Positions 1 to 64,000 of a DNA stretch of 64,000 nucleotides are shown here, one piece after another. Made by a program: the position numbers and the translations under genes. Location: contig NC_068566.1 of assembly GCF_025698545.1 (NCBI RefSeq), positions 46,045,192 to 46,109,191 of the forward strand. Direction: 5' to 3'. The stretch is from Gossypium raimondii. Lineage: Eukaryota; Streptophyta; Magnoliopsida; Malvales; Malvaceae. Below the pieces are notes generated by a model. The model did no database searches, had not been told where the DNA came from, and saw nothing but the letters and a program-made list of their open reading frames with translations. How positions within the stretch are numbered: position 1 is the stretch's first letter; each line of letters opens with the position of its first letter.

Positions 1-706
1 CAAAACGATGACATATTTTGATGTTTAATGCAATCTGCCATTGTTAGGCCAAGCCAACAGCTGTTTTGGAATGGTATGCAATATTTATGATAAATTTGCA
101 CTTTGACCCTTAAAATTGACAAAATTTTGATTTAATCTTTTAAAAATTATAAATATATAAACTATTAAAACAATAAAATTATTTTTTTACTATCGTAAAA
201 ACATACAATTTAATTCCGGTCAAAAAAAATTCCAAACCTCAGCCACTGACACTATTTTCCCCAAAAGTTCATTGCCAAAAAGAATGGAAAAAGAAAATTG
301 CCCATTTAAGATCAAGCAACAACTTGGTGTTATTTAGATTTGATAAATCCAATTATGTTGTCTATGCAAATATTGTTGAATATCTGAAGTCAATCAACAA
401 CATCAAAATTTCATCAACTGGATTCCTTCACTTATATGTTAAATTCTGTTACTCAAGGAATCAAACACCAGATAAAAAAAAAGTAAGTGGAATGGTAAAT
501 TTTAATTTAAATTTATTATAATTTATAAAATTTTAAATTAATAATGATAAAATTTTGTTTTGATTCTTTAAAATGATAAAAATTTAATTTAATCCTTTAA
601 AAATATTAAGATATAGATTATTAAAATAAAAAAAATATTTAGCCTCACCATCGATAATAAAGAAAACAGACGTTTACCTTAAAACCAAGATGGTAGTTTT
701 CTTTAT
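1..706 (-). pseudogene. HPR3-like gene relic (copy D): intron plus last bases of exon 1
   Basis: Positions 1-675 match the intron of the intact HPR3-like copy at 23253-25035, including its AT-rich stretch and the segment around 324-500. Positions 676-706 match the exon 1 donor and the last roughly 27 coding bases of that copy. Homology then stops and unrelated repeat sequence follows, so the rest of exon 1 is missing. Exon 2 would lie left of the window. The short open frame at 324-521 is intron sequence that recurs in the introns of copies B and C and is not a gene. The relic shows that the tandem HPR3 array once had at least four members. Confidence 0.75.
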
Positions 707-1390
707 GAAAATTAAGAAACTAGTCATTCTACTTTAATGTGTTAGAATTTGTTTGTCATATACAAAATTTAAGAATTTAGTCCAGTTAGGATAAATTGTT
801 AAACATTGCCTCTCAAAACATTAACTTGAAAATCAATAGTTCAATAATTTTTGTATGAAAAGAAGAAGCAAAAGTTAGCAGTTCAATTAGCAAAAATTGA
901 TAGTTCAAGTTTATGAATTTGCCAACAAGTGGACAAACTTCTCAAGTTTTATGAAGTCCAATGACTAAAATTTGACAAATTAAAGTAGAGGGACTAGCTT
1001 TCCAATTTTTGTAAAGTAAAGGAATGAAATTCATAATAAACCCTAAATATTTTAAGTCAATCACGCTCCACAAAAAAATGGGCCGATGTTCGTTTGTTAT
1101 CAAATAATAATAAATAAAAGATTAAATTCTTATAAATTAAAGTAGAATGACTAATTTTAAATTTGTGTAAGGTAAAGAGATGAAATTCATAATTAAGCCT
1201 AAATATATTATGGCAATAACATTTTCTTAACCGCACCCTTGATTGGATTGGACGAAAAAGTGGAAAGAAAATCAATTTTAAGTGTGTTTAGTTAGAAAGA
1301 GAAGTGAGAGAAAAGAAAATAAAAAAGATATTATTTTTATTCTAATGCATAAAAATCAATTATTCCAAATTGAAATAATAGGAAAAGTGA
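707..1390. repeat. Decayed MITE-like repeat block
   Basis: No gene is seen. The block holds an imperfect direct repeat of about 80 bp (about 965-1050 and 1127-1207), each copy with a phrase like AATTAAAGTAGA. An inverted relative lies near 728-760. A further segment around 1073-1125 recurs near 11355-11420, on the other side of the MULE. This is the remains of small non-coding repeats. Confidence 0.4.
1381..1390. repeat. Left target-site duplication of the MULE
   Basis: The 10 bases GGAAAAGTGA directly precede the left end GGGTTTTTCAC of the MULE. The identical 10 bases directly follow its right end at 11146-11155. MULE insertions usually duplicate 9-11 bp, so the pair defines one insertion unit. 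Confidence 0.85.
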
Positions 1391-1637
1391 GGGTTTTTCA
1401 CAAAATAATATAAAAAATTAAAAAATTACCAAAATGTTATAACTTTTTTTTATTTACCAAAATATATATAATTTTTTTATTTACCAAAATATATCAAAAA
1501 AACTAAATAACAAAAAAAGACAAAAAAAAACCTGAACCGATTTGACAACTCCCTGGGTGGAGGGAAGCAGATTGGCAGCACCAAACAAGAGAAGCAGGTT
1601 GGCGGCACCAGTCGAGGGAACCAGGTTGGCGGCACCA
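1391..1637 (+). repeat. Left terminal inverted repeat of the MULE
   Basis: This matches the reverse complement of 10890-11145 almost throughout. The outer part is AT-rich, with the unit ATTTACCAAAATATAT repeated. The inner part carries the subterminal motif TTGGCGGCACCA in several forms (near 1571, 1599, 1627, and a variant near 1652). Repeated subterminal motifs are typical transposase-binding candidates, but that role is inference here. Confidence 0.8.
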
Positions 1638-1941
1638 GTCCTGCCAACTAGATTGGCGGCACTACTCGTGTTATAAACAGCACCTCTGTCCAGTTGAAAC
1701 AAGAAAAATCAGAAGAAAAAAAAAGAAGAGGTGCTGCGGAGAAAAAGAGAAAAAGAGAGAAAGAGAAGAGAAAAATAAGGTATTTTTTTAAAAATAATTT
1801 ATTATGTTATTGTTATTGTTTTGTATAATTTGTATTTTTTTTTGTTTTAGTTTAGTTATTAAGATTAAAATCAATAAAACTCAAATTGATAGTTTTAGTT
1901 AGGGTTTTTTAGCAAAATATTACAAAAAATAAAAATTATAT

Positions 1942-1943
<2 letters not shown>

Positions 1944-1996
<53 letters not shown>
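1944..1996. repeat. (ATT)n microsatellite
   Basis: About 17 nearly perfect ATT/TTA units lie upstream of the MULE transposase gene. It is a simple repeat likely to vary in length between accessions. Confidence 0.95.
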
Positions 1997-2228
1997 GTAA
2001 AAACTAGTATTATTTTTATAGTTAGTTATTAATAATTTTAGTTAGTATTATTTTGTATATAAAATTATTAATATTATTATTGTGTTAGTTATTAGGATTA
2101 GTGGTTAAATGGCTTTCATGTACAAAATTGAATATTGAAACATTAATTTTTTATTTAAGTTATTTATTATCCGTATGAGATGTTTTACGAGATTTTGTTT
2201 ATTTTTGATGATTAAATATTGAAGATGG

Positions 2229-4928
2229 ATGCTAAGTTTTTGTATGCGTTTATTTCAACGAGTCATCTTGACAACAAGTGTTGGATGTGTATTTGAATGT
2301 CAGCAACAAATAGCAATGAGATTTAATAGAAATGTCTCGTTTGATGAAATGAAGGCAATGATTAATGCAAAAATTTTAAGAAGTTGTGGGAGAAGGATAG
2401 TAAAAACTTGCTACAAGTTTCCAGTTTCGACAAATCCAATCAAATTCGTTGAAATGGAACTTGCAGACGATGAAGACGTTGAGACAATAGTCGATCTCTA
2501 CTGTGGGAATGGGAGTGACAAGAATGCACCGATTCACTTATTTGCTGAGTTAGCTGGTATAGATCAAAATGAAGATGTCAATGCATCTGATGAAGAACAC
2601 GGAGCTCAAGAACCGTGGATGGTGGCTCCAATATCATACGTTGATAGTGAATCGACTATGGGTAGGATGGGTATCGACCTGAATATTACACACGATGTTG
2701 ATATGGTTGGTGGTGAAGAAGAATGTGGTTACGAAGAAGAAGGTGGTGGCGATCATTGGGATGAAGAGGTCGACAGTGACGGTGATCCCGATGTGGACGA
2801 TGTACCTGATGATATCGACGATGTACCTGATGATATCGACGATGAAGACATTAACGCTTCTTCGATCGGGGAGCAGATGCGGCATATTTTGATACACAAT
2901 AATCCTGGGCCACACATGTCGCTCATAAACCCCGACGCAGCGTATGTAGCTGAGTTCCCAGAGTACCCTGAAATAGTTCATCGTCACGGGCTGGCCGTAA
3001 CATCTGATGATGAGGAGTTATTCATATGCCAGAGATTCAGCTGTAAAGAAGAGTGCGTATATGCCATCAAACGGTACAACATGAATATATCAGTTGATTA
3101 TAAAGTCCTAGTGTCTACTCCGACAATATATGTTGGGGAGTGTTGGAAGGCAGCCGAAGGCTGCAATTGGCGGGTGCGAGCTGCATTCATTAAAAGTTCT
3201 TAGATGTGGGGGATACGAAAATTTGTTAGTCCTCATACATGCACATCAACACGTATGACAGAAGATCATGGAAAACTTGATTCAAAAATAATATGTACGT
3301 GTATCATGCCAATGGTGAAGGACATGCCGACCATTAAAGTTTCGGTACTGATTGTCAAAATGCAAGCACGATTCCAGTATCGAATCTCATATCGGAAGGC
3401 ATGGATTGCTAAACAAATGGCGATGGAGCAACTGTATGGGGATTACGATTCATCGTATAACGAGCTTCAAGGTTGGATAGCTGCTATGCGGGAGTATGTA
3501 CCGGGGACTGTGATTGAGTTGCAGACAAGACCATATTACGGCCCGGACGGCCAGTTACAGTCAATAAAAAAGATTTTCCATCGGATGTTCTGGACGTTCG
3601 ATCCATGTGTGCGGGCATTTCCCCACTGCAAGCCACTTGTGCAGGTAGATGGGACCTGGCTGTATGGAAAATATACACAGATCCTACTTATTGCGGTTGC
3701 TCAAGACGGCAACAGAAACGTGCTCCCGATAGCATTTGCTATCGTAGATAAAGAGAACATGGAGTCTTGGGAATTCTTCCTCACAAACCTGTGGAGGTAT
3801 GTTATTAGCAACGATAACATTTGCATCATCTCTGATAGAGGGAATGGTTTAATTGCAGCAATCAGGCGTTCCGGTGTGCCGTGGAGATCCTTTTACTACA
3901 TCCGTCACATTGCGGCTAACTTCCACAAAGATTACAAGAATGCAGACTGGAAGAGACAAGTCGTGGCAATGGGTAAATGATAACCTTATATTTTCAATAT
4001 AAGTTGTAATGTTTCATGTTATCGAGTTACTAGAACTTATTTTTCTTAATACGTATGCAGCGTACGAGTTAGAGCCACATATGTTCCGGCAAAAAATGAT
4101 CCGACTTGAGAGTGACATGGAGGGGCAGACAAACACATCTTTTCGACAATGGTTGGGCACAATGGATCCGTGGCAATGGGCTCAAAGTCTTGAAGAGGGC
4201 TTTCGTTATGGCCAAATGACCACAAACTTAGTCGAAGGGATCAACGCTATTTTGTTAAAAACATGTCATCTTCCGATTGCATCTGTATTTTCTGCTACTT
4301 TCTACAGGTGGCTACTTTGATGCCAAGAATGGGTCAGCAGCAAGTCGACCAGATTGAGGCGGGACACGTGTTTGTCGAATATGTCAGGGATACAATGGTC
4401 GCAAACCATCGGTTGGCGAGGTCAATGAATGTAGAAATATATTCATGACGACTGGAAACATTTCGAGTTACTGAAAGCATCAGTCGTCGACCTAGTATAC
4501 CAACTAGGTCCTACGGAGTTGATCTCTGGAACCGACAGTGCGAGTGCAGAAGGTTCGAAACACTTCATTATCATTGTGCGCATGTCGTGGCAGCGTGTGC
4601 TAAAGTTAACGTCAATGTTGAACAATATGTCGATAATGTGTACACGCTGGAGCGCACCTTGCATGTCTGGGAAAATGAGTTCCTCGTCTTGCCTGACCTA
4701 TCTACGTGGGAGGTGCCTCTGACGACTTTCGAGCTTCTCCCAGACAGAGGGCTGCGGAGGAATCCGAGAGGTCGTCCGCAGTCAAGCAGAATCCGTAATG
4801 AAATGGAAATCATGGAGAAGTCTGACGGAAAGCGTTGTGGAATATGCAGGTTAAGTGGTCATAGTCGGAATAAATGCCCTAACCGAAACTTTCATGTTGG
4901 ACAGTCGTCCCGATCGGGTCGTAATTGA
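2229..4928 (+). pseudogene. MuDR-type (MULE) transposase, broken
   Basis: The reading frame opens with an ATG and a PB1-like N-terminus (about residues 30-95). An acidic Asp/Glu region follows, with a duplicated 21-bp unit near 2798-2839. Next comes a MuDR-type zinc DNA-binding region (about 268-320). After an in-frame TAG at 3201-3203 the same frame continues into the MULE DDE domain, with the DGTWLYGKY segment near 3648. A plausible 88-bp intron (3973-4060, GT...AG) restores the frame into AYELEP. A one-base loss near 4311 shifts the frame, and a TGA stands at 4446-4448. The frame then runs open to 4928 through a SWIM finger (CECRRF...CAH, near 4540-4585) and a CCHC knuckle (CGIC...H...C) near 4837-4880. 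The gene would be functional only without two stops and one frameshift, so it is dead. It acts in the nucleus on the element's own ends in active relatives. Confidence 0.88.
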
Positions 4929-5174
4929 CCTAATATTGTAAAATTTTTATGTGTAATGATAAAAAAAGTATACAAATGATTATGATTACATTGTATCCAA
5001 ATTAAGTTATAAAATAGTATATGGCGTTTAGAATTATTAATATTATATCGAAAATGGAGGCATATAACCTTAAATTAAGCTTTAATATAATGCAACTTTA
5101 AAATAATTAAATTGGTAAAAAGAAATTGAACAATAAGCACAATAACTAAAACTAGAATAATTAAATTAGAATAA

Positions 5175-7221
5175 TTAAATTGATACAAAAAGTACAAACG
5201 TGTTAATGTACAAACATGTGCCATACACCCTAAAATTGATGGTTCGATGGTGTAGTCCTAGGGTATACCTATTCGGAGGTCGACAATCACGTTCGGGTGC
5301 CCGATGACGACCGACATTATCATTTAGCGCAGTGGGGTGTAGTAAAATAGAGAGGAAATCATTTTGAGCAGGTCCCTCGTTCGGCGGTGACGAACTTGAT
5401 GCACCTGAGGGAGTCCCATAATGCTGCGGATATGGGCCGAGCGAGTAGGATCCGAATAGTTTGAAGTCGTATGCATATTCTAGCCCTGAGAAGATCGAAA
5501 AATTGTCAGTGCCTAACAAATCCAGATGATAGCTATCTGAACCGACAAATCCAGATTGTTCCAGATCTGGCTGGGGCTCCTGCTCGGGCTCTGGTGGTTC
5601 TGGAGAATAATATGCCATGGGATTCGGATCATGCTGGGCCACTGTGGCCGATCCCCCATGTCGCTGCATGTGCGGGGCGATTACAATCGACTGGCCTCCG
5701 AATAAATATGGCTTCCCGCAACTATAGTACCATTGCATATACTCTAATGATGGTTGCGAGTCGGTAGCCATAACCATCTGAAGTCTTCGACGAAATCGAT
5801 CGTTCCACAGCGCTACAAATTACCGGTGCTTAATTCCCCAATCCATCATCAATTTTCCTCTCTTATTCTTGCCGTGAACTTCTCCCACCTCACACGGCGG
5901 ATCCGGGATAGGTTGGATGCAGCCAAACTGTCGTAGCACCCGATCCTTGTGATACCACTCGACCATGTTGAAATTTATAATTAGTGCGTTAGTGCACCAT
6001 ATGTACGAATGCACGTACGCAGACGAGGGTACCACGACTATAATTTCTGGCGTTCGGTACGGCGTTCGGTACGGCGTCCATATAAACTGCATGATTAATA
6101 ACATGGTTATAATTAGCCATAACGTGCGCGTAAGATATAGAAAGTAAGATGTCATGAATATTAGAATAGCATCTTACCCCATCTCGGGCATACTGTTCAA
6201 TCATGAGGCGGTATAGCGGGACATTGTACGACTTCTCGATACCCGGACGAGCACTCCACCTACAAAAAACAAATATAGGGTTTAGAGTTGGTAACATTAG
6301 TCAATATATTATGACTACAAATAATGAGAAGTTATATTTTATCACATGTTCAGCAGTGGATAAACATACGGTTGGTGTCTAACCGATGCCAAAAATGGCA
6401 TCCGATACAGCGCCCAGGACTGCAGCAGTGAGAGGCATCCGCCAATGTCGCGAACTTTCGGATCTGTCGCCCGACAAAGCTCTCGATACAAGACTGCTAG
6501 CACGGCTGAGCCCCAGCTATAGGAGCTAACAGTGGACAAGTCAGCTAACAGGGGCAAGTACATCAAATGTACCTTGTCGTTGCTTGCATCAGGCATGATT
6601 TCTCCCTCTATGATATACATGATGTACGCTCGAGCAGCGCACATCAACTCGCCTTCAGTGGCTGTCGCTGATAATTGTCCATACTTGGCTTTCAGCCATG
6701 TAAATTGTACGCCCGAAAAATATGACTCACCGTCTCCTGGTGAGTCTCCTAGAAGCTGATAGCAAAGTGCATCCGGATTGGTAAATGTAGATAATCCTGT
6801 TACGGGACTCCCGTCAATTGAGAGTCCAAGCTGCAACGCTACATCCTCCAAGGTCACCGTGCACTCCCCACACGGAAAATGAAAAGTGTGGGTCTCCGGG
6901 CGCCACCGCTTCACTAGCGCAGATAATAAATCAAAGCGCAAGACGGTGTACCGGATCTGTGCTACGGACCTAAATCCGGCTAGCTCTAAGTACGGCATCA
7001 ACCGTGCATCCGGAGTATTCTTCAAAACACTCACACGGCCCCTTAAAACTCGGTACGAGTCCTGATAGTTTTAAATTACAGAAAAAATTTTACGATAACA
7101 TTATTTCTTTGTACGTCTATCCTTTTTAAATAAATAGAACCCGTGATTAATAAATAATAACTCATACCGCGTTATTAACCGCATCAGATATGTGGCTTTT
7201 GCTGCTAATCAATGAAGCCAT
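5175..7221 (-). pseudogene. Plant mobile domain (MAIN/MAIL-like) gene carried by the MULE, broken
   Basis: Four exons can be modelled: 7221-7168 (starts MASLISSK), 7061-6346, 6259-6178, and 6086 to about 5175, all with GT-AG boundaries. The protein has the plant mobile domain pattern, for example RWRPETHTFHFPCGE, then LEDVALQLGL, then a DRVLRQFG segment in exon 4. This is the domain of MAIN, MAIL1 and the plant 'phosphatase 7 long form' proteins, which act in gene silencing and genome integrity. An in-frame TAA at 5820-5822 interrupts exon 4, although the frame continues open for 200 further codons with a Pro/Glu-rich tail. A 12-bp tandem duplication (about 6052-6075) adds a TPYR repeat. Convergent orientation to the transposase and the position between the TIRs show that it travels with the element. 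Its role in transposition is unknown. Confidence 0.8.
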
Positions 7222-8283
7222 TACGATGCCTGCAAGTTGAAAAAAAAGTTAGTAAAAAACTCTTACTTCGGCCATTTGTTCATATTTTTTTCTCCGCATT
7301 TTATTACTTTAAAAAATATCTTCATTTCTAATTTTATAATTTTACATAATGTTTTAAATTTATTAATTTAGTGTGTTTTAAAATTAATTTAGTGTAAAAA
7401 CCATTATCCCCGCCATTTACTCGTATTATTTAGTGTATTTAGTGTAAAATTAATTTATAAATTTAGTGTGTTTTTTTCTGTTTTTTTTTTTTTGTTTTTA
7501 CTTTTTTGATATATTTTGGTAAATAAAAAAATTATATATATTTTGGTAAATAAAAAAGTTATAATATTTTGGTAATTTTTATTTTTTATGTTATTTTTTA
7601 TAAAACCCATAATAAAACATTACAAAATAATAAAATATTAAAAATACAAAAATATTATATATATTTTTATTGACCAAAATAAAAAATACTAAAACGGGTT
7701 TTTATTTGGTGTAAGAAAAAATCATTATCCCCGCCATTTGCTCGTATTTTTTCTCGATTTTTATTACTTTCAATAAAAATATATCTTTTTATTTTATTAC
7801 TTTATATTATTTCATTACATTTTTTAAAATATTTGTATTAACTATTTCTCAATTTTTAAAAGTTAGTAATACACTTTTATTTTGGCCATTTGTTCGTATT
7901 TTCTCTCCGCATTTTATTATTTTAAAAATATCGTCATTTTAAATTTTATAATTTTATACTTTTTCAGTGCATTATGTTTAAAATTTATTAAAGATATAAT
8001 TTTTTTCGCATTTTCTTACTTTCGTGAATATATAATTTTCGTTTTTTCTTTTCGTATTTTTGTTTTCTTAAATATATTTCTTTATCATTTTACTTTTAAT
8101 GTTATTTTCCTAACAAAACTAATTTCAACATCCTAAGTCAATTTCATAAAAAATTCTAATCAACATATAATGTACATACCATGAATTTTTTCATGCTAAA
8201 TATATCTCAAAATTATATATCCTAAATAAATTAATAAAATACGTAAAATGTACTTAACATTATTTTTAACACACAAATATTAC
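7222..8283. other. Non-coding AT-rich MULE interior with internal repeats
   Basis: No gene is seen. Four diverged copies of a unit containing GCCATTTGCTCGTATTTT start near 7264, 7396, 7724 and 7874, each followed by a T-rich stretch. Positions 7480-7608 are another copy of the outer right terminus of the element (the GATATATTTTGGTAAATAAA repeats, ending in AAAACCC). The open frame at 7882-8136 is low-complexity Phe/Ile-rich sequence without any recognisable protein signature. Confidence 0.6.
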
Positions 8284-8772
8284 AAAATCTTAAATTAATA
8301 ATAAAATTACCTTATTTTCTTTTTTTTCCTTGCTTTTCTTCTTCTTCTTTCATTTTTTTTCTCTTCTCCTTTCCTTTTCTTTCCTAATTTTTCTTTCTTT
8401 CCTCCCCTTTCCTTTTCTTTCCTTCTTTTTCTTTCTTTCCTCTCCTTTCCTTTTCCTTCTTTTTCTTTCTTCCTTTCTTTCTTCTTCTTCCCCTCTCCTT
8501 CTTCCCCCACCAACCGACCACCCTTAAATTCAAGGGTGGTGCATATGAGGATCCTCCACCGGTGCCGCCAACAGGATCCCTTGTTTGGTGCCGCCAACCC
8601 GCTTCCCTCCACCTGTGGAGTTGTCAAATCGATTCGAGTTTTTTTTGTTTTTTATTTTTTTATTTTTTATTTTTTGATATATTTTGGTAAATAAAAAATT
8701 ATATATTTTTGGTAAATAAAAAAGTTATAACATTTTGGTAATTTTTATTTTTATATTATTTTGTAAAAACCC
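8284..8772 (-). repeat. Internal copy of the MULE right terminal region
   Basis: This is nearly collinear with 10623-11145. It shares the start (AAAATCTTAAATTAATAAT), a long polypyrimidine tract, the phrase AAATTCAAGGGTGGT, GGTGCCGCCAAC motifs and the AT-rich end ...GTAAAAACCC. No copy of the flanking GGAAAAGTGA follows it, so it is not the true outer end of the insertion. The Lys/Glu-rich minus-strand frame at 8307-8627 is a product of the polypyrimidine tract and not a gene. Confidence 0.8.
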
Positions 8773-10091
8773 CATGATTCTCTTAAAATTATAAATTTTA
8801 ATTTAGATTTTTATAACTTATAAAATTTTAAATTAGTAAAAGTAAAATTACATTTTAGTCTTCTAAAATGATAAAATAATTTATCTCTTTAAAATTATAA
8901 AGATATAGTGTATTAAAATATACAATTTAATTCCACCCGGAAAGATTTTCGACTCCACCACGTCCACATGGACATGAAAGTGCTTTTTTTTAATCATGGA
9001 GAAAAATTAATGAGGAAAATAATAACATTTGAATAATTATTTTAGGAAGTGATTATGTTTTGATATTAATATTAGTTTATAGTATGTTATATATGTATAT
9101 ATATCATATATGTTAGAAAATTTGGTTAAGAAAATAATTATTTTAGGTATAGCGAAAGTTTAAGAATTTTTTAAAATCGGTTCAGTTTAGAAATCAATTT
9201 TGTTGCATAGTGAAAAATAAAAAATAAAAAATTGAGCAGTTGTGTTATTTATAGAAATAAACCTTAACCAAATTTGTATCTATGCTTTGAGTAAGGTGAC
9301 TTGATTTGTTCTCTGGCTTTCGACCAACACTGTCTTCTCTACTATTCTCAAATTTCAATTTGCTTAGAGTGTGCGCTCTAATTTCACAAATCGATTGCAC
9401 AAAATGAAAAATTATTAATTTTCCGGTGAGGATAATTAATTATCTATTTTAGGAACAAAACCCGATAAACTGAGCTCTCAAGAAAATAACATTTAACTTA
9501 GTATAAATTCTAACTATTTTTTGGTAGACTAGCGGTGCTCAATGTTGTGTGTTTATGACTTGAGCTATGTTCCTTTATATAGTGAAGTTGCAAGAATTTT
9601 GGTTGAATAAGAGTTAAATAAATAGTATTATTTAGTAGGAAAATGAAAATATTTCTTATTAAGAATACCTAGGGGCCGCGACAAGTGACACCTAGTATCT
9701 ATGACTAGTAATTAAATGAATATACGACACATAGTAATGCTAGACGAATGACCTATGGCCATGTTTTTTTTTTATCTATCGTGTAATGCTAATAAAATGA
9801 TATCATTTACCTATTATTGGATTAGGAATTCCGCTGTGAATGATGCTACATACTACAAAAGTCGTATACCTAACGCACTAGCTCCAAGTATACAAATGAA
9901 TATACTATACTCTTAGGGCACCAGATCCAACATACCCTTCCCTCACTTGAAGGAGTATTTGGAGTGCTCAGAAGTTGTTGGAATCTAATATTGAATGGTA
10001 GATTAGTACGAGGGAGGGTGTTTCCATTTGGCAGAACCACTGGTTACTGGGTTCAAGTAATTGCAATATTCAAGACTCGAATGTCAAGGTT
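8773..10091. other. Unassigned AT-rich sequence between two MULE right termini
   Basis: No gene is seen. Positions 8780-8950 resemble a dispersed AT-rich repeat also found in the HPR3 introns and near 54470-54610 (phrases such as TACAATTTAATTCC). The remainder has no recognisable protein or repeat end. It lies inside the outer target-site duplication, so it moved with the element or was inserted later. Confidence 0.4.
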
Positions 10092-10622
10092 TGTAACACC
10101 CCAAACCCGACCTAGATGTTATTGCCGAATCTGGCGTGTCACATTGAAGTGTTTTTCGAAAACCATATTTTCATTAAAAACCTTTCTTGAAATTTTAAAC
10201 TTCTTGTCATTTAAAACTTGTATAAAATCTTAGTTTGCGTTTGTTCATTTTCGAGCTAGGTTTATTAAAGAAAAGTTGTTACCTTCAAACCTTATTGTTG
10301 CAGAAGTTTAATTTAAACAAATGATTTACGAAAATGTGATATTTAAAAATTGAGGTGCGAAAATGTAGTGTTAGAAAACAGTTATTGTTTTGGAAAACTG
10401 TGTTCTACTTCTAGCAAATATAAATCCCAATCAGATAAAATCCCAAATTTAAACACCAGAAATTATTGAGGCCTTTTTACAACCCGAATCAAAATCAAAT
10501 TTCTTGAGTAAATGAGCAAAACAGAATAAAATATGTGCAGTCGTATGGCCCTCTCTGAGTCCCTTGTAGCTCCGAACCGTCTAACACTGGAGATTACCTG
10601 AAAGATTAAGAATGGGGAGAGT
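10092..10622 (+). repeat. LTR-like retroelement fragment
   Basis: It starts with TGTAACACCCCAAACCCGAC, an LTR-like start I associate with cotton Ty3-gypsy elements, and ends where the next MULE terminal copy begins (AAAATCTTAAATT). No matching second LTR, CA end or target-site duplication is found, so it is a truncated fragment at best. Family assignment is from recall only. Confidence 0.35.
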
Positions 10623-11145
10623 TCACGAAAATCTTAAATTAATAATAAAAATTACCTTATTTTCTTTTTTTTCCTTCCTTTTTCTTCTTCTTCTTTCTTT
10701 TTTTTTTCTCTTCTCCTTTCCTTTTCTTTCCTTATTTTTCTTTCTTTCCTCCCCTCCCCTTTCCTTTTCTTTCCTTCTTTTTCTTTCTTTCCTCTCCTTT
10801 CCTTTTCCTTCTTTTTCTTTCTTCCTTTCTTTCTTCTTCTTCCCCTCTCCTTCTTCCCCCCACCAACCGACCACCCTTATATTCAAGGGTGGTGCCGCCA
10901 ACAGGGTTGCCTCAACTGGTGCCGCCAACCTGCTTCCCTTGTTTGGTACCGCCAACTTGCTTCCCTCCACTCAGGGAGTTGTTAAATCGGTTCAGGTTTT
11001 TTTTTCTGTCTTTTTTTGTTTTGTTTTTTAATTTTTTTGATATATTTTGGTAAATAAAAAAATTATATATTTTTTGGTAAATAAAAAAAAGTTATAACAT
11101 TTTGATAATTTTTTATTTTTTTATATTATTTTTGTAAAAAAACCC
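10623..11145 (-). repeat. Right terminal region of the MULE including its TIR
   Basis: An inner polypyrimidine tract (about 10660-10860) leads into the true right TIR at 10890-11145, the inverted match of 1391-1637. The TIR carries several GGTGCCGCCAAC motifs and ends ...AAAAAAACCC, followed at once by the duplicated GGAAAAGTGA. The two long frames here (10612-11031 plus, 10623-10970 minus) are low-complexity artefacts. Confidence 0.85.
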
Positions 11146-11155
11146 GGAAAAGTGA
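11146..11155. repeat. Right target-site duplication of the MULE
   Basis: GGAAAAGTGA is identical to 1381-1390 and abuts the right TIR. The perfect match suggests either a fairly recent insertion or chance preservation. Confidence 0.85.
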
Positions 11156-12608
11156 AGATGAGATAAATGTGTTTTTATTTTATTTTTTCTACCTTAACCA
11201 GTGGTCCAAGGTTCGATCATCGCTTTGGGTATGAAACAACTTTAAAATTCATGGCCAACACCTACCTTATTAATAGACCTATAGAATGTAAAGATTTAAT
11301 TATTGAGCTCGCGCCCGTAAACATACTCGCAAAAAATGGGTCAATGCTTTTTCTTTTTGGAAAATGGGCCGATGTTCATTTTTCTTCAAAGAATGAATAA
11401 ATAAATAAAAGCTTAATACTAAATTTTAATTAGATTTTGGAAAGCACTAAGAAAAAAAAAAGAACTCAGCTTTAAATCTCAATCTTTACTGAAAATAGTT
11501 GTTGATATTCATTATGACAATTCGAATTTCGAGTTAGTAAAATTCCTTAATTTTTTATATAATTGTTATAAAATTTAATGATTTTTATAAATTTCCTTTG
11601 CAATTTATTGGTATTTGAATTTGCACATTTTTATCTTGATATTTAAATTTTTAGGGGTCTATTTTCGTTTCTGAACTTGATATTAAATTTTTATTATTAT
11701 CCAAATTGATACCTAAACATGCCAAGCCTTATAAAATTGTCCTCATATGCTAACTATATTAAGTTTTTATAAGGTAGCGAAATAATCAATGTATAACCAA
11801 CATGTGGCATATGACATGAAATTTTTTTGTATTTTAAATTTTAATTACATTTAGTTTAATTTTTATTTTAACTTAATGAAATTCTTTATATCTTGGTTTT
11901 TAAAACTATTGTTTTCTTCTTAGTTAAGTTCAAGACATAATTTTTGAACACATGTTTCTTTTGATACTAATGAAATTCTAGTGAAATTGAGGGCCATGCT
12001 TTTAAGGATATGGTCCTTTTTGAATCATTCCTATCATTAATGGTCAAAGTAATCTCAGCAATAAAATTTGAGTATATTGTTTAGTGAAACAAAAGAAACG
12101 CTAAATAATGGTAATTATTCTTATCATTAAATTCCATGTAATCTGTCACATATTGGTCATGCATTGAAATTTCTATCCCCTCATATAACAATTTGAAAGG
12201 TTTAGGTACCAAATTGGACCAAGGAGATTAAGTGCCAATTAAGAAGAAAAATGCCAAGTTTAGATACCAAATTGAGAAAAAAAGCTTGAGCATCAAAGTA
12301 AAAAAAAAAGTATCAAATTTAAGTATCAAATATTATATTAAACATTTACATTTATACCTTTGGTAATATTTTAAAATTATATATAATTATTCCCTCCTAC
12401 ATTCATTTACTATAATTTTAGCCATAAATTATTAAAAGCTGAAAACTTTCTTCAACAAAACTTATAAAAGAAATTCAATTTAACCAAGAATACCCACATC
12501 TTGTCTCCAGCAATAAGAGTATGGCATTCAATTATTTAACCAAATCTTTATCCTTTCTTCATTGAGCATTTGTCAATGCCTTAAATTACAGCAAAAGAAT
12601 TGAAGGGT
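11156..12608. other. Intergenic AT-rich sequence
   Basis: No gene is seen. A short segment at about 11355-11420 (AAAATGGGCCGATGTTC and what follows) is related to 1073-1125. Near 11205 a phrase resembling a tRNA B box (GGTTCGATCATCG) may be a SINE scrap. The rest is ordinary AT-rich spacer downstream of the HPR3-like copy A. Confidence 0.5.
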
Positions 12609-13978
12609 TCATTCATTTGAGACTACTGATACCAAAGGTTTATTCGAAAAGAAGGCTTTTAAGTTGCCAACAGTCAGCTGTAGCACAGCTTCAAAGCCTT
12701 CTGGTGTTCCGCCAGCACTGTGTGGAGACAACACGACATTATCAAGTCCAAATAGCTCCTTGGGGACATTAGGCTCATTTTCATACACATCAAGACCAGC
12801 ACCACCAATTTCTCCTCCCACTAAACACTGCACTAATTCCTTCTCGTTGATCAACGAGCCACGCCCGACGTTGATTATCACTCCTTCCTTCCCTAATGCT
12901 ACCATGACATCCTTATTGACCAAGTGGTAAGTTTCCTTTGTCAGTGCACAACAAAGAACAAGAACATCACTGTTTGCAGCAAGGTCCCGGACATTAGCAT
13001 AGAATGGAAATGGAACAGATTGCTTCTTGTTTCTTGAGGTGTAGGCAATGGTGCAGCCAAAGGCTGAGAGCCTCTTTGCAACTTCAGAACCAATGCTTCC
13101 CAATCCCACAATCCCTACACGCTTTCCCCCTAGCTGTGATTGCATATTTTGGTGTTAAATGCTAGTCATAGGTAGTTATGAAGAATAAGTCATTTCAATC
13201 AACAAATTCCTAAAATTTCATAAACTATAAGCCTAATGTGCTATAGCAATGTTACATCATGTTGCATTCTGCTCTGAGTTGTCCTTTATTTGCAGAAACC
13301 ATTATGAAAGTGAAGATCTATACTATAAACCTAAAAAAGAAAGATAGCCCATTTAAGATCAAGAAACAGACTTTTATTTAGATTTCTTTTCATGAACCTT
13401 GGAATATCTAAAGGCTTAAATTTCCACAAGACCAAAATATCCTAAACAAATACCTTAATTTTCACAACTGGATTCCTTCACTTATATGTTAAATTCAGTT
13501 ACTCTAAGGTTTTTACCTTAAAACCAAGAGGGTAGGTTTCCTTAACAGGCCACATCCGACCACGAACAAATCTATCAGCAGCAGAGATTCTTCTAAGGAC
13601 ATCGATCAACAACCCAACAGCACAATCCGCTACATCCTCTGCGAAGGCAGAGCTAGCATTAGTAACAACGATGCCTCGGCTTCGACAAGCAGGGAGGTCT
13701 ATATGATCAAGGCCAGCACTTGTAGCCACTATCAGCTCCAAAGCGGGCAGACGGTCGAGAAACTCGGCGGAAACTAGGGTGGGGCCCATAGTCATGAGAG
13801 CTCTTATGGAGGGAGCATGACGGGCCAGAAAGGAGTCGTACGGCTCAGGCGACTCGTAAGGGTCCAGGACATGGAATTGAGAACGTAAATGGTCTCCAAA
13901 AGGAAGGATGAATGAAGGTGGACGATGAAGGAAGACTACAGGTAGCTCTTCGGGTTGTTGGGTTTCTTTGTCGGCCAT
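12609..13978 (-). CDS. HPR3: Glyoxylate/hydroxypyruvate reductase HPR3-like, copy A
   Basis: A D-isomer 2-hydroxyacid dehydrogenase of 328 residues. HPR3-type enzymes reduce hydroxypyruvate and glyoxylate, backing up the photorespiratory pathway outside the peroxisome. Two exons: 13978-13517 (starts MADKETQQ) and 13133-12609, phase-0 intron of 383 bp with GT-AG ends. Exon 1 encodes the substrate-domain half, including ATSAGLDHIDL. Exon 2 opens with the Rossmann motif GIVGLGSIG (about 161-169). The presumed catalytic residues are Arg245 (in VGRGSL), Glu274 (ENEP) and His292 (SPH). The YTSR segment after beta-2 has an Arg that usually favours NADPH. The upstream in-frame ATG at 14020 would add 14 residues, but the MADKE start is shared by all copies. 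It differs from copies B and C near the C-terminus (SPHSAGGTPEG). It could also act on hydroxyphenylpyruvate. Confidence 0.9.
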
Positions 13979-15055
13979 GGTTAGGTAGGAGAGGATTAAG
14001 TGATGACTCCCAAGTTTCAAAAGAAAAAAAACAGTATAGTTTTGTTTCGTATTATGTGGTCAATATCATCGCGTTCATTTATTGAATTTTAGGTAGGGAT
14101 GAAATTATATAAAATTCTGATTCCATTTTATTCCTATTGATAAATTATATTTTTCTTCTTAATTTTAGTATTTTTAATTAAAATTTTTATATTATTAATT
14201 AAATTTAAATTTTTAGGAAAAAATTAAAATTAGAAAGAAAAATCGCGTTTCTATTGAAAATGAATAGGAATGGCATAGAATTACAATCTCATGCAATCTT
14301 TTCTAATTAAGGTGAATAGTTGATGCAAAGTTAGTTTTTTTTAATCAAAATAATAATTTAAAAATATTTTAACTATTTTTTAAACATAATTATTTGTTAT
14401 TATACAATATAATTGTGTTAGACAGAATAGTAACTAATAATAATAATATAAAGGCATTCGTCAAGATGATTCAAGTGCCTTCAAAGAGGTTAGCAGCGGT
14501 TCTACTATTGACTTAGTAAGTAATACTCTCGAAGGGTGTGTGTTTTTAAAATTTATGTAATTTTAGTTAAATCTCTTCTGCCGTTTTGCTATTAACTTAA
14601 TAAGCATTACTCTCAAAGGGTGTGTATTAGAATTTTATATAATTTTATTCCGTTTTAGTTAAATTTACCTATAATTTTAAAATTTATCGTTTTCCTTTTT
14701 TTATTATGTATACTATTATAGTAGTTTTCTAATTCATGCTTATTTGATCAAAATTCATGGATATTTGACTAAAACAATTTCTTAATGAACCTACAAAATA
14801 TGAAAGATTAATCATTGCACTCGCTCAAGTAGATATATATATTAAAAAAAAAGGTTTTGAAATTTTCTAATGCTTCGATGATTCTGCAGACAATTTAACA
14901 AAGATACCAACATCTTAGTTTCGAGTAACAACAAAGATACCAACATCCTGATTTCCAGTAACCAAGGTATGGATTTCAGTTATTTAACCAAATCTTTATC
15001 CTTTCTTCATTGAGCATTTGTCAATGCTTTACACTAAAGCAAAAGAATGAATGGT
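13979..15055. other. Intergenic spacer between HPR3-like copies A and B
   Basis: AT-rich, with no gene seen. A degenerate direct repeat of about 90 bp (about 14500-14560 and 14583-14645, phrases CTCGAAGGGTGTGTG / CTCAAAGGGTGTGTA) is present. From about 14899 the sequence is shared with the 3' flank of copy C (from about 23094), marking the left border of the B/C duplication unit. Confidence 0.5.
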
Positions 15056-17101
15056 TCATTCATTTGAGACTACTGATACCAAAGGTTTATTGGAAAAGAA
15101 GGCCTTTAAGTTGACAACAATCAGCTGGTCCAAAGCTTCAAAGGATTCTGGAGTCATGACAGCGCAGTGTGGAGACAACACGACATTATCAAGTCCAAAT
15201 AGCTCCTTAGGGACATTAGGCTCGTTTTCATACACATCAAGACCAGCACCACCCATTTCTCCCCCCACCAAACACTGCACTAATTCCTTCTCGTTGATCA
15301 ACGAGCCACGCCCGACGTTGATTATCACTCCATCCTTCCCTAATGCTACCATGACATCCTTATTGATCATGTGGTAAGTTTCCTTTGTCAGTGCAAAACA
15401 AAGAACGAGAACATCACTATTTGCAGCAAGGTCCCGGACATTAGCATAGAATGGAAATGAAACAGATTGCTTCTTGTTTCTTGAGGTGTAGGCAATGGTG
15501 CAGCCAAAGGCTAAGAGCCTCTTTGCAACTTCAGAACCAATGCTTCCCAAGCCCACAATCCCTACTCGCTTACCACCTAGCTGCAATTCCAAGTTTAGAA
15601 CAGTGTTTTCGTAAGGACCAGATGGGATGATCTAGTGCCTTGTAAAAGCAAAACGATGACATATTTGTTAAACTAAGCAGACAGATGGATAAAAGGAGGA
15701 AATGGAAGTTTGAAATAATCTGATAATATGAATTCTGATGCACTTTATTGAATGAATAATAAAACTTTTATATAGGTTGAATTACAACTGAAAAATCACT
15801 AAAAAATAAGAACAAAGCTGATACGTAAATCACTAGAAATATCAACTAATATGATACTCCTAAAGCCTAGCAACAATAAATTTTGACTGAATCAATAACT
15901 TTATTCAAACCAGCAAACTAATAACTCTAACAATATTTTGGTGTTTTCCATTGTTAGGCCAAGCCAATAGTTGTTTTGGAATGGTATGCGATATTTATGG
16001 TAAATTTGTACTTTGACCCTTAAAAATAATAAAATTTTGATTAAATCTTTTAAAAATTATAAAGATATAAACTATTAAAACAATAAAATTATTTTTTTAC
16101 TATAGTAAAAATATACTATTTAATTCCGGTCAAAAAAAATTTCCAACCTCAGCCACCGACACTATTTACCCCAAAAGTTCATTGCCAAAAAGAATGGAAA
16201 AAGAAAATTGCCCATTTAAGATCAAGAAACAACTTTGTGTTATTTAGATTTGATAAATCCAATTATGTTGTCTATGCAAATATTGTTGAATATCTGAAGT
16301 CAATCAACAACATCAAAATTTCATCAACTGGATTCCTTCACTTATATGATAAATTCTGTTACTCAAGGAATCAACACCAGATAAAAATAAACGTAAGTGG
16401 AGCAGCGTCACCTAAAATGGTAAATTTTTAATTTAAATTTATTATAATTTATAAAATTTTAAATTAATAATGATAAAATTTTATTTTGATTCTTTAAAAT
16501 TATAAAAATTTAATTTAATCCTTTAAAAATATTAAGATATAAATTATTAAAATAATAGAATTTGATTCCCGCATAAAAAAAAAATATTCATCCTCAGCCA
16601 CTGATAATAAAGAAAACAAACGTTTACCTTAAAACCAAGAGGGTAGTTTTCTTTAACAGGCCACAGCCGACCACGAACAAATCTATCAGCAGCAGAGATT
16701 CTTCTCAGCACATCGATCAACAACCCAACAGCACAATCCGCTACATCCTCTGCGAAGGCTAAGCTAGCATTAGTAACAACGATGCCTCGGCTCCAACAAG
16801 CAGGGAGGTCTATATGATTAAGGCCAGCACTTGTTGCCACTATCAGCTCCAAAAAAGGCAGTCGCTCGAGAAACTCGGCGGAAACTGGAGAAGGGCCGGT
16901 AGCCATGAGGACTCTTATGAAGGGAGCATGACGAGCAAGAAAGGAGTCATATGGTTCAGGCGATTCGTGAGGGTCTAGCATATGGAATTGAGAACGTAAC
17001 TGGTCTCTGAAAGAAGAGCCGGAAGGAATCTTGAATGAAGGTAGACGATGAACCAGCACTATAGGTAGCTCTTCGGGTTGTTGTGGTTCTTTGTCAGCCA
17101 T
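15056..17101 (-). CDS. HPR3: Glyoxylate/hydroxypyruvate reductase HPR3-like, copy B
   Basis: Two exons, 17101-16628 (MADKEPQQ start) and 15580-15056, give 332 residues with GT-AG splice sites and a phase-0 intron. The family motifs are intact: NAD(P) loop GIVGLGSIG (about 165-173), Arg249 in VGRGSL, Glu278 in ENEP and His296 in SPHC. The enzyme should reduce hydroxypyruvate and glyoxylate with NAD(P)H, like copy A. It is far closer to copy C than to A, in both exons and in the flanks. Its intron (1047 bp) is longer than that of C mainly because of a 267-bp solo LTR. No stop or frameshift is seen. Whether it is expressed cannot be judged from sequence. Confidence 0.9.
15666..15932 (-). mobile_element. 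267-bp solo LTR in the intron of HPR3-like copy B
   Basis: A TG...CA-bounded segment (TGTTAAACTAAG ... ACTCTAACA) is flanked by the direct repeat ATATT (15661-15665 and 15933-15937). The paralogous introns of copies C (about 23856) and D (about 14) have the single uninterrupted site ATATTTTG, so the insertion is precise. On the minus strand it reads like a Copia-type LTR, with a TATA-like CTATATAAAAG. No internal region or second LTR remains, consistent with LTR-LTR recombination. Confidence 0.85.
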
Positions 17102-17705
17102 CGTTGGGGTTGGAGAGGATTCCCTGTTAACTCCAAATAATAAGAACAACAGCTTAGTTTTGTTTCTTATTATGCGGTCGATATGATTTCTGGTTTTTTT
17201 TTTTCATTATATCATTGCATTTATTTAGTATTTTATAAGGAAAAACCAGAAAGGTTTGGATCTTAGATTAAATGTTAATAGAAAATTTGATACTAATGCG
17301 ACGACTTTTTTGTCGGATCATGAATTCATTATTTAATATTATTGGACACTAATTGTGTTACACAGATCGTGAATAATATTTTTAAAATGTCATCGTATGT
17401 ATGTTAAAAAATTGGGTAAATTTCTTAAAATAGTCACTTTTGTTTAGTTTAAGGTTACATTTTAGTCATTTATGTTTGAAATGTTACGTTTTAGTCACTT
17501 ACGTTATCGTGTTGTAACATTTTAGTCACTGAATCGTTAATTGTCATTAACGATATAACGGTAAGCTAACGTGACATGTTAAATCATTATTTCAAACGAA
17601 AATTTTAGGTTAAATTCTACAATTGCTCCCCATATTTTTTGTCATTTTGAGCAATTTAATTTTTTTCTTTTATGGTCTTTTAGCTTTCCCTTTTTTTTAA
17701 ATTTT
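17102..17705. repeat. Upstream region of HPR3-like copy B with a solo MULE-like arm
   Basis: No gene is seen. From about 17414 the sequence reads GGGTAAATTTCTTAAAATAG with repeated TTTTAGTCAC phrases, the usual look of terminal repeats of non-autonomous elements such as that at 59486-60854. A small palindrome (CGTTAATTGTCATTAACG) lies near 17535. No opposite arm was found, so it is called a fragment. Confidence 0.4.
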
Positions 17706-18520
17706 GGCATAATTGCAAAAAAAACCCTCAACATTTGGAGGCTTTTGGCTTTGTGCCCTTGACCCCTTTTTTTTAATTGACATCCTCAACATTATGATTT
17801 TTTTCTGAATCAATCCAATTTTAACGGTAAACTTGAATTGACCGTCAGTCAAACGGTAGGTCAATGAAATAGTCTATATGGCGACATGCCACATAAGCAC
17901 GATGATGTCATCAAAACAATTCTTTTTCATTTTTTCCATCTTCTTTTTTCTTCTCTCTTCTCTTCCCCTCTAATTGTTTTCTCAGATTTTCTCTCTTTCC
18001 AAACACCCATTTTCGCTTCACTCCCCTCACTTCATTCTCAGTCTCTATTGGCAACCCACACAATACCCTTGGTTGGAACCTTCTTCATCCGAAAATCTAA
18101 GAAAGAGAGAAAATCTAAGATTTCTTAAGATCAAAAGTTCATGTTGACACCATTTTTTGGATTGAAAAAAACGGGGTCGACTTGGGTTTTAAAAATGAAA
18201 ACGGGAGTCGCCACCAATCCTTTTTAATGAGGTGTGATTGGATCACCTCGAAAAGTGGTTGTTTTTAATAAACGGTTTGATTTTATTAAAACAACGATTT
18301 TGGTCCACGAAATTCAGAAAACGGGTTCGGGAGTCGATTACGTACGAGGAATGATTAGCACCCTCGTAACGCCCAAAATTGGTACCTAGTTGATTATTTA
18401 ATGTCTTAATGTCGAAAATTGATAACTTTGAAGAATTTTAAAAAATACGATCATTTTATTAAAACATTGAAAATTTTCAAGAAAAGGGGGATATTTCACG
18501 TTGTTCGAGAAAAAGAATCA

Positions 18521-18963
18521 TATCCAGTAAGTTAGGACACAATGTCTCGAATTCCTGATACGCGAATAAAAAATACTTATTTAAAAGATATTTAACTATC
18601 TTGGATTGAAAAAGGGATCACGGCCAGTAAGTTAGGACACGATCCTTTTTTAATTCCCGATATCGTTTAAAATTTGAGTTTGAAAATATTCACGTAATAA
18701 AGTTTAAAAGAATATTCAATTGTTTAAATCAAATGAAGAAATCGCAACCCAATACGTTAGGGCACAATTTATCAAAATATTAAACATTAAATATTACATT
18801 TATTTACAAAAAATCCTCGTTTCGAGAAAACAACGTGTCACATCCAATGCGTTAGGACACAACATATTGAATTCTCGATAACGAGGTTTTTATCATTTTT
18901 AAAAGAGTAATCTCAATTATTTAAGTTCAACGAAGAAAGTCGAAACCCAATACGTTAGGGCTC
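18521..18963 (+). repeat. Five-copy degenerate tandem repeat inside the LTR
   Basis: The motif CCAATACGTTAGGGCAC or its variant CCAGTAAGTTAGGACAC recurs at about 18524, 18624, 18748, 18844 and 18949, a spacing of roughly 96-124 bp. Between copies the sequence alternates between segments like TCGAGAA and T-rich stretches. It looks like an old tandem array specific to this LTR family. Confidence 0.75.
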
Positions 18964-19239
18964 GTTTCTCTCGAATATCCAAAATATCGAAGATTACTTA
19001 TTTCTAAAATTTCTTTTTCGGAATCTAAATAAAAATAGGTGTAATGGAATAACGATGATAATGATGTAAGTAAAATAATAACACGAGCAATAGCATCAAA
19101 GATAAGAGAAATAAAAAAGGACAAATCAATAGCATACAAAATAAATATATAAGCAAATAAAGTTAAAGCATTCTTTTAAAATAATAACAAAATATAAATA
19201 AATAAAGAAAACGAAAAAAATATAAAAATCTAAAATGTA

Positions 19240-19376
19240 AAAGGATGTATATATATAAAGTTATAAAATAATATATATATATATATAAGTATGTATACAT
19301 ATATTTGTGAAGATAAAGAATATAAATATAGATATATGTATATAAGTTATAAAATAAAAATATATATAAGTATGTA

Positions 19377-19415
<39 letters not shown>

Positions 19416-19480
19416 TTATGAAAATATGTACGCGTATAAATATATATATTTATAGAAATGTATATATATATGTATATAAC
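19240..19480. repeat. TA-rich simple-sequence region
   Basis: Long runs of TA/ATAT alternate with GTATGT. The purest run is (TA)n near 19386-19412. This is low-complexity sequence within the solo LTR. Confidence 0.9.
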
Positions 19481-21652
19481 AAAATTTGAGATTAAAAGAT
19501 AAAAATGAGTAAATAATAATAATCAATAATAATAATACAAGATTAATGGATATTTAAACTTAGATAAATAAATAAAATATAAATACAATAACAATAATAA
19601 TACAAACTAATAACATAATATAATAATATAATACTGAGATATAAAAATATATAATAACTAAGTTAATTAACAAAATAACAAAAAAAAGGACTAATTTAAA
19701 TTCAAAAACAAAGATTTGGGGCAAAATCAAAAATAAAATAAAAGGAAGGACCAATCTTAACACGCTAATAACATGGAAGGACTGAACAGGTAATTTTCCC
19801 TTTCCCCCCAAAACGCACAATTCCATTAAGGACCAAATTGCAAACGAAACAAATTATGGGGGTCAAATTAAAAACAATAAAAAAATTGATTAAAAGGCCT
19901 AAAAATCGGAAGGGCTAAAGGTGCAATTAGCCCTTCCAACGAAAACACGCGGATCCTGGCCTGGAGCGGATCGAGTCGGGTCGGATAGCCTTAAAACGAA
20001 GCCGTTTTGGCGTTTTAAAGGGCTGAGCAAAACGACGCCGTTTTGCTTCCCTATTTAAACCAATTTTTTCCAAAAACTTTCATTTTTCTTTCTTCTTCAA
20101 AAAAAAAATCCCAAGAATCCTCTCAACTCTCCCCTTTTCTCTCCGAGCACCGGCCAAGGCTTCCTTTTTTGTTTTTGTTGCGATATTTTGAAATAAACAA
20201 AAAAATAAAAAACAAATAAAAAATATAAAAAAATGATAAAACAAAATAAAACGAAAATCACCTTTAAAAATTTGTTGTTTCTTATTTCTTGATACTTTTT
20301 ATTCAAAAAAAAAGAGAGACTTTTACATGTCTTTTGTTTCGGCTTTTATAGCCAATTTTTACACATGATTTTTCAGTTTTCTTGTTTCTGTTTGCTACTT
20401 GCGTGTTCTTTCTTCTTGCAGGTGATTTGATGGCACAAGTGGGCAACGTGGGACGTGCGGCGGTGGCAGAGCAAGTAGCCAACTTCGGCAGAGGCTAGGT
20501 GTGGCGACAGTCTAGGGTTAGGTGCAATAGAGGCTAGGGTTTTTCTTTTTTTTTTTTCTATTTGTTTTGGGCTGCTGGGAATGGGTTTAGGTTTTGGTTT
20601 TGGGATGTTTGTAATTGGGTCTATTATTGGGCTGGTAGTTGGGTCTGAAATTTTGGGTTGTGGGCAAAATTGGACTATACAGTTCATTTTCTCACTAAAC
20701 CAATAATATATGAAAACTGTATGATAAGACATTTAAGTTTTCTTGAAGGGAAAAGAAAGTTATGATTCTAAATAAATGGAAAAATTAATTACTCAAATTT
20801 CATCATTAACTGTTAAAATTTTCGTAAACCCTTCAATCTAAATACTACCATTTTTAATCACAGTTAGTTGAGTTTCACAACATGCTTTGTTCATTAAGAT
20901 AACAAAAGAATCAAGATTTCGGTAGAAAGATCATAGCCTATTATGGAAATAGAATTGACAAGTTAAATCTCAAGCAAAACCAAAAAAAAATCCATTAACT
21001 TATACGTAGGAAAACGACTCAAAAGACCATAAAAGGAAGAGCTTTAGCATAAATAAAGAAAACCCGTTTTACCAACTTCATTCAAGAATCAAAATATCAT
21101 TTCTTTAAAAAAACCCCAAACATTCCAATTTTCCAAATATTTCAAAATAGGAAAAGAGGACTCACCTAACAACTTGGCGGCAACCAAGGTCTCGTATCGC
21201 TACAAGTGCCTTCCCATATGAGAAACCAAGCAAACTATCGTCAAACAAAATGGAAGAAATATTGAGAGCCAAATATATTCAGTTAAAAAGCAACCAACAA
21301 ATATATCCAGTTGAAATGGGTATTTGAGAGAATGAAATGCAGGCGTGGGCATGAAAATGGTGGTGCGTGTGTGAGTGTGTTTTTACTGTAACAGCAAGGG
21401 AGAGAGAGAGAAGATGATGCCATTGTGCTTATGTGGCACGCCACATTGGCTTATTTTATTGATTGGTGCTCGACTGACGGTCAACTCACTCTTATTGTTA
21501 AAATTGGGCTAATTTTTTGAAAAAATCATAATGTTGAGAGGGTCAACAAAAAAAAGGTCAATGGCACAAAATTAAAAGTTCTTAAACGTTAAGGGCTTTT
21601 TTTGTAATTATGCCTTTTATTTTTCATTCTTTTCTGCTTCTCCCTCTGTTTT

Positions 21653-21831
21653 CCTCCCTTCTTCATTTCTTTTAACGTAGTTTTTCTATGTTTTCTATTT
21701 GTTAAAACTAGTCCTTATACTTTTATTTTTTTTAAAACAATTTAATTTTTTCGAGTGATTGTGAACTTGCAGACTAGTTTTAACAAATGAAAAAAATAGA
21801 AAAACTACATTAAAAGAAATGAATAAGGAGG
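21653..21831. repeat. Hairpin-forming inverted repeat
   Basis: Arms 21653-21713 and 21772-21831 are near-perfect inverted copies (ATTTCTTTTAACGTAG versus CTACATTAAAAGAAAT) around a spacer of about 58 bp. It immediately follows the right end of the TIR element. It may be a small foldback element. Confidence 0.7.
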
Positions 21832-23252
21832 AAAACACACAAAAGTAACATGAAACATACAAAAGTAACTATTTATACTTTGTACACTTTAAAAAACTTT
21901 ATTAATAAATCATGAGTTTTTTTTTTAACAATAGGCCATGATTTCTTTACGGTGTCACTACATGAATGGAATTAAAAAAATTATGTTCAATGAAAAATAT
22001 ATTCACTTTTTTAAAATAATTTGCCATGATATTTAGTAACCTTAATTTACCACCCACGATGAAAAAAATGGTTAAATTTATGATGAAGACAAAATTAAGT
22101 ACAAAATTATAAACTCTTCACTGCAAAATGAAAATAGGACTAGTGTTAGACTAGTAATTAGTTAATAGTTAATAAGAAGGATAAATACTAAAATTATAAG
22201 TAAATTTTGATCTAATGTGCAATATTATACATAAACTTTGATTTTGTAAATGAAGTTTTGATTTGATTCAATTTTGACAAATCATTAACACATTATCGAA
22301 TTAGCACCGCTTTACGTTGATATATTGCATACACAAACAATTACATTAATTTGATATGAAAATAAATGTACGTATCCGTTTCTTTAAATGTCTACAATTG
22401 GATCAAATCAAAATTGATCATGTATAAATATGAATCATAATTCAAGTTTCATTTGTATAATTGCACCAAATCAAATTTATGTATCAAATTACACATTGGA
22501 CCACAGTTCATGTATAAATTTTGATACTTATTCCAAAAAATATAGGGTAAACTACACCCAAAGTCACTAAACTATTAGTAAATTTATATTTTGATCACTC
22601 AACTTCAAAAGCTACAAAATAATCATCGAACAAAATACTCTTGATGATGATCTTCTTTTAATTTTACCCTTTAAACTCTCTCTCTCTTTAAGAATGTGGA
22701 GTGGACACTAGCTATGTTTTTAATGCAGTGTTAATTCCTTATTATGATTTTAGTTTATTCTTGTTATTGTGTTAATATTGTGTTATTTGTTGTTTTTGTC
22801 TTCTTTTTGAATTAAAAAACATTGTAATCGATTTTTTCAGTATCTTAAATTTATTTTTAACAAAAGAATAAATAAGTAAAAATTCAATTAATTCGGTTAA
22901 CCATCCGATTTAATCGAAATAATTTCATTAGTAATATTCCTTCGATTAAGGACTAAATTTTTTATCACATAATTAATGGACGAAGTTGGCAACCACCACA
23001 CTACATATCGTGATTGATAATATTTTTAAAATGTCATGGTAGACAAATTATATATATTTATAAACTTTATTACTAGAGTCCCCACATGAATGAAAGATAC
23101 CAACATCTTAGTTTCGAGTAACAACAAAGATACCAACGTCCTGATTTCCAGTAACCAAGGTATGGATTTCAGTTATTTAACCAAATCTTTATCCTTTCTT
23201 CATTGAGCATTTGTCAATGCTTTACATTAATTAAAGCAAAAGAATGAATGGT
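21832..23252. other. Intergenic spacer with a solo TIR arm
   Basis: No gene is seen. At about 22545-22640 the phrase GGGTAAACTACACCCAAAGT and the following text match the ends of the TIR element at 28270-35054, but no opposite end is present. From about 23094 the sequence is shared with the 3' flank of HPR3-like copy B. Confidence 0.5.
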
Positions 23253-25035
23253 TCATTCATTTGAGACTACTGATACCAAAGGTTTATTGGAAAAGAAGGC
23301 TTTTAAGTTGACAACAATCAGCTGGTCCAAAGCTTCAAAGGATTCTGGAGTCATGACAGCGCAGTGTGGAGACAACACGACATTATCAAGTCCAAATAGC
23401 TCCCTTGGGACATTAGGCTCATTTTCATACACATCAAGACCAGCACCACCCATTTCTCCCCACACCAAACACTGCACTAATTCCTTCTCGTTGATCAACG
23501 AGCCACGCCCGACGTTGATTATCACTCCATCCTTCCCTAATGCTACCATGACATCCTTATTGATCATGTGGTAAGTTTCCTTTGTCAGTGCACAGCAAAG
23601 AACGAGAACATCACTATTTGCAGCAAGGTCCCGGACATTAGCATAGAATGGAAATGAAACAGATTGCTTCTTGTTTCTTGAGGTGTAGGCAATGGTGCAG
23701 CCAAAGGCTAAGAGCCTCTTTGCAACTTCAGAACCAATGCTTCCCAAGCCCACAATCCCTACTCGCTTATCACCTAGCTGCAATTCCAAGTTTAGAACAG
23801 TGTTTTCGTAAGGACCAAACGGGATGATCTAGTGCCTTGTAAAAGCAAAACGATGACATATTTTGATGTTTAATGCACTCTGCCATTGTTAGGCCAAGCC
23901 AACAGCTGTTTTGGAATGGTATGCAATATTTATGGTAAATTTACACTTTGACCCCTAAAATTGATAAAATTTTAATTTAATCTTTTAAAAATTATAAATA
24001 TATAAACTATTAAAACAATAAAATTATTTTTTTTACTATCATAAAAATATACAATTTAATTCCGGTCAAAAAAAATTCCAAACCTCAGCCACAGACACTA
24101 TTTTCCCCAAAAGTTCATTGCCAGAAAGAATGGAAAAAGAAAATTGCCCATTTAAGATCAAGAAACAACTTGGTGTTATTTAGATTTGATAAATCCAATT
24201 ATGTTGTCTATGCAAATATTGTTGAATATCTGAAGTCAATCAACAACATCAAAATTTCATCAACTGGATTCCTTCACTTATATGTTAAATTCTGCTACTC
24301 AAGGAATCAACAACCAGATAAAAAAGAAGTAAGTGGAGTAGCCGCAACTAAAATGGTAAATTTTTAATTTAGATCTATTATAATTTATAAAATTTTAAAT
24401 TAATAATGATAAAATTTTATTTTTGTTTTTTAGAATAATAAAAATTTAATTTAACCCTTTAAAAATATTAAGATATATATTATTAAAATAATAAAATTTG
24501 ATTCCCGCCTAAAAAAAATATTCAGCCTCAGCCACTGATAATAAAGACAACAAACGTTTACCTTAAAACCAAGAGGGTAGTTTTCTTTAACTGGCCACAG
24601 CCGACCACGAACAAATCTATCAGCAGCAGAGATTCTTCTCAGCACATCGATCAACAACCCAACAGCACAATCCGCTACATCCTCTGCGAAGGCTAAGCTA
24701 ACATTAGTAACAACGATGCCTCGGCTCCAACAAGCAGGGAGGTCTATATGATTAAGGCCAGCACTTGTTGCCACTATCAGCTCCAAAACAGGCAGTCGCT
24801 CGAGAAACTCGGCGGAAATTGGAGAATAGCCGATAGTCATGAGAACTCTTATGAAGGGAGCATGACGGGCAAGAAAGGAGTCATATGGTTCAGGCGATTC
24901 GTGAGGGTCTAGCATATGGAATTGAGAACGTAACTGATCTCTGAAAGAAGGGTCTAAAGGAATTTCGTATGACGGTAGACGATGAACCAGGACTATAGGT
25001 AGCTCTTTAGGTTGTTGTGGTTCTTTGTCCGCCAT
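23253..25035 (-). CDS. HPR3: Glyoxylate/hydroxypyruvate reductase HPR3-like, copy C
   Basis: Two exons, 25035-24562 (MADKEPQQPKEL start) and 23777-23253, give 332 residues with a 784-bp phase-0 intron. The fold is that of a D-2-hydroxyacid dehydrogenase, with GIVGLGSIG near 165-173, Arg249, Glu278 and His296 all present. It is a near-duplicate of copy B; the shared unit runs from about 23094 to 25099 against 14899-17163. One difference lies in a normally glycine-rich turn, where CLVGGEMGG of copy B reads CLVWGEMGG here, which might affect folding. The intron keeps the empty site for the solo LTR found in copy B. The predicted role is cytosolic or plastidic reduction of hydroxypyruvate and glyoxylate. 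Confidence 0.9.
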
Positions 25036-26216
25036 CGTTGGGGTAGGAGAGGATTCAGTGTTATCTCCAAATAATAATAAAAACAGCTTAGTTTTGTCAT
25101 TAAATCATGGCTTATATTTTTGTCGGCTCATGAAAAGCATATATAAAAGATGAGCTTCTTTTTTTTTTATGTAAAAGTGTTTTTTCCTGGAAAATAATAA
25201 ACAACTGATATTATTTTAGAAAAATTTACTACTTAAAAAAAAATACTTTTTGGTTTTAACTTCTCCATCTGCCAAAAGTGCTTTTGGATTCTATTTATAT
25301 TTTTAACCTTTGTTTTCTACCAAAATTTTAATATTTATATTTAGTATATAAATATTATCCCTTTTAAAACTTTAATTTAAATATATGTAATATTTTAATT
25401 TGTTAGGTTTATATTTTCTATGTTATGTTAATATCTAATATGAGTTATATATTCAAATACATTTTAAAATAAAATAATACAAATATGTTAAAAGCATTAA
25501 TTAAAAATAAAAATAATTTTAAAATAATACAATTGTGTCAATATCTAATTAGAAATATTTAATTATTATATTTAAATATTTAAATATAGTTTATATATTC
25601 TAATTAAATTTAATAAATAATTAATATTAATTACTTAGAAATATTTAAAATTAACAATATATATTAAAATATTAACAATAAGTTATGATAAATTATTTTT
25701 TATAATTTTGCTAAAATATCATAATATTAACTAATTTGAACATTATTTAAATACATATTTGTTACTTTATAATATCATATCTAAAATGAACATTTTATTT
25801 CTCAAAAGCATCTTTTGACAGCAATACCAAACACTCAAATTTTTCAAAAGTACTTCTCAAAAGCACTTCTCAAAAGTACTTTTCCACAGCACTTTTCAAA
25901 AATACTTTTCAAAAGCAATGAAGAACTGGCCCTTAATATTATTGAACACTAATGAAGTTAACAATTGAGTTTGAAATTTTAAATATGAAAATTGAGGATG
26001 AAATTCTTAAAAATAGAAATAGGAAGACTGAATTTTAAATATAGAAAAAGTAAAACTACTTAAAACATATTTTAGCCTTTTTAATTTACCTCCATCACAC
26101 TTATATGTAACCATCCACAGAAGAAAAAAGAACACTTTTTCTTTCCCTCTAAAACAAAAGAGAAAATTTTAGTCTTTGAGCTTAAAGCTATCTTTATCGC
26201 AATCCCAAAACACCCA
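25036..26216. other. Intergenic sequence upstream of the translocator gene
   Basis: No gene is seen. The segment 25847-25925 repeats units like TCAAAAGCACTT and TCAAAAGTACTT. Related inverted phrases (AAAGTGCTTTTGG) lie near 25275, so 25130-25930 may be an old TIR element. The rest is AT-rich and includes the divergent promoter region between HPR3-like copy C (-) and the translocator (+). Confidence 0.45.
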
Positions 26217-27284
26217 ATGGTGGAAGCTCAAAAATGGACAAGGAGGATGAGCAACCCAAGGTTGGACACAGCGGCCACCGCAGACGATCATGTTCTGGAT
26301 ATTCCGACAATCCCAACTGCTGAGGTTAGAAACGGCATCTACACCTTTGGATCCCATCCCACTCCCAATCTTTTAACAGCACTCATCATCGCCTCATGGT
26401 TCATGTCCAACACTGGTGTCCTTTTGCTCAACAAGTACCTCCTCAGCTTTTATGGTTACCGTTACCCAATCTTCCTCACCATGCTTCACATGCTCTCATG
26501 TGCTTCATACAGTTACATGGCCATAAACTTCCTTGAAATAGTCCCAAAGCAACACATTTTATCAAAGAAACAGTTCTTCAAGATCTTTGCATTATGTGCC
26601 ATCTTTTGTTTCTCTGTTGTCTGTGGGAATACTTCTTTAAGGTATATTCCTGTCTCGTTTAACCAAGCTATTGGTGCAACCACCCCTTTATTCACCGCCA
26701 TATTTGCTTTCATAATCACTTGCAAGAAGGAATCAGTTAAGGTTTACTTTGCACTTTTGCCTGTGGTTTTTGGGATTGTTTTAGCCACAAACAGTGAGCC
26801 TTTGTTTAACCTGTTTGGGTTCTTGGTTTGCATTGGTTCAACTGCTGGTCGTGCTTTGAAATCTGTGGTTCAAGGTATATTATTAACCAATGAAGCTGAG
26901 AAGCTACATTCCATGAACTTGTTGTTGTATATAGCACCTATGGCAGCATTGATTTTGTTACCATTTAGTCTTTATAACGAAGGGAATGTTGCAAGGATCA
27001 CACTTGAGAAAGCTAGGACTGATTCATTCATCATTTTGTTGTTGATTGGGAATGCCACGGTAGCCTATTTGGTGAATTTGACCAATTTTTTAGTTACCAA
27101 GCATACAAGTGCCCTTACTTTGCAGGTTTTAGGCAATGCCAAAGCTGCATTAGCAGCTTTTGTGTCGGTCATGGTGTTTAGGAACCCGGTGACTATGACG
27201 GGGGTAACTGGATTTGCTGTTACAATTATGGGAATTGTGCTTTACAGTGAGGCAAAGAAGAGATCTACGATCACAACATATTGA
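26217..27284 (+). CDS. Nucleotide-sugar/triose-phosphate translocator family protein
   Basis: An intronless gene for a 355-residue multi-pass membrane protein. It begins [15 protein letters not shown] and has a hydrophilic N-terminus of about 50 residues followed by some ten hydrophobic segments. The TPT/EamA family pattern is clear: [46 protein letters not shown], and the C-terminal [16 protein letters not shown]. Such proteins exchange nucleotide sugars or phosphorylated sugars across Golgi or plastid membranes. From memory the closest Arabidopsis relative is At1g12500, in the group that includes the UDP-uronic-acid transporters, and the absence of a plastid transit-like extension favours the Golgi. 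Length and lack of introns agree with that relative. An AATAAA at 27411-27416 is a reasonable polyadenylation signal. The substrate cannot be told from sequence. Confidence 0.93.
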
Positions 27285-28269
27285 CCAATATGGTAAAGAA
27301 ACAAAGGATGGGGATTCATTTTGGTTGCCACAAACACTGGTGCAACCCTCTTTTCTTCTTTTTAATCATTTACCATATATTTCTTGTTCTTTTATGATCA
27401 TTCTTAAGAGAATAAAAAACAACATGCTTTTGCATGATGGAACAACTTGAGAATGAAATTCATGGTGCCATTTTCAGGTGTTTAAGCAAAGGATCTTGAT
27501 AGAAATTTCTTCTTTTATATAATACCATTTCAAGGTTCATCTTTATGATCTATAATGTGTTCTTTTTCCCTTTCCAATCATAAATGCTCAATTTGTTCAC
27601 ATGTGTTTCTCATCATGGAATGTCATTTTATGTATTAAATATGATGTTGAAAACAAAATGGGATAACTTACAATTCAAGTTGATGGACAATGAAACAACC
27701 TTAGGGCATGTTTCTTATGTTATTATTATATGGTGAAAGTATGTGTCAAGCCCTCTATTATAGGATTGAACTAAAATTAACCCGTTATCAATTTAATCTT
27801 TATATTTTAAAAAAGTTAAATCGTAAAACATTTAAGATTATTTTCAATTCAATTCTAAATAAAAATTTCATATTTCAAAATATTAACTTTGTTAATCGAA
27901 AATGATATTTTTAGACAATGAGGTTAACGCTATTGAAATTTGGTCCCATAGAATTTTTTTAATAATATACGGATTTAATAATAGAAATATCAATAAATAC
28001 AACTTTTTGGTGGCGTATGATGTTGAAATACTGTACTATGAATTATTATTCTATGATATCAATTTTGTTTGTTGTAATGAAGTAATGAAAATGGAATCAA
28101 ATTTTGGAAGTTGAAATAGATGCCTGTTTATAGTTTCTGCTTGAAAACGACACATTGCTCCAAAAGGCTTTGGTGTTGGCAATTCAAACAAACAAGGCCT
28201 GCCTTCTAAGTCATATAAAAGTTCAATAATTCAAATCAGTCCATGACATCTTGCTATCAAAATTTTTAA
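27285..28269. other. 3' flank of the translocator gene
   Basis: The 3' UTR extends past a likely AATAAA at 27411. Beyond it the DNA is AT-rich. The small frames at 27708-27905 and 27902-28114 overlap end to start but show no known protein pattern or coding bias, and I do not call them genes. Confidence 0.5.
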
Positions 28270-28356
28270 GGTAACTACACTCAAAGGTCACTAAATTATT
28301 AGTACTTTTATGTTTTGGTCATTTAACTTCAAAAAGTTACAAAATTATTAAACTAT

Positions 28357-29873
28357 TGATTAAATGCTAAAATTACATATTTTATGTAATTAAATTGGTT
28401 AATTTATGAGAATGCACCACTAACTTTGCCATATTTATTGAATTTTGTGCAGGAATGCAATTTGGGGGCTAAATAGAAGAAAAAGAGAACAATTGGGCCA
28501 AATTAAAGAAAGAAGCAAAGAAGGAGGGCCAAAGTAGAATTTTTCCTATTTTAATTAGCTGAAAATTTTGTTGATTTAGTGGGGGAGATTATTTTGGGAT
28601 ATTTTTGGTCATGGAATATTTTATTTTTCCTTGATTTTCTAGACTAGTTGGCTCCAAAATTAGTAAATCCTCTAGTATAAATAGAGCATGTATTGTTCAT
28701 CATTTCATCAATCAAAAAATATTTTAGCTTTTGTCTTTTAATTCTCTCCTTTCTCACGTGGCTTTGTTATTTCTTAGCTTGCTTTCCTTCAATTTTCATT
28801 AGTTCCAGTAGCCTACCATCCATTTCACCTTTATTTTCAACTTTTCACAAATTTATTTATTGTCTTTAGTTTCTTTAACTTTTAATTCCTAAAAACTTCC
28901 AGCTTTTACTACTTTCCATTTACAACACCTTTTTCAAATTCTTTTTTTTCAACCACCCCCATACTCAATCACATTACCCACCTTTTCACCCATCTACCTT
29001 AATTAATTTTTCAAATACCAACATGTCCCAAACCTTAGCCAACTAAACCCATTTTCAGCTTTAGGCCGAAATTAACCTCGTCAAAACCCGTGAGTTACGA
29101 ACCCGAGCCATTTAACTCCTAAAATTCCAGTACTTATTACTTCTCCGGATTAAGAGTATGATTTTGTCAGCTCATAAAGTCAGATCAACACTAAGTCAAA
29201 AAAACGTCGTTTGATTTGGTGTGATTAGACATATAGTTGGAATTCTGAATAGAACGTTTCTAATCAATTTTCTGTGAACACATTGGCGTGCCAAGTGGAG
29301 GCTGCTGTTTGGTTCCGTCAAGGGAAGTAGTAACTGGATTTAAATGTCCCACGCGGTTGAGGGCATTGGTTCGAGCTAGGCTCTTCTAGAACGCAAAGCT
29401 GCCGGAGTTTTAAATCACGAACGTTTCGTGGTTGTTCGATCGGTAAGAGTTAGTTATTGGACGTTCCATAACTAATTTACACAAGGAAGAGTTGGTGTCT
29501 GAGGCGTCCTTGGTAGCTATAACTAGCTTATTGGAAAAGAAGAGTTCATCCAATTTCGAGGATCGGTTCAAAGACGAGGAAAATTCGTGCCTAAAGCTGA
29601 GCTCATTCTAATTAATTTTTCTTAATATTTATTTCATAGTTTTTATTATTCTGTTTTCAACTTTTACTTTTTACGTTATTTTTCTGTTTATTTCAGGTTT
29701 TCAAATTTTTATCCCCCCGAACGTCTTGGGCACGACAGCTGCCCCGACATTAATCTGGTCAAGCAAGTGACAATTTACAGTAAACCAGTCTCTGAGGGAT
29801 CGACCCTACTCCCTATACTGCATAATTTGCAAACTAAGGCGTAGGTTTATATTGGTGGATTCGACTCCCATCA
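28357..29873 (+). repeat. 5' LTR
   Basis: 1517 bp, TG...CA bounded, paired with 33099-34608. A promoter-like TATAAATAGAG occurs near 28676-28686, just upstream of a transcript-start-like CATCATTTCATC. The end is followed by four bases and then the primer-binding site. Confidence 0.92.
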
Positions 29874-29877
29874 GTTT

Positions 29878-29895
29878 TGGCGCCGTTGCCGGGGA
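29878..29895 (+). other. Primer-binding site (tRNA-Asp type)
   Basis: TGGCGCCGTTGCCGGGGA lies four bases after the 5' LTR. This sequence is complementary to the 3' end of plant tRNA-Asp and is the usual primer site of Athila/Tat-type Ty3-gypsy elements. Confidence 0.88.
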
Positions 29896-29928
29896 CTGGC
29901 AACACTTATAATTGTTTAAATCATCTTC

Positions 29929-31773
29929 ATGACCAGATCTTTATCCGGAGATCTCGAATACGACCCAGAGATCGAAAAATCAGCACGAGCACGACGTAAA
30001 GAGACGGAAGTTCTTAAACGTGTAGCAGCAATTGAACGTGGAAAACAAGTCGAAGTGGTTGAACCAGAGACTAAACCTCTTCCTGAAACAAAAGGAGTAG
30101 AAGACAACCTCGGTGAACCAGAAAGGATGGCGAACCGAACCATTCGACAGCTAGCCGCTGCTCCCAACGAGCAAACACTGTTATGCATCAACTATCCAAC
30201 CGGAGAAACCCCATTCAAGTTGAAGTCAGGCCTGATCCATCTTTTGCCCACTTTTCGAGGCTTGAAGAATGAGAATCCACATACCCACTTGAGAGAATTC
30301 CACATGGTCTGTTCAAGCATGAAACCACAGGGAGTAACCGAAGATGAAATTAAACTTCGGGCCTTTCCTTTTTCTTTAGTTGATACAGCAAAAGAATGGT
30401 TATTTTACTTACCCTCTGGTTCTATTACAACGTGGGATGACTTATCTCGTGTTTTTCTTGACAGATTTTTCCCAGCATCGCGAGTAGCTGAACTTAGGAG
30501 AGACATAGTGGGAATTCGACAAATGGTGAGTGAATCTCTCTACGACTATTGGGAGCGATACAAAAAACTGTGTGCAAGTTGTCCTCAACACGGTTTGACC
30601 GAACAATCAATTCTTCAGTATTTCTACGAGGGTTTGCTCCCTATGGAGATGAAAATGATTGACGCAGCTAGTGGAGGGGCGCTTGTCAATATGACTCCTC
30701 AAAGGGCAAGAGAACTGATATCCACTATGGCAGCAAATTCTCAACAGTATCGGCCAAATACAGAACCCACAAGACGGGTTAATGGGGTAAACGTTTCATC
30801 ATTAGAAGAAAAATTGGATAAGCTCACTAATGTTGTTCAATCTATGCTTACAGAAAAGAAGAATCGGACCCAACTGTGTGGGATATGTACTACGTCTGAA
30901 CATCCGACAGATTTGTGCCCAATCCTTAACGAAAATTCAACGGCACATGTTGACGATGTCGGAGGTTTTCCAGGACCTCCACAAAGACGTTATGATCCTT
31001 TCTCTAACAGTTACAATTCCGGGTGGAAGGATTATCCCAACTTGAATTACGGAGCTAACACCCGATATAATCTATCATACCAACCAAGACCTCCGCAACC
31101 GCCACCCAAGCCGAGCACATCTCTAGAAGCTGTTGTGGAAAGACTTGCCGTCGATGTTGCGAAGTACCAACAGAGGACAGACGCATCAATTCAGGAGTTA
31201 ACTAATCAAGTTAGTAAACTCTCGATGGCGGTTAATCGTTTGGAATCTCAAGGTAAATTACCTTCCCAGACAGAGCCGAATCCTAGGCAGAATGTAAGTG
31301 CAATAACTCTTTGTAGCGCAAAGATTCTGGAAACAGTTCCAGACAAAAGTCATGGGCAAGACAAGGAACGGGAAAAGCAGATCGCTGATCCAAAAGTCAG
31401 ACCGGAATTAGAAATTCAAAAACCATTCGTGATGCCACCCCCTTTTCCAGAGAGGCTCGCAAATGATAAGAAAGCGAAGGAGGAAAAAGAAATCCTCGAA
31501 ACATTGAGGGAGGCAGAGGATCAAGACAAAACAACTTTCACGTGCCCTTCCGGAATGTTTGCATATAGACGAATGCCATTTGGACTCTGTAATGCTCCAG
31601 CCACTTTCCAGAGATGCATGGTGTGCATATTCTCCGATTATGGTGAGGAAATGATTAAAGTCTTCATGAATGATTTCACGGTGTACGGATTTTACAGACG
31701 ATTCATAAAAGACTTCTCAAAGATCATGCAACCGCCTTGCAGTCTATTACAAACGGATAAAGAATTTGAATAA
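29929..31773 (+). CDS. Retrotransposon gag polyprotein fused to a reverse-transcriptase remnant
   Basis: An uninterrupted 614-codon frame. Residues about 115-260 form the Ty3-gypsy gag domain (AKEWLFYLPSGSITTWDDL, then FLDRFFPASR). A CCHC knuckle (CGIC-x4-H-x4-C) lies near 316-329, with Pro-rich and coiled-coil-prone linkers around it (about 385-450). From about residue 534 the frame joins a reverse-transcriptase fragment (YRRMPFGLCNAPATFQR). The catalytic Tyr-x-Asp-Asp box reads FMND, and directly after it the sequence jumps to GFYRRFIKDFSK, showing a second deletion. Protease and most of RT, RNase H and integrase are gone, yet the frame stays open. The product could still form particles but cannot copy RNA. 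This is a TR-GAG-like, non-autonomous arrangement. Confidence 0.9.
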   Translation: MTRSLSGDLEYDPEIEKSARARRKETEVLKRVAAIERGKQVEVVEPETKPLPETKGVEDNLGEPERMANRTIRQLAAAPNEQTLLCINYPTGETPFKLKSGLIHLLPTFRGLKNENPHTHLREFHMVCSSMKPQGVTEDEIKLRAFPFSLVDTAKEWLFYLPSGSITTWDDLSRVFLDRFFPASRVAELRRDIVGIRQMVSESLYDYWERYKKLCASCPQHGLTEQSILQYFYEGLLPMEMKMIDAASGGALVNMTPQRARELISTMAANSQQYRPNTEPTRRVNGVNVSSLEEKLDKLTNVVQSMLTEKKNRTQLCGICTTSEHPTDLCPILNENSTAHVDDVGGFPGPPQRRYDPFSNSYNSGWKDYPNLNYGANTRYNLSYQPRPPQPPPKPSTSLEAVVERLAVDVAKYQQRTDASIQELTNQVSKLSMAVNRLESQGKLPSQTEPNPRQNVSAITLCSAKILETVPDKSHGQDKEREKQIADPKVRPELEIQKPFVMPPPFPERLANDKKAKEEKEILETLREAEDQDKTTFTCPSGMFAYRRMPFGLCNAPATFQRCMVCIFSDYGEEMIKVFMNDFTVYGFYRRFIKDFSKIMQPPCSLLQTDKEFE

Positions 31774-33098
31774 CACAGGTCGTCGAGCTAAACAACGTTA
31801 AACAAAGCGCTGTTGGGAGGCAACCCAAATTTTCTTTTCCTTTATGCAAATAAAATTTTTGGTAAAATGGAAAATGAAAATGCATGTCAAGGATTAGTTC
31901 TGTCTAAGGAAAGACTTGGTACTTAAGTATGTCCATTGTGACTCACCTCTCTTTCCTGGGAACTTACTTGGTGCATTTATCACGACTGTTTTACCAAATC
32001 TCATAATACTGTTTTTTAATAATTTATTTCTCGAGTTTATAGCTTAGCTAATAAATTTGAAAAAAAAATTAATTTTCCTATTATTATTATTTATTTTTAC
32101 TATTTTATTTTATTTTCATTTTTATTTTTGCAGGAAAACATTCCAAGACAAAATTAAATTCCACATGTCAACCCACAAATTCCTTTTTATTTCAGTTAAG
32201 GCCCACTCTACCTACGAGACCAACCTCCACGGCATTGAAATACATGGGGAGTTTTTTTTTTCTCTCTTTCTCCTACTTATTATCTTTACTTTTATTCTTT
32301 AAATTACATTGGGACAATGTAAAATAAGTGGGGGGGAGGGAAACCTAAATTGGTTCTAATTTGCTTATCTGTCATCGCTATTTTTGCATGTTTTTAGTAA
32401 AAGGTAAATTTTTCTTTTAATTGGGATGGTACACTTATGGTTTGACCGATTTAGCTATTTAATTCTTTACACATGAAACTCTTCAATAACCTAGACTTAG
32501 TGGGTAAGAAATTTTTGGAAATTATGAGTTTTCTTGATTGCCTACCTTTTATCATATGTTTTTATTTTAGCTTTCAAAAAAAAAGAGAGAGAAAAAAGAA
32601 TAATACTCCTCTGATACGAATGTTAAGAGTGAACAATTGGGGTTGTGCATCGGGCTGAGTAACCGGAACGTGGTGCTTGGGTTGTCATCACATCTCGCGT
32701 AAAAAGGTTCGTGTGGCTACCCAATTTCTTTGCACTCACTCCGCTAACAAGTTATTATGAGTAGGGCGAAATAACCCGCTTAGAGACGTCCGAATTGAGT
32801 AACCGGAACATGGTGCTTGGGTTGTCATCATGTCTCGCGTCAAAAAATTCGATAATGTCCTAAGTACAAAAATAAATAAATAAAATAATAAAATGAAAGG
32901 TAAGTCTATCAAGCTCTCATAAATTCTGAAATATATTTACTTACTTCTTAGGCTAGGTTATTTGAGTTGTTAATATGCTAGGATTGAATTGTTGAATTGT
33001 GCAAACCATGAGTATCAAGTCCTATTTTGAAAAAAAATTTTCTTTTACAGATACATACAAAATGCTCGAGGACTAGCATAAGCTAAGTAGGGGGGATT
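31774..33098 (+). other. Non-coding 3' internal region of the LTR element
   Basis: No gene is seen. A direct repeat of about 50 bp (from 32657 and from 32797, both with GAGTAACCGGAAC and TGCTTGGGTTGTCATCA) lies in the middle. A purine-rich tract (AGCTAAGTAGGGGGGATT, 33081-33098) directly precedes the 3' LTR and is the expected polypurine tract. The frames at 32057-32302 and 32473-32658 are not recognisable. Confidence 0.7.
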
Positions 33099-34608
33099 TG
33101 ATTAAATGCTAAAATTACATATTTTATGTAATTAAATTGGTTAATTTATGAGAATGCACCACTAACTTTGCCATATTTATTGAATTTTGTGCAGGAATGC
33201 AATTTGGGGGCTAAATAGAAGAAAAATGGAACAATTGGGCCAAATTAAAGAAAGAAGCAAAGAAGGAGGGCCAAAGTAGAATTTTTCCTATTTTAATTAG
33301 CTGAAAATTTTGTTGATTTAGTGGGGGAGATTATTTTGGGATATTTTTGGTCATGGAATATTTTATTTTTCCTTAATTTTCTAGACTAGTTGGCTCCAAA
33401 ATTAGTAAATCCTCTAGTATAAATAGAGCATGTATTGTTCATCATTTCATCAATCAAAAAATATTTTAGCTTTTGTCTTTTAATTCTCTCCTTTCTCACG
33501 TGGCTTTGTTATTTCTTAGCTTGCTTTCCTTCAATTTTCATTAGTTCCAGTAGCCTACCATCCATTTCACCTTTATTTTCAACTTTTCACAAATTTATTT
33601 ATTGTCTTTAGTTTCTTTAACTTTTAATTCCTAAAAACTTCCAGCTTTTACTACTTTCCATTTACAACACCTTTTTCAAATTCTTTTTTTTCAACCACCC
33701 CCATACTCAATCACATTACCCACCTTTTCACCCATCTACCTTAATTAATTTTTCAAATACCAACATGTCCCAAACCTTAGCCAACTAAACCCATTTTCAG
33801 CTTTAGGCCGAAATTAACCTCGTCAAAACCCGTGAGTTACGAACCCGAGCAATTTAACTCCTAAAATTCCAGTACTTATTACTTCTCCGGATTAAGAGTA
33901 TGATTTTGTCACCATAAAGTCGATCAACACTAAGTCAAAAAACGTCGTTTGATTTGGTGTGATTAGACGATAGTTGGAATTCGAATAGAACGTTTCTAAT
34001 CGGTTTTCAGGAACACATTGGCGTGCCAAGTGGAGGTCTTTGTTTGGTTCCGTCAAGGGAAGTAGTAACCGAATTTAAATGTCCCACGCGGTTGAGGGCA
34101 TTGGTTCGAGCTAGGCTCTTCCAGAACGCAAAGCTGCCGGAGTTCTAAATCACGAACGTTTCGTGGTTGTTCGATCGGTAAGAGTTAGTTATTGGACGTT
34201 CCATAACTAATTTACACAAGGAAGAGTTGGTGTCCGAGGCGTCCTTGGTAGCTATAACTAGCTTATTGGAAAAGAAAAGTTCATCCAATTTCGAGGATCG
34301 GTTCAAAGACGAGGAAAATTCGTGCCTAAAGCTGAGCTCATTCTAATTAATTTTTCTTAATATTTATTTCACAGTTTTTATTATTCTGTTTTCAACTTTT
34401 ACTTTTTACGTTATTTTTCTGTTTATTTTAGGTTTTCAAATTTTTATCTCCCCGAACGTCTTGGGCACGACAGCTGCCCCGACATTAATCTGGTCAAGCA
34501 AGTGACAATTTATAGTAAACCAGTCTCTGAGGGATCGACCCTACTCCCTATACTGCATAATTTGCAAACTAAGGCGTAGGTTTATATTGGTGGATTCGAC
34601 TCCCATCA
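33099..34608 (+). repeat. 3' LTR
   Basis: 1510 bp, matching 28357-29873 with scattered substitutions and small indels concentrated around 33910-34030. It ends ACTCCCATCA and is followed by the duplicated ACTAT. Confidence 0.92.
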
Positions 34609-35054
34609 ACTATTCAAAAGTTTCCATTTTAAGTCACTAGATTATTAAGTTTTCTTTCTTTTTTTTAATGTTTGACTAGTGGCATTCATAGTGACGATTC
34701 GATTATCAGTCTGGTGGATCTATACCTATCAGCGAGTAGAAGAACATACATTAAATCCAAGTTGATCTAACAGTCATTAAAGATTTGGAAAAAAAAATTA
34801 CTTGGATTTTGATTCGCAGATTAATGGTATTAAAATCTGTTTCATGAACAAAAAACTGAACTATAAAAGAGAAAGGGAAGGGGAGCTTTCGATTGATGCA
34901 ACCAATGTGAACAAAAAAGGCCATATAGAAATGATAGTCCGGTGACTTAAATGAAAACTTTCGAATAGTTAAGTGACTATTTTGTAAATTCTCAAAGTTG
35001 AGTAACCAAAATGTAATATTACTAATAATTTAGTGACCTTGAGTGCAGTTTACC

Positions 35055-36972
35055 TTAATTTTAATCGAGGTTACAATTTGAACTTTTTGAATTTGAAATT
35101 TCAATATGGCAAAATGGTAATTGCTAAATTTGCGAAGTTAAATTCTACTATTTTTCAAAATCTTATGCAGCAAAATGACATGTTAACTTGCTATTTTCAC
35201 ATATAACTCACAAAAAAGAAAATGAATTTAACGGTTGTTTACATCAAAACTGGAATATCGAAATTCGAAAAATATAAGGACTAAGAATGATCAAACTAAA
35301 GAGAACATAAATTAAATCTACAACTTTACATACAATGCAAGATTAATAATAAAATTTAATCAAATAAACTTAAGTGTTACTGTTTGGGTCAGCTTTGAAA
35401 TTTTAAAAATTAAAATTAACCAATCTAAAAAATAGAAGAATTTGACATTTTAATCCACCATTCGTGTAAGAAAAAACAAATGCCAAATGCTTCAACTATA
35501 CACCATTTGTCAGATCCGCAACAGCCCTCTTTACCCTGTTGCTACAATTTTTTGGAAAATTTCTGTTGGTTTATACTTAATTATCATATGGGAATACAAG
35601 ATTCTACTATTGGTATATTTTTTAATTTCATTCCCCTACTTTATAAAGATTGACTTTAATTTGTGAGAATTTAGTCCTTCTGCTCTAATTTATGACAAAT
35701 TAGTTATCGTACTTTATAAAATTCAGTTATTGATTCTCACAAATTAAAGTCAATTTTTATAAAGTAGGGAATGAAATTAAAAATATACCAATGGTAGAAT
35801 CTTGTTAATTAAATAATAAATTTGTACCAAAACAATACTTTAATAACCAACATGACAATAGAAATAATAAGTTACAGTCATTTTATTATTAAAGCGGTTT
35901 CTTAATAATTGGGTGAAAATATCAAGAACTCTTAGGGACGAATTGCATTTCAACTTCTCTACTGAGAAAATAGATAAATTAATCCTTACATATTTCAAAA
36001 CTTACAAATTAACTCCTCTATTATATTAAATGATGAGGTAAAACATTAATTTAAATGATTAATTACTAATTTAGTTTCTGAACTATAACTAAAATATTAT
36101 TTTTATTTTTAAATTTTTCTTAGCAAAATAATTCTAAAAATATAAATTATTAAAATTATGTTAAAATTTCAACTAGGGAGAAGAAAAGACAAATCTGCGG
36201 AGGACAATAAAAATAATATAATAACAAAGTATAATTTAAAAACAAGTGTAATTTAAAAATTATAATTTAAATATTATATGTTCATCTAATATTTATATTT
36301 ATTTCACCCATGCTACTTATATATATTAATTAAGTGTTACAATATTATGGTAAAAAATTAAAATATATTTAATATTATTAATATGATGTAATTATTTAAA
36401 TTTTTATTTTAATTTGTGTTACTATAAAATGACCCAAGAGTTCTGAAATCGAAATTAACTTAACCCACCCAAATGACAAGTCTAATCCAAGCTCAAGCTC
36501 AAGCTCAATCGCCTAGCCTGAGCTTGAACCTTGAACATTACAACACAGGATATAAGATAAAACAATGTACAAATTTGCAAAGAGCACCGAGGGAAAGTTT
36601 CTGAAGGAAAGAACTGCAAAATTGAAGTCGAAGGATGTATGATGGCCTGTTTGGCTGAACAATGTGTAATGTTTTTACTCTACTATGTGCTTGTGACTTA
36701 TGAATACGGAGCAAGATAGCTTTTTTTTTTTTTTGGTGGTGGGGGAGTGGGGGGGTTGAAAAAAATTATGCACAAATTTCATATATAGCAGAATCTTAGA
36801 CGTCCATCTTACTTAAAGCTGATGCCAAAGCTCCTGCATTATCTCCATGTATAAATTTCACGATCACGAACGAAAGATGAAACGATACAAAGTTAACGAC
36901 CCGAACATACCTGATGCTCGATTGATTAACAACTTCAGTCATGCAACCATCACTAGCGAACTGAATGTTTCT
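35055..36972. other. Intergenic AT-rich sequence
   Basis: No gene is seen apart from the MITE at 35597-35804. A G-rich run (GGTGGTGGGGGAGTGGG) near 36734-36756 follows a T-tract. The 3' UTR of the TPX2-like gene probably occupies the last few hundred bases. Confidence 0.5.
35597..35804. mobile_element. 208-bp palindromic MITE
   Basis: Nearly the whole unit is an inverted repeat. The left part (CAAGATTCTACTATTGG...) matches the inverse of the right part (...CCAATGGTAGAATCTTG) for about 75 bp, including TAATTTCATTCCC and GACTTTAATTTGTGAGAAT. No clear target-site duplication is seen, so the superfamily is open. Confidence 0.8.
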
Positions 36973-39907
36973 TCAGCCAAACACAAGTAGTTTCTCTTTT
37001 GCCAAATGCATCATCATCTGCTTAAAAGGCAGAATGGAAGCCCTATAAACAAAAAATACTAAGAACAGGATTTATTCTATCAATCTACTTTGTGTTCGAT
37101 TTACAAAACTAACCTCGTGTTCTGGCTGGAAAGAAATCAATCTATTTTCTTTTAAGCCCTTGAACCAACGAATAATTACATCAATAGCACGCTTAAAAGT
37201 GCTAATTAGAAAACAAGTTCAAAGAGTTATAAATACTAGGAGAACCTTTGTAGATATAAAAGTAGGACAAGGCACCTTCATCTGAGATCCATTACTTGGC
37301 TGTAGTTCAGATGTAAGAGACAGCTGACAGACAATATAGACAGAAGAATAGAGAACATTAACAAAAATATTTCACGCAAGCAATGACCTAAAAACATGAA
37401 ACACTTGAAATGCATTATTAAGATGCCATATAATGCTAGTTGGAAATATGAAGAGGAAGATGTGTGATAGCATAGCTGAAACATGTTAAAATTTACCTTA
37501 CTAAAAAGTTCTATGGGTGGATTTTGCGGAACCCTCCTTTCTCCACGGATTTTATATTCCTAATAATTGGCAGACAAAGTACAATATTCATATCAAACAA
37601 TTCAGCTAACAATCAATTTGTAATGAAGAGACTAAAGATCTTCCATCCTGTACCATTGGCGCTGTGGTTTCCTTTTTTATGTTTTTGGAAACACCAAGAT
37701 CTCCTTTACCGGAAAATATCTGCAAACCAGGAATTAGATAGTCGTTAGATAAGAATCATTGGTACCTACTTGCTCAAGGAAGCAAACAATTCAGTGATTT
37801 AATTTGTCGTTTGTTCTACCTTCTTATTCAAAAGGTGAGCTTTGATGTTGTAATTTGTGTCACAGGAATCCAACCTAGTGGCATCCATGGCACTCGGTCA
37901 AAGCAATGCAGGAAAATAATCCAAAGTAATTATTTCTCAGGTTAATACTAATACGCACCAAGGTGCCCATATACAGAATTAGCCAATAATAAATACACAC
38001 TTCAATAGATATACCTACATATTCTGCCCAAAGCACATTGTCCAGATATAAATCAGTCACAACATTCTCCAATAGTTAAAATGTAAAACATTTACCTTCT
38101 GACTTCTCTAGTTCCATTGCGATTAGTTGAATTAGTACAAGGTTTCACAAACCCCTGAAACAACATAAGTTTTACATGAATAACAAAGTGGGTTTACAAT
38201 AAGATCCAGGTAAGATGATACAGAAAGATATCCATGGGTAACCTTATCATAATCATTTGTTTGAAACGAAGAGGATGATACAGATGATGGCAGTTGCACA
38301 GCCCTTTCTGATGTCTTTAGGTGAAACTCCTGAGAAGCAACACGACAAGAATCAGTGTTAAATATGGACTGCACGAAACCTTATTTTGATGAAACTTATA
38401 GCTTGTCATGATACTTTGTCAAATGCCCTTAATCCAGGAACAAACAAGAAAGTACAGTCCTTACTTGAAACTCTGGTAATTTTGGAACACTCTTCTTTGG
38501 AAGAGGCAATGAAGGAGCCTCGAGAATCTGCACATTATTTACACATTTGTGAGAAGTACAAAATAACCGACTTTAGAGGAAGTCCGCTTTGTCACAAGTA
38601 CCAACTTTTCTATTCAATGGGCGTGCTTTGAATTTATGCATGGCAGATGAAACATGCTCTTGTTTTGTACCATTCTTAGGCCTGAAATGAGAACATCATT
38701 ATACCAGCAGCTCATTGACAATACTTTATATCAAAATCTAACATAGAAGTAATAAAGACCAGAAACTAACAGTACTCTTTGAGCCCTGTGGGCTGTTCGA
38801 AGTGCAGGTTCCCTTGGAATGGTAAGTTTTGGCTTGATATTGATAGTGTTTCTATCTGCAGTTACATCCTGTATAAGCACAAAGAAAAGCTCAGAGAGTT
38901 TAGATGCAAGACAGAATATGATCCAAAGCATTTTAAAATATCATGAAATAATAAGGATGTACCTTTTTAGGCACCTTGTGGACAAAGGTAGTTTGCTGCT
39001 TCACCTCATTAACCTGACACGAGGAATAAAAGTTGAGCCCAAACCAGAAGCTTAGTTGATACAAAATACGACTCAACCACTAATAAATAGAAATTACTGA
39101 TAAATCTAGAATACTTAAGTCTCAAATCTAATGTGCAGAAGGAAAAGTGAAGACAGAGGGTGACTGGGGGAACTGATCTATGCAAGATCTCCTTGTGATA
39201 ACATGCACTCGTGTAGTTATCAGTTTCCAGTTTATGAACACTAAAAGAAAAGGTTCTTTCACCATTACTGAATTCACTTTTCTATGGCGCTCAGAAAACC
39301 CAGCATGTCCAATAAAAACAGCTGCCATCAGAAATCCTCCAGAGTATGAACAAACAAGGTGGGAGCACAGGAAACTTTTCAAGCTGATGTACCTTATGTG
39401 TGAGACCTCCCTCTAGCTTCTGCCTCTTGGCAGCTTGACTACCAACGCCAGAAGAGTGAACTAAGCTTCTGTCACTGTTTGGCACCTGTAACTTCTTAAA
39501 TCTACAAAAAAGAAATATATATATATATAAGGGTCGTATCTGAAAGATTTTAACATAGGGTCTCCAAAAGATATATTATTCCTCTTATTGAAACCAGAAT
39601 GCTTTTGCATCGCAAGGAATAAGAACTTAGGACCGTTGAAACCAAAAGTAAACATTTGTGAGAAATAAGATCCTCTGTGACACTTCAAAAACACTAGGAG
39701 ACTAGAATAGGAAAGGAAGTTAATAGAGCATTCTCACAAATTACCTCGTTGAAGCAACTTGAGGGGGGCAATTTTGTTTGGCTAACCGACTTGCAGTAGG
39801 TTTCATAAGGGTGGAGCTCCTTGGCATAAACAGTTTTGTGACATTAGATTCAGCCTTTGGCTTATCATCGGGTATATTATTGCTGGTTGTCAAGCCTGAG
39901 GGAGAGA

Positions 39908-39939
<32 letters not shown>

Positions 39940-41069
39940 AATGAGCACAACACGAATGTAAGCTGACTAAATTTAATCAAATAAATGGCTAGACATCTGG
40001 AAAGTAAACACACGTCAAACTATTGTGTTTAACCAAACATACTTGAGAGAAGCCAAAAATAACAACAATAAGAAAGCGATGTCACTGGAGACAGAGACAC
40101 GGAAAAAATAAAGACCTAAAAAACACTTCGCATAAGCGTGCAGATTACCTGTAGTTAATTGAAACGGTCGATTCAGAACCTTTAGTAAAACTTTCTGTAT
40201 ACTGGTGAAGATCCCTCCATTAGATCCTTCATAGCAAAAAAAATTTAAAAAGGGAACAAAAAAGATCCTATCAGTTCATCACAGTTTTCAAACTTTCCGA
40301 AGAAAACTAACCCTCATGCTTCATAAAATTGCCAGTAGAAGCACAAGCGCGCCTCAAAGGATCTCTTAATTGCGGAAACAAGCTCCACGGCTCTTCAATA
40401 TTAACTAAGTTATAGCAGTTGCTCTTAAAATTTACATAGAAGGCAAGTTGAAAGAAATAAAAGCACCATATGTAAGTAGCTAAGCATAGCTAAATTTTAC
40501 CTCTCTTACTGGCATCCATAGATGAAAATTCCAATTCTGAATCATCTTCTCGTAATCTGCCAATATCATCCACTTCTTTGCATTTTACAGGTGTAGTCAC
40601 ATTTTCCAGGAGACTCCCCTCTCCTAAGACTAACTTCGTCACAAAAGCTACAACACGCACAAATTAGGAATTAGAAATATATTTAGCAAGATAAATCAAA
40701 GGAAGAAGAAATACCAGAAAAAAAAAGTATACTTTTTTATTAAGTAACGATTCCAAAATTTCGAAATAGAAAAGGAAAAGGCAATCCTTGATAATAACTC
40801 GAAAAAGGGTAAAATAATCTCTAAAGTTCATAATTATTCAATCAAACAAGAAGATGACAACCAAAACTGCTTTACGCAAATAGTATTAGTAAAAGGAACG
40901 TACGAGAAGGAGGATAACTCGGTGCCGATTCGAACCAACGCTCGGCGTCGCTAGCCTCCGACGGCGACTCCTCACGCGTGAAATCGAAGAACTGAGCCGC
41001 ATCAAACTCGTAATCCAGATCAACCTCACTCACCTCGAACACTGGTTCTATCTCCATCTCCTCTTCCAT
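36973..41069 (-). CDS. TPXL: TPX2-like microtubule-associated protein (18 exons)
   Basis: Eighteen exons with GT-AG sites join in frame to 499 residues: 41069-40904, 40647-40501, 40404-40312, 40226-40149, 39895-39745, 39501-39393, 39013-38963, 38868-38771, 38681-38606, 38527-38465, 38329-38243, 38154-38096, 37874-37820, 37719-37654, 37559-37497, 37323-37276, 37158-37114, 37017-36973. The start MEEEMEIEP precedes the conserved N-terminal YEFDAAQFFDF, the Aurora-kinase-binding type of motif. Further TPX2 hallmarks are TASRLAKQN, AKRQKLEGG, PREPALRTAHRAQR, HKFKARPLNRKIL and PQNPPIELFSK. TPX2 proteins nucleate spindle microtubules and activate Aurora kinase, and are held by importin in the nucleus. 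The length is like Arabidopsis TPXL2/TPXL3 (about 500 residues) and shorter than TPX2 itself, so the C-terminal targeting repeats are absent. The Ala/Gly choice at some acceptors is my model; mRNA could differ slightly. Confidence 0.9.
39898..39939. repeat. (GA)n microsatellite in a TPX2-like intron
   Basis: About 20 GA units with one AC interruption lie directly beside the acceptor of exon 5. On the gene strand this forms a CT-rich polypyrimidine tract in front of the splice site, so length variation could influence splicing. Confidence 0.9.
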
Positions 41070-42250
41070 CTCTCTCTCCTTCCAAAGCTCACTCCCGGTC
41101 TCTTCTCTACAATGCCGCTCTAACTTCACTTGAACCACCGAGAACTACACTCTGCCGCCATTTTCACCGTTAATTTGAAACCGATTTCCCCTTAGAGAGC
41201 CTATAAATATCGGAAACGGCGAGGATGATCCACAACGGCGATGACGACAGCTTCACCGTGGCATTCAAAGCAAAATAAATTTTAACTCGAGAAAGGAAGC
41301 AAAGGACAACACATCCATAGCGTAAGGTACAAGCTACTGCAGTGAAGAACTCCAGGACTGACGACCGTGAGGTATGCTCGTTTTTGTTTTTGTTTTTGTT
41401 TTTGTTTTATAGCATTCAAGGTTGCTGTAACTATCAAAAAATTTGAATTTATGGGCCATCGGCAAAAAATACTCCAAAATAAAATAAAATAAAAAACACT
41501 AAAATTTAGTTATCTAAATTCGATAAATTAATCATGTTGATAGATTTGTCCCTAAAATAATTTAAATATTCAAACCTTTAATAATTTTATTTAAAATTAT
41601 ACCTTTAAAATTAAAATAAATTATACACAAAATTTATATCTGAAATTAATTAGAATTTTTTAAAAAATTTAATTGATTTTATCATTGATTTAAATTTTAA
41701 GGTAAATTATATCTAATATCATTAAATTATTTGATAAATTTATATTTTTATTATTTAATTTTAAAATTTTATAAAATTTTATTTGTTTTAACTTGTCTAA
41801 TTGACAACAGATTGACGAAAGTAACCTTGATAGTTTAGAGAAATTCCGATAATGGGATGTTACGGTGGCGGGTAGTCAATGGTGAGGGTAAGCGAGTAAA
41901 TAGAGGTGAATTTTTTTCGAGAATTTGTTATGTCTGTAAAGTGAGGACAATGATATTGGGGTTCGAGCACGGTGTTTCGGGCGGCGAGATAATGTCATAA
42001 GGGGATTCTGAAATTTCGGCGCGAGTTGGAATTGCCACTGAGATTGGATTATAATTGCGATAATGCCCCTAACGGTTTTATTAGTTAGGGAGGAAAAAGG
42101 GAAGGGTGGGAAAAGTGGGGGCCGAAAGATGGGAAAGGGCAAAAAAGGATAGGTGGATAACACAAAATCTTATTGATCTGATTGTAAATATCTTTAAGCT
42201 TTGAGTTTTCATCATCTGTTTAAGACTTGACATTACATCGAATATTGCGA
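41070..42250. other. Upstream region of the TPX2-like gene and AT-rich spacer
   Basis: The 5' UTR and promoter of the TPX2-like gene lie in about 41070-41350. A TATAAATA at 41202-41209 is on the plus strand, so its relevance is uncertain. A (GTTTTT)n simple repeat occupies about 41377-41410. The minus-strand frame at 41876-42163 has no family features and is not called. Confidence 0.5.
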
Positions 42251-42254
42251 TTAT

Positions 42255-44180
42255 ACTTTAGGAAAAATACAGTTAATTCATTGTTGAATCTATTATTTTT
42301 ATTTTAGAAGCTTATATCTCTAAAAAGAAAAAAAATCAATTAATGTTTTTTATTAAATTTTTACTTAATTAAATTTTATCATTAATTAAAATAATTAATT
42401 AAGCCTCTTTGTTTTATAATTTTCATTATTAATCATATTGATCATTGAAATAAATTAATAAACCAATTAAATGGTGACACGAGACAATTTTTATTTAATC
42501 CAATATTTTTTCATAAAAATTATTAAAATATATATATATTAAAAATATTAAAATTGCTATAAATTTATAAATTTTAACAAAATAAAAAGTCTAATAAATT
42601 TTAAAAATTGTATAAAATTAATAAAGCTTATTTAAAATATTTAAAATTAAAAATATATTAGAATTCATAAAAGATAATAAAAATTTGAAAAAATTATAAA
42701 AAAATATTTAAAACATTAAAATTGATATAAACTTATAAATTGTATACTAGATCGGATCAGTTGGTTGGACATGTTAGGCCGAAATTGGCAAGGGTATCGA
42801 TTCAGGGAAAGCCATTAGACTAGTTAACCTAGAAAACGAGCGGTTGAACCGATTTTTTATTTTTTAAATATTTTTATCAAACCACAATTTCGTTATCCAA
42901 CTATTAGCATTAGGGGTGAGCAAAATCCGATTCGATTCAAAAAACTCGATAAAAAATTTAAATTTTGAATTAAATAGTTCGAGTTATTTGAGTTAATCAA
43001 GTTATTCGGATAAACTAAAATAAAAAATTAAGTTTTTTGGTTTAACTCGATTATGAATTACATAATTCGAGTTATCCGAAAATCCGAATAATAAAAGGTA
43101 AAACTACGTCGTTTTGATAAATGTTTACCTTTTCTAAAGTTAAAAATCAAAACTATTAAGTTAAAAGGTAAAATTTCATTGTTTTAATAAATATTTACTC
43201 ATTAAGTTAAAAGGTAAAACAATTATATTGTTTATGTAATTAAAAAATTTTGTACTTCGTCTACTAGTCAAATAATCGGTCCATGTAAACGCAACATTGA
43301 GTATAAATAATATGATTCGTTAACTCGACTCAACTTAACTCGAAATTTTTTCACTCGATTCGAAAAAAATTTCAAATTGAGTTCAGTTGCTAAAATATGA
43401 TTCGTCAACTCGACCAACTCGAATTTTTTTACTTGATTCGACTCCACTCGATCGAATACTTACCCCTAATTAGCATATGTTATAATGAAATATTCTAACC
43501 AAAGTTTTCAGAACCAAATCAGTGGCTGAACTGGTCAAGCCACCGATTTGCTAGTTCGACTGATCTGTCCAATTCTATTAAATAAAACATTTAAAAATCA
43601 AAAAATCTGGTTCAATCGACCAATTTCCAAGTCAACTGGTCTAATGGCTTTCTCCCCGGATACCCTTATTAATTTCGATCTAATTGGTCCAATAGACTGA
43701 TCTGGTTCGGTTCAATATTTTATGATTTTTTATAATTTTTATTAGTTTATATCGATTTTAATACTTTTAATAGTTGTTACATTTTTTTATGATTTTTTAT
43801 AGAATTTTAATATGTTTTATAACATTTTAAATATTTAAATATATTTTATTAATTTTATAAATTTTTATAATTTATTAGAATTTTTATAATATTTTATTTC
43901 TTTAATAATTTTTATAAGTTTATATCAATTTCTTTCTTTTTTATTTATTATATCATTTTTATGAAAAATATTAGAATAAACCAGAAGCTACCACGTGTAG
44001 CCATTTGTTTGGCCCGTCAATTTATTTTAACGGTCAATGTGGTCAATGTGGTCAATGACAGAAACCGTTAACAGAGAGGCTTAATTGATTAATTTAATTA
44101 ACGACAGGGGTTAATTGGGTGCGAATTTAATATAAGAGATTAATTAATTTTTTTTATTTTCTTAAGGGTTTTTTTTTCCG
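42255..44180. repeat. Large foldback (imperfect inverted repeat) element
   Basis: Sequence on the left (for example AATTAATTAAGCCTCT near 42395 and AAGCCATTAGACTAGTTAA near 42820) recurs inverted on the right (near 44078 and 43630). The arms meet around 42890-43500, where a hAT-type MITE is inserted. Identity is patchy and the outer borders are approximate. No coding region is seen. Confidence 0.55.
42911..43468. mobile_element. hAT-type MITE with 8-bp target duplication
   Basis: A 558-bp unit starts TAGGGGTGAGCA and ends with TACTTACCCCTA. It is flanked by a perfect 8-bp duplication ATTAGCAT (42903-42910 and 43469-43476). Eight-base duplications and such short TIRs are typical of hAT elements. 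The interior is rich in TCGAGTT-like phrases and has no coding frame. Confidence 0.85.
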
Positions 44181-44389
44181 TATGCTATCTTAAATTGATT
44201 TCTTAATTTTAAAATATTTTAATTAAATGTTTAAAATATCAATATCATATTAATATTTTTTTCATCAATTTATGTTTGATGTGAAGCACATTTAGAGCAT
44301 GCGGATGAAATTAAAAACATGTGTATTTATTTATTTATTTTATATAATATTTATTTATATTCTTAACTCCTCATCAACATTTAAATTGG

Positions 44390-44470
44390 AGGTAAAATGC
44401 ACTCGAACTCATATCCTTATTATTATAATAACAACTGTGCCAATTGAGCTGAGACCCAATCGTCATTTCT
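44390..44470 (-). repeat. SINE-like tRNA-derived fragment
   Basis: On the minus strand an A-box-like TCAGCTCAATTGGC is followed about 30 bases later by a B-box-like GAGTTCGAGTGC. The arrangement matches pol III promoters of tRNA-derived SINEs and resembles the unit near 52969. Confidence 0.45.
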
Positions 44471-44669
44471 TTGTTTGTTTGTTTTTTTTTAAGTATTACT
44501 AGTATGGTGCAAACAAAGTATAAACATGGTGCCAACCAAGCTTTTTGAAATTGGATCGATGATCGAATCGACCAGGTCACCAGCTCTGTCGGTTCGTGCA
44601 ATTCGATTAAATAAATTAATAAAAATATTAAAAAAAAAAAAGAGTTTCAACAGATTTTTTTAAGTTAAT

Positions 44670-44800
44670 ACGTGCCTGAGTAACCACCGCACACGATGAG
44701 ACTCGAACATCCACACATACAATTACACCAGATGAATCTCAAACTTGAGTATTCAAGACTCAAAGCCTCCGCCTTTGCCAACTATATCAGAACCTCATCG
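44670..44800 (-). repeat. Second SINE-like tRNA-derived fragment
   Basis: On the minus strand TGATATAGTTGGCAAAGG resembles an A box, and GTTCGAGTCTC further on is a good B box. The spacing is longer than in a tRNA. No cloverleaf can be drawn, so it is not a tRNA gene. Confidence 0.45.
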
Positions 44801-44879
44801 ATAATATTTCTTTTTTTTTAATACATTGTATCTAAGTTATTCATGCAATAGGCACCTAAATACTTAAAATTTTTTTGGT

Positions 44880-45110
44880 AGAAAATAACAGCAAATTGCA
44901 ATTACATCAAATAACACTTAAGCCTATGAAGGGCTATTAGAATCAGCTAATAACAAACTTTGAATAGATAATAGCGGTTCATCAAATACACATAAATTTA
45001 TAAAACTAAGATTTGCACACTTAACCATGTAATCTGCAAGACTAGTACGAGTATGATGAAGACGCCTTCCAACCTCATCCAAAAACATAAAACGAAGTCT
45101 ACCATAAAAA
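44880..45110 (-). repeat. Possible 3' end of a LINE
   Basis: Read on the minus strand, a frame around 45100-44950 resembles the C-terminal RNase-H-like tail of plant L1 LINEs. The sequence then ends with CTGTTATTTTCTACC and a poly(A)-like stretch, the usual look of L1 tails in this kind of genome as I recall it. Nothing further upstream of the LINE is recognisable. Confidence 0.35.
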
Positions 45111-47222
45111 TTTAATTAGAAACATTGGATACTCTGTTGTTTGATACTCTGTTGTTTAATACTGCATATATAAATTTCAAAATATTGGAAGTAAAAGGGA
45201 AAGAAGTTGAGAAACAGTGAAACCCCATGCAATAAAGTCCAAGAATCACGAAATCCATGGCTTCCACACTTAGCTAAAAGACTACAACATCACTTAAATG
45301 TGTGATGAAAAGGCCATTGATTATGAAGTTGCTTTTAGTGGTTGAAATAATAAATTCAGAAGGGTTTTGTTTGTGTTCCTGTTTTAGTGTCTAAAATAAA
45401 ATAAATGTTGGTCATTGATTGTCAACAAGTAGAGTAGAGTACTATCTATAATTTAAACAACATTGAATGCTGTGCTCGACTTGTCTCTCGCATTGGATTC
45501 CTTTTACTCAACATTTCCCCCCACCCCCATATGTGACAACAAGCTCATGTTTTACTTTCCTGCAACAGCAACCAACCTTTGACCATTTCTTCCCCCTCTC
45601 TCTCCCCTTTTTATCTTTTATAAATTAATTGATCAACAATCGAATAGGTATATATAATGTGTTACGTGTATCTCATATTAACGTATAAGGGTATTTTTAA
45701 ACGAAAAAATGGGTGAAAATTTTAACAAAAAGATAAGTTTACTATTTAATTTAACATATACAAATTAATTTACCCATTAATAAAAGGAAAAATTGCAACC
45801 CAACTCCTAGTATAAGAGTTCCATTATTCGTCATTTAACTATACATAAGTTTCATTTTTCCATCCTATTCATTTATTTGAGATTACGTGTGTGTTAATCA
45901 TCTTATGATTAAATGGTTAACGGAAGGATGACATGATTTTGTCAAAAGAATTTGTATGATAATAAATTTAATCTTCAACGTTTATATATTATGTCAATTG
46001 GATCTTAATTCTAAAAATATATAGCCTTCGATATTTATCTGTTTTGTTAGTTTGGTCGTGATTTTAAAATTCAAAATTTATAAAAATACAATTTTTAAAG
46101 AATTATATTAAATTAAATTTATATAAAATTATACAAGAAGTGATGGAAGTTAATTTTTGGTTTTAAGAAAATTTTCCTTTTATCTTTTTCTTTAAGAACT
46201 ATTGATGTATGGTTATAGGAGTCAATTATTCATTCTATATTGCTTTATCTATATGTCTAAAATCCATTTCGGTACAATACTTTTATCAAATATAAAACAA
46301 AAGTTGCATAATTCAAGCATCTTCAACTCTGACAACAAAGAAATTGCATTTGTGCTTAGAGTGGAATGAGGAGGGGTTTTTATATTAATAATATTGAGTG
46401 GAATAAATTATTTATCAAAATAAATTATTTACGAGAATGGATCATTTTGAATAGCAACATAATAAAAATGTGTCGCGAACTAAGAGATGGCCATATGGCC
46501 ACCTTTTTTCAATCACTTTTAATTTTTATTTTATTTTATATTTTAAACGTTTGATTTTCTAATTTTATAAAACAAGTCATTTTAGTCCTCATTTAATTTA
46601 ATTATTTTAGCCCTTAAACTTGCTTTTATCAAATCACTTAAAATAGATAAAAATTAATATTTTTAACTTTAATGATGTGACATACATGTGGGTGACATGT
46701 CAATATTTAATTTTTTAAAATTTAAGAATTCAAAAGAAAAATTAAAAACATTAATTTTTCACTTATTTTAGAGTAATTTGATAAAAATATTAAAAAAGTG
46801 AAATACTAAATAAATTGTTAAAATAATTTATTTTATAAAATTGAAAAGTCAAATATATCATTGTACCTTCAAAAAATAAAATAAAATGGGACAGGTGAAA
46901 AGAGGTGCCGCCCCTTATTTGGCAACACCGCTTTTATAATTAAAATATTATTATTTCATTTATTTTTATTAAAATACAATTTTTAATAGATGATATACTT
47001 AACGTGTTAACAATATCAAAATTTATTGTTCAAAACGACCTATTTTCATAAATAATTTACTTTCACCCGGATACACGTATTTTCTTTACATCATTAACGT
47101 AAAAAACCCAATGACGAGCTACTAGGCACAATAAGAATGATCATCTTTTCAAGAAATGACTTGCTCTCCAACAAACAATGATACAGCTCATAACGTGCCC
47201 CTCGTACCAATGTGTATAAAAT

Positions 47223-47254
<32 letters not shown>

Positions 47255-47936
47255 CTATTTAAGAAATTTTGTGTATTTTCAAAAATTCTATCTTAGGACA
47301 GAAACTACCAATGACAATATGTAGACTAAAATTTTTAAATAGAAAAATATGGTACAGGGACTAAATCTCAAAGGACTAACAACATATTTTAACCTTAAAA
47401 AAATATAATTAGACCTTTTTCTTCCAAGACAACAATCAAATCTTAATCAGAATTATTCAGTGTTAATCATTAAGTCATTAGCTGTCTGTTTTGCTCAGAA
47501 GCATCTCAATTTTTTATACGTAAACATTTCTTTATCTGGCAAAGGCTCACACCCAAGGTTAACAAATAGAAAACAAACAAAAGCTTATGCACGTTCATAT
47601 GAATCAAATACAATAATTTCAAAAAAAAAAAAAACCAATGAATAGTTGAAAACCATTAACAGAAACATTTTGCATAATATAAACAGTCATAAAGTCAACA
47701 ACAAAATGACATAGAATTATATACATAAATGTCAAACAGTATTTGCCTTGGTCTCTCAATTAAGCGTGTGATGTAAGAAAGAAAATGATCTTTCTCCATG
47801 ATGTTAGATTTGTCTTTGGTTCCCCCCTTGTGTCACATACGGATGAAGTTGTTTAGCAAATATAAAACTTCATCCATCCCTATAAACATGTTTCTCATGG
47901 ACACATTTATCTGCAAACCAATACCATACCTTACTG
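45111..47936. other. Intergenic AT-rich sequence
   Basis: No gene is seen. Positions about 45690-45830 are a diverged copy of the right arm of the MITE at 51518-51890 (CAACTCCTAGTATAAGAG). Positions about 46480-46920 form a weak inverted repeat. An (AT)n microsatellite lies at 47226-47254. The 3' UTR of the TVP38-like gene probably covers the last few hundred bases. The small frames at 46366-46554 and 47460-47645 are not recognisable. Confidence 0.5.
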
Positions 47937-49893
47937 CTATACCAATTCTTCTTCTCTCTGCAATTTTCTTAGCTGACGTTTCGCGTAAACCGTGAAAACA
48001 ATTATTGCCAACAGAGTTATGAGGAAACCACCAACGTTTAACAAAATCTGTACAGCCGATAAGCCATGTCGTTCTTGTGAAACGTCTGCCAATGTTTGTA
48101 TGAGGGTGCCACTGCAAGAATCAATATGTTAATGAGTTTATGGGGTATGGTGATGATAAGACGTATACATGAAAGAATGGATAGCAGAACCACCTAACAC
48201 AGCTCATGCATCTTGCATGTATCATATTTTGGGTATACCTGATTGAATCAGTTATGGTCGTATATCATTCGTTTAAAAGACATCGACTTATGTACATGCA
48301 CATATATTGTGATGATCAAAGATCATATGCAAAATAAACAGCTATGTGTCATAAACACAAGGGCGGAGAGAGAAATTACGTGTATATTGAAATAAAAATT
48401 TCTGGCACCATTCCTACCAAAGATCCCAAGATATAAGGTCCATACTCAACATGTGTTGCAACTGCACAGTAATTATATAAAATATATGGGAATGGAGAGA
48501 GTCTGATTAATGCTACAGCTTTAAACTGATGAAGCCAATTTCCTCCACCAGCTGCTCTCAGAAAGGCAGCTTTCTTAGGATATTTTTCTAACCAGCCCTG
48601 CAAAACACAGTAATAGCAAACAGCTTACTACGTGCACAGTGACAGTCAGGAAGGATCAATGAATAAGGGATCGACAATAAAATCTTAGGATAAGGCACAC
48701 ACTTGAATCCTGTGAAGGAAAAGAGAGCCGATAAAGAATGGCAATGATACACCCACAGCAGCTGCGGAGATGATTAGTAGAAATCCAAAACCATAACCGA
48801 ACGCCATCCCGGCAACCCACATAGATGGTGAAGAGGGTAGAAATATCGTGGGGAATAATGCCACAGAAGCAAAGATTAGAACTGCCAGCATTGGAGTACT
48901 AAAGGTTGCCATCTCCCACTTAATTAAAGGCATTAGCTCCTGCATTCATCATGTCATTAGTCAAGTTCAGTTAGAAAGGGCAAGGATATTTTAACAAGAG
49001 ATAAATGAATAAACTACACTAGTCTCTCGAATGAAATCATGACTTTAACCAAAGCTAGCATAAAGATCAACAATTTTGGCTAGACACTGCATCAAAAAAT
49101 GAATTAAACCAAAGTGGCCATTAGTGATTACACAAAAGTTAGAGCTTATTACATTATAGACTAGTTTATCAACAAGTACCACTTTTGGCATGAGAACATT
49201 TCAATTATTCTCTCAATTCTCTCAAACCATAAACTATTGCCATATAAAGAATCACTAGGGTGTGACATTTTGAAGCTAAAGAAGAAAATGAACATGAAAG
49301 CATATTCTAGAGATTCTAGAGGGAGGGAAAAAATTGTTAGAAGAGATACCAATAAACATAGAATTTATCTGAATTCATCCCTCAAAGTCAAAGAAAGAAA
49401 TACATCTTCAATCACCAGTTTAATATCATACAATCATTAAAATCCAAAAAATCAAGTAAAAGAAAAACTATCTTTCATCCTATTGACAATTTTGAAGAAA
49501 AGAAAGAAAACCCAGAATAAACCTAACCATTAACAATCCACATAGATCATAAACAGAGCAATGCAACAAAGGCATGAAATTAGGGATAAAAAAAGTACTG
49601 ACCTTATCCATGAAAAAAGGGCCAACCCATTTGAGAAAAACAGCAACCAGTAACCCTAGAAAGGTAAGTAAAATTCCCAACTTGATCCAGTACCAAATAG
49701 ACCTTCTCGATTGAGAAGAAAAACCTGGCTCTTTTAACAAAGAATTATTCTCTTCCGCTTCACATTCTTCTAATAATCTCTGTCTCAAACTTACCCTTTT
49801 CTCATTAACATCATCATCACCCTCAACTCGTAATTTCAGCTCCGGCACCACTTCTCCTCCCTCATCATCATTGTTATCATCATTGAAAGTCAT
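47937..49893 (-). CDS. TVP38/TMEM64 family (DedA/VTT-domain) membrane protein
   Basis: Four exons (49893-49603, 48939-48703, 48597-48380, 48111-47937) join in frame to 306 residues. The start is the ATG of MTFNDDN. The frame reaches further upstream only by a TTG at 49917, which I do not take as a start. An acidic cytosolic N-terminus (about 60 residues) precedes a membrane segment (ILLTFLGLLVAVFLKW), followed by the SNARE-associated/VTT domain with FPTIFLPSSPSMWVAGMAFGYG, then RAAGGGNWLHQFKAVALIRLSPFPY and a last hydrophobic helix before a basic/acidic tail. DedA/VTT proteins act in Golgi or ER membranes, several as lipid scramblases, and yeast TVP38 is a Tlg2-vesicle protein. From memory the nearest Arabidopsis relative is At1g12450. 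Length fits. The exact function in plants is not established here. Confidence 0.92.
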
Positions 49894-51517
49894 TGAATTT
49901 TCAGAACAAGAACCCAAATTTCCCCTGTTTGGTTCCGGAGAAAATTAGAGAAGGTGAAGCAATAAATGGGTAGATGAATTGAAAAGCAAAGAAGCGTATC
50001 AAATATACCGAAAGCAAGCAAACCTAAACCAATCAAAGCAACGTTTGATTTTTCAGGTTTTTTGATTAATTTAAAAGAAAACCAAAACCCTAACGTTTAT
50101 TTTCATTCTAATTTGTCAATGTCAATTGTAACTGAGCAGATTTGGAAACCTTTTTTCTTTTGTGTTCTTAAAGTGTTGTAATTTGCGAAACTGCCATTGG
50201 AAGCAACGACGTCGTTCCCTAAGAGGTTCGGGTTCCAAAGGTCACAGACCAATATTGCTAACGGTAATCAAATGTGGGTCCAAATCCAACATACCCAACT
50301 ATTAATTTTTAGTTCAATCGATTAATTTAATTAAATTAAATTAATATTTAAATATTAAAAATATGTAAAAATTTAATTTAATTTTTTCATAAATTAATTA
50401 TTTAAATATTTTATTTTAAATCCGATTAGAATGAGACTGGTTGTGACGATGACATAGTGGTGAGCTAGAATTAGAGAACGGTGCAATTAAAATGGGACAC
50501 GCGTGATTGAAAAAGCTGGCTTATAGCGGGCACTACCCATGTATACAGCTGCAAGCGAGTGGAATAATTATTTTTTGGTTCATTTAAAAGGGTATTATTA
50601 TAGCTGGAATATTTTGGGAAGAATATACTTTAATAGGTTTGCCTTTCAAGCTTAAAATATGTACCAGACAATCAAGTTTATATGATTAAGCAACATAACA
50701 CTTTAAGAACAAACCAACAAGTTATTCAAGATGTCTTATATTATATTAATACTAATCAAAAGATGTTCTCTTAGTAATTATTGATCTGGTGTTGGGTTAA
50801 TTAATTACATACAAATTTAATATATACTAATACATGATTATACGTATATATGTGTAAAAATTACATATTCAAATATATGTATATGTCTTTGAAAATAATA
50901 TTGTTATATCCCTACTATGTAATGGCACACGATAAAATGAAAAGCAGTTTGGCAAGATGGTGCCCAAGAGTGGCCCTCTGTCCCACACCTTTCATAAGTG
51001 GCTTTTTGTCTAATCTTTTATGACTAACTATCTATGGAATCAGAGGTCACCTTTTAGCCACTTGGTATGGACTCTCCATGAGGACTATTGAGGGATCACT
51101 GGTGCATAACAATCTTGTATTGTCTTAACAAGAAGAATGTTAGAGCAATACCACACGGTATTGTGCATGGCGATAACTAACATGCAACGGATCTGCCACC
51201 TAGTTGACCACCCGGGCAAGCCTATCATTTGTATTGTCAGTGGCATGGCACTATTAGACAGGGTCACAGAGACTCTCCCCCATATATCTCTTGGAACATG
51301 AGGAATAGGGGACCAATCCTTCTTCCTCTCTAAAAAAACCCTAAGTCTTAGCCTTCTCTTTCATTTTTCCTTTCTTTTCCTTTTCCCTCAGCATCATATT
51401 CCACAACTCTCTCCCTATCATAGGTGAACTTGTACTCCAATCACCACCACCACCTTCTCCTCATTGATTCCTTATATCAACAAATATATATCATGCAAAC
51501 ATTATCAACTTCATTTA
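49894..51517. other. Promoter side of the TVP38-like gene and intergenic spacer
   Basis: No gene is seen. Positions 49894-50200 hold the 5' UTR/promoter of the TVP38-like gene. The stretch 50930-51480 is less AT-rich than its surroundings and looks gene-like (long pyrimidine tract 51349-51395), but no frame or hairpin convinces. The frame at 51085-51267 has no recognisable features. Confidence 0.45.
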
Positions 51518-51890
51518 GGTAAAAGTATTATGGAGCCCACTAGACTAGGATTCATTGCATTTTGTTTTCTCTACTAAAAAAATGGCAAATTGATCCCTAT
51601 ACATTAGATCAAAGAGCAAATTGGTCATTTCTTAAAAGTTCCATTTATTTTTGCTATTAAAAACTAATTCTTGTATGTCAACATGATGCACACATGGCAG
51701 GCCATGTGTTACAATCTGATTATTCTTTCAGTCGTACTAATTTTTAATAGTACAAATGAATGAATTTTTAACAGAAATGATCAATTTACTCTTTAATATA
51801 ATGTACAAGGATTAATTTACCTAATTTTTTGAGTAAAATAAACAAAATGTAACATAACTCCTAATATAAGACCTCCATAATACTTTTACC
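51518..51890. mobile_element. 373-bp MITE with long inverted arms
   Basis: The left arm (GGTAAAAGTATTATGGAG...) and right arm (...CTCCATAATACTTTTACC) are inverted copies for about 150 bp each, with a short spacer carrying ACATGGCAGGCCATGTG-like palindromes. A clear target duplication is not visible. A diverged relative of the right arm is at 45690-45830. Confidence 0.75.
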
Positions 51891-53370
51891 ACTTGACACA
51901 TATGGCACCTTAAGTTTCTTGTTTCCATGAACATTAAAAAATATCTATAGCAATCAATCCTTTTCTCATGTTCGGGAATTACCTTAGCCTAATTACCAAA
52001 TTGATAAATTGACAAAAACTAATACTTCCAATCTGTCAGTATTCGACTGTCTGAAATTAGACTTGAAAATTCCCATTTTGAGCACATCATTTTAGCCATA
52101 CATACATAGAACACTTCAGCCAAACACAATTTAGAGACTTCAATAAAACTCATTCCAAGTTTTCCATAACATGAATAGTTACCATCAATGCTCTCTTGCT
52201 TAAAAGAGAACAATGCAACAAAACCAAAGTTTAAAATTGAGAAATAAAAAAAAATTTCTACCCTAAGAAGGTTTTGATTTTATTTTGATAAAAGAATGAA
52301 AAAAAACAGAAATAGAACAAAAAATAGTTAGGGAAATATAAAATTACTTTTTGAATTCTGGATTGAATTTTAAAAATCTAATGTCTCTATTTAGATTAAT
52401 CCTCCGATTGATTCACGATTCGATTCAAATAATGAAAATAGTTTAGAGCGAGTGATATACTCGTTTAAAGAAAATTACTACACAAATTAGAGTAGCGAGA
52501 GGTTAATGAATTAGGTGAGATAGTAATTAATGTAACTTTTGTAAATTTACTAAAATAGGCAATATTTTATTTTAACTTTTATATTTTGTTATTTGATTTA
52601 ATTAGTAATGTATCAAGTTGAATTCTTGTTACACTGAACTCAAGTATTAAATGTTAGTAGAGATTTTTTATGAATTAACTAAAATAAATAATATTTTAAT
52701 TTTAATTTAATTAATAATTTATCAAATTGAGTTAGTGTAACTTCACTTCTCACATCAAATTCAATAAAGTATTTAATATTATTAGAAAGATTAGTATAAA
52801 TACATAGTATAAATACATACACAAATTGCTAAATCTAACATATGATATAAGGCATACATACACATAATTATGGTTAATTTTGTCTTTATTTAAAATCACA
52901 TTTTATTAAATTATCTTTAATCATAAATAAGGATAAAATTATTACTAAATTATTCTAAGATTAAAAGTTAAGTACGATAGCTCAATTGGCATGAGTATAG
53001 TTGTCAATATAAGAGGATATGAGTTTAAGTGCGTTGAAGCATACTATCATTCTATTCATGGGTTGAGGTCTTTTCAATTAAGAATAATAATGTCAAAATA
53101 ATAATGAGGCTTTTATATAAAGTAGTATTGATTTTGAGTCGGTTTAATAATTAATTAAATTACGAACGTTTATCTATGCCTTGCATTGCAAGACAACTAA
53201 TATGAAGTAAGATTCTTCCAACAACCAGTAAAAAAATCATATTCCACTTCTTCATTCTATAATATTCCAAATATATTATTCAAAACAAATTTTTATAATT
53301 TCTAATTCATCAACTTATACCAAAACAATAATAAATAATATAATTAAAAAAACCAAAATCGAAACAAAAA
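51891..53370. other. Intergenic AT-rich sequence
   Basis: No gene is seen apart from the SINE-like unit near 52969. The frame at 52019-52213 is not recognisable. Positions 52500-52790 contain a weak direct repeat (AATATTTTAATTTTAA type phrases). Confidence 0.45.
52969..53120 (+). repeat. tRNA-derived SINE
   Basis: An A box (ATAGCTCAATTGGC, 52977-52990) and a degenerate B box (GAGTTTAAGTG, 53021-53031) stand at tRNA-like spacing. They are followed by a tRNA-unrelated body (TCATGGGTTGAGG) and an AT-rich tail. I recall this kind of unit as common in cotton. No cloverleaf forms. Confidence 0.5.
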
Positions 53371-54111
53371 CTATGTTGTTGGCAACATGAATCGACAAAT
53401 TGGACACATGACTTGTCTTGAGCCATTGAACAATGTAATCTCCATGGAACACACGAGAGTAAAGCATTCGAGTGATTTGAGAACCAGTTCCCATCTCTCC
53501 CATACGCACTCAACATTTATTTTTCGAATCGAAATCATTAGATGTCACCTTCTCGTAGATTTGAATCTTGTTTTGTCAATTCGTTCGTAGCATGTTCGGC
53601 TGCTAAATCCAAAGCGTTTTTTTATCGAATCACCAAGTCCAGCTCGTCTAACAACATTAGCCATGTCTTCCCAATCGGATCGCTGAAAGTTCCAACCTCG
53701 AGCTTGCAATCGAATCATATCCTCAACGTTACAAAGAACCTCTTGTCCTTCTTTCGCTTTCAGCATTGCCAAATACTCATCACGCGGCACTACCACTTGT
53801 TTCTTGATCATTACAAGCAAGAACAATTTCTTACGTCCCGATTCACGAGCCGCATTGATCATGTCACTACAAACATCCAATATCGAAGACACAACACAAT
53901 CCGTCGACACTAAGGGGATCGATTCTTTGTCGAAATCGTGTTTTTTCCAATGTAAATTCTTTAACGCGAACGGGATTTTAGCATCGACGAACAAAGAACA
54001 TATAAAACCCCTCGTCAGTTCATCGACCGGATGCTCGAATTCGTGCCACGAATCGTGCTTCGAAATATAACTCGGAACAGATTTGTCTGGTTTATCCAAT
54101 ACGTAACTCAT
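53371..54111 (-). pseudogene. RING-H2 type E3 ubiquitin-ligase pseudogene
   Basis: A 188-codon frame starts at the ATG 54111 (MSYVLDKPDKSV) and goes astray at a run of seven A near 53617. In the next frame the sequence continues with ALDLAAEHA-like coding. A TGA then replaces an expected Cys codon (KC-stop-VRMGEM, near 53510). Downstream the RING core VFHGDYIVQWLKTSHV is present, but a missing two bases force another frame change before CPICRFMLPTT and a TAG at 53371-53373. The zinc ligands are also damaged: residues expected as Cys and His before VFHGD read Tyr and Arg. Active relatives pass ubiquitin to targets through the RING. Three frame or stop lesions plus lost ligands make this non-functional, unless the assembly is in error. 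Confidence 0.78.
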
Positions 54112-54995
54112 CTTAATGTTAAACTTGAAGGTGATGAAAGGAGATTCCAGGGATTGATCGTCTTTGTAAACATTGTAAGGAGTAGCAGAAACGAAAATCT
54201 GGAGTCATGGTTTGAATGGGAGAGTGCCATTAGGTTAACTGAAAGCTAAGACATAAAAAGTAAAAGATTGATTATACGTAATAAATTGTCACAAAGCCTC
54301 CTTTTTATAGTGTTTCTAATATCAGTAATCCTTTTCCGTGTAGTGATTGAAATTCCTGTTTCTAATACTAATAATATGATTTCCTTTTCCTTTCGGCAAT
54401 CTAAAAGTTTTTTGGAAATTTTCATCTTTACTCCTTTTATAATTTTAAAAATTTAAATTAGTATATGGCAAAATTACACTTTGGCCTCTCAAGAATGAGA
54501 AAAATTGATTTAATCCTTTAAAACTATAAATTAAAATAGTGAAATTTCACTTTTGCTATCATAAAATATACAATTTTATTCTAGCCTCCCTCAAAATTTC
54601 CTAACACCACCCCTGTTATCAAGTTTAGGAATTAAATTAAACAAAAAAATTTAAAATCTCGTAAAAATAATTATCAAATTTAAAGACCAAGTTAGCCCAA
54701 AGAGTGATTTAACACTAAAAATCAAAGGATTAGGGACACGTCATCACAAAGTGGAGAGTCACGCAGGGATCACGTGAGAAAACGTCGACGAACGATTTTC
54801 CAGTTTTCCACGCCCACTCTCCTCGCTAGCGAGGACCATTAATTTATCGCCGTGGTTTTTCATTTCCTCGGTTCCCTCCTCTCCTTATCCGTCCAAATTG
54901 CCGATCCAAACGTTCCCAGATTCCGACCACCTCTAATTTTTTTTTTTTTTTGCTATCTCCACTCCAATTTCCCTCAGATCTCTGGGAAATTTCAG
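54112..54995. other. Spacer and probable 5' UTR exon of the hAT-derived gene
   Basis: Positions 54470-54610 are a dispersed AT-rich repeat (AAATTACACTTTGGCC type) also seen in the HPR3 introns. From about 54780 the sequence becomes richer in C and looks like a promoter and first, non-coding exon ending in TTTCAG at 54995. Confidence 0.45.
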
Positions 54996-55893
54996 GTAAC
55001 CTTATCCCTTACATTATTTCATTTTTTGTGGTTTTATTTTCAACTTATTTTCTGATAATTAAATTTCAACTTAATTTCATCTCTCAAGTGTTTAAGTTTA
55101 TTCAGTTCCTTAGTTTTGTTTTTTCAGAAAGATTATTTAATAGAATGAAACGAGTGATGATTTAATTGGCAGCAAACTGTTACTTACATTGTAAGGGGAA
55201 AAAGCTGTAAATTGTGTAAATTTTAAACAAAAATGCTAAGAGCTCTTGCTGTGTAATGGGGATTACCATAAAAAGAAGAAGCTAAACTATGAACAGATAG
55301 GGTTTTAGATACCCATTTTCATAGTTCAATGGAAAATGCAAACTTGTGTCTGGTTTCATTTCATAAGAAAATGTTAGTGCATTGTTGAGTAAGTTACATT
55401 GTTGACACTGATTAGTTTGTAAATTAAGATTTTATGCAAGTAAATTGGGTAATGCTACTAAGAATATAAATATATGTGTTTAATTGTTTATATTCACGGG
55501 GTTGGAGAATTCGGGGATTAAATGGATGTTGGTGCCTTACCATGCTGTTCAATTACTGATGCTATGTTGGAATGTGAATAAGCTTGTAGTATAATACAGG
55601 TTTCTGTGAAAATAATTTAAATATTTGCCAAGCTTTGGGTCTATTTTTGTTAATGAAGTACATTTATTGTACTAATTCCTGCAGACTGTATATTGATATA
55701 CATTGTTGTATGGCAAAACAGGTCTCTAGATGATGATAAGTGCTATTAGAACATGAAGGATTTCATTTAATCTTTATTGGTGTCGGTTTTTCAGATTTGC
55801 AAATGAGTTCAGTCCAAGTTTCTTCTCTTGCTGTGCTTTTATCCTTTATACTTAATTCTATTATTCATTTAGTCTTTTATGTGCTTTTCACAG
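54996..55893 (+). other. Probable 5' UTR intron of the hAT-derived gene
   Basis: A donor (CAG/GTAACC at 54995/54996) and a pyrimidine-preceded acceptor (TTTTCACAG at 55893) bracket T-rich sequence with no coding features. The start codon follows 22 bases after the acceptor. Leader introns are common in plant regulatory genes. The donor choice is tentative. Confidence 0.45.
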
Positions 55894-55915
55894 TAGTTGC
55901 TTCGTTTTAAAGATA

Positions 55916-58053
55916 ATGGTTCGTGGAAGAGATGCCTGCTGGGAGCATTGTGTACTTGTGGATGCAACGAGACAGAAAGTGAGGTGTAATTATTGTCACC
56001 GGGAATTCAGTGGAGGGGTTTATAGGATGAAGTTTCATCTAGCTCAAATAAAAAACAAAGATATAGTCCCCTGTGCTGAAGTCCCTGATGATGTTAGAGA
56101 CCATATACAAAGTATATTAAATACTCCAAAGAAACAAAAAACTCCCAAGAAACCAAAGATGGATAAGACAGTTGCAAATGGTCAACAGAATAGTTCCTCT
56201 GCTAGTGGTGGTCTCCATCCTAACCATGGATCTAGTGGCCAACATGGCAGCACCTGTCCATCTTTGTTGTTTCCGCATCCATCGCCTAGTGAGCAGCCAG
56301 CAACTGACGATGCTCAAAAGCAAAAGCTGGATGATGCTGACAAAAAAATTGCTGTTTTCTTCTTCCATAATTCTATTCCTTTTAGTGCTGCTAAATCCAT
56401 GTATTATCAGGAAATGGTGGATGCTATAGCAGAGTGCGGTGTTGGTTATAAAGCCCCAAGTTATGAAAAGTTGAGGTCTAGCCTTTTAGAGAAAGTAGAG
56501 GGTGATATACATGATTGCTATAAGAAATATAGAGAGGAGTGGAAAGAAACTGGTTGCACTGTCTTGTGTAATAGCTGGTCTGATGGTAGGACGAAATCGT
56601 TTGTTATATTTTCTGTCACATATCCAAAAGGGACACTCTTTTTGAAGTCGGTTGATGTCTCAGGTCATGAGGATGATGCTAGCTACTTATTTGAATTGCT
56701 TGAATCGGTTGTCTTGGAGGTTGGTTTGGAAAATGTAATTCAGGTGATAACAGATAGCACAGCCAGTTATGTTTGTGCAGGAAGACATCTCATGGCCAAG
56801 TACAGTTCGTTGTTTTGGTCTCCTTGTGCTTCTTATTGTATCGATAAGATGTTGGAAGACATTAGTAAACAAGAGTGGGTGGGCATTGTGTTGGAGGAGG
56901 CAAAGAGCATTGCACGGTATATATACAGTCATGCATGGATTTTAAATATGATGCGGAAGATCACTGGTGGAAGGGAATTAATGAGGCCAAGAATTACAAG
57001 GTTCGTGGACAATTATCTTACCTTGAGGTCCATTGTGATTCAAGAGGACAATTTAAAACACATGTTCTCTCATTCAGAGTGGTTATCATCCATTTATAGT
57101 AGACGTTCTGACGCTCAGGCTATTAAGTCGTTACTGTATTTAGAAAGATTTTGGAAGTCTGCACGTGAAGCTGTTAGTGTGTCTGAGTCACTGGTTAAGA
57201 TATTACGGATTGTTGATGGTGACATGCCGGCTATGGGTTATATGTACGAAGGAATAGAGAGAGCAAAAGGTGCTATAAAGGCATATTATAAAGGTATTGA
57301 AGAAAAATACATGCCAATATGGGATATAATCGATCGGAGATGGAACATGCAACTTCACTCACCGTTACATGCTGCGGCAGCATTCTTGAATCCTTCAATA
57401 TTCTATAACCCGAACTTTAAGATCGATTTAAGGATGAGGAATGGGTTTCAAGAAGCAATGCTTAAGATGGCTACAATGGATAAAGATAAAATAGAAATCA
57501 CAAAGGAACATCCCGTGTACATAAATGCACAAGGCGCTCTAGGGACCGATTTTGCCATCATGGGGAGAACCCTCAATGCTCCAGGTACAAGAAAGTTGCA
57601 TTTGTCTATGTTACACTGGTGAAAGGACCATAGTTTTTGTATTCTCTATATCTGAACTAGGGGATGCATTCGACTAATGAATATCTGGTAATTGTAGGTG
57701 ACTGGTGGGCGAGCTACGGTTATGAGATTCCGACGCTACAAAGAGTAGCAATAAGGATACTAAGCCAACCATGTAGCTTTCATTGGTGCAGATGGAATTG
57801 GAGCACGTTTGAGACCGTACATACGAAGAAACGAAACAAGGTGGAGATGGAGAAACTAAATGATTTGGTTTTTGTGCATTGCAATCTTTGGTTACAAACA
57901 ATATGTCAAGGTAGGGATGGAAAATGTAAACCCATCATCTTTGATGAAATAGATGTTAGTTCAGAATGGCCAACCGAATCCGAACCTTCGGTTCCTCTAT
58001 TGGATGATTCATGGTTAGATAACTTGCCCCTTGAATGCAGAGGTAGTCCTTAA
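55916..58053 (+). CDS. hAT-transposase-derived BED-finger protein
   Basis: Two exons, 55916-57584 and 57698-58053, give 674 residues across a 113-bp intron (GT...AG). A BED zinc finger opens the protein (Cys24, Cys27, His41 and Cys53 as likely ligands, within RDACWEHCVLVD to KDIVPC). A basic linker PKKQKTPKKPKMDK and a Ser/Gly-rich stretch follow. Next is a DUF659-like transposase core (NSWSDGRTKSFVIFSV near 220, ITDSTASYVCAGR near 280). The end is a hAT dimerisation region (GDWWASYGYEIPTLQ, then WNWSTFETVHTKKRN). No TIRs or target duplication flank it, the frame is intact, and a UTR intron is likely, all pointing to a domesticated gene. Relatives such as Arabidopsis At1g79740 are nuclear, with roles mostly unknown. 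I cannot say which DNA it binds. Confidence 0.88.
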
Positions 58054-59485
58054 CATTGTCAACAAAAATGAAAATGGATACTACATATTCTATTACTGAT
58101 TGTATACATGATGCTGGAATATATACTGTATATTGTCAAATAATTTAATCCATACGCTGTCTGATCAGCAAATATGAGAAAAATATGTATATCTAACATA
58201 GTCAAATTCTTCTTATGAGGAACTAGAAATGTACATTGATATCATATGGTTCAAGTGGGGAGAAGATTTATTCTTAAAGCTGAGGTTGTTCTTGTTATAG
58301 TTTTTTCCAAGAGAAGGGAAAAAATTCATGGAATTCATCACTAGCAAGACCAAGCTGAGTGATGTTCTCCAAATCTGATTCTTTGAAAGTAGGCTTTGTT
58401 TTTTTTTTGGATATGTATATTTAATTTTATTTTCCAGGTCTAATATCATCCTCCACCTCTCACTCTAATTTTATTATCTTCTTTGATCAATTTGGAAGGT
58501 AAAATTTTATTGTTTGACAGATGGAATGTATGACTATTTATTGGGTAATTATAGCGGGTCTAAGATGATGTCAAGTATCTTTTTTAATTATTATTTTATT
58601 ATATCTTAAAAATAAATGACATAAACTTAGATTTGTTTGTGGACGTTGTTTTATTCTATTGGGAGTGTATAGGATAATTATTCTTATCTAAAAGTACATT
58701 TTATTAATCTATTTTCATTTAATTTCCTTCTTTTTTCTTTTTTTTTTGTTCTTTACAACGCTTACTTTATTAGTAAACTAATATATTTTTCTAGTAAATT
58801 AATTTCATATTTTTTTCAAATAAATAAACTAAAATTGAAGAAGAGCAATAAGTAGCTAGAGCTTTTATATGATCAAAATGACGTGAAAAACGAAAGAAAT
58901 AAATATATATTTTTTATTAAAACATGTTATTTGTTTTTGCGTTAAGATAAGTTTAACTAAAATTATAAAAAATTAATGGTAAACTATTATAAATGTAACA
59001 TTTTAGGGAGAACGAAATAAACAAAATATTATTTTTCTTGACTTATAATAATAACGATAATAAATATATGGTTAAAATATTACTTGAAAAATTATAAAAG
59101 AATCATAAAAATAATTAATCAATTGTAATTATTTTTCCATTTAGGCTGAGTAAAATAACTTAGAATCATTAAAATAAGATAAAATTGTAAAAATTTCACC
59201 TTAGGAATATAAGACGGATGATTATCTTATACGAGTATATTGATACCATTTGTTTTAGAGTATAATAAAATAGTAATTAAATAATTAAAAAAGGCATTTT
59301 CCATCATCTTACATCCGCTTGTGGAGTTTTTTTACTTCACTAGCAATGGACAAAATAATTACCCATAAAAGATTACCTAATAAAGAAATGGTAGTGAAAT
59401 TATTCCAACATATATTTTAGAATATTGTCACTATTGAGAATATAATATTACCAGGCTAATGTAATTTTGAAATTCAAATTAGGAA
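58054..59485. other. 3' flank and AT-rich spacer
   Basis: No gene is seen. The 3' UTR of the hAT-derived gene should end in about 58100-58300. The minus-strand frame at 58213-58449 is not recognisable. The rest is AT-rich. Confidence 0.5.
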
Positions 59486-60854
59486 GGGTAAACTATACAA
59501 ATGGTCACCCAACTATTTTCGTGTTCTTATTTTAGTTATTCAACTTTAAAATTTTTTAATTTAAGCACTAACGCTTGGATTTGTTCCTGTTTAGGTTACT
59601 CACCATTAAATTGATAACGAAAAGCCTTTTTTAACTAATACAATAACACATGTAGTCTTCAATACTTTGCATATTCTATCAATTTGATCCTAATTCCAAA
59701 TAATTTAATAAATTTAACCCTTCACATTTTCAAATTCTATCAATTTAATTCTCAAACTTCCTAGCCAAAACTTTTAGCTTTTAAAATAGAGTCATTTCAT
59801 ATTTATAAAGTTGTAAAACTCAAAAAGAAAAACAAAATTCTCTTAACTAATAAGTTGTTTTCCGAGCCAATTCTTGATACCAATGAGTTTATCTTGAAAC
59901 TTTATTTTTTCATTAATTTTCTTCTAAATATAATATTTTATAACATTTTGATTGATAAAAATTTGGCTAAAGAAAGTGGAAAAACCTTAATAAAACACTT
60001 TAGATTTACTATTGTTAACAATATGATATTTCATTCAAAGTACATAGAAATAGTCCTCAAAGTTGGTTCTTGAAATTGGAAACTCAATCTAGAGTTAAAA
60101 AATATGACTTTGAAAAATTTAAATATGACTTATATAAGAAAAATTATGAACATTTAAATTTTCATAAGAAAAAATGCGAAAGAATTAATTGAATTTCCTT
60201 TTGTTACATTCATAATTATTTTTTAATTTTATAAATTGATTAAGAGATTATTATGTGTTCTATTTGTTTTAACTTTTAAATCCATAATAGGCAATACGTA
60301 TCACTAATAATCCGATTTAGTGTCAAATCATTTACTAAATTAATTAAAACTAAAATTATGCTAGTCGAGTAAAAAATTATTTTTACAAATATTAAATTAT
60401 TTATATAATTTTAAAATTTATATTCTCTATTATTTTTAATGGTGTTTAGTTAATTTCTAACACTAACTTCTTAAAAATATAAACAAAAGGGGTTATGTGC
60501 GAATTAGATAATTTCAACCATAGAGAAAACAATTAATAGATGCGGAATGTCTTTGTTTTAAAATTTGAAAGCTTTGGTTTGGAAGTTTGAGGATGAAATT
60601 GATAGAATTTATAAATGTGAAGGGTTAAATTTATTGAATTATTTAGAATTAGGATCAATTTGATAGAATATGAAAGTATTGAGGACTAAATGTGTTATTA
60701 TACCAGTTAGAAAAAGGCTTCCATTATCAATTTAACAACGGTGACCAAAATAGTAAAAAATTCAAATTTTAGTGCCTAAATTGAAAATGATTAAAGTTGG
60801 GTAACCAAAATATGAACACGAACATAATTGGGTGACTATTATTAGAATTTACCC
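59486..60854. mobile_element. Non-autonomous MULE-like element
   Basis: A 1369-bp unit has ends GGGTAAACTATACAAATGG and ...TTAGAATTTACCC that are inverted copies for about 270-300 bp, including AATTAGGATCAATTTGATAGA and its inverse. The flanks AATTAGGAA (59477-59485) and AATTAAGAA (60855-60863) agree at 8 of 9 positions, as expected for an older 9-bp MULE duplication. The interior has no transposase. The frame at 59855-60073 is unrecognised. Confidence 0.8.
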
Positions 60855-61185
60855 AATTAAGAAATGTTATTCTGAATTTTTTTTGGTGAATTACAATAAC
60901 AAAGTAAAGTCTGAAAAATAAATGCGACTAACGCAATTTGAACTCAGACTACACCTAGGGCGGTCAAACACCTGGAATGTACAACTACTTTTAACCTAAA
61001 TGCTATTGAACAAAATTAACAACTCGTTGAATGTTTGATGTATATTTTCACCCTAAAATGCAACGATTGGATAAATTTTGAATGGAAACTCATTTGGTAT
61101 TTTCAACTTTTCATTATAATATTTATTCCAAAAAGAGTTTTATATATTTAGGAATTTATATATATTGGTTTAAAATAAACTTGAA

Positions 61186-63793
61186 ATGCTGCTAAAGATA
61201 AAAGAAGAAGTCAAGAAACAATTTGATGCGGGCTTCTTACAAGTCTCAAAATATCCAGAATGGGTAGCTAACATAGTCCCAGTACCAAAGAAAGACGGCA
61301 AGGTACGAATGTGCGTGGATTATCGCGATCTGAATCGAGCAAGCCCTAAGGATAATTTTCCTTTGCCACACATCGATACGTTGATAATTTTCCTTTGCCA
61401 CACATCGATACGTTGGTGGATAAAACAACAAAACATTCTTTATTTTCTTTCATGGATGATTTCTTGGGTTATAATCAGATAAAGATGGCTACCGAAGATA
61501 TGGAGAAAACCACGTTCGTGATAATGTAGGAAACGTTTTGCTATAAGGTGATGCCATTTGGATTGAAGAATGCTGGGGCAATATATCAGAGAGCCATGGT
61601 GATGCTACTCCATGACATTATACACAAAGAAATAGAAGTTTATGTCGAGGATATGATTGCCAAATCCCGAGAAGAAAAAGAGTATGTTGGGAACCTTAGG
61701 AAGCTATTCGAAAGATTAAGAAAGTTCCAGCTGAAGCTTAACCCAACCAAGTGTACGTTTGGGGCTACCTCGAGAAAATTGCTAGGTTTCATTGTCAGCG
61801 AGAGGGGTATTGAGGTCGATCCAGATAAGATAAAGGCCATACAAGAACTGACACCTCCGCTTACACAAAAAGAAGTCAAAGGATTTTTAGGAAGGTTGAA
61901 TTACATTGCTCGATTCATTGCTCAACTTACCAACCAGTGTGATCCAATTTTTCGACTCCTTCGAAAGAACAATCCGGGAGAATGGAACGAGCAATGCCAA
62001 GTGGCCTTTGATAAGATAAAATAGTATTTGTCTAATCCTCCAGTGCTAGTACTGTCGACCCTTGGAAGACCATTGATATTGTATCTAACCTTGTTCGAAA
62101 ACTCAATGGGTTGCGTACTAGGGCAAGATGATGAGTTCGGGAAAAGCGAAAAGGCGATTGATTTACTACCTCAGCAAAAAGTTCACAAAATATGAGGCAA
62201 AGTACCCGTCAATTGAAAATTCTAGATGTATATAAGGACTTAGCATTGGTGATTTATCAAATTCGGTGAGATTGGGAAGTGAAGGATTCGAAATTAGTCA
62301 AATATCGCAATCTCGTTATGGAACTGGTCAAAGAATTCAAAAAAGTGACTTTTAACTACCTCCTACGAGAAGAAAACCAATTGGCTGACGCCCTAGCCAA
62401 CTTGGCTTCAATGTTCAAAGCAAACAGAGAAACTGAAATAATGCCTATCCAAATAAGTATATATGAGGTCTCTGCATATTATTTTAGCATTTAGATGGAG
62501 TCAGATGGACGACCATGGTTCCATGATATTTTAGAGTATATCAAGAATCAAAGGTATCCCGAGCAAGCAAACAAGAATGACAAAAGAATAATCAGGAGAA
62601 TGGCGGTTAAATTTGTTCTTGATAGGGATATCCTATACAAAAGAAGAAAAGATCAAATGCTCCTGAGATGTGTAGACGATATTGAAGCTAGAAGAATACT
62701 TGAAGATGTCCATGAAGGAATTTGTGGAACGCATGCCAATAGTTTCACTATAGCTAGGCAGATTATGAGACTTGGTTATTTTTGGCTGACGATGGAAATG
62801 GATTGCATTAGTTACGCACGGAATGCCACAAGTGTCAAATTTACAGCTATAAAATTTATACAGCTCCTTCGCCCCTTCATGTCATGACTTCTCCGTGACC
62901 TTTTTCTATGTGGGGCATGGATGTTATAAGGCCAATTTCCCCGAAGGCTTCTAATGGACATCGATTCATATTTGTGGTTATAGATTACTTCATAAAATGG
63001 GTAGAAGCCTCTTCGTTTACTTCATAAAATGGGTAGAAGCCACTTCGTTTGCCCATGTGACGAAGACTGCAGTCTGCAAGTTCAGAAAAAAGGAGATCAT
63101 ATGTCAATATAGTTTGCCTGAGTAAATTATTTCAGATAATGCTTTGAATCTGAACAACAAAATGATGAAAGAAGTGTGTGAGCAATTTAAAATAAAGCAT
63201 CATAATTCCTCACCCTATCGCCCGAAAATGAACGAAGCAGTAGAAGCAGCCAACAAAAACATTAAGAGGATTATCGGGAAGATGACTGAGACTTATAAAG
63301 ATTGGCACGAAAAGCTACAATTTGCTTTGTATGCATACCGCACCTCTATACGGACATCTACGGGAGCAACTCTTTTCTCCTTGGTCTACGGGATGGAAGC
63401 CGTTCTGCCTATCGAAGTGGAGATACCATCCTTACGCGTCTTGATGGAATCAAAATTAGAAGAATCAGGGTGGGTTCGAGCTCGATATAATCAGTTAAAC
63501 CTTATTGAAGGGAAACACTTGAAGGCAATTTGTCATGGACAAATGTACCAAAAGAGAATGATCACGACCCATGGTAAAAAGGTGCGACAAAGAGAATTCC
63601 ACGAAGGGGAGCTTGTACTAAGAAAGATACTCTTGATACAAAAAAACTTTCGAGGAAAATGGTTACGAAATTGGGAAGGGTCATACGTTGTAAAAAAGGC
63701 ATTTTCGGGATGGCTCTGATTCTCACTGAGATGGACGGGAAAGAATTACCTAATCCAGTGAACTTAGATGCTGTAAAGAAATATTTTGCCTAA
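61186..63793 (+). pseudogene. Ty3-gypsy pol relic (reverse transcriptase to integrase)
   Basis: Fragments read in order along the plus strand but in different frames. The start of reverse transcriptase lies at 61186-61490 (PVPKKDGKVRMCVDYRDLN). The later RT half and connection lie at 61548-62024 (MPFGLKNAGAIYQRAM, with the active box mutated to YVED). An RNase H scrap lies at 62279-62494, an integrase zinc-binding part at 62495-62887 (EGICGTHANSFTIARQI), and an integrase core and tail at 62895-63793 (SSPYRPKMNEAVEAANK), ending at a TAA (63791-63793). Two 31-32 bp tandem duplications (near 61353-61416 and 62983-63046), a TAG near 61527 and other shifts break it. Gag, protease and the 5' LTR are absent to the left. 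The type is Tat/Ogre-like from recall. Confidence 0.88.
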
Positions 63794-64000
63794 AAAAACA
63801 AAAAAAATAAAAAAATAAAAAAATCAAGATGAAAACCCGAAAAGGGCGTCTTGATAAACAAAGAAGATTAGGATGAAAACCCAAAAGGGTGTCCTAATGA
63901 AGCAGGTTCAGACTTAAGGAGCAAGACGACTTGAACAAGGAGTTGAATGACGAAGTCACAATATTTGAAGCATTCTCAGAAGCTCGAAATCTTCTACACA
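63794..64000 (+). repeat. Non-coding 3' region of the gypsy element with short repeats
   Basis: After the integrase stop, an A-rich stretch is followed by two copies of a unit like GATGAAAACCCGAAAAGGGC (near 63829 and 63872). I recall this arrangement between pol and the 3' LTR in Tat-like elements. The 3' LTR, if present, would lie beyond the window. Confidence 0.5.

Follow-up and report, generated by a model that had tools for sequence, protein, structure and literature searches.

MULEs with extra TIRs have been described by Ferguson and Jiang (2012; PMC3310237), and in the excerpts of their paper that underlie the present comparison the target site duplication (TSD) of such elements is found at the outermost ends alone. 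Some of these MULEs have one additional "solo" TIR, located either at one end or inside, and in one solo-TIR element a transposase-like sequence is interrupted by stops and frameshifts. The mechanism is left open in the same excerpts, the models being slippage, recombination, nested insertion with loss of the TSD, and acquisition. In the macrotransposons and composite insertions of maize Ac, ends that belong to different elements lying near one another can cooperate in moving the DNA between them; as presented in the excerpts of PMC9910405, these events were seen genetically and involve an 8-bp TSD. MULEs that carry a plant mobile domain (PMD) are also known (Ikeda et al., 2017; PMC5418596), and the parts of that study used here concern PMD-transposase fusions in grasses and Amborella.

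The element described here lies in a stretch of 64,000 nucleotides from Gossypium raimondii (assembly GCF_025698545.1, contig NC_068566.1, positions 46,045,192 to 46,109,191 of the forward strand), which is referred to as the window and whose coordinates are used throughout. It is a broken, decayed MULE of a rare, previously described type, with spare right ends and foreign DNA. It is like the multi-TIR MULEs of Ferguson and Jiang in having a TSD of 9–11 bp at its outer ends only and inner TIRs without a TSD, and like one of their solo-TIR elements in its broken transposase; it differs from the MULEs in the excerpts of PMC3310237 in having two extra right-type ends, the full ones being separated by 1.85 kb of foreign DNA, and in the PMD gene that accompanies the transposase. 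As in those excerpts, the additional inner TIRs are similar over at least 100 bp (8284-8772 and 7472-7608), but two TIRs on one end were sought there less than 600 bp apart, whereas the distance here, from 8772 to 10628, is 1,855 bp. The carriage of DNA between ends recalls the Ac composite insertions, although here the element is a MULE and the event is inferred from one copy, and the association of a MULE with a PMD is shared with the elements of Ikeda et al., although here the PMD is encoded by a separate, convergent gene. The element was not found in the MULE, macrotransposition, and Pack-MULE literature that was searched, cotton repeat-library annotations being outside the reach of such searches, and exact matches to one TIR pattern numbered 0 in each of the viral and prokaryote collections.

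Results

Each outer end of the element is flanked by the 10-bp direct repeat GGAAAAGTGA, the left copy adjoining GGG (1391-1393) and the right copy adjoining CCC (11143-11145), with no gap (Table 1). The match is exact, and 10/10 identity between any two positions 3–20 kb apart has a frequency in this window of 1.2e-5 (10,661/892,355,500); GGAAAAGTGA is present three times in the window as compared with 0.20 expected, the third copy being at 39141-39150. Because this exact duplication is located at the outermost ends, 1391-11145 (9,755 bp) is delimited as a single MULE insertion, within which there are two further right-type ends. In the same 10-mer test, identity with the left flank is 3/10 at 7608 and 1/10 at 8772, so that these ends have no matching flank, which agrees with the lack of a TSD at inner TIRs in the excerpts of PMC3310237. 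The first-pass annotation had paired 1391 with 11145 through the 10-bp duplication, had described copies of the right terminus at 7608 and 8772 without such a flank, and had proposed a composite element with other right ends inside one target duplication; the exact match at both edges, with its low chance rate, the identities at the inner ends, and the combination of the TSD with the end alignments bear out these claims. The unit either arrived whole or arrived as a simpler element with later internal alteration. The features by which a TIR-type MULE is recognized were all found: a TSD of 9–11 bp (10 bp and exact), long TIRs of 100–500 bp (about 250 bp alignable between left and right at 89.8%, with a right-end repeat of about 500 bp), and a MULE transposase, the reading frame of which is broken.

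Table 1. Features of the MULE insertion and its flanks, in window coordinates
Feature	Position	Strand	Evidence and remarks
Left TSD copy, 10 bp	1381..1390		Identical to 11146-11155
Left TIR, part aligning well to right ends	1391..1637	+	Inverse 89.8% to 11144-10890 and 85.6% to 8772-8553 (gaps counted)
Possible remnant of inner left tip, weak	1902..1938	+	nhmmer E 2.1, no better than reversed-window control
Decayed MULE transposase gene, in pieces	2229..4928	+	Pfam DBD_Tnp_Mut, MULE, and SWIM domains
Plant mobile domain (PMD) gene, at least 2 pieces	5820..7034	-	PF10536 E 2.3e-51 (6342-7034) and 4.7e-11 (5820-6155)
Innermost right-type terminus, truncated, 137 bp	7472..7608	-	91% to 8639-8772; 87.4% over 143 columns to left end
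Degenerate left-type tip facing 7608 end, moderate support	7611..7694	+	Inverse alignment 7621-7681 / 7539-7600
Second set of ~150-bp subterminal repeats	7701..7991	+	Echoes set at 7244-7431
Middle right terminus, full length, 487 bp	8284..8772	-	88.7% to 10628-11140 over 513 columns (gaps counted); 94% without gaps
Non-MULE block between two right ends	8773..10627		Starts directly after intact 8772 terminus
Outer right terminus, full length, TSD-paired	10628..11145	-	Alignments; TSD directly after
Right TSD copy	11146..11155		Identical to 1381-1390

The insertion lies among tandem gene copies at 1-705, 12482-14069, 14900-17163, and 23093-25097; the first is a partial dehydrogenase copy, truncated by the edge of the window, in which similarity ends at 705, and the copy at 12482-14069, the only one scanned with Pfam, is a D-2-hydroxyacid dehydrogenase. 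A search of the window for an empty site among these paralogous copies, made with the two flanks joined, gave only the flanks themselves and scraps of 40 and 25 bp. A 56-bp similarity (80%) between 1075-1125 and 11361-11416 flanks the insertion on both sides and may be a local repeat of the target site, older than the insertion. Elsewhere in the window, direct repeats of 98% identity (28356-29873 and 33098-34608) flank a gag gene (29920-31773), probably as parts of a young LTR retrotransposon. A protein with DUF659 and a BED finger, which we take to be probably a hAT-type transposase or a relative, is encoded at 55856-57622 on the + strand. The - strand at 51630-51773 contains a MIR7502 microRNA precursor hairpin (Rfam RF04225, 87 bits), from a family that is presumably from cotton.

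Within the element, the transposase gene is identified by PF10551 (E 1.8e-13) and SWIM (E 1.7e-4) matches, and the match to PF03108 (DBD_Tnp_Mut, E 5.3e-4) scores 20 bits, below the 25-bit cut-off. The gene is interrupted by an in-frame stop (3201-3203), and two of its stretches, 4003-4320 and 4449-4928, are in different reading frames. The PMD gene is convergent to the transposase gene and reads as a separate gene, not as a fusion; its position resembles that of the second gene of MuDR.

The left end aligns with 11145 at 337 bits (255 columns, 89.8%), with 8772 at 239 bits (229 columns, 85.6%), and with 7608 at 169 bits (143 columns, 87.4%); on these alignments its better partner is the far right end, 11145, not 8772. 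A third 27-bp unit is common to the left end and 11145 and is degraded in 8772 in the profile alignment. Weaker similarity of the left TIR continues onward, with 1759-1801 matching 10677-10635 at a score reached by 2/1000 single-base shuffles. The 8772 and 11145 ends have about 490–515 bp in common, and in the right-specific part, beyond the outer 225 bp, only 8/264 aligned sites are mismatched; the two are therefore close family members. The outer part differs at 20/224 sites, but this contrast between inner and outer parts (Fisher P = 0.006) is not taken as proof of a mosaic, because there is an unstable 27-bp repeat in the outer part and low-complexity purine sequence in the inner part. The 7608 end does not include the right-specific inner half found in both 8772 and 11145. 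Of the three copies of the right terminus that had been claimed, 8772 and 11145 are thus full length, but 7608 is truncated.

In three-way columns (n = 216), there are 17 differences between the left end and 11145, 24 between the left end and 8772, and 26 between 8772 and 11145; changes found in one end only number 15 for 8772, 8 for 11145, and 6 for the left end, and all three differ in 3. The comparison of 15 with 8 is not significant (sign test, P = 0.21), and the excess in 8772 could reflect relaxed constraint on an inner end. When all four tips are compared over the outer 135 columns, the left end is equally distant from 8772 and 11145, at 12 differences each, and the tree of the four tips is star-like, with 3 informative sites that are mutually conflicting. 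The alignment and tree of termini suggested in the first-pass annotation therefore place the left end nearer to 11145 by bits, but the tree gives no resolution. A tip profile built from the ends at 1391, 7608, 8772, and 11145 matches these four by construction (E 1.2e-80 to 1.7e-27, with starts at 1391, 11144, 8773, and 7608); across the window it detected no significant fifth end, the best other match having E 0.27 as compared with E 0.12 for the best in the reversed-window control.

Two stretches inside the element resemble left-type tips. Around the first, 1892-1960 by itself scores 45, whereas the best of 1000 shuffles scores 40, and the region 1800-2220 scores 48, which 2/1000 shuffles reach; an inner left tip at 1902 was rejected as not significant in the window-wide profile. 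At the second, the inverse alignment listed in Table 1 has E 9e-13, with the reversed control reaching 8e-7, and 7609-7700 scores 67 versus a maximum of 51 in 1000 shuffles, whereas the window-wide tip profile gives just E 0.54 for 7643-7680. The subterminal repeats that follow match those before the 7608 end (7244-7366 versus 7858-7991, 79%, E 3e-31; 7384-7431 versus 7701-7752, 83%, E 4e-11). Because these repeats echo the set at 7244-7431 and are adjacent to the left-type tip, the arrangement suggests that 7609-8772 is either a relic of a second, small MULE or a right end that was duplicated.

Between the two full right ends, comparison inside the window supports the view that the block is non-MULE DNA beyond an intact right terminus, as no MULE part was found in it by that comparison; this is in keeping with the earlier claim of unrelated DNA beyond an earlier right end. 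The boundary of 10622 given previously has to be moved, since homology of the two full right ends begins at 10628 and the intervening block is therefore 8773-10627. A dispersed non-MULE repeat starts within 12 bp of the 8772 terminus: 8784-8934 is part of an AT-rich repeat that matches 24349-24505 and 16413-16569 at 81–83%, and 8792-8920 matches 496-628 at 81–83%, with partial weaker matches elsewhere in the window. Copies of this repeat lie mostly between the two large exon-like frames of the neighbouring gene copies and partly near 54435. With low complexity filtered and a threshold of E 0.001, the remainder of the block matches nothing else in the window apart from a 28-bp scrap. A Pfam scan of five of the 37 listed reading frames of the block gave no accepted domain, the sole match being PspB at E 0.076, far below the cut-off, and LINE or LTR proteins were rejected on the basis of these five frames. 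The LTR-like scrap of the first-pass annotation, from about 10094, was proposed on the general form of LTR starts and is putative, as is any LINE or LTR label within the block.

An ordinary insertion with its own target duplication, which the first-pass annotation had named as the finding that would speak against it, was looked for at the edges of the block and not found. There were no direct repeats of at least 8 bp near the edges; 8755-8800 and 10600-10650 have 7 common runs of 6–7 bp, none base-exact at the edges; and when repeats as short as 4 bp were allowed, within 4 bases of the 8773 and 10627 edges, AAAA alone was found. An insertion of this kind was rejected, as neither search found an edge duplication. 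The AAAATC at the junction at 10628 looks like microhomology and is a candidate for it.

Discussion

The reading that we slightly favor over read-through transposition is that the extra right end and the foreign block were acquired together in the repair of a break, by copying of the right end and flank of a related element; we give this a probability of about 0.42, and it is accordingly tentative. The original terminal pair would have been 1391 and 11145. The element would have been interrupted about 520 bp in from the right terminus, by a double-strand break or by the gap of a transposition, and a related element elsewhere in the genome would have been copied in the repair. Copying would have passed through the right end of the relative (8284-8772) and on into its flank (8773-10627), and end joining at 10628 would then have linked the new DNA to the right end that survived. 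The truncated 7608 end may have been left by an earlier, similar accretion, and the element would since have decayed. This reading is favored because the left end best matches the outermost right end and, more weakly, because the outer right end breaks off near the limit of left-end similarity (10628 as compared with 10635, the weak match that 2/1000 shuffles equal in score). An intact 8772 terminus followed so closely by a dispersed repeat is what is expected if the flank of a donor was copied. The exact TSD is at the outermost pair only and the block has no TSD of its own, both of which favor repair copying, as do the 27-bp unit that the left end has in common with 11145 and the close relationship of the right-specific halves of 8772 and 11145. 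The nearness of the left end to 11145 leans weakly toward 1391 and 11145 being the original pair and the inner end a later addition, as opposed to read-through. Against repair copying stand the nonsignificant difference between 15 and 8 unique changes and the star-like tree.

Read-through, or macrotransposition, is somewhat unlikely by comparison. At an earlier site with related MULEs close together, transposase would have paired the first left end with the last right end, so that all DNA between them moved; ordinary flanking DNA (1.85 kb) would have travelled along as cargo, and a new 10-bp TSD would have formed at the new site. The bracketing of the whole unit by one TSD, the several right ends in the same orientation, the left-type tip of moderate support beside the 7608 end, as where elements abut, and the opening of the block like ordinary flank with a repeat are all consistent with this, and maize Ac macrotransposons that excise and reinsert are documented in the excerpts of PMC9910405. 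However, the last element must previously have lost everything but its right 518 bp, the left end is closest to neither inner right end over the full TIR, and over the outer 135 columns it ties 8772 with 11145. Ac is a hAT element, and our literature search found no work joining Mutator-like elements with macrotransposition.

It is improbable that slippage or unequal exchange duplicated the right end in tandem, a model proposed for tandem-TIR MULEs, and that other elements then inserted between the two copies and decayed: the 8772 and 11145 ends are close to each other in sequence and slippage is among the models in the excerpts of PMC3310237, but the edges of the block are without a TSD, and slippage leaves unexplained why 1.85 kb of foreign DNA should start exactly at an intact terminus. 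That the TSD match arose by chance in a cluster of independent MULE fragments, a possibility raised earlier to which the third copy of GGAAAAGTGA might lend something, is very improbable and was rejected, because 10/10 identity at two given positions has the low frequency noted above and the match coincides to the base with the ends of the TIR pair that aligns best.

If read-through were true, macrotransposition of MULEs would be a route for the capture of flanking DNA distinct from the internal acquisition of Pack-MULEs. The gain of extra TIRs and outside DNA by MULEs is called unresolved in the excerpts of PMC3310237, and one decayed element by itself does not decide between read-through, TIR swapping, and later rearrangement, the three origins offered in the first-pass annotation. 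Because the outer TSD of this copy is exact and an inner terminus has stayed intact next to the foreign DNA, comparison with related copies could separate read-through from capture by repair.
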